From positions 48,865,348 to 48,929,347 of the forward strand of contig NC_134102.1 in NCBI RefSeq assembly GCF_000715075.1: a stretch of 64,000 bases of DNA. Direction: 5' to 3'. Under the pieces are notes generated by a model. The model did not search any database and was not told the origin of the DNA. It was given only the letters and a program-made list of their open reading frames with translations. Shown piece after piece: positions 1 to 64,000 of this stretch. Position 1 is the stretch's first letter. Each line of letters starts with the position of its first letter. The position numbers were made by a program, and so were the translations under genes. This stretch comes from Nicotiana tabacum. Its lineage: Eukaryota > Streptophyta > Magnoliopsida > Solanales > Solanaceae.

Positions 1-3000
1 CTGGGCATCTATAGGCATAATGAAATTCTTCGTTTGGCACTTTGTTGGACTTACGAATATTGCTATACCTTATTTCGTTTATCCATCCGTATGACTTTAC
101 TGCACCTAGGTAGGTCATACTATACCATAACTCTTACTTCGATTTATCCTTACCGAGGTTTGCTACCAAACTCCAGGTTACTTTCGTTGCTTATCCCATA
201 TGTATAAATCCAAGTCCTTTAATGCTCCCTCATTACTGTTCATCTTAAGAATGACGTCCTAATCTCATCTCATAATTTGAAACTTTTATCCATTCATTGT
301 TCATTCACCTCAATATTAATCTTCAATCTACTACTGATAACTTGAAATCTCTCTCGTAATCACTAGGGCTCACATTGCATCGAGGAACATTTGAAGTGAT
401 TTTCCTTATCCACCTGGGGGCGATACTATACTTCCATAACTGTATTTCATAGCATCCCAATGTGATCTACCTTACATGGGTAAATTAATCCCGTACAATT
501 CATAAATCCCTTTCTTCAAATCATTACTCAATCGAAGGTCTTCACGATCCAAACGTCATCCTTTATCTACCACAATTACACTCTTATTCTATTATCAGGG
601 CAGCATTCCATCTCCTTTAAATGCTACTTATGATGAGTAACTCCTTTGAGTTCATTCAGGCTATATTGAGCTTTCTATAACTCCGAGAAATCATCAGCTC
701 TCTTGTTTTCACGGTCTTAATCCCGAGAACTTATTCGTTTCTAGTCACCTTCTCACTCGCCCTTTCTTGTCCTTATTCCTGTCTTCCTAAAACCTTATCA
801 CTTTACCATACTTTAGCTTGCATCCTACATATATCTATTTATACTACTCCTTCAACTTGCTTGCATCATAGATTTCCTTATGCCATTGTAGAACATCAAG
901 CGAGACATCACATCATCTCTAACTCTTCTTAACTCTCTTAATTTGCCTCCTCAATACCTAGAAACTATAGGTTGGAAGACATGCCAGTGACGACGACGCT
1001 ATCATTCCTGGATACTGAATCCCCGTGCTTCTAGCCTTTTATCCAAAGTATGGACTATTCACAACCTTCTACATTTGAGTATTTCGTACGTTGTTCACCT
1101 TTACCTTACTTACCTTAAAGTCTCACATCACATCTTCTATCTCTTTCATGACCCTCCTTCCACATAGGTATAATTCACATCCATAACATGAAGCTTTATT
1201 ATAATACTTGCACCTCTAGTGCATGCACAATCCAGTGAGATCTTCATGTTGACTTCCTATGAGGCTGATACTCTCCTGACTGGCTCTATCGTAGAGCCGT
1301 TATAGAATATGGCTATTTTACTATCTCTCTTGTACCTGTAATATTAAGAGTGATTCTACAATGTTCTCAATCATGATGTCTATAATTTTTCTGGGTCCAA
1401 TAATTAGACTCCTGATTTACTTAGTTGATGTAACTCTTTAGTCTCCTCTTCCTGGTCTTTCTGCCCCCTTGTTGCATGCATACTTAACTTATCCTAGATC
1501 CCACGCATGCCAAATTTTTTGTGCAACTCATATGGTCTCGAATACTACCTTCGATTTTTTCTCCCAGTTCATTAGCCACGGTATACCACTTTCTTTTGGA
1601 GTGCATACAATTTTTGTTGTGAGACTGCTTTTGCTTGAACATTTCTCTTTCGAGTTACTATGTTTAGGTTGAAGCCTTCTTCCTTATATCCTCAGCTAGT
1701 CTTCCATTGTAGTATTTAGGGAGGATCCTGTGACTCTTGTAAAGCTTCGAGCTTATTACACCGTATACCAGATGGAATTTTTTATGTTCTTCCTCGCCCC
1801 TAATTATCCATAGTTACTTAACTCCATACTCATGTGCTCGTACAATTGCTTCTGAACCGAAGTTTTGACAGTCTTCCCAGTGGCACTCTCTTTTATTCCC
1901 GTAATACTCATATGGTATCTTTTACTATCCCAACTCCTATCTGAATATTTCCCAAGGATCACGATGTCATATCTACGAGACTAAATTCCCCATGTTGGGG
2001 TTCACTATGTTTATCTTGCACGATCTGTTGATTTGTCTGTATCCTCTTGTCTAGCCATAACTAGGCTCTTCCTGAATCAACTACTGACTACTCGTTGGCC
2101 ATATTAATACTCTGCATAATCTTTCTTGGATTATTTCCTTTGTAACAATTACCTCTCGCACGGGCTCCTTATTTATTAATAACATCCCGGGCAGGAACCC
2201 TTACTTCCTTTCCTTGACGTCGTGTTTGCATAATGTTATGGAATTGTAGCATATCTGTAGGATTTGAATAAGTGCAATCTCATCCCTTCTCATTTTTATC
2301 GCATTCTTCCTTTACCATTCCATACTTATTAGAACCACTTAATTCTGACTTAATGTCACATCCCTCCATATTCCCCTTTTAGGGGAGTACTAAGATTTAG
2401 TGCTACGACGATCTTCCTATAGATGTCTTACCTCTTCATCCTTGGCATCTTTTCAGATCATCGATAACCCTTACTCACCTTGCTGTAATCCTTCTGTACC
2501 AAGGATAACAGAATTCCTTACTCACGAGGGTGACACTTAGTGTAACCGGCACATACAGTCCCTTAAGCTTAACTTTGCTCACCTTGCTTGCTTTAGGGAA
2601 GCGTCTTCCTGAATGACCTTTAAAGGGTATTCTTCTGTCCTCCATTCTATTATCGGTGACACTCAATCTCTGAAATTCTCATGATGCCGACTATTACTCA
2701 GTCCCTAGTTCATGTTTAGTTTACCTTGTTCATCAGTCCATACTGATTTCCATTACTCTGGGGTCTAATATTTCCTTCTGGTAGTCACGTTGGCGTCACA
2801 AATGTATTTCTCGAAATGAGGCTATGACTTTATGGCCTACACTATTTTGTTGTCTCAAGGCCTGTCACCTCTCGTCTTTTCCTTCACTTGAATATAGACT
2901 CTGTAATACTGTCATCTTTTGATCTACCGTTGTCATCCATGTATCATATCTTACTCATAATGCTTCATTAACTCTTTTCTTATTTCCCTCTAACATTTAT

Positions 3001-3965
3001 GTCTATCGCTTTATTATGAAAACTCGAATAAGACATTATTTTGTTCTTAGCTCCCCTTTGCTCCATCTAGTGGCTTTTCGGGTTGCTTAACGTTCTCGCT
3101 CTATTAGGGACGCAAGCCACACTAAGGTAATATTTATTCCTTCCAAGCTTTCAGTGCCTATCTTCTGAAATATTTTTTTTTATCATTCTAGCATTCACAT
3201 CTAATTGTAATATTCTATAGTGTACCATCTGGGTGCCTCACAATGAGATCTATTAGCACCTCTATAATATTCTTCGAAAATGCCAACTAACACAAACAAT
3301 CCATCCACCATTTTGGGTTACTCTAACCCCAGCGGGATCCTGATATCCCGTCCTTTTCTTAAACTACACCTGTTAGCCCCCAATAGGGTATAACTGAGAT
3401 GGGTGTGGCCAATTATACATACCTCTCTTATTGTTAAAGGTAACTCAAAAGGCTTATATTCCTCTGCCTGAATTGTAAATACTAATAATCTTCATTAGCT
3501 GGGCGTCTCGTACCCTTCTTCCTCTTGCTTCTTTTACTTGTTAAAACTTGTATCTATCGTATGAATCTCTCATTGCCTTTCACCATAGGGGTGGATAGAT
3601 ATTCCTGCCTTAGGGCTCCTTATCAAAAGGCTTACACGTCTTAGTACACACATGATCTGTTGAAGACCTTACATTTATCCATCATAAGCGTCATGCAAAA
3701 TCGAGTTCCTCTGACTCAACTCTTTCACAGCAACATGCAATCTCTTACCAACCGTCTTTCTATATTTAGGCATCGTCGTATTATGAATAACATAGAGTTT
3801 AGGAAATTGAGTTCCTACAACTGAGCTCTACCACATGATCTAGAGTAAGAAGAAAGAGTGATAGCCCTAAATGCCCTGTAGACTCCTGCGTATAAGTGTG
3901 GTACACAACACACCCATAAACAAGACTCTACTAGAAACAACTTGTAGACTCCCTAGTACAGAATT
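1..3965 (-). mobile_element. Interior of a minus-oriented LTR retrotransposon, no recognisable coding, runs off left edge
   Basis: This stretch lies directly 5' (on the plus strand) of a primer-binding site and an LTR that both read on the minus strand, so it is the 5' part of the interior of a minus-strand element. I found no gag, protease or RT motif on either strand; the longest open frames are about 60 codons and look random. A CAAGACTCTACTAG motif at 3921-3934 recurs at the same place next to two other PBS sites in the window (30447, 39815), which supports the leader assignment. It may be a large non-autonomous (LARD-type) element or a heavily decayed chromovirus. The far LTR is outside the window. 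Confidence 0.55.
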
Positions 3966-3977
3966 GCTCTAATACCA
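3966..3977 (-). other. Primer-binding site, initiator Met tRNA type
   Basis: On the minus strand this reads TGGTATTAGAGC, one base from the usual plant Ty3/gypsy PBS TGGTATCAGAGC, which pairs with the 3' end of initiator methionine tRNA. It sits a few bases from the LTR start at 3982, and this fixes the element's orientation as minus. Confidence 0.75.
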
Positions 3978-3981
3978 CTTT

Positions 3982-4773
3982 TATCACGACCCAAACCTAT
4001 GGGCCGCGACGGGCACCTGATACCTTACTCAACTGAGTACCAACATAGCATATCATTCTTATCGTACCTTAATTTGCAAATGGGCCAAATGAGCCATCAT
4101 GGGCTAACCAGAATGAACATGGGGGAGTACTCCATATAGGACGACCCAACCTGATATAAAAACTTACACATGTGACATATGAGCCTAAAGGGCTAACATA
4201 ATCATTTGTGAACTCAAAACATAGGTCGACAAGGCCATACAAGTATCCGTACACATGGCATCTGTCTACAAGCCTCTAAGTATCATAAAGGTCGGGACTG
4301 AGCCTCACCATACCAATCAATAAATATCCTAATTATACTGACCAAATAAGCAACTCCAGAGCAAATGGAGCGCACCAACATCTTCCGCTGAGTTAATAGC
4401 CTACTTGGAGGACTCTCGACCTGTCTATCGGGACCTACGGGCATGAAACGCAGCATCCCCCGGCAAAGGGACATCAGTACAAATAATGTACCGAGTTTGT
4501 AAGGAATGAAAATCAGTAAATAATAGACATGAGGGAAACATGGAGTAAAAGACTCAACATGTATGTCTGAATAGCTCTGTAAATCATTTCATATTTATAA
4601 TGTCATGCATATGCGTATAAATGTCATACCATGCATAGGTATATGTGTTCATAACATCATCAAGCCTCTGAGGGCATCCCATCATATCATTTCGGCCACT
4701 ATGGGCAAATCATCAACGTATACCAGTTGATCAGGTGGTGGTGCGTATATAACGCCGTAACCTTTCCCATATC

Positions 4774-4870
<97 letters not shown>

Positions 4871-5910
4871 GCCATCTGGTCATGGGTCAATGTGCATGTA
4901 TAAATGCATGAATTGCATATGAAATACGTTAATAAAATCTCTCGGTATGTCATAAGACCATTATGCCTCTTATTAATATCATGAAATAAACTTTACCAAC
5001 TTACCTATTTTTGAGACCCATGAACAGATGATAAAGAAATATGACACATAGGAAATCAAGAACATAAGCATCTCTAATATTTCTATGAATAGAGTCATGT
5101 ATGGTAATTGTGCATTTGCTCATTTCGTTTGTGTCGTATGGATCATGCCAAAAGAAATAAGGGATAGCCTGAACATACCTGAGTCGATTCTCTTGAGAAA
5201 GATTACACCGTACTCCCTTAAAATTGCAAAATCTCGAGTTAATTTGAATTGTTGAAGGTCTTGGGCGTTGCTTACATGACTTTCGTTTGTAACACACAAT
5301 ATTTGCGTTTGAATCCTCATTAGATGTATATGAGAATGTGTTTGTAATTTATGTTGCTTATCTATCCATGTCTCTTAAGTTTAGAGATATGTTTTATACA
5401 TGGATTGTGCAGCCACCACATAATCCTTAATGATTTTATTCTTGCCACCTATCTTACAATGACTTAAGAGTCATAAGATTTAGAGGCTGTCACGTTTCTG
5501 GGCCTTTTAGGCCTTATCCCAATCATAATTATTTACTAATTTATCTTATAAATCTCCCACTTACCGATAATTACCCAATTATCCACATAATTAAGAATTC
5601 TCTCAAATTACTTAAAAATGCTACTCACTTTTAACACACTTTATACACCTTGCTATCATGGTCATGTGGAACCTTGTATGGCACTAGTCTATAAATACGG
5701 GGTATTATAGCTTGGACTGTATTTTACCTCAAAATGTCAACTTTGACGAAACTCATTTTCTTTGATTTGCTTACCCTCACACCTTCACGAATTTACTTAT
5801 CACTTGTTTGAAATAACTTAATACTTATAACCTCAAAAATAATCTTATTTTCGAGCTTATATCAATTTACTCATGGTGTACTTTCATGTACGAAAACATG
5901 GGGTGTAACA
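3982..5910 (-). repeat. 5' LTR of the minus-oriented element
   Basis: On the plus strand the LTR begins with a degenerate TATCACGACCC (family form TGTCACGACCC) and ends GGGGTGTAACA. The same family recurs as a solo LTR at 34266-35893, sharing for example the block around 4375-4450 and 34635-34710. The LTR interrupts a chromovirus integrase frame: coding resumes at once at 5911. Because the PBS abuts its left end, this is an LTR with its interior attached, and the matching target duplication would be beyond the left window edge. It carries a long TA microsatellite that the 34266 copy lacks. Confidence 0.8.
4776..4868. repeat. (AT)n microsatellite, about 93 bp
   Basis: An uninterrupted run of about 46 AT dinucleotides inside the LTR. 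The sister LTR at 34266-35893 lacks this segment and its flanks, so the tract is in a part of the LTR that varies between copies. Confidence 0.97.
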
Positions 5911-6980
5911 TCAGAGATTGGAGATACCGGAGTGGAAGTGGGAGCTCATCACTATGGATTTTGTGGTAGGCTTACCACAGACCTTGAAGAGATACGACGC
6001 AGTTTGGGTTATTGTGGACCGGTTGACTAAGTCTGAACACTTTATTCCAGTGGTGACTTCCTATTCCATAGAGTCGTTGGCTCAGATCTACATCAGTTCA
6101 CATCGCAGTTTTGGAGAGTAGTGTAGTGAGAGTTGTGCACTCGGGTTGAATTGAGTATAGCATTCCATCCTCAGATGGACGAACAGTCCGAGCGCACTAT
6201 TTAAGTCTTGTCGGATATGTTACGAGCCTATGTTATAGATTTTGTAGGTTCGTGGGATCATTTTCTTCCATTAGCATAGTTGCCCTACAACAATAGCTTC
6301 CAGTTGAGTATTCAGATGGCTCTTTATGAGGCCTTGTATGGGAGGAGATGTCGTTCTCCGATTGGTTAGTTTGAGCTTGGGGAGGCTAGGTTATTGGGCA
6401 CTGATTTAGTCTGTGATGCCTTGGAGAAGGTGAAGGTGATACAGGAGCGACTTCGTACAACACAGTCCAGGAAGAATATTTATGCTGATAGGAAGGTTCG
6501 TGATGTTACATTTATGGTGGGTGAGAAGGTTTTCCTCAGAATTTCACCCATGGAGGGCGTGATGAGGTTCGGAAGAAGGGCAAGTTGAGCCCTCGGTATA
6601 TATTTGTCCTTTAGAGGTTCTTGAGTGAGTTGGAGAGGTGGCTTACAGACTTGCATAACCACCTAGTCTATTAGGTGTTCACCTAGTGTTTCATGTTTCT
6701 ATGCTATGGAAGTATTTTTGGGGACCTGTCATATATTTTGGAATTCAGCACTGTACATCTAGATGGGGATTTGACTTATGATGTGGAGCCGGTGGCCAAT
6801 TTGGACTGGCAGGTTCAGAACTTTTGGTCAAAGAATATAGCATCAGTGAAAGTTCGTTGGAGAGATCAGCCGGTCAAGGAGGCTACTTGGGAGGATGAGC
6901 AGGAGATGCGGAGCAGATATCCACACATATTTGGGACTCCAAGTACGATTCTAGACCTATTCGAGGACGAACGTTTGTTT
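5911..6980 (+). pseudogene. Chromovirus integrase with C-terminal chromodomain, broken
   Basis: Frames show IPEWKWELITMDFVVGLP and VWVIVDRLTKSEHF of the Ty3/gypsy integrase core, then (other frames) AFHPQMDEQSER, YEALYGRRCRSPIG and ADRKVRDVTFMVGEKVFLRI. The C-terminal chromodomain follows from about 6830: SVKVRWRDQPVKEATWEDE. This order is typical of Tekay/Del chromoviruses, where the chromodomain guides insertion to chromatin. About 30 codons around the second catalytic Asp region are missing near 6085-6110 (IYI jumps straight to the FTSQFW region), and there are several stops, so it cannot be active. The 5' part of the element was separated by insertion of the LTR ending at 5910. A polypurine tract and LTR start follow. 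Confidence 0.85.
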
Positions 6981-6992
6981 AAGAGAGGAGAA
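6960..6992 (+). other. 3'-end hairpin (TTCG-AGGA-CGAA) and polypurine tract
   Basis: TTCG AGGA CGAA at 6960-6971 can form a four-base stem with an AGGA loop. It is followed by the purine-rich run AAGAGAGGAGAA at 6981-6992, directly before the LTR start TGTAAAACTCGG. The run is placed as the plus-strand primer (PPT). The hairpin matches those before three other LTR starts in the window. Confidence 0.7.
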
Positions 6993-7405
6993 TGTAAAAC
7001 TCGGAAAGTCATTTCGTGTATTGTAGACTCATTCCCCTACTTATTGCCTCTTGTATGTTCATTTGTCATTTTGTGACTTTCCGAGAGGGTTGGATTGGTT
7101 TCGGTGATGTTTCAGAGTGAATTGGGACACTTAGTCCCCAGGTTGGAAGCTTAAGTTGGAAGAGTTGGCTGGAGTTTAACTTTTGTGTAGACGACTCTGA
7201 AATTGAGTTTTGATGGTTCTGATAGCTTCGTATGGTGATTTTGGACTTAGGGGTATGTCCGGATATTGATTTGGTTGTCTGTAGGTTGGTTTGAGGCTTT
7301 TTGGCGAAAGTTGAAAAGTTGAAGGGTTGGAAGGTTGAGAGGTTTGACCAAGAGTTGACTTTGTTGATATCGGGTTTGGATTTTGGTTTTGGGAGTTGGA
7401 GTAGG
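6993..7405 (+). repeat. 3' LTR fragment of the chromovirus
   Basis: Starts TGTAAAACTCGG right after the polypurine tract; the family form is TGTAACACCCGG. Its text reappears in reverse orientation at about 61850-62220 (for example CCCGATATCAACAAAGTCAA on the plus strand there), so both belong to one LTR family. It stops near 7405, where Athila-like pol coding begins with no LTR end, which marks a rearrangement or deletion junction. The open frames on both strands here are LTR sequence, not genes. Confidence 0.75.
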
Positions 7406-7995
7406 TGCATTGTGTCATCTGGATGCATGTGTTTACATCAAAAGAATGATCAATTTTGAACTTCTATATAGACCAACTGGGCCACCCCCCAAGCCGTCTA
7501 TCAAAGAAGCTCCTAAATTGGAACTCAAGCCCTTACCCTCTCATCTTCATTATGCATATTTGGGTGTTGATGAAACTTTACTTGTTGTATCTTCTGAGTT
7601 ATATGTTTTGAGGAAAGAAAAGCTACTTCGCATGCTTAGAGGGCACAAGCAGGCGATTGGATGGACCATGGATAACACTCGTGGTATTAGCCCAGCATTT
7701 TACCTGCATAAAATTCTCATGGAGGATGGGCACAAACCAAGTGTGGAAGACCAATGCTGCTTGAATCCAGTCATGAAGGAAGTGGTAAGAAAGGAAGTCA
7801 TAAAGTGGCTCGATGCAGGTATTATCTTTCCCATCTCTGATAGCAAGTGGGTAAGTCCAGTACAATGTGTGCCTAAGAAGGGTGGAATGGTGGTGGTCAT
7901 AAATAATAATAATTAATTAATCCAAACTAGGGCTGTCACCAGTTGGAGAATTTGCATTGATTACTGGAAACTGAATAATTCTACTAGAAACTATC
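7406..7995 (+). pseudogene. Athila-like pol: N-terminal part of reverse transcriptase
   Basis: From about 7480 the frame reads PPPKPSIKEAPKLELKPLPS, the linker before RT in Athila elements, then HKQAIGWTMDNTRGISPAF and KWVSPVQCVPKKGG of the RT fingers. After a short low-complexity AATAATAATT insertion that brings a stop near 7914, RT resumes with WRICIDYWKLNNSTRNYH. The frame is cut at 8000 by a solo LTR and continues after it with a 5-bp target duplication. No gag, protease or 5' LTR of this element is present upstream, so it is 5'-truncated at about 7405. Confidence 0.88.
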
Positions 7996-8704
7996 ACTTC
8001 TGTCACGCCCCGACCTCGGGGAGAGCGGGCGGCGCTCAACCGAGATGACCCGGCCGAGCAAGCCTTCTAGATTTCCTTCTACCCAACACACCCATAAATA
8101 AAGAGAAGGTAAACTTCATTAATTAAAACCAAGAGGGTTCATGAACAACACTAATTCCATCACCATTAGTTACTTTATTTATAAAGTCTCAAAATACATA
8201 CAGTTTCATAGTTGAAGTGGAATATATAATACACATACGACATTACTATCTTGACCTTTCAAATACCAATACACAACCCCCTCCATATCTACGGAGCCTC
8301 TAATAGATACAAAAGAGTATAATGATAGTGCAGGCAATAAAGCTCCGGCTATACCTCAAAACATAATACACATACAACAAAAGATGCACGACCCCGAAAT
8401 GAAGTGGGGCTCACCAAGCCAACTGGGAAGAGAGTGTACCGCTATCACTGGTCAATGCCCTCCCCTGTGGAACCACCTGCATCTATTAAAGATGCAGTGC
8501 CCCTGAAAACAGGGATGTTAGTACATGTCGAATAGTACTAGTATGAAAACTAAACACCTATGCAAGAACTTGGAAATACAACATGAATATGATGAATCAT
8601 GGTAACAATAGAAGTCTTAGTTACCAATTAAAGCCATAGTAAATTTATTAAGAGCTTTCAATAACATTTATAAATTCTTAAGTCTGGGATCCTCTACAAC
8701 TACC

Positions 8705-8985
8705 TTTACACAAAGTGGCCATGCCGCCTCACCCCAACGTATGCGGGTGGAGGTGCAATCACAATACCAGAAACTCTACACAAAGCGGCCCTGCCGCCTC
8801 ACCCCAATATATGCGGGTGGAGATGTATTCACAATGCCACAAACTCTACACAAAGCGGCCCTGCTGCCTCACCCCAATGTATGCAGGTTGAGGTGTATTC
8901 ACAATATCACAACTTTACATAAAGTGAACCCGCCGCCTCACCCCAGTGTATACGGGTGGAGGTGTATTCACAATGCCACATTTCA
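8705..8985. repeat. LTR minisatellite, 70-bp period, four copies
   Basis: Copies of a unit containing ACAAAGCGGCCCTGCCGCCT and ATGCGGGTGGAGGTG start at about 8711, 8781, 8851 and 8920, a period of 70 bp. The same unit, reverse-complemented, forms arrays in the solo LTRs at 50014 and 57171. The apparent ORF across it is an artefact of the period. Confidence 0.9.
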
Positions 8986-9894
8986 AATTCCCAAAATGAT
9001 AATAGTTTGTACAAAAGAGTTCCCTTTTAAATTAACCATTTGGCGCCTTTGGCCTTAGCAAGTGTAGGTTCATAAGGTTTCATCATGTGAGAAATAAGTG
9101 TTTAATCACATTGATTTCATACAAGATCTTCTTCCCAAAAGGGGTATAACATAATTAAGTCAAAAATAGAGAATCATTAACACACGAGGGTTCTAACACG
9201 TTATGCCAATCGGCAATCAATTTTACTAGTTTGAATACCCCACATCAATAGCGTTTCAAGTTCGACTACACGTGATAGAATTTTACAAGGATTCAGGAAT
9301 TTCGATACTAGAAGAATATTTTAGCCTTCATACCTCGCTTTGAGCTTTCCTTAATTCACTACACAGTTCGGAAAATCCTATCTACTTCAATCTATTTTGA
9401 GACATAACAAATTGAACACAATTTAGGAAGATATTCATGGTTTCAGCTCATTTGAGCATTTTATCAAACACTAGGTGTGCGAATTTGATTACAAGGTTGT
9501 TCAACAAGATTTCCTTCACTCCACAACTAATTCAATACCAAGCGTTTACTCATACTAGTTCAATTACCTCCCCAGCATCCTCATAGCTACATGCATGCAT
9601 AAATAACAACTCTCATACCCAAGAATCATACTCCCAATTACCCATCTTCTACCTAAACTCAAAATTGAAGACTAGGGTTAGAACCTTACCTCTTGGATGA
9701 AAATCTTGTGAGATTTCTTGTTGAATTCCAAAGCTTGGACAAGATGTTGATGAACAAAGTACTTGGGGCTTACTTCTCTCTCTATAGAATACTCCCCTCT
9801 TCTCTCTAAAATGATAGGTTTTTGCCTTCAAAATGAGCCCCAAGGGCTTTTAATCAAAATATGGTCGGGTCAAAAAATTAGAAAAATGAAGCCC

Positions 9895-10195
9895 CGACAT
9901 AGATCTGCAGTCCGCATAATGGCCCTCCGGAACTGGGCACTTTTGCCTCACTCTGCGACCAGTCTGCGGTCAGTAGACCAATTCTGCAGTCGCATAATGT
10001 GCCACAGAAGTCCCCTCTGGAAATTTTCATGCTGGATCTGCGATGGGTTGTACGGTCCGTGAAATAATTATACGGCCGCATACTGGACCGCATAATGGTC
10101 CGAAAATTTGCCCAGATTTCTGCTTCAGTCTGCGGCAGATCTGCGGTCCATAGATCATTTCTGCGGCCGTAGAATGGACCGCAGAAATGCCCTAC
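9895..10195. repeat. Cluster of palindromic CTGCGGTC / GACCGCAG words in the LTR
   Basis: Short GC-rich words recur in both orientations, such as TCTGCGGTC, TCTGCGGCC, GACCGCAGA, GGACCGCATAATGG. They can pair with each other in many ways. The cluster lies within about 430 bp of the TTACA end, which is the upstream (U3) end if the LTR reads on the minus strand. Confidence 0.75.
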
Positions 10196-10329
10196 ACTTC
10201 CAAAAAATTTCTTCAACTCCCCAACGCATTGTTCAACCCAAAAAATCTGAACCGTGTCAACGCATAAGTCTATCTCGGTATCACGAAACCCCGAATTTTG
10301 GGTGAAATTTTTCTGGACCTTACAACTTC

Positions 10330-11300
10330 CCCCTTCATTTTATTGATCAGATGCTAGATAGGTTGGCCGGACAAGACTACTATTATTTCCTTGAAGTATA
10401 TTTCGTTTATAACCAGATCTCAATTACATCAGAGGACCAAAAGAAGACCATCTTCACTTATCCTTATGGCACTTATGCTTTTAAGTGAATGCCATTTGGG
10501 TTGTGCAATGCACCTCGGACTTTTCAAAGGTGCATGATGGCAATCTTCACTGATATGGTAGAAAAAATTGTTGAAGTATTTATGGATGATTTTTCAGTCT
10601 TCAGGCCATCTTTTGATGAATGCTTAACGAATTTGAGTAAAGTGCTTGCCAGGCGTGAAGAGACGAAATTAGTGTTGAACTGGAAGAAGTGCCATTTTAT
10701 GGTACGAGAGGGAATTGTACTCGGGCACAAGGTGTCCAAAGATGAGTTGGAGGTGGATAAGGCAAAGGTGGATGCAGTTGAAAAACTATCACCTCCAATC
10801 TCTGTCAAAGGAGTCAGAAGCTTTTTGGGACATGCAGGTTTCTATCGTAGGTTCATTAAAGATTTCTCTAAAATTTTTGCTCCCTTGTGTAGTTTGCTTG
10901 AGAAGGAGATGCCTTTCAAGTTTGATGAACACTTCTTTAAGGCGTATAAGGAGTTGAAAAAAAGATTGGTGACTGCACCAATTATCACCGCCCCAGACTG
11001 GCCGTTTGACAAATTTAGGGCCTACATGGTGGGAACTAAAGTCGTCGTCTACATAGACCATGTAGCCGTCAGGTATTTATTTAAGAAAAAGGATGCTAAG
11101 CCTAGACTAATTCGTTAGGTTCTTCTCTTGCTAGAATTTGACGTGGAAATTGAAGATTGAAAAGGGACAGAAAATAAGGTGGCAAAACATTTGTCGCGCT
11201 TGGAAACTCACGCACATGTTGAGGAAGGGGACAAAATTCAGGGAAGTTTTCCTAACGAGCAATTGCTAGCCATCACAGCAATTGGAGAAGACAGTGAGTG
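10330..11300 (+). pseudogene. Athila-like pol continued: RT palm/thumb and partial RNase H
   Basis: Coding resumes after the solo LTR: MLDRLAGQDYYYF, a stop, then MPFGLCNAPRTFQRCM and VFMDDFSVFRPSFDECL. MDDFS carries the catalytic DD pair of RT. The thumb/connection follows (KCHFMVREGIVLGHKVSKDEL, FLGHAGFYRRFIKDFSKI). At about 11000 APDW joins straight to FDKFRAYMVGTKVVVY, so about 50 codons of RNase H with its first acidic residues are missing. The RNase H end (VRYLFKKKDAKPRLIRW) is followed by a frame stop and then VAKHLSRLE. Non-functional. Confidence 0.9.
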
Positions 11301-11309
11301 CAAGTAGGA

Positions 11310-11845
11310 AGGATTGAGCTAGCAATCTAGATGATGCTCTATGGGCATATCACACTTCACACAAAACTCCAATTAGCGCTTCACCATACAGGTTAGTATA
11401 TGGAAAGGCTTGTCACTTGCCTATTGAGCTTGAGCACAGGGCATATTGGGAAATCAAGAAGCTCAACATTGATATGGATCGAGCTGGGGAAAAATGGATG
11501 TCGCAACTAAATGAGCTCGAAGAGTTTCGACTGCACGCATATAATAATGCGAAGTTGTATAAAGAGAAAACAAAGAGATGGCATGACAAATACATCTTTC
11601 GTCATGAGTTCGAACCTGGTCAAGCTATTCTATTGTTCAATTCTAGGTTGAAGCTCTTTCTTAGGAAGCTCAAGTCTAGATGGTCGGGTTTATTTGAAGT
11701 AGTGTTGGTTACGAAGCAAGGAGTTGTTGAGCTAAAGGATCCCGAAAGCAATGGCACATTTTTAGTCAATGGGCAGAGAGTGAAACATTCTTGGGGTGGT
11801 GGCTTTCATCTTCATAAAACTTTGATAGAATTGGTGGATGCGTGA
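11310..11845 (+). pseudogene. Athila-like integrase, C-terminal remnant
   Basis: From about 11318 the frame gives [17 protein letters not shown] and [20 protein letters not shown], then a long open stretch of 142 codons ending [17 protein letters not shown]. This is the end of the integrase core and the C-terminal domain of Athila integrase. The zinc-binding HHCC part and the first catalytic Asp residues are absent, so about half of integrase was deleted between RNase H and here. The ORF ends with TGA at 11843. Confidence 0.88.
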
Positions 11846-13170
11846 GGGAACGTGTTGCATTGTGCCGCGACATTAAATCAGGCGCTTGTTGGGAGGCAAC
11901 CCAATGTTTATTGCTTTCGTAGTTTAGTTTCCTTTTTTTTTAGTTAAAGTAGAGTTTTTCTTGTTTCTTTGTAGTCATAGAAATCATATGTAGAATGGTG
12001 TGGAATGTGTAAAATAGATACATTAAGTGCTCATGAGGGTCAGGGATTTCATCTATTCAAAAAAAAATAGCAAAAATCAGCGCCCCACTATGCCTGGGGC
12101 AGAAAAAAACAGAACCGAAAAAACCCCCAGTGCTAGGCCTAGCGCAGCGCGCTGGGCTCGGGGTCACCAGGTAAGTTTTATTTTTTTTCTTTCTTTTTTG
12201 TTGTATTATTTAAACCCACTACACATATAACCAGACCCAAATACCCACCTACACTCACATAATAACTCATACCTAATAACCCAACGCATTCCCACTCTAA
12301 TTAAAAATCACTCTAACCCCTAAACCCGTCTCTCTCTCTCTCTCTCCCATATCTCTCCTCTCAAACCCCCTCTGCCCGCTAGACTCTCCCTCCCTCTCTT
12401 AATTTTTCTAATTTCTCTCTTGATTATATCTTCAATCCCCCAGGTATGTTCCCCTTTCTCCCTTATTTTTCTATTTTGTAAGTTATAATCTTATCCCCCA
12501 ACCCAAATTCCCCCACAGTTGCTTCTTAGAACTTATGTTCTATGGTGGGTTGCCCTAATGTGCAAGAAATTGGTTGTTATGTTATATACGGAGTAGTAAA
12601 CTAGAATTCCCTCTACTTCATTTAAAATTTGGGAGGGCCACCATGTACCATCATTGTTGAGTCGAGTTGCACACACTTAATGCCCATCATGTGTTTGATA
12701 AAATGCCAAGTGTAGTTATATGTGATGTCGGGCTAAGTGTGGGTGTTTGGGGGTGATTTTACATAACCCAAAGCTTGTCTTTAATGTTCACATGCCATAA
12801 CCACACCACCCACACCATGTATCTTGTATTATGTATGTTGTATCACTTTGTAAGAATTAGCTAGTGTAGTGTATTAATTGTAGAGATTGAGGACCATGTG
12901 TTACTTCCTTGCACTAAGGCTAAGTCCCTTCGCCATGTTCGACTACTTGAATTGTGTGGAATAGTTAGTGAATTACAATTGTGTGGTATGGGGAAGTCTT
13001 GAGTAACCATCTCCTTGTGGTGCAACATTTGTGCACTTTGAACCACTATTGTGAGTAGATTACATAGAGCCTTCGGTTTTAAGTGTGGGGTCATCTTTGA
13101 CTCTCACGGTAACCTTGGGGCGAATTTCTTGATTCATTATCACATTCATGTTTATCGTGTGTAGGTTGCT
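11846..13170 (+). other. Inter-ORF region between pol and env-like ORF, with a hairpin
   Basis: Non-coding. At 11889-11904 the sequence TTGGGAGGCAACCCAA forms a perfect 5-bp stem (TTGGG/CCCAA) 44 nt after the pol stop. From memory of plant Athila/Tat elements, this motif is common at this place. A GC-rich patch with inverted words lies at 12084-12166, a CT-rich run at 12330-12420, and AAGTGTGGG-type motifs at 12734 and 13081. In Athila elements a downstream ORF is thought to be made from a spliced or subgenomic RNA; I cannot place the splice sites here. Confidence 0.6.
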
Positions 13171-14437
13171 ATGGCTCGTGACAGTGCTACCAAGGAAAAG
13201 GAGTGGGGAAGTCCTATACTACTACTCGCCCTCCCAAAAAGCGCAAGCAAAGTGAAGGGTCATCTCAGCAAGCTAAAGGGAAGCAGGTTACCAACGGGTC
13301 AAGGAGAGAACCATCAGGACCACGACCTCACTTGGATCTGGTTCGGGAGGATGCCATCCAGTGGTATCACAGCTTTGAGCCATATGGGCGGTACGTCTCT
13401 GAAATGGGAATCAACGTGAAAACTCTGAAAAAGAATTTCCCGGATGTGCTTGCCCGGTTGAGAGATATGAAGATGGATAAGTTCCTTGAGTGATCGGGGC
13501 ATGAAAAATTGATCATAGTGAGGGAACTCTATGCAAATTGGAATGGGGATCAGTTCATGTCATGGGTTCGAGGAAATGAAGTTCCATTGGACAAGGTGTC
13601 CTTATGCAAATTCTTGGGAGTTGATTGCCCTAACCCGCGCTGGTTGCAAAAGTTTGTCAAATGCCTAAGCTACCAGGCTATACATCACACTTTATGTGGC
13701 ATCGATTCTAGTGCAAAGTGGACTAAGACTAAGGGTGATGCCCATCTTGAGATGATCCGCTTAGACTTCAACAAAATTGCAAGGGTGTGGCAAAACTTTG
13801 TGTAGGACAGACTTGTGCCGGTTGAGCACAACAGTGAATGCACTCGAACCCTAGTGTGTTTGATATTTTTCCTAATGACTGGGCGACCCATCAATGTGGG
13901 CAAGATCATGTTAGGAGAGATGGCCCACACACGATTTGGGCGAAAAATAAAATGATTCTTCTTTGGCAACTTGTTGACACAATACATGCTCTCTCGGGAG
14001 GTGCCTGAATACCCTGGCTATGATGAGGTTAAGGAGGCACCAAAGCGGTTCATGGACATTACTTCCTTGTTGGTACGTCCAAGCTGAGCCAAGCGGCGCG
14101 GAATGAGATAGACGAAAACTTCAATAGATATTTATATAGCTCCCTGAATGTGATAATGAGAAGGTTGGGCACGACGAATGAGGAGCATATGCATCTACGC
14201 AATGATCTGTACAGTTCTTTAAAAGAAATGTTGGGAATCGCACCTGGCAGTCCCATTCACCAGTCAGAGGATGAAAACACCCACAAAGGCTCAGATGATA
14301 AGGATGATATTGGTGCTGACGCCACGGGGCCAATGGCCTTGGTTCCCCTGGGAGCGGATGATGATGAGCCCGGAGCTGCGGCTGGTGGGCATTATGAGGA
14401 GGAAGGATCCGAGTATGACCCCCATAGGTCAGACTAG
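13171..14437 (+). pseudogene. Athila env-like / plant-transposon-protein ORF, broken
   Basis: Starts ATGGCTCGTGACAGTGCT (MARDSATKEKE), then shifts frame into a basic stretch RPPKKRKQSEGSSQQAKGKQ that looks like a nuclear-localisation-type segment. Next come IQWYHSFEPYGRYVSEMGIN, LIIVRELYANWNGDQFMSWV, VPLDKVSLCKFLGVDCPNP and TGRPINVGKIMLGEM. The order resembles the 'putative plant transposon protein' domain in the ORF downstream of integrase in Athila elements, often called env-like. The acidic tail ends EEEGSEYDPHRSD. There are at least three stops or frameshifts (near 13240, 13490 and 13803), so it is a pseudogene. No clear membrane segment is visible. Confidence 0.7.
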
Positions 14438-16279
14438 AAGGGAGTTCTTCTTTCCACCTTACTTTGCTTTAAATTCTTACATGCATCGGGGACTATGCAT
14501 AATCAAAGTGTGGGGTGGGAGAACTACTTTCTGTAATGTAATTGTATAAAACTGTTTCTTTCTATTTTATTAATTTTTCTTTTAGAAACCCGTAGTAGAC
14601 ATAGTCTAGTTTCAAAAAAAATAAAATTAAAAAAAATCAGAAAAAGCTCAAACTTTTTCCGACGATGGATCTTTTGGACAGTTTTCCCTAAGGGATTAAA
14701 GTCCGATTAAAAACACCAAAAAGAATGTTTTTAGGATTGGTTAGGTAGTATCCCTTAGTTTTTCTTTGGGTGCCGATTCTTTTCCAAGGGTGTAGATTGA
14801 ACCGGGTACTTTGTTTTTTTTAGGAGTAGGATAGGAAGAAAACTGAGTTGCTTTGAGGTACATGTTGACATGTTTCGTGCTGGAACATTAAGCTATAGCA
14901 TGTGCTCTGTCTTCCTATTGTATTTGATTTGAATTGTGATACCTAAGTAATATAAATAGCCTATTCTGTGACGCCTTTTCTCAGTTGTTTGACTTGTATG
15001 TCACCTAGTGCGTTATTGCTTAAAATTTCTCAATTATTTGTGCCTGCTTGACTTGAGAGTTGAACAGAACCATCTTGATTGAGTCATGTGCAATGTGTGT
15101 ATGAGGATTTGTGTTATTCTGTGATATCCTGTGTATTCTAGAACTTACCCCATGTGTTAATCGAAGTGAAATCATTAAGTGTGCTAGTCTAGGAGATGAC
15201 GTAGGCGTTTCTTGCTTGATCATAGATGTGTTTGTCACTTACAAATAAAATTTTACCGTTGCTAGCCCTGTTGAGCCTATAGACCTTTTCTTTGGCACCC
15301 ACATTACAAGTTGTATCCCTATTTGTTCTTAATTTGAGCTTGTTGAACCTTTACCTCAGGAGGCACTTAGTCGCTAAAAGAAGTAAGGTGAGAGATTGGG
15401 AAGTAGCTTTAGAGTGAAACCATGAAAGGACCCATAAGGTGCACTAAAGTTGTGAAAAATGCCACTAGCCGATGAACCTTGATGTATGGAGTGTGTGTAA
15501 AAAAAGATAGAGAGAAAAGAAAAAAAGCAAGAAAAAAATACAAATAATGAAAAAACAACACCTCCTCATCTTACTAATTCGTGCTAGCGGGGATGTAGAA
15601 GTGCTTAATTGAAGGAAGTGCTATGTTGTATATGGTGTGTGGCGAGTGAATTGGTTGAGAAGAAAACGTGCTCGATTCTTGAGTGTAGTATATTAAAGTG
15701 CTTAGGAGGGTTGGTCACTATTTTTAAATGTATCCTACCCATCCCTTAGCCTACATTACAACCCATAAAGTCCTAATTGATCCTAGACTTGGCTAGCTTA
15801 GATTAGTAGAGATGTACACTACGGGCAAGCTTATGATACGATACGGGATGCACATGAATTCTTTGTGAGAGTGAGCAACATTTTTTTCAATTGTGTGATG
15901 TCCTTAAATTATGTTCAAAGTCATACTTGAATGTGTGGACTATGCTATATTCAGTCTCTTGTTTGTTGGTGAGGGCACATGATCTCATGACGGATTGGTG
16001 ATGTTGTGAATTTCTCCTTTTGGGTGAGTGCGTGACTTGAGGGTGCTTAGTGAAAACGAGTCAGCTCTTAAGGTAGGGTGGTTATGGATAGGTTATTTGG
16101 ATTGATTGAATTGAAATGTTTATACTTGGGCATGTTCAAAACGGGAAGAATGTGAATTTAGTATATTCATGCTTGATTGTCGGTATCGATCATAGTCAAG
16201 GGTAGAGTGTATAAAAAAGAATGAATTGCTCCTCTCTAGTTGAGATGCGTACGTTGTTGGGGTGTAGTTGATAGTCCCA
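14438..16279 (+). other. Long 3' untranslated region of the Athila-like element
   Basis: About 1.8 kb without coding. It shares blocks with the 3' region of the minus-strand element at 20984-27507, for example CGACGATGGAT followed by TTTCCCTAAGGGATTAAAGT at 14660-14705, matching the complement around 23780-23825. An internal purine-rich motif lies at 14505-14518. The A-rich run at 15490-15550 is simple sequence. Confidence 0.65.
14505..14518 (+). other. Internal polypurine-tract-like motif AAAGTGTGGGGTGG
   Basis: It sits 67 nt after the env-like stop and repeats the AAGTGTGGGGT found just before the 3' LTR at 16304. The gag-protease element has the same motif at the same distance from its last stop (23952-23970, minus strand). 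A second plus-strand priming site is a possibility, not shown. Confidence 0.45.
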
Positions 16280-16316
16280 TTGCTCGAGAACGAGCAAGAG
16301 TCTAAGTGTGGGGTGT
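16280..16316 (+). other. 3'-end hairpin (TTGCTCG-AGAA-CGAGCAA) and polypurine tract
   Basis: TTGCTCG AGAA CGAGCAA at 16280-16297 is a perfect 7-bp inverted repeat with a 4-nt loop. After 19 nt containing AAGTGTGGGGTGT the LTR starts with TGATACTTAG. The same arrangement is at 22391-22410 in the gag-protease element. Confidence 0.75.
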
Positions 16317-17597
16317 TGATACTTAGCTTAAAGTATGTATATTTATATGCATATTGCCTTGCATTTTACTCATGTTTCGTAGATTTCAGATGTGAAATGT
16401 GATGATTTGTGTTAATTCGTGGTATTTTTATGTGTAGGGATCATCCGGAGGTAATGTGGGATGAAGGTTTGACATTGGAGGCAAAAAGGAATGAAATGGG
16501 AAAAAGGCCACAGAGTAGCGCCCAGGCTAGCGTGGTGCGCTACCTGTGGCGTAGAAGGCAGAATCTTAAAACATCCCAGTGCCAGGGCTAGTGCCCCACG
16601 CTACCCTGGGCGCTGGTGACGGGAATATCTCCTCACTTGACTGGGACAAGGTTATTTCAGCCCAAGACCCCCCCCCCCCAAACTCGTATAAAAGCAAGCT
16701 TAAACCTATTTTGGGAGGGGAGACGTCAGTTTGAAAGAGAAACACAAGTACGAAACACTCGGGAGCATGGAATTCATCAATTCTTCCACTCTTCATCTAG
16801 TATTCATAGTTTTATGTTTAAAAACAATATTTTGGTTATTGTTATGAACATGAGTGGCTAAGAACCTCTTATTCTAGGGTTATGGGTCATTCTTGGCTAT
16901 TGTAAATTGATGGTTGATTGTTTTGCTTGACTTTATCATATTAATTTTTTTATTCAATCTTGCACTTAATTATTCTATTGCGTAGCTAACAATAGAGTAC
17001 TATCTACGAATTTATAGTTGAACTCGAAAGTGGGAATTATAAATTGAATATAGGATTGAATAGAGTAACTTCTTGAATTCGGGCATCGGAGAATGGATTC
17101 GTGATTAGGATAGGCATATTCTAGTTGCCTGCCTTAGTTATTTTTGCAAGAAAATATACATCTGTTCTTGTCAAGTTTGATTCTATAGACATATAGTATT
17201 AGATTGTCTTGAATAGGTGCGCGAAGCGTCGAATGAACTTCACAAGCATAATAAACCCTGCTAATCAACAAATTAGATAAGTTAAGTGATTACATCAACC
17301 CGAAAAACGCAATAGGAGAGACATTATTCCCATACCCCCAGAATATCCCCATCTCATTGAATTCTTTCTAAGTGTTTGTTTGCTCTACTTGTGATCTTAT
17401 TTTCTTGCTTGCCTATTAGTTCATAGTAATTTAGTTACAAAAGTCATAATCATCTTATTCACACTCACTTGAGCATTAAATTTATAAATATCTTAGATTG
17501 GACAATAGTTGATCATAAATCCTCGTGGGAACGATACTTTCTAATCACTTTATTACTTGTCGGTCGTGTATACTTGCGTGTGCGTTTGGACCTAACA
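16317..17597 (+). repeat. 3' LTR of the Athila-like element, 1281 bp
   Basis: Begins TGATACTTAGC directly after the hairpin/PPT and ends GTTTGGACCTAACA, i.e. TG...CA. A TATA box is at 16687-16694. GC-rich inverted words (AGCGCCCAGGCTAGCG, CCCTGGGCGCTGG) lie just upstream at 16512-16620, followed by a C9 run. What follows at 17598 is integrase coding of a different element, so the Athila element was inserted into it; a target duplication cannot be checked because the 5' end is missing. Confidence 0.8.
16687..16694 (+). promoter_or_regulatory. TATA box in Athila-like LTR
   Basis: TATAAAAG, about 370 bp into the LTR. It follows a C-run and the GC-rich inverted words, a plausible place for the LTR promoter. 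Placement is by motif only. Confidence 0.6.
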
Positions 17598-18240
17598 GTA
17601 CGAACGTATGGAAAGTCATAGATGACTGGGTATTCCTAAATATGTCAACTACGAAAGGCGTCATGAGATCCGGTAAGAAGGGCAAGCTTAGCCCGAGAAA
17701 CATGGGGCCTTACAAGGTCATTCGGCAGATAGGCAGAGTAGCTTATGAGCTTAATTGACTCTAGAGTTAGAGTCAGTCTATTATCCATTCCACAGAAGTG
17801 CACTGGAGACCCTTCTTAGGTTGTCCCAATAGATGAAGTTCAGATTACAAATGATCTATCCTACGAGGAGATTCCATTGGATATCTTAGATCATAAATCT
17901 TAAGGTTGAAGACCAAAAAGGTATCCTCCGTGAAGGTTTTATAGAGAAGTAAGAACGTGGTAGAGATGACGTGGGAAGCGAAGAAATAAATGAAGTCTAA
18001 ATATCCCTACCTATTTCAAACTGAAGATATGGCTCGAGATGGGATATTCAAACCAGTAGGTCGTGAGGTGAGCTCTTATTTTTGACTTGCAGTACTTATG
18101 ATTGACAGCCGTGTGAGGCCAAGTGTTGTTATTTATAGACATTGGCCCTTTGTGGCATGTATAGTATATTTTCTGACTGCGTGCAGGTTGGTTTTAGTCC
18201 AGTGTACAGAGGAGACTCTGGCGGAATTTTCGCAAGTCTC
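17598..18240 (+). pseudogene. Second chromovirus: integrase C-terminus and chromodomain remnant
   Basis: KGVMRSGKKGKLSPRNMGPY and IRQIGRVAYEL match the C-terminal barrel of Tekay/Del integrases. Degenerate chromodomain coding follows at about 17905-18030 (SSVKVL, then MTWEAKK and MKSKYPYLF). It lacks everything upstream: the Athila LTR ends at 17597 immediately before it. Several stops make it a pseudogene. It differs from the 5911-6980 copy and is not its continuation. Confidence 0.82.
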
Positions 18241-18464
18241 TAAGAGAACATTTGACGATGAATGTTCCTAAGGGGGGAAGGATGTTACACGCCGAACTTT
18301 CAAGTTGGAATGTGTCAATGTGAATCAATTTAAGCCGGAGAGTTTAAGGACCCTTACCAAGATAATGATGAGTTAAAATAGGTGTTAATGAAATATCGTG
18401 AGGGTTGGAGACCGATAAGCGCATCAGTCAACATTCGAGGACGAATATTCCAAAGGGGGAATGA
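18241..18464 (+). other. Doubled chromovirus 3' end: two hairpin-PPT-LTR starts 182 bp apart
   Basis: First set: GAACATT-N8-AATGTTC inverted repeat at 18246-18267, purine run AAGGGGGGAAGGA, LTR-like start TGTTACACGCC at 18283. Second set: ATTCG AGGA CGAAT at 18433-18446, purine run AAAGGGGGAATGA, LTR start TGTTACACCCC at 18465. The 18283-18464 piece is probably a truncated LTR head followed by a second 3' end. Unequal recombination or template switching between related elements would explain it. Confidence 0.6.
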
Positions 18465-20983
18465 TGTTACACCCCATGTTTTCGTACGTAAAAGTATGTC
18501 GTAAGTCAATTAATGTAATCTTGAAAATGAGATCAATTTCGAAAGTATATAAAGTAAGTTAATCATGTTACCTTGTAGGTTACAAATATATACAATCATG
18601 AACAACAAGTACCACGAGGGTTGGAAGGTTTAGAAGCTAAACGAATTGAAGAAAATAAGTTTCGTTGAAAGTCGACAAGTTGGGTATATAATAACCCATA
18701 TTTATGAGGTGAGACAAGGGTGCTTAACATGATAAGAAGGTTATGTTATGAGTTATTTTAGTCGTATGGTAGTTGTGTGTTATGTTTTGAATTCAAGCAA
18801 AGTGTGGAACAAAAGTCGATGAAAGTCGTCACAAGTTACGGTCATAAGTTTTACTAAATTTTGGGTCTAAGATTACTGAGCTTTTCTCCACATATACTTG
18901 GATTTACGGGGTGAACCACCAAGAAAATTGAAGATCTATGTGTCTAGTTTCCAACACATTAAACCATTTATCGATACAACACCGGAGCAGAGAGATATTC
19001 ACATTTTTGCGACACTGCATAAGCAGCTCCCTATGGGACCCATTTAGGCGGTGGTTGACCTACTTCAATTTAAAAATGATTTGGACGACCATTCTTGCTT
19101 ATTTTGTGACCCAACTTCGTCCCCACACTACCTGTGCTTGAAGTTGTGTGTATGCTGGTTTGGTTGCATTATTTGAGCAAGATACTACAAGAGGAGAGTT
19201 GAAATAGTTTGAGATATTATTGTTCCTAATGGACTGTTTTGGAAAGGTTTTTTCCATGAACCTTAAATGGTTGGCAACCTTCGAAAATAACTTGTTTATG
19301 ATGTTGTTATTATTAATATATAGCTTACATGTCGAACTTGATGTTGGTTTGTGAATAAGAAAAGAAAGGACAACATAACAATGGAGAATTGTACTTGTTG
19401 TTGTTGGATTATTGGGTTGTTTGAGTGTAAATTAGGAGATGAATAGGAGGTTGGAAGTCCTCCGATTGTACTTATATCATTCTAGACATGTTTATAAGTT
19501 AAATAATGAATAATAATTGGGTTGAAGGGCACTAAAAAGATTCAATCCGAGGGTCTCCATGGTATGTTGATGACTAGTTAGTGAAATATTTTGTACCCTA
19601 TTGTTGATGTTGTTCTTACTGTATTGCTCTAGTTTTTGTGGTTGATGTGTGGAGTTGGAGGAAGTAAAATTTATAGGGGAGATACTTCCCAAATTTATAT
19701 AGATAAGTTACTAACTTAGAATATTCAAATTAAGTTCCTTCTTAGCATTAATCATAGACCTTGTTGTATACTGTAAATTGAGTTGTTTTATGGATTGCTT
19801 GGAAAGTATTGAGGAGACAAGGAGATTGAGGTATATTAAGGCTAAACCTTTCCTTTATTTTGGCATAATTCTGTAACTACATGCAATTGATAATGAGACA
19901 TAAAGAGAAGTTTGTATTCCTGAATTTATGTACATTATCCTAGTCTCATAAGTTACAGTATTCTCCCTTATCGGGACTTTATATTTTGTTGAGTATTTTC
20001 TTCTTTCAGTCAAGAAAGCAGAGGGTTTATATATATATATATACAGTATTACAGTATTTTCAACACCATCGAGTTATAATCAGGGGGCAGGCCCCTATTA
20101 GGCAACCTCAGATCATATGGTAAGTTATATACCAAGCCTATTGTGGTTGAGCGCCTATGAGAGAGCCTAGAATGGCCGAGTTACCGAGCCTAGTATGACC
20201 GAGCGCCTACGAATGAGCCTACTACGGCTAAGCAATTACGCGTATAGAGCCTTATAGGGTCGGACAACTATTTTACTTACTATATTGAGAGAGTTGAATC
20301 AGTATCAGCAGGTAAGCATATCTTCATATCATCTTTACTCCCAGTTACTTTTAGTTAATATATTATCAGTTCAACTTTAGCTTTCACTTATTTTATTGCC
20401 TTACATACTCGGTACTTTTTTTGTACTAACGACCCTTTTATCGGGGAAGCTGCATTTCATGCCTGCAGGTCTTGATAGACAGACGGATAGACCTTCCCAG
20501 TAGACAGAGCCAAACATCAGCTTTATTGGTAAGCTCCACTCCCCTAAAGTTACCATGTCTAGAGTTTGGAGTCCATTTTGTATATACAGATTTGATGGGT
20601 AGGTCGAGGCCTTATCCCGATCATGATACAGCTATGTTATCTCTAGAGGCTTGTAGATGAGTCATGTATATGTTGTATGTCAGTATTGTGGCCTTGCCAT
20701 CCCTGTGTAAATGTTCAGTTTAGTATTGCAGATGTTCATGGCAGCCTCATTGTCCTGCACCGTTATGTATATGAGCTTTTGGGTATGTTTACCCCTCATA
20801 TGAGATAGAGGTTATTTTCACATGATTTAGAGTATGGCCCCGTTGGCCTTGATTGGTTTTGTCATCTTGTAGGTAAGCCCCGTCAACCTAAGTTGAGGGA
20901 TACCCCTCCAAAGTTCATAGTTACAAAGTGGTACACTCGGGCTGAGTATGGCACCGAGTGCCGGCCACGCCTCCTTGGGTTTG
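18465..20983 (+). repeat. Chromovirus 3' LTR, first part (last 10 bp at 27513-27522)
   Basis: Begins TGTTACACCCCATG after a polypurine tract. It is interrupted at 20983 by the element 20984-27507 and ends after it with GGGCATGACA at 27522, about 2.53 kb in all. A TATATAATAA at about 18686 may be the TATA box. Its 3' half is repeated in the LTR copy that ends at 29415. It contains an imperfect repeat at 20120-20265. Confidence 0.75.
20120..20265. repeat. Imperfect tandem repeat in LTR
   Basis: Units of roughly 40 bp containing ACCGAGC, GAGCGCCTA and GAGCCTA words. The second LTR copy has a longer version at 28475-28690 with near-perfect units (GAGCGCCTATGAGCAAGCCC). Confidence 0.7.
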
Positions 20984-22372
20984 TGACGAGCTTGAAACAC
21001 ACACCTAAATTATGCTCGGTAATCAAATATAGTATAGTATAATATCGCATCCACAATGATTGGATTTAAACAGTATTCTCGTAATTTCTAGCTTGGTTGC
21101 TATCCAAGATGATCAACAATTGAGATTTATATGATTTCTAACTAAAATTAACTAAGAGTCTAAAGCTATTGATTAATGACAATCAAAACAAGGAACAAGC
21201 AAAGAAGGTTTTCAATGGGAGAAGATAGGGTTTCGATAGGATAGGTGCAAGATAAATATTTGGGATCTAACTCCAGATAATTCACTCCTAATTTTTAAGT
21301 GAGTCTCTCGAATTCATTTGTTATTAGTTCACACGTTCAGCAAAAACTCCTCTCGCGATTAAGTCTCAAGCTCACGAGATGAACCAATTTAAGCACGTGA
21401 AGATATGCAAGAATGCGTAGTGGATTGGTTTTTAGGAAAACCTCTCTCGATTATCCTGCTAAATAGGTTTAATTAATGATTCAACTAGCCTTTTTTGATT
21501 ACTAAGAAGAATTAATGAACTCAACCAACAATATAATGCAAATATATCGCAAATTATGTCTCTCTCGATTACATTAACAAGTGAATATAGATGCAACAAT
21601 TAAATCATCCAATAATGCTTCAATACATAAAACTAGAGTTATAATCCACAAACAATCATCAATACACCAAATCCATCAGACCCTAAAGAGAACTACTCCA
21701 TAGATATGGAACAATTCATCACAAATATAATTAAAGTATAGGAAAATATAAATTCAATCCAAAATCGGGTCTTGAGTGATGAAGGAATGATGGAACCTTG
21801 TGCTTGTGTTCTTCCAACTCCTCCTTAGCCTCTTTAGGTCCAAAGTATGTCAAAAGTCTAGAAAATAATTTTTTTCCATGTATTTATACCAAGTAGGGTC
21901 GGGCCCAGATGAAACCACCTTCTCCTAGCCGAAATAGGACATTGGCTTTGTAAAAATAACATAGGCGCACCGCATGGGGCGACGTTACATGTGAGGCATT
22001 AGTGGGGATTTCCAGAGAGCTAACAATTTGACAGGCAGCAGGTTTTTGTGCAGCCACGGTGCACCATGCGCTGCCCCACAAGCCGCGGTTGTGGAATTTT
22101 CTCATAGTACGGATTTTTATTGATTTTTGATGTCCAGACTTGGTCCTTGACCACCGAACACGATCCCGGCTTAATCCCTTAGGCTTTTACTCAGACTTCA
22201 AAGCTCCAACTATCTCGAATTAGCTCCACAACTACATAGTTCGGAATCACTCCTACAAGACATAAAACACACAATAAGTGAAAAACGCTACCAATTAGAG
22301 CTCAAACACAAATAAAGTGCAATGAATTAAAGTGCAATAAGCGACTAAACACGTATTTATAGCCTACCATCA
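20984..22372 (-). repeat. 3' LTR of the gag-protease element, 1389 bp
   Basis: Minus strand runs TGATGGTAGGC to CGTCA. A TATA box (minus TATAAATA) is at 21881-21888. GC-rich words (GGCGCACCGCATGGGGCG) at 21963-22090 lie just upstream of it in the minus sense. It is the longer of the two LTRs. Confidence 0.88.
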
Positions 22373-22390
22373 ACACCCTACACTCAAACC

Positions 22391-22410
22391 ATTGCTCGTC
22401 CTCGAGCAAT
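22391..22410 (-). other. 3'-end hairpin (ATTGCTCG-AGGA-CGAGCAAT)
   Basis: A perfect 8-bp inverted repeat with loop AGGA on the minus strand, 18 nt before the 3' LTR. The spacer holds a GAGTGTAGGGTGT polypurine-like run. It is the best-preserved copy of this motif in the window. Confidence 0.8.
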
Positions 22411-24036
22411 CAAACTACACTTCATATAGACACGACCTTTTTCATCAACTCTAATAAATCATCACACCAAGAATATTTAAAACAGATTAAGTACAATACC
22501 GTAAAACCTTCGCCTTAAGATTTGACTCAAAAGCGCCACGCATTTTTTTATAACCCGCTCACTTACTCTAACATAGAGGTCAACCACGTTACCTTTACTT
22601 CATGAATCAAGTGCCCTCACACAACAATAGAGAGTAGTTCCACGCACAATAAAATTTAAGGACACTTAGGAACTCAAGATAGAAAGAATTCACTCACTCT
22701 CAGAAACAACATTCATATGCCACAAACAACGAACCATAGGCTTGCCCGTAGTTTACTACTCTACTAATTGAGCTCATTCAGTCAAGGATCAAGTAGGACT
22801 TTAATCGGTTGTAATATAGGCTGCATGATGGGTAGGATACATTTGGATATAAGAGTGACTACACCTCCCTAAGCACTTTAACACATATAATTAACCATTC
22901 AAAACCCCATACTTATGTCAAGCCATAACTCCACTTTCACATCAATATACATTAACTCCCTACTTCTTTAAGCACAATTACATCAAGAGTCACCACTATC
23001 AAGGAATATGTTTTCCACAATCATACACTTATTTTTTTTCCTTTCTTTTTCAACTCAAGTGGCTCTTACTTTTTCAAAATATTGCACCTTTCTCCTTATT
23101 TCAATAGTTCCACTCAAAAGCCAAACCAACCACCCCACACTTCGACTTTTACAAAGTTCATAACAAATTCAAGTGCTCACGAGAGGTATAAGGTTCAAAT
23201 AGACGGTCAATTCAAACAAATGGGTAAGGCTTGTAATGTGGTTGCCAAAGAAACAGGATTATAGGCTCAATGGGGTTAACTACGATACATAATAATTAGG
23301 TGGGTAAACATATCATTGGCTCAACAAAGAAAAGCCTATATCACTTCCAAGACTGAATAAACTACTATTTCACTTTGCAAACACACAGGGCAAGTTCTAG
23401 ACATCAAATGCAATGCACAGAATAACACAAAACCTCACACACACATGTAACTTAACTCACTCAGGATCGGACTATCAAGACACTCTAGTCAAATCAATTA
23501 AGAAAAGTTAAGATCATATAATTTAAGGTACTTATACAAGAGTCAAAAACTGAGCCTAAGCGTCACAACTAAAGCATTACTATTCCCAAGGCATAATAAA
23601 GTCAAGAGATATTTCTTTCAATTCAAATCACAGCACAAGGTTTCCTACTCCTAACAAAATAAAAACTAACTATACCTGGTTCAAACAAAACCCTTGTAAA
23701 AGAACCGCAGTACAAAGAAAAATCAAGGGGAAATTATTACACTACCTACAAACGAAAATCTTTTTGTCTTTTTCTTTCGACTTTAGTCCCTCAAGAAACC
23801 TGTCGATGATATCCACCATCGGAAAAAATTAAAAAGTTTTAAAAAATTTTGTTTTTTTTTCAATTTTCAATTTGTTTCTATCCAACTACTAAACTCACAA
23901 AAAGACTATACTCACAAAAAGAAAACTAATATACATACATACATACAATATATCCCCCACCCCACACTTTAAGTTGTGGCATGTCCATATGACACACAAT
24001 TAAAAAGCATAAGGTAAAGGAAACTTCCCTGAATAT
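22411..24036 (-). other. 3' untranslated region of the gag-protease element
   Basis: Non-coding, 1.6 kb. On the minus strand AAAGTGTGGGGTGGGGGATA (23952-23970) lies about 66 nt after the stop codon, mirroring the autonomous element. The open frames on the plus strand here carry no recognisable domain. Confidence 0.65.
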
Positions 24037-25785
24037 CTAGTCTGAGTCAAAGTCGGTCTCCATTCCTCGCGCCCGAACTAATGCACACATCCATGCAGAC
24101 AACTTCTTCTCAACTTTTTTGGGATACACCCCACACTTATCTTTCTCGCTCACTGCAGCCTTTTCTTTCGAGCCCTTCACTTTCCACTCAACCCTCGCGG
24201 ATGGGTTTTCCTTTTGTGCCCCCTTTGCTATATTTATCTCAAAAGTCACAGTCTCTTCACCCACTATAAGCATGACTTTTCTCTCGTATATATCTAATAT
24301 AGCTATACCCATCGCTAAGAATGGTCTTCCTAGGATGAGGGTGACCTCCTTGTTTTCCTCCATATTCCACCCTATAAAATCCACAGGAAATACAAACTTA
24401 TCCACATGAACTAACACATCTTCCACTATCCCCTTGGGTATTAAAGTCATTTGGTCTGCCAGCTGCAACGATATTGGTACAGACCTTATCTCTCCAATTT
24501 CCTTCTCTAGTTTTCTGTAAATAGATAGAGGCATTAAATTAATTGAGGCACCAGAATCACATAATGATTTATCAAAATGAATAGTTCCTACAGAGCAAGG
24601 TATAGTAAAACTTCCTGGATCTCCACACTTTTGTGGGAGTTTGTTTTGCAATATCACACTGCAATGCTCTATGAGCTTGACCACTGAGGTCTCTTCTATC
24701 TTCCTCTTCTTTGTCAAGATTTCCTTCAAGAACTTGGCATAAGCAGGCATCAGTGAGAGCACTTTTGTGAATGGTAAGTTTATATGAACCTGTTTCAACA
24801 CATCCAGAAATCTCTCAAACTGCTTGTCCAGCTTTTCTCTATATAGCTTTTGAGGGAAAGGTAGAGCAGGAATATGCTTGCTCTCATTATGTTCCTCCTT
24901 TCTTGAAGTTTCTCCCTTCTTCTTTTTCTCAACATTCATTGGGCCTTTCGTCTTCTTGTCCTCAGCATTTTTCAGCTGCTCCCCACTTTCTTTTTCAAAT
25001 TTCACATCGTTTTGGATCGGGGTAGGATCTTTCAACACTTGCCCACTTCTCAAGGTTACAGCATTCACTGTTTCTTTGGGATTTCTCTTAGTATTAGTAG
25101 GGAGAGTTCTTGGAATCCTCTCAGACAATAGAGTGGCTACCTGCCCAACCTGTCTTTTTAGGTTTCGAAAACCAGTGCCCAGTTCTTTGATTACTGCTCC
25201 ATGTTCCAGTATAGTTGCGCTATGAGTTTCAAGCCTCTCATTAGTTTTTAGAATAAAGGCCTTCATGAGATCTTCTATGCCAGACTGAATGGGCTGTTGA
25301 GGCTGAAATTGCTGCCTCTGTTGATTTTGGAATGCTGGAGCGCCTTGTCCTTGGGGTCTAAGGTTATTTTGTTGCCATGCATTTGCGGTACCCCCAGGTG
25401 AACTCCATGAAAAACTGGGGTGCCTCTTACCCATTGCATCAAAATTATAGTTTCCCATAACATTCACTTCCTTAGTTGAGGTTTGACACTCATGAGTAGG
25501 GTGTCCTCTTTCGCATATATAACAAGCTGTGTGAGGCACATTTTGTATCGAGGCTAAGGTCAGCTTTGGTATTTCTTTAGCCATAACATCAAGTTGTACC
25601 TTCACAGATGTATTAGCATCAACTTGGTGAACACCAGTTGATCTTCTTCTTTCAACACTCTTCGGGGGCCACTGATTAGCATCTTCAGATAACTCATCAA
25701 GAATTGTAACTATCTCCTCTGGTGTCTTCTTTATCAAGGGGCCTCCAACTGCATTGCTCAATGTTCTACGCGAGGCCGGTGTCAA
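24037..25785 (-). CDS. Athila-type gag C-terminal part with aspartic protease, 582-codon open frame
   Basis: The frame begins within gag: residues 1-40 hold the conserved RRTLSNAVGGPLIKKTPEE region. A CCHC-like knuckle is at residues 88-100 (CYICERGHPTHEC, spacing C-x2-C-x3-H-x4-C, one residue short of the usual x4). HPSFSWSSPGGTANAWQQNN (122-141) is a typical Athila gag segment, followed by a Q/P-rich stretch and a K-rich linker (about 255-300). The retroviral-type protease has catalytic CDSGAS at 409-414 and ILGRPFL at 484-490. The frame ends METDFDSD. In the real protein this would follow the gag N-terminal part at 25786-26555; the first Met is only the start of the open frame. RT never follows, so the product is capsid plus protease only. 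Confidence 0.85.
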   Translation of the reverse strand: MTPASRRTLSNAVGGPLIKKTPEEIVTILDELSEDANQWPPKSVERRRSTGVHQVDANTSVKVQLDVMAKEIPKLTLASIQNVPHTACYICERGHPTHECQTSTKEVNVMGNYNFDAMGKRHPSFSWSSPGGTANAWQQNNLRPQGQGAPAFQNQQRQQFQPQQPIQSGIEDLMKAFILKTNERLETHSATILEHGAVIKELGTGFRNLKRQVGQVATLLSERIPRTLPTNTKRNPKETVNAVTLRSGQVLKDPTPIQNDVKFEKESGEQLKNAEDKKTKGPMNVEKKKKGETSRKEEHNESKHIPALPFPQKLYREKLDKQFERFLDVLKQVHINLPFTKVLSLMPAYAKFLKEILTKKRKIEETSVVKLIEHCSVILQNKLPQKCGDPGSFTIPCSVGTIHFDKSLCDSGASINLMPLSIYRKLEKEIGEIRSVPISLQLADQMTLIPKGIVEDVLVHVDKFVFPVDFIGWNMEENKEVTLILGRPFLAMGIAILDIYERKVMLIVGEETVTFEINIAKGAQKENPSARVEWKVKGSKEKAAVSEKDKCGVYPKKVEKKLSAWMCALVRARGMETDFDSD

Positions 25786-26555
25786 TCCATTAAGTCCTAG
25801 AGTTGCATCCAGAGTTCAATTTTGCTATGTTGACACTTTCTAACAATCTCCTTAAACCTCTCCAATGCTTCAAAAATAGTTTTAGTCCCTCTGTGGCAGT
25901 AGTTTTGGATTTATCTTCTAAAATTGCCCGTCTTAGCTGAGGAAAAATATTTATCAAGGAATTTTCTTGTCATCTCCTCCCATGTTCTAATCGATCCCGT
26001 GGGCAAGCTTCAAAGCCACTGCTTTGCATCATCTTTGAGTGTGAAGGGAAATGCCCTCAAGTACACTGCATCTTGTGACACACCATTGTATTGAAAGATG
26101 TTCATAATCTCCTCGAAGTCCATTATATGTGTATTTGGATCTTCGTTCATCTTCCCTCTGAAGACACAACAATTCTGAAGGGTTTGAAGTAACACCTGAT
26201 TCAACTCAAAATTGTTAGCTGCAATTGGAGGTGGTCTAACACTTGATAATCCTTGGTTGTAGACCGGTCAAGCATAATCGCCAAGTGATCTCCATGGGTC
26301 AGGAGGTATATTTTCGAACTGGTCTGCAGCCAAGGCTTGATTCTGAGCAATTCTCCGACCCCTCTCTTCTTCATAGAAAATTTGTGCCTCTCTAATAGCT
26401 GCTTCCTCAGCATCTCGTGCGGCTTTTTCGCGTTGTTGGGCTGCCTCCCTTGCAGCCAGATCTATATTATCATCACCGTTTCCAGCCATAAATTCTTTGG
26501 TTGAGGATTGCCCAACCTTTTCTAACATTTCGGTGAAATTTCTTTCCTTCCTCAA
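25786..26555 (-). pseudogene. Athila-type gag, N-terminal and capsid part, frame broken
   Basis: On the minus strand: MRKERNFTEMLEKVGQSSTK, a charged A/E/R-rich segment (AAREAAQQREKAARDAEEAA, likely coiled coil), then a stop near 26268. FELNQVLLQTLQNCCVFRGK and NEDPNTHIMDFEEI then match the retrotransposon gag domain, with AFPFTLKDDAKQWL ending in a stop at 26010 in place of the usual Asn. LPTGSIRTWEEMTRKFLDKYF continues with a shift. At least three lesions separate it from the open frame 24037-25785. It is expressed, if at all, only in pieces. Confidence 0.82.
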
Positions 26556-26728
26556 CTGTCACGATTGTTTTTCTATCTCTGGATCATATGGTAGCACTTC
26601 TTTCGCAGAAGCTCGAGTTATGCACCAATCTAAACCTATAACCTGCACACAGTCAATAATACCAAACGTAAAAAGAAAAAATTCCTGAATTAGCACTATA
26701 AACTATTTCAAACACTATTGATTGCCAA

Positions 26729-26745
26729 TCCCCGGTAACGGCGCA
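26729..26745 (-). other. Primer-binding site, tRNA-Asp type
   Basis: Minus strand TGCGCCGTTACCGGGGA, two bases from TGGCGCCGTTGCCGGGGA, the complement of the plant tRNA-Asp 3' end used by Athila/Tat elements. It lies 6 nt inside the 5' LTR boundary at 26752, in a run of T (minus). Confidence 0.75.
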
Positions 26746-26751
26746 AAAAAT

Positions 26752-27507
26752 TGACGAGCTCGAAATACAAACCTAAATTATGCTCGCTAATCAAATATAG
26801 TATAGTATAATATCGTATCCACAAGGATTGGATTTAAATAGTATTCTCGTAGTTTGTAGCTTGATTGCTATCCAATATGATCAACAATTATAGAAAAACA
26901 TAAATTCAATCCAAACTCGGGTCTTGAATGAGGAAGGAATGATGAAATCCTTATGCTTGAGTTCTTCCAACTTCTCTATAGCCTCCTTCAGTCCAAAGCA
27001 TGTCAATAGTCCAGAAAATAACATTTTTTCATGTATTTATACCAAGTAGGGTTGGACCCAGACGAAACCACATTATCCTAGCCGAAATAGGACATTGGCT
27101 CTGTAAAGATTATACAAGCACACCGCATGGGGTGACGCGCCATGTGGGTCATTAGTTGGGATTTCCAGAGAGCTAACAATTTGACAGGCAGCATGTTTTG
27201 TACAGCCGCGGCACCCCACGCACCGCGGTTGTGGAATTTTCTCATAGTACAGATTTTCCTTTATTTTTGACGTCCAGACTTGGTCCTCGACCCCCGAACA
27301 TGATCTCGGCATTAATCCCTTTGGATTTTACTCATACTTTATAGCTCGAATTAGCTCCACAACATCTACATAGCTCGAAATCACTCCTACAAGGCATAAA
27401 ACACACAATAAGTGCAAAACACCACCAGTTAGAGCTCAAACACAAATAAAGTGCAGTGAATTAGAGTACAATAAGCGACTAAAACACGTAATTATAGCCA
27501 ACCATCA
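26752..27507 (-). repeat. 5' LTR of the gag-protease element, 756 bp, internally deleted
   Basis: Plus strand TGACGAGCTC...ACCATCA. It aligns with the 3' LTR at both ends but lacks about 630 bp corresponding to roughly 21119-21735. The TATA box (minus TATAAATA) is kept at 27034-27041. The two LTRs also differ by scattered substitutions, so the insertion is not very recent. Confidence 0.85.
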
Positions 27508-27522
27508 GTTTGGGGCATGACA

Positions 27523-29415
27523 AGTTTAGATCAAAAAATTATGGAAGATACTCGAAAATCGATTAAAGTACTATTGTACTACCATTGAGGGTTGTTGTAA
27601 GCTAAGTATAACTTGGATTTCGACTTGAAGCTACTGTAGAAGGTAAGTATATCGTGTTCTTGCTTTTTCATAAGGTTATCTTGATGTTGATTGAGTTAAA
27701 TGGATGTTTTAGAGATGAAGTAGTGAATAAAGTTGTTAATTGAGGATAGTTGGATTTGTAGACTGTTTTCTTGTTATAAATATATGGTATAATATTGAAA
27801 TCATCGATGAATGACTTCACTATCATGTTAAGTATATTTTTAAGTTAAAGTATGAAATCTATAAGGGGTGATATGGGGTATACAGGTTCCAATCCGAGCT
27901 TGCCGCTCATCGTGAAGTGGTTGTGACTTGTTGTTGTTATATGGTGCCTTGTTATTGACATTTATGCTTGCTGGATTGCTCTAGTTATTGTTGTTGGTAT
28001 ATGGTATTGAGGGAGGCCCATGTTATAGGGGAGATTCTTCCCAAAATTATGTACACGAGCTACTAGCTTAAGTTATGGACTTAGTCGTTATTAGAAATGA
28101 TTATGAATCTCCTTATGCTATTATAGATAGAGTTGAGTTGTTTGAAGATATGCTTGGAAGGTATTAAGGACTAAACGGTGGTAAGGTATGTTAAGGCTAA
28201 ACCTTTCCTTCATTTTGGCATGATCCCGTAACTAAACGCGTTTGAAAACGAGACATAAAGAGAAGTTTGTATTCCTGAATTTATGTATATTATCCTAGTC
28301 TCATAAGTTATAGTATTCTCCCTTATCAGGACTTTATATTCAGTTAAGTATTGTCTTCTTTCAGTCAAGTAAGAAGAGGGTTTATATATATATATACAGT
28401 ATTACAGTATTTTCACGAACACCGAGCTATAATCGGTGGGAGTGTCCCTATTGGACAACCTCTGATCAGATGGTAAGTTATATACCGAGCTTATTATGGA
28501 CGAGCACCTATGAGCGAGCCCAGAATGGTCGAGTAGTTATTTAGATACCGAGCGCCTATGAGCAAGCCCAGAATGGACGAGTAGTGATTTAGATACTGAG
28601 CCAACTATGGTCGAGTGCCTATGAGCAAGCCTACTACGATCGAGCAGTTACACGTACCGAGCCTTATATAGACGGATAGCTATTTTATTTAGTATATTGA
28701 GATAGTTGAGTCATTATCAGCAGGTAAGCATATCATCATATTATCTTTAACTCCTAGTTACTTTCAGTTATTATATTATCAGTTCAGTTTTAGCTTTCAA
28801 TTATTCTATTGCCTTACATACTCGATACATCATTTCGTACTGACATCCATTTTGTTGGGGATGTTGTATTTCATGCTTGCAGGTTCTGATAGATTGCCGG
28901 ATAGACCTTCCTAGTAGACAGATCCAGACATCATCTTAATTGGTAAGCTCCACTCCCCCGGAGTTACTAGGTCTAGACTTTAGAGTCCATTTTGTATATA
29001 CAGACTTAATGGATAGGTCAGGATCCTATCCTGACCATGATACAATTTTGTTATCTCTAGAGGCTCGTAGACAAGTCACGTATATGTTGTATGTCAGTAT
29101 TGTGGCCTTGCCAGCCCTGTGTACATATTCAGTTTGGTTTTGTTGGTTGTAGACGTTCATGCCAACATCGTCGGCCTTCACAATTATGTATATAAGCTTT
29201 TGGTTATGTTTACCCCTCAGATGAGATTGACATTATTTTAAGATGATTCAGAAAAATGGCCTTGTCGGCCATAATTGGTATTGTCAGCTTGCAGGTAGGC
29301 CTCGTCGGCCTAAGTTGAGGGCTACCCCTCCGGATTTCACAGTTACAAAGTGGTACGCTCGGGCCGAGTATGGCACCGGGTGCCGGCCACACCTACCCAG
29401 GTTTAGGGCATGACA
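27523..29415 (+). repeat. Second, truncated copy of the chromovirus LTR
   Basis: Its 3' part matches 19780-20980 closely (AAGGCTAAACCTTTCCTT..., then the TA tract, then the GAGCGCCTATGAG repeat at 28475-28690) and it ends TTTAGGGCATGACA at 29415. No TGTTACACC start is present after 27522, so the head is lost or diverged. Nothing like a plus-strand PBS follows. Confidence 0.65.
28475..28690. repeat. Tandem repeat in second LTR copy
   Basis: Near-identical units around GAGCGCCTATGAGCAAGCCC and GAATGGACGAGTAGTGATTT, about 60 bp apart. It is expanded compared with the same region at 20120-20265. Confidence 0.75.
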
Positions 29416-30497
29416 TACACCCATAGTAAATCTTGCGCAAGAGTAAGCAAACCCGACCCAATGTATAATACACATTCTCATTAGGCCTACCCATGGGCCC
29501 CCTAATCCATTCTGATCATCCTAATATAGGTGAATAACCTTCCAAAAGTCCACAGTGACCTATGCATAACAAATACGATCAGCTGTCTAACCTTTAACGC
29601 ACCTTCACAGTCCGCAACCAATGAATAGTCAGCCTCTGAGAACATCCAGCCTACATATCTGAGCTCCAACTCTCCTACTCAAATGATTGATACATTACAC
29701 ATACACAATCACCTCATGAGAAGTACTCCCATATATCTTTCGCGTTGAGTAGTAAAACCTGAACATCAACGGTTACTAACCATGCGATCTTTATAGTACT
29801 ATTCAAGCATCCGCAAGTCAAACACAAAGCGTCTTCTACAACACACACCCTTCTCACGTGATACCAGATAGTGCCAGAACTCCCATAAACATCTACAATT
29901 TTCCATGTTCTCTAGAACTCATGACCTTCCTTTCAAAACTGAACCACAACTTTCCCCATTCAATCCTAATTCCACACTGCTCGCCGCATCTATCATGCTA
30001 TCATATGAAAATACGAGAATCTCATTATCAACTCTGAAGCACAAGCAGGATAGACACTCCATCAACTTGAAACCTTCTACCCAACTTAATCCAGGAGAAC
30101 ATCGCAACATGCAACAAACATTCTATACCTATAGAAGACATCAGTCTTAAGCCGTGGTCTAAATCATTGCAACTCTTTGGAACCCATTTACACATAACCA
30201 AATCATCATAACCGATTCCCTTAACCCAGCTGAGTCATATAGACTGCCAAACCCAAGAGTATTGCCACAAAACACATGTAAAGCCCTATATATGAAAGGA
30301 ACCGATCATTTCTACTACGATGCTAATCCAAACCACTGCTAAGTTGACCCAGCTTCTTTAGATTCCTCTTGACTTTCCTTCAAGGTAACACTTCTCTTTC
30401 CAGGCACTCTATGGAAGATAAGTATGGACGTCATCATACCGATCCTCAAGACTCTACTAGGAATTTGCTCATGACTCGTCGAACCTATGAACCTAAA
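29416..30497 (-). mobile_element. Interior leader of another minus-oriented element, truncated
   Basis: Lies between the LTR copy ending at 29415 and a minus-strand PBS at 30498. No protein motif is visible. CAAGACTCTACTAG at 30447-30460 is the leader motif shared with the elements at 3921 and 39815. The rest of the interior and the other LTR are missing on the left. Confidence 0.5.
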
Positions 30498-30509
30498 GCT
30501 CCAACACCA
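30498..30509 (-). other. Degenerate primer-binding site
   Basis: Minus strand TGGTGTTGGAGC compared with TGGTATCAGAGC (initiator Met tRNA type), immediately beside the LTR start at 30513. Orientation and position match the sites at 3966 and 39865. Confidence 0.6.
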
Positions 30510-30512
30510 ACT

Positions 30513-31690
30513 TGTCATGACCCAAAATCCCACCTGGTCGTGATGGAACCTAACCTTAACATGATAGGTAAGCCAAGCAATAAATAATACGACTCAAATG
30601 AAAGATCATCAATAACAATAAATGAGAAGGTGAAATCCATGCAGTTATCCCAAGGATTGGTAGTACAAGTCATGAGCTACTAAGATTTAAATTTATAAAG
30701 ATCGTACGAAAAATAAGTACAACATCTATTCGGAATATATAAATCGAACTACAATTCCTACACTACTAAGAACAAGTGGTAGCATATATCTAGAACGCAT
30801 GTATATCTTCAATGCTAGCCCTCGTCATCCACAGCAGCTCAGCGCCAAGATCTGCATGCAAGGTGCAGAAGTGTAGTATGAGTACAACCGACCACATGTA
30901 AGTATCTTGACTAACCTCGGTGAAGTAGTAACGAGGTCTTAGGTCAAGGATACTTACTTTACATAACTTGTACCGCTCTATAACATATACATATACCAGC
31001 AACATTATCAAAATCTAAGCATGAAATACAGGTACATCCAATCAGTGCACGTAGAGAAGATATGTGTAAGTCTTATAACAGTTCATCATATAGAGGAGAT
31101 ACGCATTTGATATTAGATAATAGGTCAACAATTACATATAGAGTAGATATGCACAGGTACCGTACCAGTTTACAACTCAGCTTGTAGAGAAGATATGCGC
31201 CTAACAACCTTATGTCATTAAAGATTGCATATAGAGAAGATATACATGAAATATCAAATAATTTACAAACCCTTGCATATAGAGAAGATATGCATGAAAT
31301 ATCAAATAATCCGTCAACCATTGCATATAAAGAAGATATGCATGAAATATCAAGTCAAGTTGCTCATGGATCAACATATGGAGAAGATATGTACTGTGAA
31401 TCATTTCATCAAGTAAAACAACATATAGAGAAGATATGCATAAAAGACATGTATATATTCTAGAGCTATCATATAGAGAACGTATGCAGTAAAATCATGT
31501 ATACATCTAAGGAGTTTGCAAATAGAGAAGAGATGCAAAGTCCAACCAATGATCAATTTCCATAATCCACGTCAACCAGAAACCAGTCAGTTTCTCATAA
31601 CCTGTGTGTACACCATCAAGAGAGAAACATGAGAGGATGACCCTAGGGGGATGGATCCCTATACAAATGCTGCGAGGATAACTCACCTGC
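30513..31690 (-). repeat. 5' LTR of that element, first part (rest about 36155-37282)
   Basis: Begins TGTCATGACCCAAAATCC beside the PBS. It is interrupted at 31690 by another LTR and seems to resume near 36155, ending GGTTCGTTATA at 37282, where minus-strand RT coding of a chromovirus begins. It contains a 48-bp tandem array. Confidence 0.65.
31040..31540. repeat. LTR minisatellite, 48-bp period
   Basis: Units GCATATAGAGAAGATATGCA... start at 31227, 31275 and 31323 (period 48), with more diverged copies on both sides. The overlapping open frames in several phases are produced by the repeat. Confidence 0.88.
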
Positions 31691-32465
31691 TGTCACAACC
31701 CAAAATCCCACCAAAATGGTCATGATAGCACCTAGTACCTAAGACTAGGTAAGCCTATCACATAATGAGATCAAACAGAAAATAACACTTAGATATTAAT
31801 TAAAATTGAGAAAATGCCAAAACATAGAAAATACGGAAATACAACAGCCACAATCCCAAAACCCAGTACCACTGAGTCATAAGCTCTACATGGAATACAA
31901 AAGATGTCTCAAAATACAACATTGTTTAGGATACAATAAATAATAGTAAGGAAATAATAGAGGGTGACTCTGAGGCCTGCGAGTGCAACAGCAGGTACAC
32001 CTTGAAGTCTCCACAGCTCTGGCTTAACTCCCTAGTGACCAACACGATCCGAGGTACCTGGATTTGTAAAAAAATGTGTAGTATGATTAAACCACAGTCG
32101 GTACCCAGTAAGTATCAAGGCTAACCTTGGTGGAGTAATGACGAGGTTCATGTCAAGGCACTCACTAGTCAAATAACATGTGCAAGATATCAGTATAAAA
32201 CTGACAACAAAAAAACACAATATAACAAATATTAGATACCTCGAGGAATGTGTACAACAACTTAATGTAAAATAATCCGCTTTTGCCTAAAAATATCAAT
32301 GGGAATGGGGCATGGGATAACATATCAAATTCCACTGTCTCATAAAACACAAGGTAAAATCATCTAAAGAAAACCAGAATTTGATCAAAGCATCAACCTC
32401 GGTTCCAACATATGAAAACAACAACATATAATCACCGTAATATAACTCATAAAATTCCCTGACAA

Positions 32466-32642
32466 GCCACCCTTATGTCGCCGCATGCACATTAACAATG
32501 GAATGACACCCTTATGTCACCGCATGCACATTAAAGATGGAATTCCACCATTATGTCGCCTCATGCACATAAATAGCCACTCTTATCTCGCCGCATGCAC
32601 ATCACAATGGAATGCCTCCCTTATGTCGTCGCATGTGCATCT
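32466..32642. repeat. LTR minisatellite, about 40-bp period
   Basis: CCTTATGTCGCCGCATGCAC units start near 32471, 32510, 32549, 32581 and 32621, spaced 32-40 bp. Confidence 0.85.
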
Positions 32643-33519
32643 CGTTCACAACACAATAATAAACCCGCACCACACGTGCACAAGCTCCATATTAACACCA
32701 AAACAACAATACCAAAGTGACATCAAGATATAGCCTACGACTCAACAACAATGTGCACAAGACTTTTATAACGATAACATAAGGGTGTGGGAAGTGAACA
32801 ATAATAAAACATGGTTCGTATAACAAACAACCCTAATTCAAGTCATATTAATGGCCTAAGGTCTAATCCAATCAATTAGCACACATGCGCCCGTGTACAC
32901 ACTCGTCACCTTATGTATATGTCAATTGACATAGCATAAATAATGCAAATTAGACCAAATCTTAAGGGGTAATTCCCCCACACAAAGTTAGACAAGATAC
33001 TTACCTAAAATAGCCCCAATCAATACACTAAAAATGCTTTTCCTTTAAAATTCACCTCTGCTTGACTCAAATCTAGCCAAAATGACTTAATAATATCAAA
33101 CAATGCAAGAGAAACCAATTTCGATTAATAATGTCAAGTTATTTACACAATTCCCAAAAGGTCAAAAAAGTCAACCAAGGGCTCACCAATCAAAACTCGA
33201 GTCGAGGGGTAGATCGCGACTACCCATAACCCCACGAGTCCATATATGCATTTGGTTTTCAAATCCGAGTCCAATTCAACTCTCAAATCTCAAATTTTTA
33301 TTTTCAAAACATAATCAAAAATTCCCAATTTTCTCTTCAAATCTCATGATTTAGATGTTAAAATTCATAAATAACCATGTTATAATATCAATATTTAGTC
33401 AAAATCACTTACCCAATAGCTTTATATGAAAATCCTCTCCTAAAATCGCATCCCGCCGAGTCTAGGATTCAAAATGTGATAAAATGAGACTAAGTCACGA
33501 AATCCCATCTATTTGTTCA

Positions 33520-33835
33520 GGTGCAGAAGTCACAAATGCGACATGGGGTTCGCAAATGCGACCAATGGATCGCAAATGCAATCCCTGCTATACCTAGAGA
33601 ATGTCGCAATAGCGACTCAGACTTTGCTTTTGCGAAGTCTCAAGCGGCCGGCCTTGCTTCGCAAAAGCGACCACATGGTTGCAAAAGCGACCTTCCAAGC
33701 CTCAGATCTCTTTCGCATTTGCGATGCTGGCTTCACAAATGCGAAGAGTGCCTTCCCCAGCCACCATCGCAAATGCGATATTCACTTTGCAAATGTGGTA
33801 TTCGCAAATGCGAACTAGTGCTAGCATTTGTGATA
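33520..33835. repeat. Array of TCGCAAATGCGA-type palindromic words
   Basis: More than a dozen variants of TCGCAAATGCGA (stem TCGCA/TGCGA) and TCGCAAAAGCGA lie within 320 bp, in both phases. Position is toward the upstream end of a minus-reading LTR, comparable to the clusters at 9895 and 50218. Confidence 0.8.
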
Positions 33836-34265
33836 ACCGCAGCACTAGCACAAAAACCAACAAATAAAAAAATAGTCTAAAACTCATCTGAAACTCACCC
33901 GAGCCACCGGGGCTCCATACTAAACATCCACACTAGTATAAAAAATATCATACGAACTCGCTCGCAAGCTTAAAATACCAAGATAACATCAAGAACAACG
34001 AATCGGACACCAAAACACATAGAATTCACAATGAAACTCAATAACCGCTAAAATCACAATCAAGCGTCTGATTCCTACCAAACCAACTCGTAATGATACT
34101 AAACTTTGCACACAAATTTCAAATGACAAAATGGACCTATTCCAAATCCCAAAACCAAAATACGAACCCGATAGCCATACAGTCAACCTATGGTCAAACT
34201 TAGAAAATTTCTACACTTCGAAATCTCCAACTTTCAACAAAAAAGAGCCAAATCAACCAAGGAAC

Positions 34266-35893
34266 TGTCACGACCCAAACCGATGGACAGTGACGGGCAC
34301 CCGGTACCTTACTCAATCGAGTACCAACGCAGCGTATCTTTTTATATCATACTATCATAGGTAACTGAGCCGGAAAGGCCGCAATGAGAGAAGTAGAATA
34401 CAACATGTAATACCAACTTATACATAAGACATACAGGCCTATAAGACCAAAATAATCACTCGTACACTGAACATAAGCCGATAAGGCCATACAATCTTTT
34501 CCGTACATGACATCTATCTACAAGCCTCTAAGAATACATAATTTTCATAAAGGTCGGGACAGAGTCCCTCCATACCAAACAATACACGTCTAAATCATAC
34601 TGACCAAACAAGCAACTCCGGAGCAAATAGAGCGTACCAACATCTTCCGCTGAGCTGATAGCCTACTTGGAGGGCTCTCGACCTGTCTATCGGGACCTGC
34701 GGGCATGAAACGCCATGTTCCCAGGCAAAAGAGACGTCAGTACAAATAATGTACCGAGTATGTAAGGAATGAAAATCAGTAAACAATAGTCATGAGAGAA
34801 ACATGGAGTAAAAGACTCAACATGTGGATAGCCTTAACATACCTGAGCCGATTCTCTTGACAATCCCTCTAACACATGTCAGTTGCGACAAATCACGTAA
34901 CAGCGGATCGAAGTAGGGGAAAACCCGTATGATATTCTTGATATCATAGCACGTTATTTCTTATCCGACTAATATCCACTCCATTGAAAGATATCAATTG
35001 CATTTAACCTGTTAATCAATACCAACATTGCTGGTCTAACTCTAAAGTGGCAAGCATGCCATAACTTATTCCTATTCTCCAAGTTATATTACCACTAAAG
35101 AAACCAAACCAAGGTGTTTGCTCTACCGGCTAAAAAATTTTGATGTTTTAAGATTTTCGCCATGCAAAATATTGAGAGCGTAAGTTTTAAAGTTTCTTAA
35201 GGTAGTACAGTAGAAAAGTTCCTCCAGTTGTAAAGAGCAAATGTTCTACTAGTGCTGACTGTGCAGACAAGTGCTTAGGCGTTCTTGTATGCTAGCTAAT
35301 TTATTTACAAGCATTGCTGCGCTTTGAGGTTTATCCAAAGAACATTTCACGTGTAAACAAGGCACATTATGTGTTATGACTCATCATGCACATTGGTCAC
35401 ACCTTGGCCTAGCTTAATGCCATGTGGCAGCCCATAAAATCTTTATTCACTTAATCCTATTTAATACCATAATTATCCCCATAATTAATCAATTATCCAC
35501 ATAATTAAGAATTATCTCAAATTACTTCAAATACTACTCACTTTTAACACACTTTGTACACCTTACTATTATACTCATGTGGTACCTTGTATGGCACTAG
35601 TCCATAAATACCGAGTATTATAGCTCGGACCGTATTTTTATTCCAAAATATCAAACCTTGACGAAATTCATTTCCTTCGATTTGCTTACCCTCTCACCTT
35701 CACGAATTTACTCATCACTTATTTGAAGTAGCACAATACTTATAATCCCAAAATAATCTCATTCCTGAACTTACGTCGATTAACTTATGACGAAATTTTA
35801 ACATACAAAAATGCGGGATGTAACATCTCATTTCCGAGCTTTCATTAATTTATTTATGGCGTACTTTCACATACGACAATATGAGGTGTAACA
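34266..35893 (-). mobile_element. Solo LTR, 1628 bp, TSD ggaac
   Basis: Plus-strand ends TGTCACGACCC and GAGGTGTAACA, flanked by ggaac at 34261-34265 and 35894-35898. It is the same family as the LTR at 3982-5910 but shorter: about 0.6 kb around the TA tract is missing. No interior is left. Confidence 0.93.
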
Positions 35894-35898
35894 GGAAC

Positions 35899-37282
35899 CT
35901 CCGAATTCAATTCCTGGCATACGCCTAAGTCTAAAATCACCATACGAACATATTGGGACCATCAAAAAACCGTTCGTCCATTTTACAAAAGTCAAACCTC
36001 GGTCAACACTTCCAACCTAAGCTTCCAAACTAAGAACCAAGCATTTCAAACCAATCCAAAACCTTCTCGAAACCCAACTAATCATTCCCGCAAGTCACAT
36101 AAATACAAATACAAACATGGGGAGCTTCAAAAGGGGAAACGGAGCTCAAACATATGCGTTGCCCCCAACACAATTAGCACGTAGCAAATAATACATTTAC
36201 AACCTAATTCCCTCAAGTCAAGGTAAACCATGATACTTACCTTTTTCGGAACAAATCAACCCTTCAATAACACTTTCCCTTTAGAACAAGCCTCCAAAAA
36301 ACTCAAATCTAGTCAAATAACACTCAAACAAGTGAAAACAAGCTTAAGTAATCTTCCTAATACTTAAAAAGTTTGATTTTTAATATATTTGGAAAAGTCA
36401 ACAAAACGTTAACCAGGGCCCACTCGGTCGAAATCGAAAATCAAGATCAATCCCAACTACCTATTCTTTTACGAGTCCAAATATTTGATTTGTTTTAAGA
36501 TCTGACCTCGAATGAGGTCTAAATCTCCAAAATTCAACATCCTAAGTAATTACCCAAAAAAATCCTATTTCTACTCCTTGAAATGCTAGATTTAGGGGGT
36601 GAAAATCTATGAGAAATAATAGAAATTAATCAATAAAAAGGTTAAAATCACTAACCTTTGAGTTGGGAAGAAAATCCTCTCAAAAATCATCTCCTAATGA
36701 AATCCAGGTCTCAAAAATGGAATAAAATGAGCTAATCTCGGAACCCTCCCCTTTTACCCGGCTGCAGATACCGCAATAGAAAAATTTAGAAAAATGACCC
36801 GAAACGAATCTGAAACTCACCCGAGCCAATCGGCCCATTCCAAACATCCATACAAGTATAATAACCTCACAGGAAGTTGTTCTAAAGCTCAAAACAACAC
36901 AAAAATCAAGAATCAAGCATCAAAACTCAAAGATTAAAATGCTTAAGAACTCAAAATTTGGAACTTTCAACTATAAGCGTCGAAAAGGCCTTGGGTCATC
37001 GAGGACCCTAACCAAACATGTACACAAGTTCAAAATCACCATACAAACCTACCAAAATCATCAAAATACCGATCAAGGTTGTTTACCAAGAATGTTGACC
37101 ATGGTCAACTCCAATAACATATAAGCTCTAGAATTTGAATTTCCCTACCAAAACACATCTAAACTTTTCAGAAATCAAAATGAACCATGCACACAAGGCA
37201 TAAATTGTCAAATAAAGCTATTCAAGGTTTCAAATCATGAAACAGATATCTAGAACTCAAAACAACATGTCGGTTCGTTATA
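35899..37282 (-). repeat. Remaining halves of the two interrupted LTRs
   Basis: 35899 to about 36155 continues the LTR of 31691; from there to 37282 resembles the LTR of 30513 (a CTGAAACTCACCCGAGCCA block at 36810 also occurs at 33889 in the other LTR). The exact junction near 36155 is uncertain. No coding. Confidence 0.5.
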
Positions 37283-39700
37283 GATAACCCGATCTCAAGT
37301 CAATATTAGAGAAAATTTTGGCACCTTGTAACTAATCAAACAAGTCATCAATGCGAGTAAATGGATACATATTTTAGATGGTAATCTTATTTAGCTGTCG
37401 ATAATCAATACACATTTGCATTGACTCATCTTTATTCTTAACAAATAACACTAGTACACCCCAAGATAAACACTCGGCCTAATGAATCCCTTACTCAACA
37501 AGTCTTGTAATTGTTCCTTTAACTTAGCTGGAACCATACGATATGGTAGAATAGATATAGGCTGCATGCTTAGTACCAAATCAAAACCAATATCAATTTA
37601 CCTATCATCAGAAAACATTCTCACAACTGGTACCAAATCAATAGTAGGAGTATTTTTGCTAGTATCTTGAATGTAAGCTAGATCGCCTAAACACCCCTTC
37701 TCAACCACGCGTTGTGCCTCTGAAAACAAGGCCACCATACTTGTAGAGTGACTAAGTATCCCCCAATATTCCAACCTAGCAACCCCGACATAGCTGAAGT
37801 AATGGTGGCATGACATTCCAAAATAGTATGATACGAAAATAACCAATCCATGCCAAGAATAAACTCAGAGTCCACCATATGCAGCAAAAACATATCAACC
37901 AATGTGTCGTAGCCAATAATAGTTTCACGTAAGACATGTAGACCCGATAAGGAAATAATAGAATCTCCAACTGTGTAGATATATAAATAGGAATATCAAG
38001 CAACTCGGGAGGCATACCTAAATGCCATGCAAAGTAAAATGACACATTGGAATAATTAGAACTAAGATTAAAAAATACTGAAGTATCCCTATGGCAAACT
38101 GAAATAATACTTTTGATGACTGTATTGTATGAAACTACCTTTGACCAAAAAAGTAGCAACATGCCCGACCTCCCCTAGTCTGACCTTCACTTCTGGCATG
38201 ACCTCTACTAGTAAGGGCACCATCCCTAGCTGTCTGGGTAACCGGTGTAGTAACTAGAGCCTGAACAATAGCCTAAGTACCTTGCTGGGACATACCACAC
38301 TACAATCTAGAGAAATGTTTCTTTATATGCCCAATATCACCGTATTTCATATTAACCTCTATGCTGACGAGGCTGTTTGGACTGAGACTATCCCTAATAA
38401 GTAGAATATTACAATGAAAGAACCCTTCCCTATGGGTGCACCGTATGTACCCTAAACTAGAAGTGGGTGGTAAAAAGACCTACATATAGGAGCACTGTAA
38501 GAAGTCTAAAGACATTACTGTACTGGCCTACTAGACTTGCCTCTCCCATGATAACCCTTGCCTCCAAATAAAGTTCCACTTAATCAACATGAGCCACAGG
38601 GTTTCTTGGCCTCACACTCATCTCTCTCTCTTTCTCTCTCTCATACCTAATATTATCCATCCTCCTAAAAATCACAACAACCTGACTAACAATGGTCCCT
38701 TCCTTAGCCTCACATGCCATTCCAAACCTAATACCAAAATTGAGGCCTTAATAAACTTCCTCACTTTCTCCCTCTTTGTGGGGATCAAGAAAGTTGCATG
38801 AAGAGATAAATTTGTGAACTTCATCTTGTAATACGTCATTTTCATGCCCTCCTAGCGCAAGTACTCAAGCTATCCGTGAAACTCATCCCTCCGGTAAGTG
38901 CAATAAACTTCTCTAAAAAGAGATGTGAAAATTATGTCCAAATGAGAGGATGTGACCATGTTTGTCTGCTCTCCACATAAGTCCTCCATTACATACTGGC
39001 TCGTCCTTCTAACTAAAAAGTGGTGAAGTTCATCATTGGACTCAACAAGGCCCAAATTATGCAAGATCTCATGGCACCTGTCTAAGAAGTCCTAAGCATT
39101 AGTTGTTGATCACCATTTAAATGTGGAGGAAACAACTTCTGAAACCTATCCATCATCTTCTACTCCTCAATAGACAGAGCATCCCTTACCACAAGTTGTG
39201 TTGGAACAACAGGATGTGGAGCAACAATAGGCTACGGTAACCTAGTAGGCTAGACTCCTAGAGTCTGAAACAATGAGAATGTTGCTGCTCTAGAGTGTGT
39301 ATAGCTAGGGTGTGAGCTCCTCTGTTGCTTGAGAAGTAGATGGGGCCATAGGAATCATCCCAGCCTATACCATACTATTAAAGAATCCCAAAATGGAAAC
39401 CATAGCTTCCTAAATCATGGGTGAGCAATAAAACCCTCAGGAACCGTTGGATTGGGCGAGATAGCCTGAACTAGAACCTGCTCAGCCTCAAAATAGCAGA
39501 TTGATCAACTAAAGTAGCTCTTGCATGACCACAAGAAACTGGGGGTCCTCTACCCTGAACAGGAGCTATTGTAGGGGCCATGGCCTAAGCTCCAGCCCTG
39601 CCCGACCCTTGCCTCTACTGGATTCGGCATCAGGCACTCGCTCCTAGTCACTGGCTATAGACGCATGTGTCGTCACCATCTGTGAGATAATGAAAGAGAT
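37283..39700 (-). pseudogene. Chromovirus gag-protease-RT, minus strand, broken
   Basis: Read from right to left on the minus strand. 39660-39500 is the R/G/P-rich gag start. 39064-38870 gives HNLGLVESNDELHHF of gag. A remnant near 38330 resembles the zinc knuckle (KYGDIGHIKKHF). 37902-37750 gives SEFILGMDWLFSYHTILECHA, the protease end (DVILGMDWL type). 37510-37285 gives [30 protein letters not shown] and IDDLFD...IFSNIDLRSGY of RT. RT is cut at 37283 by the LTR ending at 37282, just before the palm catalytic region. Stops and frameshifts are frequent. PBS and LTR lie directly upstream on the minus strand. Confidence 0.82.
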
Positions 39701-39814
39701 ATATTTAAACTTTAAGATAAACAAATAAAGCATGTTATGGAAAGAAAGAAGGAGAAGTTTCCTGAATGTCTTGTAGCTCTTGGAGATAAGTACAAATGTC
39801 TCTATATCAATCAG

Positions 39815-39876
39815 CAAGACTCTACTAGACATTTCTCATAACTTGTAAAATTGGTGAAACCTAGGCTCTAATTCCA
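39815..39876 (-). other. Leader motif and primer-binding site of the chromovirus
   Basis: Minus strand TGGAATTAGAGC at 39865-39876 compares with TGGTATCAGAGC. CAAGACTCTACTAG (plus strand) lies at 39815-39828, 36 nt further in. The same pair in the same order occurs at 3921/3966 and 30447/30498. Confidence 0.7.
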
Positions 39877-39879
39877 CTT

Positions 39880-40896
39880 TTTCATGACCCAAATCCCACT
39901 AAGGTCGTGATGGCACCTAACCCAACCCGCTTGGCTAACCAACAAACAACGAAATGGAAAATCGAGATAATAATAATAATGTCTAACAGTCATAACATAT
40001 ATGGAGTGCAATAATAAGTCTAGTACAATGTGAAATACTAAGTACAACCCTAAAGAACTAGTAAAACAAGTCATGAGCGTCTAAGAAGAATAAAATATCA
40101 ATGCAATTGTCTACCTCAAATACAAGTATTGTCTAAAATAAACAACAATAAAGGAAAGATAGAAGGTGACTCCAATGGATGCCAACCAGCAAGGCAACTC
40201 ACCTCAAAGTGTCCAAATCAGATCTTAAGTTCCCTCGTGTGCTCCAATGGTACTGGGATCCGAATATGCAAAAACATATGCAGACGTATAGTATGAGTAC
40301 ACCAACACGTATCCAGCAAGTATCACTAACAGTTCCCCCAACAACGTAGTGGCGAGGATTTAGTCAAAATACTTATTTCAATACCTATCCAGTTAGCAAG
40401 TATACTCAATAATAGAAGTCAAATATGAAAACAATGTATAAGATGTACACAGTATAAGCATGTGTTATGATGCATGCTTCCTCAAATAACAAAACCGATG
40501 TATATGTCAATCCGCCTAAATAGCATATACATAGATATGCACCAAGAAAAATTCATATAAAATGCATTAACAAAAGCCTAATATCTGTAATGCATGATAA
40601 AGTTTCAAACCTTATATCAACCTGACACTCTCCAAGGGTCCAACAAACCTGCATATGCCACCAAGAGACACATCGTTGGACAACTCATGAGGTACGAATC
40701 CATATCTATATGCAATATCATAACAGCACACCAATCTCAACGTGTTTGCATGGCTTAATCATATGCATCTCATAAATCTCGCCCGAATCACTCAATGTAC
40801 CAATATCACAATTAAGTGTGAAATTCGATATGCAAGCTATAATGCATATGTTTGATGTATGACTAATAAGTAATTCATGTAATCCAACATATATAA
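39880..40896 (-). repeat. 5' LTR of the chromovirus, first part
   Basis: Starts TTTCATGACCC (family TGTCATGACCC) next to the PBS. It continues at 43591-44009 and 46723 to about 47150, split by two solo LTRs. Joined length is about 1.86 kb before it becomes unrecognisable near 47150. Confidence 0.7.
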
Positions 40897-43585
40897 TGTC
40901 AAGCCCCGACCTTGGGGAGCAGTACCGACGCTTAATTGAGTTACTCCAGTCGAGCAAGCCTACGTAGTGCCTACTATCCAACCTTGCCCATGAGTAATTT
41001 AAGAATAAATGAGAAGAGATAGACAACGAGAGGATAAAATGTACAACACCCATTATTATTACTTGTAGGGGATTTATTTATGATTACCAAAACATTATAA
41101 GTTTATAGTTTAAAAGTGGAAATATCCGACAACTACAATATTTTTAGTTTGTTTTCCCCCATTTTAAAATACAACCCACAGTACATCTACGGAGCCTCTA
41201 AGTGAACATGAGTACAATATGAAAGTGTCAGTGACAAGGCCCCGGCTATACCTCAAAATACAATGAACAAGAATCAAAATGATATAAGGCACCGATATGG
41301 AGCAGGGCTCACCGAGTCAGCTGAGAGGAGGGTAAACCTATCAAGAACCTGTGTCACCTACTGAGGAACTACCTGCATTCATTGAAGATGCAGCGCCCCC
41401 GGCAGAAGGAACGTTAGTACATATGGAATAGTACTAGTATGTAAAGCTAAGTACTCTCACATGGAATGGAATTCCAATGTAAGTAGAGTGAAACATGGAA
41501 GCAATAAGAACATCAAATAACATTTAAATACCAAGTTAAAATATAATAAATTTTCAAATAAGCATTAACATTTTTGGTCGGGAGATCATTAATTATCGAT
41601 ACGCCACCATGCAGGTGGCATGGAGTCTGATCTCGGCCCCATCGGCTAGGCCGTTCCACCACCAATGTATGTGGATTGACGTAAAAATACGAAACCACCA
41701 TGTGCACAATATGGTATCCGATCTCCACCCAATCGACTATGCCATCTCACCACAATGTCGTATGGGTCGGAATGGCCTTTGCTAGCTATCAATTCATCCC
41801 AATTAAGGGGAATAATCTCAACATAATATAAAGGAGATTTGTTCCTCAATCAACTCTTATACCGGCACGTGTAGTTTCGAGCTTAGGACTTTACAACCCA
41901 CCCTTCCCCGGTGACCTAACGAAACTCCCAAAAATATTTCTATATAAAAGAAAGATGTTCATCTCATAGCCTTTCATAAAATCTTTCATTTTATTGGCAC
42001 TCTTAGTCATACATGTTAATCTATATTCTTAGCACGATGGCCGCATTTCATATTTCATACATTCATTCCTTTACTTGTCATAGATCATCATCAAACATTA
42101 AATAGATCATTACAAAAATCATAACTTCAACTCATAAGTTCATAAGGGCTCAAAACACATTGGAAATAATTACAATAGGAGAGCATGGTGATTCCAATGG
42201 AATCATGGATTGAGTTGATAAGCGGTTGATAAATTAATCATACTTGAACTATTTCTCAAGGGAGAGCATGATATAATGAGAGCAATTGAGACATTACTTG
42301 GGTGAATAGGCATTTGATACATCAATCGTTTGTGGAAATGAAACACAATAGGGATAGGATCGCGGAATCCAATTCTACGGAGGGCGTTTAGCTAACATAT
42401 CTCAAATTCTTTCCTTAATAATACTACAATAGTCTGTCATACTAAACAACTTCAATCTACAATAATACAACACAGTTGTACCAATATTAGTAACGATATT
42501 TTACATTTTGCTCACTTAGGCATTATGTCAAGCATGTAGTATGCACATTTCTTTACCACCTTCATCAATGATATTTTTTCATCCAATACCCACTACTTTT
42601 CCCAATAATTCATACTACAACCAACCTTAGATAGTTTAGGACCTCCAACAATATATTCATGTCTTACAATTCACTCCCAACCAAAAATTCATCAAACAAT
42701 CAGTTTTCATTCTCTACAAATTCTCAAAATTTCCAATTGGTTAAATTACTGCTTCCACTCACCATCCCATAAGTTCTACCTCTAAATTTCTACTCATATG
42801 TTCATTATTAAGCCATGCATGCAAGTCCAAGGAAATGGAATTACCTTTCGGGAGTAAATCTTGCAAAGTCCTCACTTGAGCTCTTGGGAAGATTTCTTGA
42901 GAATCTAATGATTTCATGGTGGATTGACTTAGATTTAGTGTGGATTGATGGAATAAAACACCAAACTAGTGGGAATCTCTCACCTTGAAGATAGAAGGAG
43001 TTGGGGGTCTTGAGCGAAGGGAGAGAAACTCCAAAAATTGGCCAAGTTAAATGGGGAAAGAATACCACCAAAATAAACTTTTTAAAGTCTGGTTGGGCGT
43101 CGAGGGAGGTTCCAGGCCCTGGTCCAAAAATGGCTCTAGGTTTGGGTGCCACAAGAGGTGCCACACGCTGGCCTGGGCGCTGGATTTTTCTGCCAGACAA
43201 CCTTCAGTAAAAATATCATAATTTCTTGTAGAAATATCCAAATAATGCACGGTTTAAAGAGTTAGAATCTAGACTCAATGAGCTTTTATATGATGGGTAG
43301 ATAACCCCATAAAGAATTATACTTTGGTAGTTGTGATTATTTTAAATTGGGTAATATGTAAGCTCATTTGAAACTTTTGTCTGTCACCTAACTTCCAACT
43401 TAACTTGGTCCTAGTGCTTTCCTTAGACCCTAAGCAACATCAAATACACATATCACACTTATTATCATGACAAATATAATTTGGTTCTATTCCATAGTCT
43501 ATTGTGGGAGGCAAAACAGTAGTTAAGGAACTCACGAGCGCGCTTTAGAGTCTTAAATCATTACGAATTTTTATGGGGCCTTACA
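40897..43585 (-). mobile_element. Solo LTR, 2689 bp, TSD tataa
   Basis: Plus-strand ends TGTCAAGCCCCGACC and ATGGGGCCTTACA, flanked by tataa at 40892-40896 and 43586-43590. It is related to the LTRs at 8001 and 44010 (CGACCTTGGGGAGCA start). A weak repeat with CCACCATGTG and CCCCATCGGCTAGGCC words is at 41575-41780. GC-rich inverted words (GGTGCCACACGCTGGCCTGG) are at 43090-43195. The open frame at 42841-43200 is LTR sequence. Confidence 0.93.
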
Positions 43586-43590
43586 TATAA

Positions 43591-44009
43591 TCGCTTTCAT
43601 GTTATACTCGTATGTTAAAGAATTCCAATAACATAATAATAGCATGATTAAGATGCACAAATATTCATATAACCAACAAGTCATGTAGAGATTAGAAAGC
43701 TACTATTCTACCCGAGCATGAAAATCCATGTAATTCGCATATACGCTCGTCACCTCGCATATATGTTATACACCATAATCAAATAGTGACAAAGCCAGTT
43801 TCGGAAAAATTCCCTCATTGAGGTTAAAGTGTCAACTTACCTAAGTCCGGGGCTAGTTCTAACCATTAAGAATGACCTTTCATCGCTGCAAATCTGTTAA
43901 AAGAACTAGATCTAGCAAAAAATATACTGCGCAAGATTACATAGAGCTAAATTAATCAATTCCAAAGTTCAAATCTAGGTCTAGGTCAAAGTCAATCCAA
44001 AAGTCAACT
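43591..44009 (-). repeat. Chromovirus 5' LTR, middle part
   Basis: Between the two solo LTR insertions; continues the 39880 LTR. No coding. Confidence 0.65.
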
Positions 44010-46717
44010 TGTCATGCCTCGACCTTGGGGAGCAAGATCGACGCTCAAACACCCTTGCGGTGGTCAAGCAAGCCTTTGTTCTATATCTTTCCCATGAGTG
44101 CCCATGCATGATTTAGAAGATCAAAATGAACCATTCTTTTAAAATTGTTGCCTTTCATCAGGTAGAAAATATTTCAAAGTTTATGGAGTAAAATTACCCA
44201 CATGTCATGCATAAGTTTTATAATAGAACATGAAAGAAATAACATATTCCCATGCATACCATCACCCACAACTGTCTACGAAGCCTCTAAGACATCATGA
44301 AATAAAATAAAAAGATGTCGGTGACAAGATCTCAGTTATACCCAAAATAGAAGATAAGTCCAGAAGAAGAGACATGGATACCCCGAATGTAGATGGGGCT
44401 CACCGAGTCCGCTGAGAAGAGAGCACACACCTATCGAGATCATGTGCCACTTGTTAGGGTATCACCTACCTCTATTAAAGATGCAGTGTCTCAGACAAAA
44501 GGGAAGTTAGTACCTGTGGAATAATACTATTATGTAAAGCGGACAGAACAATGTATAAATGTATGGTAGCTCAAAGGAGAGGTAAATAAAGTACATCAAG
44601 AAGCTATGAAACAGGTTATAGAATCATATGTCAAGTCTTATTATGCTTTAGTCATTCTGAACTTCTTCTTGGTTCAAGTGAGCAATATGAGTTACGTGTG
44701 GGATACTAAGTATAATATGTACATACAAAAGATAATAAGACAATGAAATGTGTACATACAAAAGATAATTAAAATGGCACCTATGCGTTTCACCAGGCCG
44801 TCCACAAGCTCACTTTTGCATGTGCTGACTATGCGTTTAAGCAGTCCGTCTATAGCGAACCTTTATTATGCACCTATGCATTCCAACAGGACATCCATAG
44901 GGCTCATCTTTGCATGTGCTGACTATGCGTTTCACCAGTCCGTCCATAGCCAACCTTTACTATGCACCTATGCATTTTACCAGACCGCCCATAGAGCTCA
45001 TCTATACTATGCACCTATGTATTTCACCAGACAGCCCATAGGGATCATATTTACTATAGCTACACACATATGTGTTTCACCAGACCGCCCATAGGGATCA
45101 TCTATACTATGTACCTATGCCTTTTACCAGACCGTCCATAAGGCTCATCTATATTATGCCCCTATGCCTTTCACCAGACCGTCCATAGGGATCATATTTA
45201 CTATAGCTACACACATATGTGTTTCACCAGACCGTCCATAGGGATCATCTATACTATGTACCTATGCCTTTTACCAGACCGTCCATAAGGCTCATCTATA
45301 TTATGCCCCTATGCCTTTCATCAGACCGTCCATAGGACTTGTAACACATGATTATGATAATGACCATGTGCAAGCTCAAAGCAACACGAATACACTACAT
45401 TTGGGGTCATAAGAGTCAATATCATTCGAATACTTCAAGTTCATGTTAATCATGCGGAAGCATAACTTGTTACATTAGCACAGATGTGGAGAATCAATGA
45501 GTAGATTACAATGGTGCATGGGCCCAATTCATCATCTTTAAGGTTCATCATCGTTTATCATAGAAGATCTCTCTTTTATCTCGTTATGTACTTGTCTATC
45601 ATCTTAAGGTCATTAGCTAAGTTCATCATTCTTGGGACTTAACATCAACGTCATTTGAATTTATTGTTTTAAAAGCATACATACTATATTTGAAATTATT
45701 GAAATGCCTTAATTTCAATGTCATGCTTATATGTAAACTTGAACCTCTATAACGTTATCATAATGGAAATATCATTGTATGTGGAACTACAAATGTGAAT
45801 ATATTATATGAATAGCATATAGTTGTTTTCCCCCAAAAGCATTTCATATAAATCATTTCATGAAAGTCTTTTCTTGTCCTTTGGGACATACAATACCTCA
45901 TAATTCTCATTTTGGCAAGTGGCCACATTTCATTGTCATACTATCACTTCCTTTTACTTGTCATGGGTCATCATAAAACATTAGGAATCATTGTTATAAC
46001 TACATGAGTAATAAGAGCTTAAGACACTCGGAATATATCTAAAAAGAGGAGCATAGTGATAGTAATTGAAGCATGAATTGAACTCGTAAGCATTTTGAGC
46101 AGTCAATCGTGCTTGAATTATTTACCAGCAATGAGAATAGAGATGACAATTGAACATGACTTAAGTATGCAGACATTACATAAGTCATCCCTTTGAGTCA
46201 ATTTAACATAATAAGAATAGGAACTCGAACAAACCATGCTTAGAGTTCATGAGGAATTAATGGTATCCGACTCTATGAAGAGAGTTTAGCCAACATACCT
46301 GAAATCTACCCCTTAATGATACTACGATAATCCACCATACTAAATGACTTCAATCTATAATAACAACATCCAAATGACGAACAACTGATGCGTTTGAAAC
46401 TAGACTCGAAGGTCTACGCTTTAGGGACAAAATTCATTGAAATTATTTTTATATTGTGATAGTTATACCCGTTCAAAGTTAGGTGTTGTGCAAATTAAGA
46501 AATCTTTTTCAATTAATATTTCAAACTCGTTCCAAAGAACTTCTCCCCACTATAAACCTCCTTAATGTGTTCCAAAACACTTTCCACATGTATTTTCATG
46601 TCAAAATGATGTGGTTCTATCCCATAGATCTCCTTTAATACTCAAAAATATTACTTCCAATTATCATTGGTGCACTATAAAGTTTTAAATCATTAAAAAA
46701 AATTACAGGATCTTACA
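44010..46717 (-). mobile_element. Solo LTR, 2708 bp, TSD caact
   Basis: Plus-strand ends TGTCATGCCTCGACC and CAGGATCTTACA, flanked by caact at 44005-44009 and 46718-46722. Its 3' fifth (46150-46717) is repeated at 53336-53903, because the tandem duplication starts inside it. Confidence 0.93.
44790..45340. repeat. LTR minisatellite with a 147-bp higher-order repeat
   Basis: About 60-bp units around TTTCACCAGACCGTCCATAG. The block 45046-45192 is repeated almost exactly at 45193-45339, an offset of 147 bp confirmed by TACACACATATGTG at 45061 and 45208. Confidence 0.88.
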
Positions 46718-46722
46718 CAACT

Positions 46723-48250
46723 ACGGGCCCACACGGTGACCCATAACTCCAAATCCCTATCTATGTTTAGATTTTTATTTGCAGTCCATTCAGATGACCA
46801 AAACTCATTTTAGATAATATTAGCTCTTGGTCTAGAAATTTCCAAATTTCACCTTAAATATCCATGTTTAAATGATAGATCTTAGGTTCGATTTACAAAA
46901 TAATCTTAAATCCAAGTTAGAAATACGTACCCTAAGCTTGTAGATGAAGATCTAGGTCAAAACCTCCGAAATCGAGCTCCTAAATCTCCAAAATAGTAAA
47001 TAATGAAATAAAAATCATAAAACACGGTATTTATACAAACTGAAAAAGTCACTAGTTCTAGCCGCACTTCCACTCTTGGCTGCACTCTAATCAGCAAAGG
47101 GGTCCGCACTCCTTCAATACTTGTAGCTGCATGACTTGTGTTGCAGACTTCAATGTCGATAAGTTAGACCTATATTAACAACTACTGAGCAAGTTATAAT
47201 GGAGCAAAGCCGCTTGATTAGATACAAGATCGAAAGTTTATTACTTTTGACACAAGATATTTCGTGCATCGCGCGAACATAGAGCCTAGTAATCAATTTA
47301 TATTTTATATTATTATTAAAGCACGAATAATTTATGCTAAATGTTGAGTGACAAAAATATCCTTGAAATATTAGCAGACTTTTATGCCCCTCAGTATTAA
47401 ATATTTCTCCAAAAGAAATTATTCCATATTGGATATTATTGTAATAACTAGATATGCTATACGCACTAAGATTCATGATTCACATTATTCATATGCTTAT
47501 AAGAAGTGTTTAGCATCATAGTCAAAGAAATTTGCACTAGATTATTTTTGGGGTTAGCAAGAAAAAAGGGTGGCGGCTGAATATAAGGGACAAAAAAAAG
47601 GAGCACAAAGGAGTTGTTTAAACTTTGTAATATTTTCACTTTCAGCCATGTTACAATGCTTCCTTGTCTACGTAGCAGTTGGTTGAAATTAACTAAACTT
47701 ATATAAATATTTCTATAATAGAATGTTGATTGAAGCATTACATGTCTGAAAAAGAATATCTTACGCGTTGAATATTTTGAATCATGACTAACAAATGTTA
47801 TGAGGAGATAACCATGTTAAAGAAATGCGTCATAAAGATAAGAAATATTAATGTTCCTATTTAATATCGTTATCAAGTTAGTCATCTTTTTACCAATTTT
47901 AATATAATAATTTGAAAATATATCCACTCGAAATAAAGTTTATCCTTTAATTATGCTAAAAGTTTATTAAATATAAATAACAAGTAGTTTATGCAATTAG
48001 AAGTGTATTACTTTTGGTACGTGTTTACTCATAAAACGGTACATCTGAATTTATTACGTGGTTTATAGACAAGCGAACTGATTTGATCCAAAAAATGATA
48101 ATGAAATAAGACTAAAAGTAAGACTTAGCAATTGAAATTGAAGAAAATGACAAGCCTAGATCCGAGAGCAGTATCTCCGATGACAAAAATGAGAAAAATG
48201 TAAAAGAGCAAATAAAGTTGTTTAATTGAGAGCGAAAATAAAATACAACA
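46723..48250. other. LTR tail, then AT-rich sequence without recognised content
   Basis: 46723 to about 47150 is the last recognisable part of the 39880 LTR, with a minus-strand TATA-like GTATAAATACCG at 47026-47040. 47150-48250 is AT-rich; I see no coding, repeat or RNA gene in it. The same sequence lies at 53909-55430. Open frames on the minus strand (47150-47738) have no recognisable domain. Confidence 0.5.
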
Positions 48251-48989
48251 TATGTTTTGCTAAGAATTTCGTGTCTTACAGTTGCTGTTGAGCCTACTAT
48301 TTATAGTTATACCTAGGGAAACAAGATCGTAGTATCAAGCCCTACTTAAATGATAATAAAAGAGTCATTGATGAATATGTAATGGTAGGCCATGAATACA
48401 AATATTCTCTGCAATGGCTGCACATATAATGTTAGAGAATATTCTTCATTGAATGCTATCTAATGGCAAATATTCGATTTGCTCATGTTGACCATGCTCC
48501 CTTCGGGTCTACCCGATGTCAATTGCAGTTGTTGTTCCCGGTATTGGTTGTTACTTGATTCTCCTTTTACCTATCTTCGGTTCTACGTGTCATGCTATTA
48601 TTCGATCATTTATTACCAACTAATTTAACCCTATATAGATAGTCCCCCTGCTTTCCAGTGACATATCTTTGTGTCCCCGGGAAGTTGGTGAAGATCCCTT
48701 TCTTGGCAGGAAACCTCCTGAACAGTTTCTGACATTTGAAAGGATGCACGTCTTCTCGCATTTAATACCCCGAACACGTATTGTCCCACGATTCAGTAAT
48801 ATTTTTACCGGTTTTCGAGGTAATCATGATCACGATTTTTTCCGTCTATATCTTCACTTCTACTCATCAATTTACTTCTTTACTTCCAAAGTTAGAATTC
48901 ATAAACGCTTCTTCTTCTTTGCACTTACTCTGCATTTCCTTAAAAATCTTTCCATCTCCTTCAACGTCCTTAGCTAAAAGTTTTACTAT
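48251..48989 (+). other. LTR/leader-like region upstream of the gag-like pseudogene
   Basis: Contains TATTTATAG at about 48297 and then ATAGATAGTCCCCCTGC near 48640, which resembles LTR 3' sequence of plant gypsy elements with this gag type. I could not locate both LTR ends or a PBS. Copy 2 (55431-56146) differs by a short deletion near 55440. Confidence 0.4.
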
Positions 48990-50013
48990 GTCTTTACTAC
49001 TACGGCTTCCTCTACTGCATCCTCCAGAAATTCTAGCCTTTTCTTCGGTGGAGGCCCGAAGATAAACAAGGACGTTGATGCCGATTCTGAGCCTCCCACA
49101 GTAAATACCATCATACCAAAAAATCTCAACACTTCTAATGACTTCTAATAGATGGCCCCTACTAAGTTTTCATGAACTTAGGTTGTTAGTAGGTATCCCT
49201 CCTCCAATCTCCCTTCTAGTATCCCTGCAGTGAAGGAGGACTGCAACTTCCCTAACCTCAACATCCTCGCTCCGGATATGATAGAGCGAGTTACCTTCAC
49301 CAAGGAATATTTTACGTATGTCTATACGTATCCCTTTACCTTGGGTCCGTTTTCCTTGGGGTCGAATGAAGGGCTCGACCCCTTAATTTTGGAGTTTTTC
49401 CACCGGTACCGGGTCTGCTTGGCGCAAGTAGGCCCATCTATATGGCGAACGGTGGCTTGCATGCACCAGTTGTGCACGGAAACTGGGGAAATCCTAACCC
49501 TTGCACACATGATGAATCTCTACTCCCCCAAATTTTTCCGTGGGGGAGTAATAAATTTCAGAAAATATGGCCACCACGCTATCCTCACCAGCATGGATGA
49601 TGACAATGATCGCGGGTGAATGGAGCAATTTTTCATCATTGCCACCAGGGACATCATGGCGGCCAAAGCTCTGCCTTTTCCTGAGTCGTGGAACCATTTT
49701 CGTAAGTTTTTGATTTGTTTCCTTCCTTCGTGAAAAGATTATTTTAGGTTATTGTTGACCTCTTCATTTCTTTTATTTCAGCTACCCAGTGGGAACCACC
49801 ACGGGTTCAAGGCTTGGACCAGTGGGTTCAGAAGATTCTGGAAATTACAACACCAGAATACCATCGATGGAAGGAAATGGTCCCTAATATGGGTGGAAGG
49901 CCAAGAACCATGGTAAACCGAGTCCTTCTTCCTTTTATCTTTGTATGAACGTAGATAACTTTGCTAACTTCATTTTTGCTTGGTTCAGGACTTCCGCAGG
50001 GCTCCATTACATG
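48990..50013 (+). pseudogene. Spliced gag-like 'gypsy type transposon' protein, 5' half, copy 1
   Basis: A Ser/Thr-rich start (TTTASSTASSRNSS in one frame near 49000) shifts frame. From 49230 the domain reads CNFPNLNILAPDMIERVTFT, YTYPFTLGPFSLGSNEGLDP, FFHRYRVCLAQVGPSIWRTV and FFRGGVINFRKYGHHAIL. This resembles the Pfam 'putative gypsy type transposon' domain. TGA at 49617 replaces a Trp, then MEQFFIIATRDIMAAKALPF continues. GT-AG introns are 49702-49781 (80 nt) and 49913-49988 (76 nt). Exon 2 encodes TQWEPPRVQGLDQWVQKILE. Exon 3 starts DFRRAPLHM and is cut at 50013 by a solo LTR. Splicing keeps the frame. Function in the parent element is presumed structural. Confidence 0.75.
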
Positions 50014-50217
50014 TGTAACACCCGAAAAATTTCAAAGTACTTAAGTGTAAGGCCTGGTAAAATTTACAAAGAAAATAATATTTCATGGTGCCGAACTAGG
50101 CTTACGTGTTTGAGGATTATAGAAATTCTTCGCGGCGAGCTTTCTTGTCGCGGCTCGAACTTTTTGGATTATAATGCATGGGAATGAAAAGGAAAATTTT
50201 TGGCAGAAAAGTGCATT

Positions 50218-50480
50218 TGTACGGTCTATTATGCGACCGCAGAACCACTCTGCGGACGGCATAATGGCCACAGAGTGAGGTAGTTAATTAGGTCAGTTGG
50301 AAGCAACTATGCGGTCGATTATGCGACCGCATAACTGTTATGCGGTGCATTATGTGACCGCATAACAGTTATGTGGACCGCATAGTGACCGCATACACAG
50401 ACAGTTCTTTTGGCTATTTTGTAACCAACTATGCGACCGATATGCGGTCCGTATATCGGTTATGCGATCGCATACCTTGT
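50218..50480. repeat. Array of TATGCGGTC / GACCGCATA palindromic words
   Basis: Many inverted words (TATGCGGTCGATTATGCGAC, CGCATAACTGTTATGCGG) lie within 260 bp, about 200-470 bp from the LTR start. They can fold into multiple hairpins. The same array is in copy 2 at 57378-57640. Confidence 0.82.
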
Positions 50481-51288
50481 TCCGGAGCTCCATTTTTGGG
50501 TTTTTAAAACCCGACCCTATTTCGTTAAATACACTCTTTGGGTCATTTTTGAGCTATTATCTGACATTTTAGAGTGAGAGAGGGTGCCCTAGAGTGAGAA
50601 GGTGTTCTCCAATATTCGTCCTTCAATTCTTGCCCAAGTTTTGGAAGATTAAGAAGGGAAACTCACTAGGTCTTCATCCTAGAGGTAAGATTCTACACCC
50701 TAACCCTCAATTTCGAATTTTGTATAGAAATAGATAATAAGCAAGATAATTTCTGGGCAAGAGAATTGGTTATCTTATATGCATGTGTTATCAAAGGATG
50801 TAGGAAGATTGTTGAGCTAAAAATGGTAAAGATTGGGTTGTGGGATGATGGAATCCTCCAGAAAAAGGGCCTTGAAACCTTAATGCACACCTAGTATTTG
50901 ATAAAATGCTCAAATGAGCTAGAACCATAATCATCTTCCTAATTGTGGTTCAATTTATTATATTTCTAAAATAGATTGAAGTTGCTAAGAATTCCAGAAC
51001 GTTTTAGAGTTTAAGGAAGCTCAATTGAGGTATGTTGGCTAAACTCTTCTTTAAGAGTTGGAATTCTCATTATCCTTATAAGTTCCGGGATGTTGATTAC
51101 AAATCGAGTATTCCGATAGGTTTTGTGATGAAGATATATGTTCAATTCGTATTTCAAATGCTCTTATCATATTGCATTATAAATTGAGAATGTGTCCCAA
51201 ACTAAGGATTACGTATCCACATGTTATAACTTCTAATCGTGATTTATGTGAAAGTTATTATGTCAAGTTGTGTAGAGATTGCGATTGT

Positions 51289-51705
51289 GATACACCTCCA
51301 CCCGCATACATTGGGGTGAGGCGGCATGACCGCTTTGTGTGGGGATTATGGTATAGAGATTGTGATTGTGATACACCTCCACCCACATATATATTGGGGT
51401 AAGGCGGCATGACCGCTTTGTGTAGGGATTATGATATTGTGGGACTGCACCTCCACCCGCTTACATTGGGGTGAGGCGGTACGACCGCTTTGTGTATGGT
51501 TCTGGTATTGTTGTGGCACCACCACCCGTATATATTGGGGTGAGGCGGCATAGCCGCTTTGTGTAGGTTCTTGGTACTGTGGTTATACATCCACCCGCAT
51601 ACATTGAGGTGAGGCGACAGGGCCACTTGATCAGATTTGTGGTATTGTACATACACCTCCACCTGCATACATCGGGTGAGGCGGCGGGGCCGCTTTGTGT
51701 GAAGA
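51289..51705. repeat. LTR minisatellite, 60-82 bp period, six copies
   Basis: Units with CACCTCCACCCGCATACATT and GGCGGCATGACCGCTTTGTG start near 51290, 51370 and 51445, and on to 51690. It is the complement of the 8705-8985 array. Confidence 0.88.
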
Positions 51706-52389
51706 TGGTTATAGAGGATCTCATATTAAATCCTATAAATGTTGTTGATAGCTTTTAATAAGCTTGCTATGGTTGAGACAGTTATCTATATTATTCTATT
51801 GCCGCACTGGTTCATCATAATTATCTTGTATTTCTAAATTCTTAAATTGGTGTTTAGTTTTCATACTAGTACTATTCGACGGTACTAACGTCCCTTTTGC
51901 CGGGGACACTGCATCTTTAAATGGATGCAGGTGGTTCCACAGCAGGAGATATTGATCAGTGATAGCAGTATACGTTCTTCCCAGCTTACTTGGTGAGCCC
52001 CACTTCATCCCGGGGTCATGTATCTTTTGTTGGTTATGTATTATGGTTGAGGTATAGCCCGGGGCCTTGTTGCCGGCATTATCTTTGTACTCTTCCTTAT
52101 CTATAGAGACTCCGTAAACATAGTGTGGGTTGTGTATTGGTACTGGAAAAGACAAACTATGCTATTTTATGGTTGTATTACTTGTCCCTTTGAGACTTTA
52201 AAAATGGTGAAACTTATGGTAAGAAATTGGTAATTGCAGATACGACCACTTTATTGTTTAATTAAGGAAAACATATATTCTCTTTATTCATGAATGATTT
52301 TGGGTAGAAGAAATCTAACAGTCTTGCTTGGTCAGGTTCACTCGGTTGAGCGTCGGTCGCGCTCCATAGTTTTGGGGCGTGACAACATG

Positions 52390-52878
52390 CCTCGAGGTCG
52401 ACATTTTAATCGACCTTGAAGCAATGCACGCGAACCTGCTTCCGGTGAAAGTGTTTCCTCTCGGAGTCCCCAACCAGAGAACAAGCAACCAAAAAGGCGA
52501 CGTTCTTCCTCGGCTGGGGCTCAAAATAAAAAAGGTAAATAAGGGATTGACTGAGCCAGCAATAGTGGTCGTTGTAGAGGATAGGGAAGCCAGTGATGAA
52601 GTGGCTCCCCTTCAAAGGAAAAGAATACCTTCATCAGCTCAACCGGAGGCTCAACCGGTGGAGCTTCAAAACTGACTGTAGAAGAGGTCCGAGCACTATG
52701 GGTGAGATGGATCTAGTAGATGATGCCGATTCCCACTTTCTTGCCCCCGTTGTTGTCTTCGGTCCAGGGAGTTCGGACCCCGAGCCTCTTCTACCTTTAG
52801 CCATTGAGCAAATAGTAATCAGCATTGCTCCTGCCGCAGCTGCTTCTCAACCTTCAATGCCAACAACTTCACGCCCCT
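52390..52878 (+). pseudogene. Gag-like pseudogene, continuation after solo LTR, copy 1
   Basis: Continues exon 3: PRGRHFNRP, a stop, then SRSPQPENKQPKRRRSSSAG, a basic stretch like a nuclear localisation signal, then a stop. Later frames show DDADSHFLAPVVVFGPGSSD and a Ser/Ala/Pro-rich linker (SIAPAAAASQPSMPTTSRPS). It is cut at about 52884 by an LTR; the continuation of this gene exists only after copy 2 (62323). Confidence 0.65.
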
Positions 52879-52884
52879 CTATCA

Positions 52885-53335
52885 TGACCCAAAATCCACA
52901 GGTCGTGATGGTACCTAACCTAACCCGCTAGATAAGCCAACAGTTACATGATTAACAATGAAAATAAAATAACATGGTCTAATATCTCAACAGCGAAAGA
53001 ATACCATAAAATATCTGAGAATAAAGTCTAATGCTACTACAACCAACCCCAAAATCGGGTGTCAACAAGTACACAAGCACTATTGAATAATAAGGTACGA
53101 AATAAATCCTCTAATACAACTGTCTGAACATGAGAAATAGTAAAGATAAAAATAGTAGGAAGAGAACTTCAAGGACTGCGGACGGTATGGCAGCTACCTC
53201 GTAGTCTCCCAAATAGCTGGCACAACTCAAGCCTGAAAATCACCCAGGCCAGATGTACCTTGATATGCACACGAAATGCAGAGTGTAGTATGAATACAAT
53301 TGACCTAATGTACTCAATAAATAACAATACTAGTC
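52885..53335 (-). repeat. LTR head, cut by the duplication junction
   Basis: TGACCCAAAATCCACAGG follows ctatca (52879-52884). It runs to 53335, where copy 2 of the duplication begins in the middle of another solo LTR. The part 53090-53335 (246 bp) is unique to this copy and is absent at 60249/60250. Confidence 0.75.
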
Positions 53336-53908
53336 TTGAACATGACTTAAGTATGCAGACATTACATAAGTCATCCCTTTGAGTCAATTTAACATAATAA
53401 GAATAGGAACTCGAACAAACCATGCTTAGAGTTCATGAGGAATTCATGGTATCCGACTCTATGAAGAGAGTTTAGCCAACATACCTGAAATCCGCCCCTT
53501 AATGATACTACGATAATCCACCATACTAAATGACTTCAATCTATAATAACAACATCTAAATGACGAACAACTGATGCGTTTGAAACTAGACTCGAAGGTC
53601 TACGCTTTAGGGACAAAATTCATTGAAATTATTTTTATATTGTGAGAGTTATACCCGTTCAAAGTTAGGTGTTGTGCAAATTAAGAAATCTTTTTCACTT
53701 AATATTTTCAACTCGTTCCAAAGAACTTCTCCCCACTATAAACCTCCTTAATGTGTTCCAAAACACTTTCCACATGTATTTTCATGTCAAAATGATGTGG
53801 TTCTATCCCATAGATCTCCTTTAATACTCAAAAATATTACTTCTAATTATCATTGGTGCACTATAAAGTCTTAAATTATTAAAAAAAATTATAGGGTCTT
53901 ACACAACT

Positions 53909-56146
53909 ACGGTCCCACACGGTGACCCATAACCTCCCAATCCCTATCTATGTTTAGATTTTTATTTGCAGTCCATTCATATGACCAAAACTCATTTTAG
54001 ATAATACTAGCTCTTGGTCTAGAAATTCCCAAATTTAACCTTAAATATCCATGTTTAAATGATAGATCTTAGGTTCGATTTACAAAATAATCTTAAATCC
54101 AAGTTAGAAATACTTACCCTAAGCTTGTAGATGAAGATCTAGGTCAAAACCTCCGAAATCGAGCTCCTAAATCTCCAAAATAGTAAATAATGAAATAAAA
54201 ATCATAAAACACGGTATTTATACAAACTGAAAAAGTCACTAGTTCTAGCCGCACTTCCACTCTTGGCTGCACTCTGATCCGCAAAGGGGTCCGCACTCCC
54301 TCAATACTTGTAGCTGCAGGACTTGTGTTGCAGACTGCAATGTCGATAAGTTAGACCTATATTAACAACTACTGAGCAAGTTATAATGGAGCAAAGCCGC
54401 TTGATTAGATACAAGATCGAAAGTTTATTACTTTTGACACAAGATATTTTCGTGCATCGCGCGAACATAGAGCCTAGTAATCAATTTATATTTTATATTA
54501 TTATTAAAGCACGAATAATTTATGCTAAATGTTGAGTGACAAAAATATCCTTGAAATATTAGCAGACTTTTATGCCCCTCAGTATTAAATATTTCTCCAA
54601 AAGAAATTATTCCATATTGGATATTATTGTAATAACTAGATATGCTATACGCACTAAGATTCATGATTCACATTATTCATATGCTTATAAGAAGTGTTTA
54701 GCATCATAGTCAAAGAAATTTGCACTAGATTATTTTTGGGGTTAGCAAGAAAAAAGGGTGGCGGCTGAATATAAGGGACAAAAAAAAGGAGCACAAAGGA
54801 GTTGTTTAAACTTTGTAATATTTTCACTTTCAGCCATGTTACAATGCTTCCTTGTCTACTTAGCAGTTTGTTGAAATTACCTAAACTTATATAAATATTT
54901 CTATAATAGAATGTTGATTGAAGCATTACATGTCTGAAAAAGAATATCTTACGCGTTGAATATTTTGAATCATGACTAACAAATGTTATGAGGAGATAAC
55001 CATGTTAAAGAAATGCGTCATAAAGATAAGAAATATTAATGTTCCTATTTAATATCGTTATCAAGTTAGTCATCTTTTTACCAATTTTAATATAATAATT
55101 TGAAAATATATCCACTCGAAATAAAGTTTATCCTTTAATTATGCTAAAAGTTTATTAAATATAAATAACAAGTAGTTTATGCAATTAGAAGTGTATTACT
55201 TTTGGTACGTGTTTACTCATAAAACTGTACAGTTGAATTTATTACGTGGTTTATAGACAAGCGAACTGATTTGATCCAAAAAATGATAATGAAATAAGAC
55301 TAAAAGTAAGACTTAGCAATTGAAATTGAAGAAAATGACAAGCCTAGCTTCGAGAGCAGTATCTCCGATGACAAAAATGAGAAAAATATAAAAGAGCAAA
55401 TAAAGTTGTTTAATTGAGAGCGAAAATAAAATACATAATAGCTATTGAGCCTACTATTTATAGCTATACCTAGGGAAACAAGATCCTAGGATCAAGCCCT
55501 ACTTAAATGATAATAAAAGAGTCGTTGATGAATATGTAATGGTAGGCCATGAATGCAAATATTCTCTGCAATGGCTGCACATATAATGTTAGAGAATATT
55601 CTTCATTGAATACTATCCAATGGCAAATATTCGATTTGCTCATGTTGACCATGCTCCCTTCGGGTCTACCCGATATCAATTGCAGTTGTTGTTCCCGGTA
55701 TTGGTTGTTACTTGATTCTCCTTTTACCTATCTTCGGTTCTACGTGTCATGCTATTATTCGATCATTTATTACAAACTAATTTAACCCTATATAGATAGT
55801 CCCCATGCTTTCCATTGATATATCTTTGTGTCCCCGGGAAGTTAATGAAGATCCCTTTCTTGGCAGGAAACCTCCTGGACAGTTTCTGACATTTGAAAGG
55901 ATGCACGTCTTCTCGCATTTAATACCCCGAACACGTATTGTCCCACGATTCAGCAATATTTTTGCCGGTTTTCGAGATAATCATGATCACGATTTTCGCC
56001 GTCTATATCTTCACTTTTACTCATCAATTTACTTCTTTACTTCCAAAGTTAGTATTCATAAACGCTTCTTCTTCTCTGTACTTACTCTGCATTTCCTTAA
56101 AAATCTTTTCATCTCCTTCAACGTCCTTAGCTAAAAGTTTTACTGT
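53909..56146. other. Copy 2 of LTR tail, AT-rich region and gag leader
   Basis: Corresponds to 46723-48989. Same content, with a deletion of about 30 bp near 55437 relative to 48248-48285. Nothing new is encoded. Confidence 0.6.
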
Positions 56147-57170
56147 GTCTTTACTACTACGGCTTCCTCTACTGCATCCTCCAGAAACTCTAGCCTTTTC
56201 TTCGGTGGAGGCCCGAAGAGAAACAAGGACGTTGATGCCGATTCTGAGCCTCCCACAGTAAATACCATCATACCAAAAAATCTCAACACTTCTAATGACT
56301 TCTAATAGATGGCCCCTACTAAGTTTTCATGAACTTAGGTTGTTAGTAGGTATCCCTCCTCCAATCTCCCTTCTAGTATCCCTGCAGTGAAGGAGGACTG
56401 CAACTTCCCTAACCTCAACATCCTCGCTCCGGATATGATAGAGCGAGTTACCTTCACCAAGAAATGTTTTACGTATGTCTATATGTATCCCTTTACCTTG
56501 GGTCCGTTTTCCTTGGGGTCAAATGAAGGGCTCGACCCCTTAATTTTGGAGTTTTTCCATCGGTACCGGGTCTGCTTGGCGTAAGTAGGCCCATCTATAT
56601 AGCGAACGGTGGCTTGCATGCACCAGTTGTGCACGGAAACTGGAGAAATCCTAACCCTTGCACACATGATGAATCTCTACTCCCCCAAATTTTTCCGTGA
56701 GGGAGTAATAAATTTCAGAAAACATGGCCACCACGCTGTCCTCACTAGCATGGATGATGACAATGATCGCGGGTAGATGGAGCAATTTTTCATCATTGCC
56801 ACCAGGGACATCATGGCGGCCAAAGCTCTGCCTTTTCCTGAGTCGTGGAACCGTTTTCGTAAGTTTTTGATTTGTTTCCTTCCTTCGTGAAAAGATTATT
56901 TTAGGTTATTGTTGACCTCTTCGTTTCTTTTATTTCAGCTACCCAGTGGGAACCACCACGGGTTCAAGACTTGGACCAGTGGGTTCAGAAGATTTTGGAA
57001 ATTACAACACCAGAATACCGTCGATGGAAGGAAATGGTCCCTAATATAGGTGGAAGGCCAAGAACCATGGTAAACCGAGTCCTTCTTCCTTTTATCTTTG
57101 TATGAACGTAGATAACTTTGCTAACTTCATTTTTGCTTGGTTCAGGACTTTCGCAGGTCTCCATTACATG
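56147..57170 (+). pseudogene. Spliced gag-like protein, 5' half, copy 2
   Basis: Same domain as copy 1. Introns are 56859-56938 (80 nt) and 57070-57145 (76 nt), both GT-AG. It has more stops than copy 1: CAA to TAA at 56582-56584, TGG to TAG at 56600-56602, and TAG at 56774-56776 where copy 1 has TGA. Exon 3 is cut by the solo LTR at 57170. This copy is the one still in cis with the 3' half at 62323-63452, so it stands at the ancestral locus position on the right. Confidence 0.75.
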
Positions 57171-59544
57171 TGTAACACCCGAAAAATTTCAAAGTACTTA
57201 AGTGTAAGGACTGGTAAAATTTACAAAGAAAATAATATTTCATGGTGCCGAACTAGGCTTACGTGTTTGAGGATTATAGAAATTCTTCGCGGCGAGCTTT
57301 CTCGTTGCGGTTCGAACTTTTTGGATTGAATAATGCACGGGAATGAAAAGGAAAATTTTTGATAGAAAAGTGCATTTCTGCGGTCTATTATTCGACCGCA
57401 GAACCACTCTGCAGACGGCATAATGGCCGCAGAGTGAGGTAGTTAATTAGGTCAGTTGGAAGCAACTATGCGGTCGATTATGCGACCGCATAACTGTTAT
57501 GCGGTGCATTATGCAACCGCATAACAGTTATGTGGACCGCATAGTGACCGCATACACAGACAGCTCTTTTGGCTATTTTGTAACCAACTATGCGACCGAT
57601 ATGTGATCTGCATATCGGTTATGCGATCGCATACCTTGTTCCGGAGCTCCATTTTTGGGTTTTTAAAACCCGACCCTATTTTGTTAAATACACTCTTTGG
57701 GTCATTTTTGAGCTATTATCTGACATTTTAGAGTGAGAGAGGGTGCCCTAGAGTGAGAAGGTTTTCTCCAATATTTGTCCTTCAATTCTTGCCCAAGTTT
57801 TGGAAGATTAAGAAGGGAAACTCACTAGGTCTTCATCCTAGAGATAAGATTCTACACCCTAACCCTCAATTTTGAATTTTGTATAGAAATGGATAATAAG
57901 CAAGATAATTTCTGGGCAAGAGAATTGGTTATCTTATATGCATGTGTTATCAAAGGATGTAGGAAGATTGTTGAGCTAAAAATGGTAAAGATTGGGTTGT
58001 GGGATGATGGAATCCTCCAGAAAAAGGGCCTTGAAACCTTAATGCACACGTAGTATTTGATAAAATGCTCAAATGAGCTAGAACCATAATCATCTTCCTA
58101 ATTGTGGTTCAATTTATTATATTTCTAAAATAGATTGAAGTTGCTAAGAATTCCAGAACGTTTTAGAGTTTAAGGAAGCTCAATTGAGGTATGTTGGCTA
58201 AACTCTTCTTTAAGAGTTGGAATTCTCATTATCCTTGTAAGTTCTGAGATGTTAATTATAAATCGAGTATTCCGATAGGTTTTGTGATGAAGATATATGT
58301 TCAATTCGTATTTCAAATGCTCTTATCATATTGCATTATAAATTGAGAATGTATCCCAAACTAAGGATTACGTATCCACATGTTATAACTTCTAGTCGTG
58401 ATTTATGTGAAAGTTATTATGCCAAGTTGTGTAGAGATTGCGATTGTGATACACCTCCACCCGCATACATTGGGGTGAGGCGGCATGACCGCTTTGTGTG
58501 AGGATTATGGTATAGAGATTGTGATTGTGATACACCTCCACCCGCATATATATTGGGGTGAGGCGGTATGACCGCTTTGTGTAGGGATTATGATATTGTG
58601 GGACTGCACCTCCACCCGCTTACATTGGGGTGAGGTGGTACGACCGCTTTGTGTATGGTTTTGGTATTGTTGTGGCACCACCACCCGCATACATTGGGGT
58701 GAGGCAGCATAGCCGCTTTGTGTTGGTATTGGTATCGTTGATGCATTTCCACCTGCATACATTGGGGTGAGGCGGCATAGCCTCTTTGTGTAGGTTCTTA
58801 GTACTGTGGTTATACATCCACCCGCATACATTAAGGTGAGGCGGCAGGGCCGCTTGATTAGAGGATGGTTATAGAGGATCTCATCTTAAATCCTGTAAAT
58901 GTTGTTGATAGCTTTTAATAAGCTTGCTATGGTTGAGACAGTTATCTATATTATTCTATTGCCGCACTGGTTCATCATAATTATCTTGTATTTCTAAATT
59001 TTTAAATTGGTGTTTAGTTTTCATACTAGTACTATTCGACGGTACTAACGTCCCTTTTGCCGGGGGCACTGCATCTTTAAATGGATGCAGGTGGTTCCAC
59101 AGCAAGAGACATTGATCAGTGATAGCAGTACACCTTCTTCCCAGCTGACTTGGTGAGCCCCACTTCATCCCGGGGTCATGTATCTTTTGTTCGTTATGTA
59201 TTATGGTTGAGGTATAGCCCGGGGCCTTATTGCCGGCATTATCATTGTACTCTTCCTTATCTATAGAGGCTCCGTAGACATAGTGTGGGTTGTGTGTTGG
59301 TACTGGGAAAGACAAACTATGCTATTTTGTGGTTGTATTACTTGTCCATTTGAGACTTTAAAAATGGTGAAACTTATGGTAATAAATTGGTAATTGCAGA
59401 CACGACCACTTTATTGTTTAATTAAGGAAAACATATATTCTCTTTATTCATGAATGATTTTGGGTTGAAGAAATCTAACAGTCTTGCTTGGTCGGGTTCA
59501 CTCGGTTGAGCGTCGGTCGCGCTCCATAGTTTTGGGGCGTGACA
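57171..59544 (+). mobile_element. Solo LTR, 2374 bp, TSD acatg, copy 2
   Basis: Same boundaries and same acatg target repeat (57166-57170, 59545-59549) as 50014-52384, so it was copied with the segment and not inserted independently. Palindromic array 57378-57640; minisatellite 58449-58855, with an indel of about one unit relative to copy 1. Confidence 0.94.
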
Positions 59545-59549
59545 ACATG

Positions 59550-60038
59550 CCTCGAGGTCGACATTTTAATCGACCTTGAAGCAATGCACGCGAACCTGCT
59601 TCCGGTGAAAGTGTTTCCTCTCGGAGTCCCCAGCCAGAGAACAAGCAACCAAAAAGGCGACGTTCTTCCTCGGCTGGGGCTCAAAATAAAAAAGGTAAAT
59701 AAGGGAATGACTGAGCCAGCAATAGTGGTCGTTGTAGAGGATGGGGAAGCTAGTGATGAAGTGGCTCCCTTTCAAAGGAAAAGAATACGTTCATCAGCTC
59801 AACCGGAGGCTCAGCCGGTGGAGCTTCAAAACTGACTGTAGAAGAGGTCCAAGCACTATGGGTGAGATGGATCTGGTAGATAATGCCGATTCCCACTTTC
59901 CTGCCCCCGTTGTTGTCTTCGGTCCAGGGAGTTCGGACCCCGAGCCTCTTCTACCTTTAGCCATTGAGCAAATAGTAATCAGCGTTGCTCCTGCCGCAGC
60001 TGCTTCTCAACCTTCAATGCCAACAACTTCACGCCCCT
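59550..60038 (+). pseudogene. Gag-like pseudogene, continuation after solo LTR, copy 2
   Basis: Equivalent to 52390-52878: basic PKRRRSSSAG stretch, DNADSHFPAPVVVFGPGSSD and a Ser/Ala/Pro linker, with the same stops. Interrupted by an LTR from 60045; coding resumes at 62323. Confidence 0.65.
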
Positions 60039-60044
60039 CTATCA

Positions 60045-62316
60045 TGACCCAAAATCCACAGGTCGTGATGGAACCTAAACTAACCCGCTAGATAAACCAA
60101 CAGTTACATGATTAACAATGAAAATGAAATAACATGGTCAAATATCTCAACAGCGAAAGAATACCATAAAATATCTGAGAATAAAGTCTAATGCTACTAC
60201 AACCAACCCCAAAATCGGGTGTCAACAAGTACACAAGCACTATTGAATATTTTCCAACCTTATATACACCACAAAATACAACAAACCAGCCCAACACACC
60301 CCAATCTCTTCATACACAAAATGACCATCGTAGTAGAGTCAAAAAGCCCGAAAATATTACGACGAACGACCAGCCCACCACCCTGAATTTATGTGGTGTT
60401 TCTACAAACACTTTCCCCTCCAAAACTCCCTAAAACAGTAGCAAAACACACAATCCAACAGCAACACGAAAAAGCCCACAAAACAGTCCACTGCAAGTTG
60501 AATAACTCTAACTCACGGCTTCCGATCACCGTCCCGTGAGTTCTTACAATTATAGAACTACTTTCCATAATTTCCAGCAGAACAAATGGATGAAAAAGAG
60601 CAGTAAACTTACCTTATTTGTTGAATATCTCAGCTCCTATCTTGGTTCTTCAAACCCTAGGTTTTCCTCCAACTAGAACTTGAAAAGGAAAGAAAATCAA
60701 TTAGGGTTTGTGTTCAATTTTTGGAAGGATTTTTGCAGGGACTTATCTCTGGTTATTTTGCTATATAATGAGTGCTAAATTTGCAGGAGATAATCCATTA
60801 AAAGGTATCTTTGACCGACCCAAAATAGCCCCTTTTTGGACATATTTAGTCCAATCATTTAAGCAAGTAGGTGACACACCTACTTGTCACCTAGCAGTTT
60901 GCGCAGTTTCGCAAAAACACATATATATCTCTACTACGATTTCGTATTGACAAACGGTTTAATGAGTTAGAAAATAGACTCATAGATCTTCAATTTGATG
61001 GGTGGATAACCACATGACTCTAAGTATATTGGGAGAAAATCACAGTGATATTTGACCCAAATTTCAGTAAAACTTATGAACGTAACTTGTCATGACTTTC
61101 ATTGACTTTTGTTCCACAACTCGCTTGACCTCAAAAATTAACACATGACTATCATAAGACTAAAATAAAATATAAAATAAACCTCTTATCATATTAATAA
61201 CCCTAGCCTCACCCCAAAGGTACGGGTTATAACATTCATAACTTGTCAACTTTTGACGAAACATTATTTTCTTCAATTCTTTTAGCTTCTGAACCTTCCA
61301 ACCCTCTTTGTACTTGTTGTTCATGATCTTCAATATTTGTAACCTCTGTGGTAACATGATTAACTTACTTTATATACTTTCGAAGATTATCTCATTTTTT
61401 GTCTTACATTAGTTTGATTATGACGCACTTTTATGTACAAAAATATGGGGTGTAACACCAGCTGACCAATCCTCTTACACGAACGTGTGATCCTTCTCGC
61501 GTTGGCGGTGACCTGAGACCACAAAGCTTCGTTAAACGCACTCAAAAATCATGAGCACGATGCATAAAATTTCACCAGTCATAAAAGACCCTTCGCGATC
61601 TCGGACCTACCCTCGCGATCGCGTATAAGGAAACCAGATACCAGATACATCAACAGTCCAACAAATCTAAAATGAAGCCGAAATGATCCAAATCATACCC
61701 GAGGCCCCCGCGACCCCATCCAAACATACCAACAGGTCCTAAAGCATGATACAAACTTAGTCAAATCCTCAAATCACGTCAAACACTATCAAAATCACGA
61801 ATCTGATATCAACAAAGTCAACTTCTAAAACTAATGCTGAATCATACCAAACCATCTCCGATAGACCTCAAATTTTGCACACAAGTCGTAAATGAAACAA
61901 CGGACCTATTCCAACTCCCAAAACAAAAATATGAACCCGATATCAACAAAGTCAACTCTCGGTCAAACTTCTCAGCCTTCCAAACCTTCAACTTTCCAAC
62001 ATTCGCCAATTCAAGCCAAAATAACCTACGGACCTCCAGATCAATATCCAGACATATGCCTAAGTCCAAAATAACCATACAAATCTATAAGACCCATCAA
62101 ATGCCATTCCGGAGTTGTCTACACAAAAGTCGAACTCCGATCAACTCTTTCAATTTAAGCCTTCAACCTCTGGACTAAGTGTCCCATTTCACTCTAAAAC
62201 ATCCCCGGATCCAAACCAACCATCCCGGCAAGTCACATAACCATAATTAAACATAGAAGAAGCAATAAATAGGGGAACATGGCTACAATACCCAAACGGC
62301 CATCCGGGTCATTACA
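60045..62316 (-). mobile_element. LTR insertion splitting the gag-like gene; composite of two related LTRs
   Basis: Starts TGACCCAAAATCC after ctatca (60039-60044) and ends GGGTCATTACA before ctatca (62317-62322), a candidate 5-6 bp target repeat; the family start TGTCATGACCC appears shortened. Inside, a second LTR end GGGGTGTAACA occurs at 61457 and the text after it belongs to the 6993-type LTR family. So an inner LTR was nested in an outer solo LTR, and a deletion at 60249/60250 removed the inner one's start. CGCGATCGCG-type words are at 61592-61625. Confidence 0.65.
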
Positions 62317-62322
62317 CTATCA

Positions 62323-63452
62323 ACAACAGCTGCACCTTCACCACCAGCACCCACTCTATCTCCTCTGCCAGAAATAGACGTTCGAGAGGGGGGTGCTTTT
62401 CCTCCCCGGTTTCCCGGCCATGGGAATTTGGGGCACAATTACTCACCCCCTTCCCCAGATCCCCGATGGAGGAGGAGTACTACTTTTTTGGTTTCGAAGG
62501 AATGCTATTTGTTGTCCAAGCTGGTGGAGCTTGCAAACTAACCTGAAGCCGCTGGCTTCAGATAAAGATAGGAATAAAATACACTCCCTTTTGGGGGAGT
62601 GCTTGTTGAATAATTCTATGCACAATGCGACAGTGGTACCGTACTTGCTTTCTTATCACATGTTTTCTATTTATCTACTATAATTGGATTCTAATCTTGA
62701 TGTTGTTTTTTACAGGCCAACTTTCTTACTTCTGAGGGCTTGCAGAAATTAATCCTCGATAAGTAAGGACTCATCTCCAAGCGGGATCAACTGTTGGTTG
62801 AGAGCGACCAACTTGATGTGTACCTCCCGGTGTTAGAGGCAAAAGCTGCTAAGGCGGGCGAGCTTGAGGTCGGGTTGCAGCAAAGTGAACATGAGATGAT
62901 AGCCCATAGACAAGAAGCCACTTCATTACACGAACAACTCTAAGAGGCTAAGGCAAGTGGGCCAAGCTCCAAGATACTGTACTTGTTGCCTCCGAGCGCG
63001 AGTCTGGCTCCGAGGAACAAGTGAATAACTTGAATGCAACCTTGAGCTCCAAAACTGAGGAGGCCAATACCGCCGAGGAGAAGAGGGCCCGACTAGCAGA
63101 GAGGCTAAAGAGGTCGATGGACCAAAACCGGCTTCATTCGGCTCAGAAAGTTGAGCTCGATGCTCATCTCGGTACCCTGAGATCCGAGAGGGATGGCCTC
63201 CAGGCCGAAGTTGAAAAGCTTTTGGCAAAGCTCCAGTTCCCAAAGGATTCCCACATATTTAAGAAGACCTATTCATTATATCATATGAGGAGGAAGAACT
63301 TGGAGGAGTCCAAAGCGCGCATTTCTAACATAGATGATTGCATTGCCCATGCCCAAGAACTGGAGCTGTCTGCTCGAGAACGCCTCCCTACTGCTGCAGC
63401 TAATTCTTCAAGTATCGGTTCTGATTACTCAGGGGCCGAGGAGGATATTTAA
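62323..63452 (+). pseudogene. Gag-like pseudogene, 3' half with long coiled coil
   Basis: A Ser/Thr/Pro-rich linker is followed by NQLKPLASDKDRNKIHSLL-like text in shifted frames (62520-62630). A probable intron ends TTTTTTACAG at 62715. The next part (NFLTSEGLQKLIL-type) has several stops; from 63021 a clean frame of 143 codons reads NNLNATLSSKTEEANTAEEK and RLHSAQKVELDAHLGTLRSE, a heptad-rich coiled coil, ending SGAEEDI with TAA at 63450. In related plant elements the N-terminal gypsy-type domain is joined to such a coiled coil, presumably for particle assembly. Identity of the parent lineage is uncertain. Confidence 0.7.
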
Positions 63453-64000
63453 GAAGATGAGGATGAATTCCAAGAACCGTCAGCTGGTCCTCCTTCCTCC
63501 ACCGAGGGACACGCAAATCCCTCTCTCCCTTCGGGCTCCAGCGGTGACAATACTTAGACTTTTTCTTCTTTTCTTTTTGTTGTGTTTTTTTTGTACTTTA
63601 TAATTATGCCAAACATTCATTGAGTTTGGAATTTTGATAAATGAAGAAGATTTTTGCTTAAGTATTGTGCAAAATTCATTCTTTTTGCGTCGAAATAGAT
63701 AAAGCTTCGGGTATATTTTTGTCTGATAGCTTTTGATTCTGGGCATAAACTCTTCCGGAATCAGCCCTTTACTATGAGGGTTTCATAAGAGAGGGCCCTC
63801 TTATGTTTATGGTGCTCTTGAAGAGGACGTCTCCTGTTCATTCTGGTATAAGAATTTGAATTTTTTTGCTATAAAATCAACTCATCGTTTGGACAAGAAA
63901 CAAAATAAAAATAAAAGGACTTTATTTTATTCCTTCTATCTTTAAAATTACATAAGATTTCATTTTCCAAAGGAAAAATAAATTACCAATACATGTGGCT
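63453..64000 (+). other. 3' region after the gag-like ORF
   Basis: TAA at 63450 is followed by an acidic/Ser-rich read-through frame to TAG at 63556, then T-rich sequence and an AT-rich tail. I see no pol coding before the window ends. ATCAGCCCTTTACTATGAGG near 63760 looks like element 3' sequence. Confidence 0.45.

What the first reader, a model, noticed from the sequence alone, without database searches (positions are those of the whole stretch)
6960..22410. Same small hairpin with AGGA loop 15-21 nt before the 3' LTR in two different retrotransposon lineages
Seen: TTCG-AGGA-CGAA at 6960 (21 nt before LTR 6993), ATTCG-AGGA-CGAAT at 18433 (18 nt before 18465), TTGCTCG-AGAA-CGAGCAA at 16280 (19 nt before 16317) and ATTGCTCG-AGGA-CGAGCAAT at 22391-22410, minus strand (18 nt before the LTR end at 22372). 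A fifth copy at 18246-18267 keeps a perfect 7-bp stem with a changed loop, 15 nt before 18283. Two are Athila-type and three are chromovirus-type elements. Stem letters differ while pairing and loop stay the same, which looks like selection for RNA or DNA structure. The purine tract lies in the spacer, so a role in plus-strand priming, RNA dimerisation or packaging can be proposed. I recall similar sequences in other plant gypsy elements, but no described function.
Basis: partly seen in the sequence, partly recalled or inferred. Interest (0 to 1): 0.75.

Follow-up and report, generated by a model that had tools for sequence, protein, structure and literature searches.

The report
Conserved hairpin before plant retrotransposon primer
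Two distantly related groups of plant jumping genes carry the same small hairpin at nearly the same distance before the purine tract that primes their second DNA strand, and its stem letters change in matched pairs, which suggests a shared part of their copying signal for which no description was found.

Summary
All five hairpins are at the stated places. The host assembly (4.0 Gb, unnamed plant) holds 14,023, 2,678 and 4,719 exact copies of three stem versions; reversed controls 0. Junctions fetched without asking for a hairpin carry the GAGGAC core in 38 of 40 (chromovirus-type) and 20 of 20 (Athila-type), usually with the loop end 13 nt before the anchor. At least 6 of 7 stem positions pair in 37 of 58, against 3 of 4,362 control centres. 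Stem letters covary: 0.410 versus 0.238 shuffled, 0 of 500. Against: RNAalifold on the same 58 predicts nothing, decay shows no strand signal (523 versus 471), and in one class the hairpin lies in the last pol codons. Best reading: a cis element of the plus-strand priming module. My specific, inferred mechanism: the stem stalls reverse transcriptase so that RNase H cuts near the PPT/U3 border, roughly 14-16 nt away. Ten literature searches listed no description. Other plants and copia elements could not be tested.

The parts
6960..6971 (+). hairpin TTCG-AGGA-CGAA, chromovirus-type element
   Evidence: chromodomain match just upstream, slightly below Pfam cut-off
6981..6992 (+). purine tract before the 3' LTR start at 6993
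   Evidence: sequence
16280..16297 (+). hairpin TTGCTCG-AGAA-CGAGCAA, Athila-type element (loop AGAA)
   Evidence: RT and Transposase_32 matches upstream
16304..16313 (+). purine-rich tract AAGTGTGGGG before the LTR start at 16317
18246..18267 (+). hairpin GAACATT..AATGTTC with altered centre; in register the loop is ACGA and pairs 1 and 2 are G.U type
18270..18281 (+). purine tract AAGGGGGGAAGG before the LTR start at 18283
18430..18449 (+). hairpin AACATTCG-AGGA-CGAATATT (18433-18446 perfect; one outer mismatch)
18452..18461 (+). purine tract AAAGGGGGAA before the LTR start at 18465
22391..22410 (-). hairpin ATTGCTCG-AGGA-CGAGCAAT, Athila-type element
22376..22385 (-). degenerate purine-rich tract before the LTR start at 22372

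Best explanation
The hairpin is a conserved cis-acting part of the plus-strand priming module of plant Ty3/gypsy elements: a 7-8 bp stem with an AGGA loop, then a short T-rich spacer, the purine tract (PPT), and the LTR. Shown here: presence at nearly all sampled junctions of two types, near-constant spacing to the PPT, and matched stem changes. Inferred: reverse transcriptase copying the RNA meets the stem base just after it has copied the PPT and pauses. Its RNase H site, about 18 bp behind the polymerase site in HIV-1 RT, then lies near the PPT/U3 border and has time to make the cut that frees the plus-strand primer. The conserved loop would add a binding contact (nucleocapsid or RT), which is also inferred.
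For: 38 of 40 and 20 of 20 hairpin-blind junctions have the GAGGAC core at up to 2 mismatches. Loop end to PPT anchor is 13 nt in 28 of 37 chromovirus-type and 19 of 20 Athila-type junctions at up to 1 mismatch. The first 30 listed CATTCG copies and the first 20 listed TTGCTTG copies all lie just before a purine-rich tract and an LTR-like start, some degenerate. Mean Watson-Crick pairs: 5.62 of 7 at the hairpin centre against at most 3.12 at any other centre listed. Covariation 0.410 versus 0.238 +/- 0.018, 0 of 500 shuffles; slid versions at most 0.123. Compensated pair-2 version 4,719 copies against one-sided classes of 523 and 471 (pairs 1 and 2 pooled), next to 2,678 of the other version. 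Stem end to LTR start: modes 17, 18, 16 and 17 nt in the four sets, so about 14-16 nt to a cut assumed 2 nt before TG. HIV-1 RT cuts 18 bp behind the primer end, its RNase H is about sevenfold slower than polymerisation, and pausing at the PPT has been proposed to allow the PPT-U3 cut (PMC3185654, passages).
Against: No RT pausing or cleavage data; the distance for plant RTs is unknown, and 14-16 nt is a loose match to 18. RNAalifold finds no structure on the unselected 58 sequences. Stem end to LTR lies between 13 and 22 nt in 102 of 107 copies, 23-26 in the other 5, not one exact value. The plus-strand RNA helix is predicted only at mean 0.51 and 0.25 in the two hairpin-blind sets. An Athila-type subfamily keeps a C.T mismatch at pair 2 (9 of 20), and one Athila-type copy pairs at 0 of 7 positions. 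A pause alone would not need a conserved loop. The authors of PMC3616985 argue that RNA structure at the PPT itself is unlikely to matter because it works as a hybrid (passages). Two of the five whole-structure measures did not exceed shuffles (170 and 293 of 500 reach them).
Confidence: 0.4

Rival explanations
1. The hairpin acts in the minus-strand cDNA (loop TCCT). After the template RNA is removed, the single strand next to the PPT duplex folds, keeps upstream RNA from re-annealing and marks the 5' end of the primer.
For: Predicted helix probability is higher on the minus strand (0.75, 0.53, 0.99, 0.99) than on plus RNA (0.51, 0.25, 0.92, 0.70) in the four sets, RNA parameters for both. 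No clear G.U excess on the plus strand. Near-constant spacing to the PPT fits.
Against: Higher minus-strand probability may only reflect that the G-rich PPT competes in plus RNA. No direct evidence of the DNA form; DNA energy parameters were not tried.
Confidence: 0.2
2. It is a Gag/nucleocapsid binding or packaging signal, with exposed purines in the loop read by zinc knuckles.
For: The loop is AGGA in 52 of 58 (54 of 58 after two registers were corrected) while the stem letters vary. Ty3 RNA localisation and packaging are reported to need both UTRs and POL (PMC11381356, passages).
Against: A packaging signal need not keep a near-fixed distance to the PPT, yet this one does, while its distance from the pol stop differs (211 and about 480 nt in two loci).
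Confidence: 0.15
3. It is a relic or part of coding sequence: the conserved GAGGAC reads Glu-Asp in a pol C-terminal tail (FEDE...).
For: In one chromovirus-type class the frame runs through the hairpin to a stop in the LTR start (for example L125, whose upstream letters resemble the chromodomain tail of the 6960 element); the GAG.GAC frame is open over 54 nt upstream in 27 of 38 chromovirus-type copies, other frames 12 of 38 each.
Against: The same frame is closed in 30 of 30 CATT copies, 13 of 20 Athila-type and 12 of 20 TTGCTTG copies. In two loci with a chromodomain match pol stops 211 and about 480 nt before it. Coding does not predict matched changes such as T-A to C-G, where one side would be F to L and the other silent.
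Confidence: 0.1
4. A DNA-level near-palindrome bound by a dimeric host or element protein (transcription factor, integrase).
For: Inverted symmetry in double-stranded DNA; no wobble preference.
Against: Six of seven stem pairs show changes on both sides, while a protein site would be expected to keep its arm letters; the loop is asymmetric and read on the element's plus strand in the sampled junctions.
Confidence: 0.08
5. Shared ancestry with few independent changes: families inherited different stems, and copies only decay.
For: Most variation is between families, and the CpG-type one-sided variants are about equal (523 and 471). My 58 sequences fall into 15 flank clusters, one of 31. Related sequences can exceed shuffles without structure.
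Against: One random copy per cluster still gives 72% paired and 20 double changes at pairs 2-7, against 49% and 7.8 shuffled (maxima 61% and 14 over 500 draws). Pair 7 is A-T in 22 and T-A in 8 of the 38 chromovirus-type copies.
Confidence: 0.05

Closest known systems
Sirevirus (Ty1/copia) inverted repeat around the PPT/3' LTR junction (Bousios et al. 2010, PMC2829016; listing and passages seen)
   Same: Conserved structural motif tied to the terminal PPT of plant LTR retrotransposons, function not established.
   Different: There the left arm borders the PPT, the right arm lies inside the LTR, and the PPT is in the loop (average arms 28 bp, 19 bp in classic copia). Here both arms lie upstream of the PPT in a 7-8 bp stem with a 4-nt loop, in Ty3/gypsy elements.
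Retroviral and Ty3 polypurine tract / plus-strand primer (PMC3185511, PMC3185654, PMC11381356; passages)
   Same: Same place next to U3. A T-rich spacer sits before the purine tract here; a U-rich box in that place in retroviruses is recalled, not looked up.
   Different: No upstream hairpin is mentioned in the passages seen. In the Ty3 RNA paper the PPT itself is reported in a base-paired region, with lower probability.
Conserved Hairpin Site of fungal GalEa copia elements (PMC5445492; abstract and passages)
   Same: A hairpin conserved among divergent LTR elements, thought to serve transposition.
   Different: Sits right after the 5' LTR where no PBS is found, with the loop the less conserved part; here the element is near the 3' LTR and the loop is the most conserved part.
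Dimer initiation sites of retroviruses, Ty1 and Ty3 (PMC11381356 passages)
   Same: Short hairpin in genomic RNA.
   Different: Those use short palindromes near the 5' end; AGGA is not self-complementary and the position is 3'.

Membership tests
Plus-strand priming module (PPT) of LTR retrotransposons | Purine tract directly 5' of the 3' LTR, downstream of the hairpin | tested here: met
   junction anchors 24,524 and 4,031 copies with 33 and 6 control hits
Plus-strand priming module (PPT) of LTR retrotransposons | The hairpin affects primer formation | not testable with these tools
   needs an RT/RNase H assay
Sirevirus PPT inverted repeat | Left arm borders the PPT, right arm inside the LTR, PPT in the loop | tested here: not met
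   both arms lie upstream of the PPT
Conserved Hairpin Site (fungal GalEa) | Immediately after the 5' LTR, where a PBS is missing | tested here: not met
   located before the 3' LTR
Dimer initiation site | Self-complementary loop | tested here: not met
   loop AGGA in 52 of 58, 54 of 58 with corrected registers; read from sequence
Packaging signal | Needed for RNA encapsidation by Gag | not testable with these tools
   no experiment
Known Rfam family | Match at gathering score | tested here: not met
   0 matches in the window; fetched loci were not scanned
Conserved RNA structure | Compensatory changes above controls | tested here: met
   score 0.410 vs 0.238, 0 of 500; two count measures not exceptional in the same call
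Conserved RNA structure | Predicted without being told the structure | tested here: inconclusive
   RNAalifold: none on all 58, 7 pairs with 5 compensated on 12 mostly intact hand-picked rows
Conserved RNA structure | G.U tolerated over A.C on the RNA strand | tested here: inconclusive
   523 vs 471 genome-wide, 18 vs 23 in the 58; most such changes look like decay after insertion, so the test has little power

The most novel reading that the evidence does not exclude
A structural brake shared by anciently separated plant Ty3/gypsy lineages: a small hairpin a set distance before the polypurine tract stalls the copying enzyme so that its own RNase H cuts the plus-strand primer at the right place. 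This would be a determinant of primer selection lying outside the purine tract.
Probability: 0.28. Interest if true: 0.8.

Novelty: new variant of a known kind. Interest (0 to 1): 0.62.

Why it matters
A review of plus-strand priming calls its molecular details largely unknown (PMC3185511, abstract), and the passages of it that I saw deal with the purine tract itself. A hairpin of known position, found in two lineages and in over twenty thousand exact copies of three versions in one genome, offers a concrete outside determinant that short RNAs can test. It would also be a practical landmark for finding the 3' ends of plant elements.

Tried and rejected
IMG/VR pattern scan: 27 stretches, none looking like a plant element when I read the letters around the hits, taken as chance; RT query: 12 candidates, none confirmed. 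Rfam: none in the window. Complement of the loop (GTCCTC) as a 5' partner: 20 hits in the window against 19.3 expected and none on the minus strand between 24 and 29 kb, so no sign of 5'-3' pairing in the 22391 element. Loop pairing with TCCT just downstream (pseudoknot): seen only in some CATT families by eye, dropped. Strand inference from G.U versus A.C: no clear signal. Copia specificity control: not completed. Only three hairpin-free purine junctions (L134, L151; L066 8840) hint that other lineages lack it, and their lineage was not tested. Papers: the searches showed no description of this hairpin in the listings (several were cut at 15 or 20 of up to 955 papers); the sequence searches (4, 6 and 0 papers) gave papers that, judged from titles only, look like primer lists, and they were not opened. 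The finding recalls similar motifs in other plants, as do I; that is memory, not a test.
Full report
What was checked. The window lies in a 4.0 Gb plant assembly. The 20 contigs sampled are 117-222 Mb long, which suggests tobacco; that is inference only. The 6960 element has a chromodomain match just upstream, slightly below Pfam's cut-off; the 16280 element has an RT match and, below cut-off, a Transposase_32 match upstream. Linking Transposase_32 to the env-like region of Athila elements is recalled. In the window the count of AGGA-loop hairpins is not above chance, but 3 of 3 lie directly before an LTR start. Three LTR-like starts that follow unrelated DNA show no hairpin before them.

How common it is. 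Exact genome-wide counts, both strands: CATTCGAGGACGAATG 14,023, TTGCTCGAGGACGAGCAA 2,678, TTGCTTGAGGACAAGCAA 4,719. The reversed patterns gave 0 each time. The first 30 listed copies of the first and the first 20 listed of the third, all on contig C1, all lie just before a purine-rich tract and an LTR-like start, some degenerate. In 20 arbitrarily placed 10-kb stretches plus the window I looked for any 4-nt-loop hairpin before a purine tract and TG: 23 were found, with loop AGGA in 4 (one of them in the window) and no other loop more than twice; five Markov controls had none with AGGA among 13-26 each.

Test without asking for a hairpin. I searched the purine-tract/LTR junctions themselves: AAGNGGGGGARNNTGTNA, 24,524 copies, 33 control, and AAGTNTGGGGNGTTGAT, 4,031 copies, 6 control. 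I call them chromovirus-type and Athila-type; most sampled copies bear that label by the junction alone. Of the first 40 listed places of the former, 38 have the hairpin module (core at 0, 1 and 2 mismatches in 24, 13 and 1); L134 and L151 do not and were dropped from later counts. Of 20 places of the latter, 20 have at least the GAGGAC core at up to one mismatch. Of these 20, 15 come from the first 18 listed (I skipped three already known to carry the exact hairpin) and 5 were picked for unusual tract letters. Core-only placement put two copies (L147, L094) three bases off; I corrected those by hand for the alignment and for the pair counts, not.

Pairing and covariation. Mean Watson-Crick pairs in a 7-bp stem are 5.62 at the hairpin centre and at most 3.12 at any other centre listed. 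At least 6 of 7 pair in 37 of 58 (24 of 38 and 13 of 20), against 3 of 4,362 control centres; at least 5 of 7 in 50 of 58. On the 58-row alignment (54 distinct), 85.7% of cells form a standard pair against 75.0% shuffled. The covariation score is 0.410 against 0.238, and 59 cells change on both sides against 28.6, each 0 of 500 shuffles; slid versions score at most 0.123. Two other measures were not exceptional (170 and 293 of 500). Six of seven pairs show some change on both sides, mainly pair 4 T-A or C-G, pair 5 G-C or A-T, pair 6 C-G or T-A, pair 7 T-A or A-T. With one random copy per flank cluster (15 clusters) the result holds: 72% against 49% paired, 20 against 7.8 double changes. At pair 2 the compensated version (4,719) outnumbers the one-sided classes (523 and 471, each pooling pairs 1 and 2) at least ninefold. 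This is mainly a difference between families, so the number of independent events is small and was not counted here.

Results against. RNAalifold predicts no structure on the unselected 58; on 12 mostly intact rows that I chose it gives the same 7 pairs, 5 with compensation. One-sided decay is about symmetric (G.U 523, A.C 471; 18 and 23 in the 58), so there is no sign that plus-strand RNA pairing is what is kept in individual copies. An Athila-type subfamily has a C.T mismatch at pair 2 in 9 of 20. One Athila-type copy pairs at 0 of 7. The predicted helix is weaker in plus-strand RNA than on the minus strand. The five window folds are only mildly better than shuffles, and the 6960 hairpin is not in its fold.

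Coding or not. In one chromovirus-type class the pol frame appears to run on through hairpin and purine tract, with a stop in the first bases of the LTR (L125, L121). The frame that reads GAG GAC is open over 54 nt upstream in 27 of 38 chromovirus-type junctions, but in 0 of 30 CATT copies, 7 of 20 Athila-type and 8 of 20 TTGCTTG copies. In L001 and L008 pol with its chromodomain match (24.5 and 24.8 bits, cut-off 25.1) stops 211 and about 480 nt before the hairpin. L118 and L120 are Athila-type, with RNase H, integrase or RT matches followed by Transposase_32; of L119 one ORF was scanned and gave Transposase_32. Coding may help to keep the sequence in one class, but it does not explain the pairing or the families in which the frame is closed.

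Spacing and mechanism. The loop end is 13 nt before the PPT anchor in 28 of 37 chromovirus-type and 19 of 20 Athila-type copies; the anchor-to-LTR part is fixed by my search pattern. In the two stem-selected sets the loop end is 22-29 and 26-27 nt before the LTR. A near-constant distance to the PPT, together with differing distances to the pol stop in two loci, ties the hairpin to the PPT/U3 border. From stem end to LTR the modes are 17, 18, 16 and 17 nt in the four sets (stems counted with G.U and one mismatch; 102 of 107 copies between 13 and 22), hence about 14-16 nt to a cut assumed 2 nt before TG. In HIV-1 the polymerase-dependent RNase H cut falls 18 bp behind the primer end, RNase H is about seven times slower than polymerisation, and pausing at the PPT has been proposed to give time for the PPT-U3 cut (PMC3185654 passages). 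I therefore propose that the stem pauses RT so that RNase H cuts near the border. The value for plant RTs is unknown, the match is loose, and the conserved loop needs a further partner. The main rival inside the same module is a hairpin in minus-strand cDNA.

Known or new. The nearest described structure found is the Sirevirus inverted repeat around the PPT/LTR junction (PMC2829016), which has a different layout and lies in copia elements. Diaspora, described as related to Athila and Calypso, has pol stop, PPT and LTR; in the passages seen no hairpin is mentioned (PMC1142308). The passages seen of the Retand, CRM and plant-wide surveys (PMC11963269, PMC3059260, PMC6317226) do not mention it either. 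Ten library searches listed no description, but several listings were cut short and subscription journals are mostly not held. I file it as a new variant of a known kind: a cis-acting hairpin of the plus-strand priming region.

Noticed in passing
window 18246-18465: Two hairpin + purine tract + LTR-start units in tandem, LTR starts 182 nt apart; the first resembles the L054/L060 type, the second the L044/L055 type, so one 3' end may carry a captured or recombined older one.
   Followed up: partly
L079, L080, L083, L086, L087, L088, L090, L091, L092: Athila-type subfamily with a shared C.T mismatch at stem pair 2 while the outer stem is mostly kept.
   Followed up: partly
L125, L121 (hairpin region): In one chromovirus-type class the pol frame appears to end in the first bases of the 3' LTR (stop in TGTAA), overlapping hairpin and purine tract.
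   Followed up: partly
L134, L151; L066 around 8840: Purine-tract/LTR-like junctions without the hairpin, perhaps copia-type; lineage not tested.
   Followed up: no
window 44955-45395 and 51428-58862: Repeats of about 147 nt and of about 69-nt spacing, and a roughly 7.2-kb direct duplication (46150-51974 with 53336-59134), reported by the repeat finder.
   Followed up: no
spacer before the purine tract, L078-L097 and L121-L160: The four bases before the anchor are mostly T-rich in both types (GTTT in 22 of 38; ATTT or GTTT in 11 of 20).
   Followed up: no
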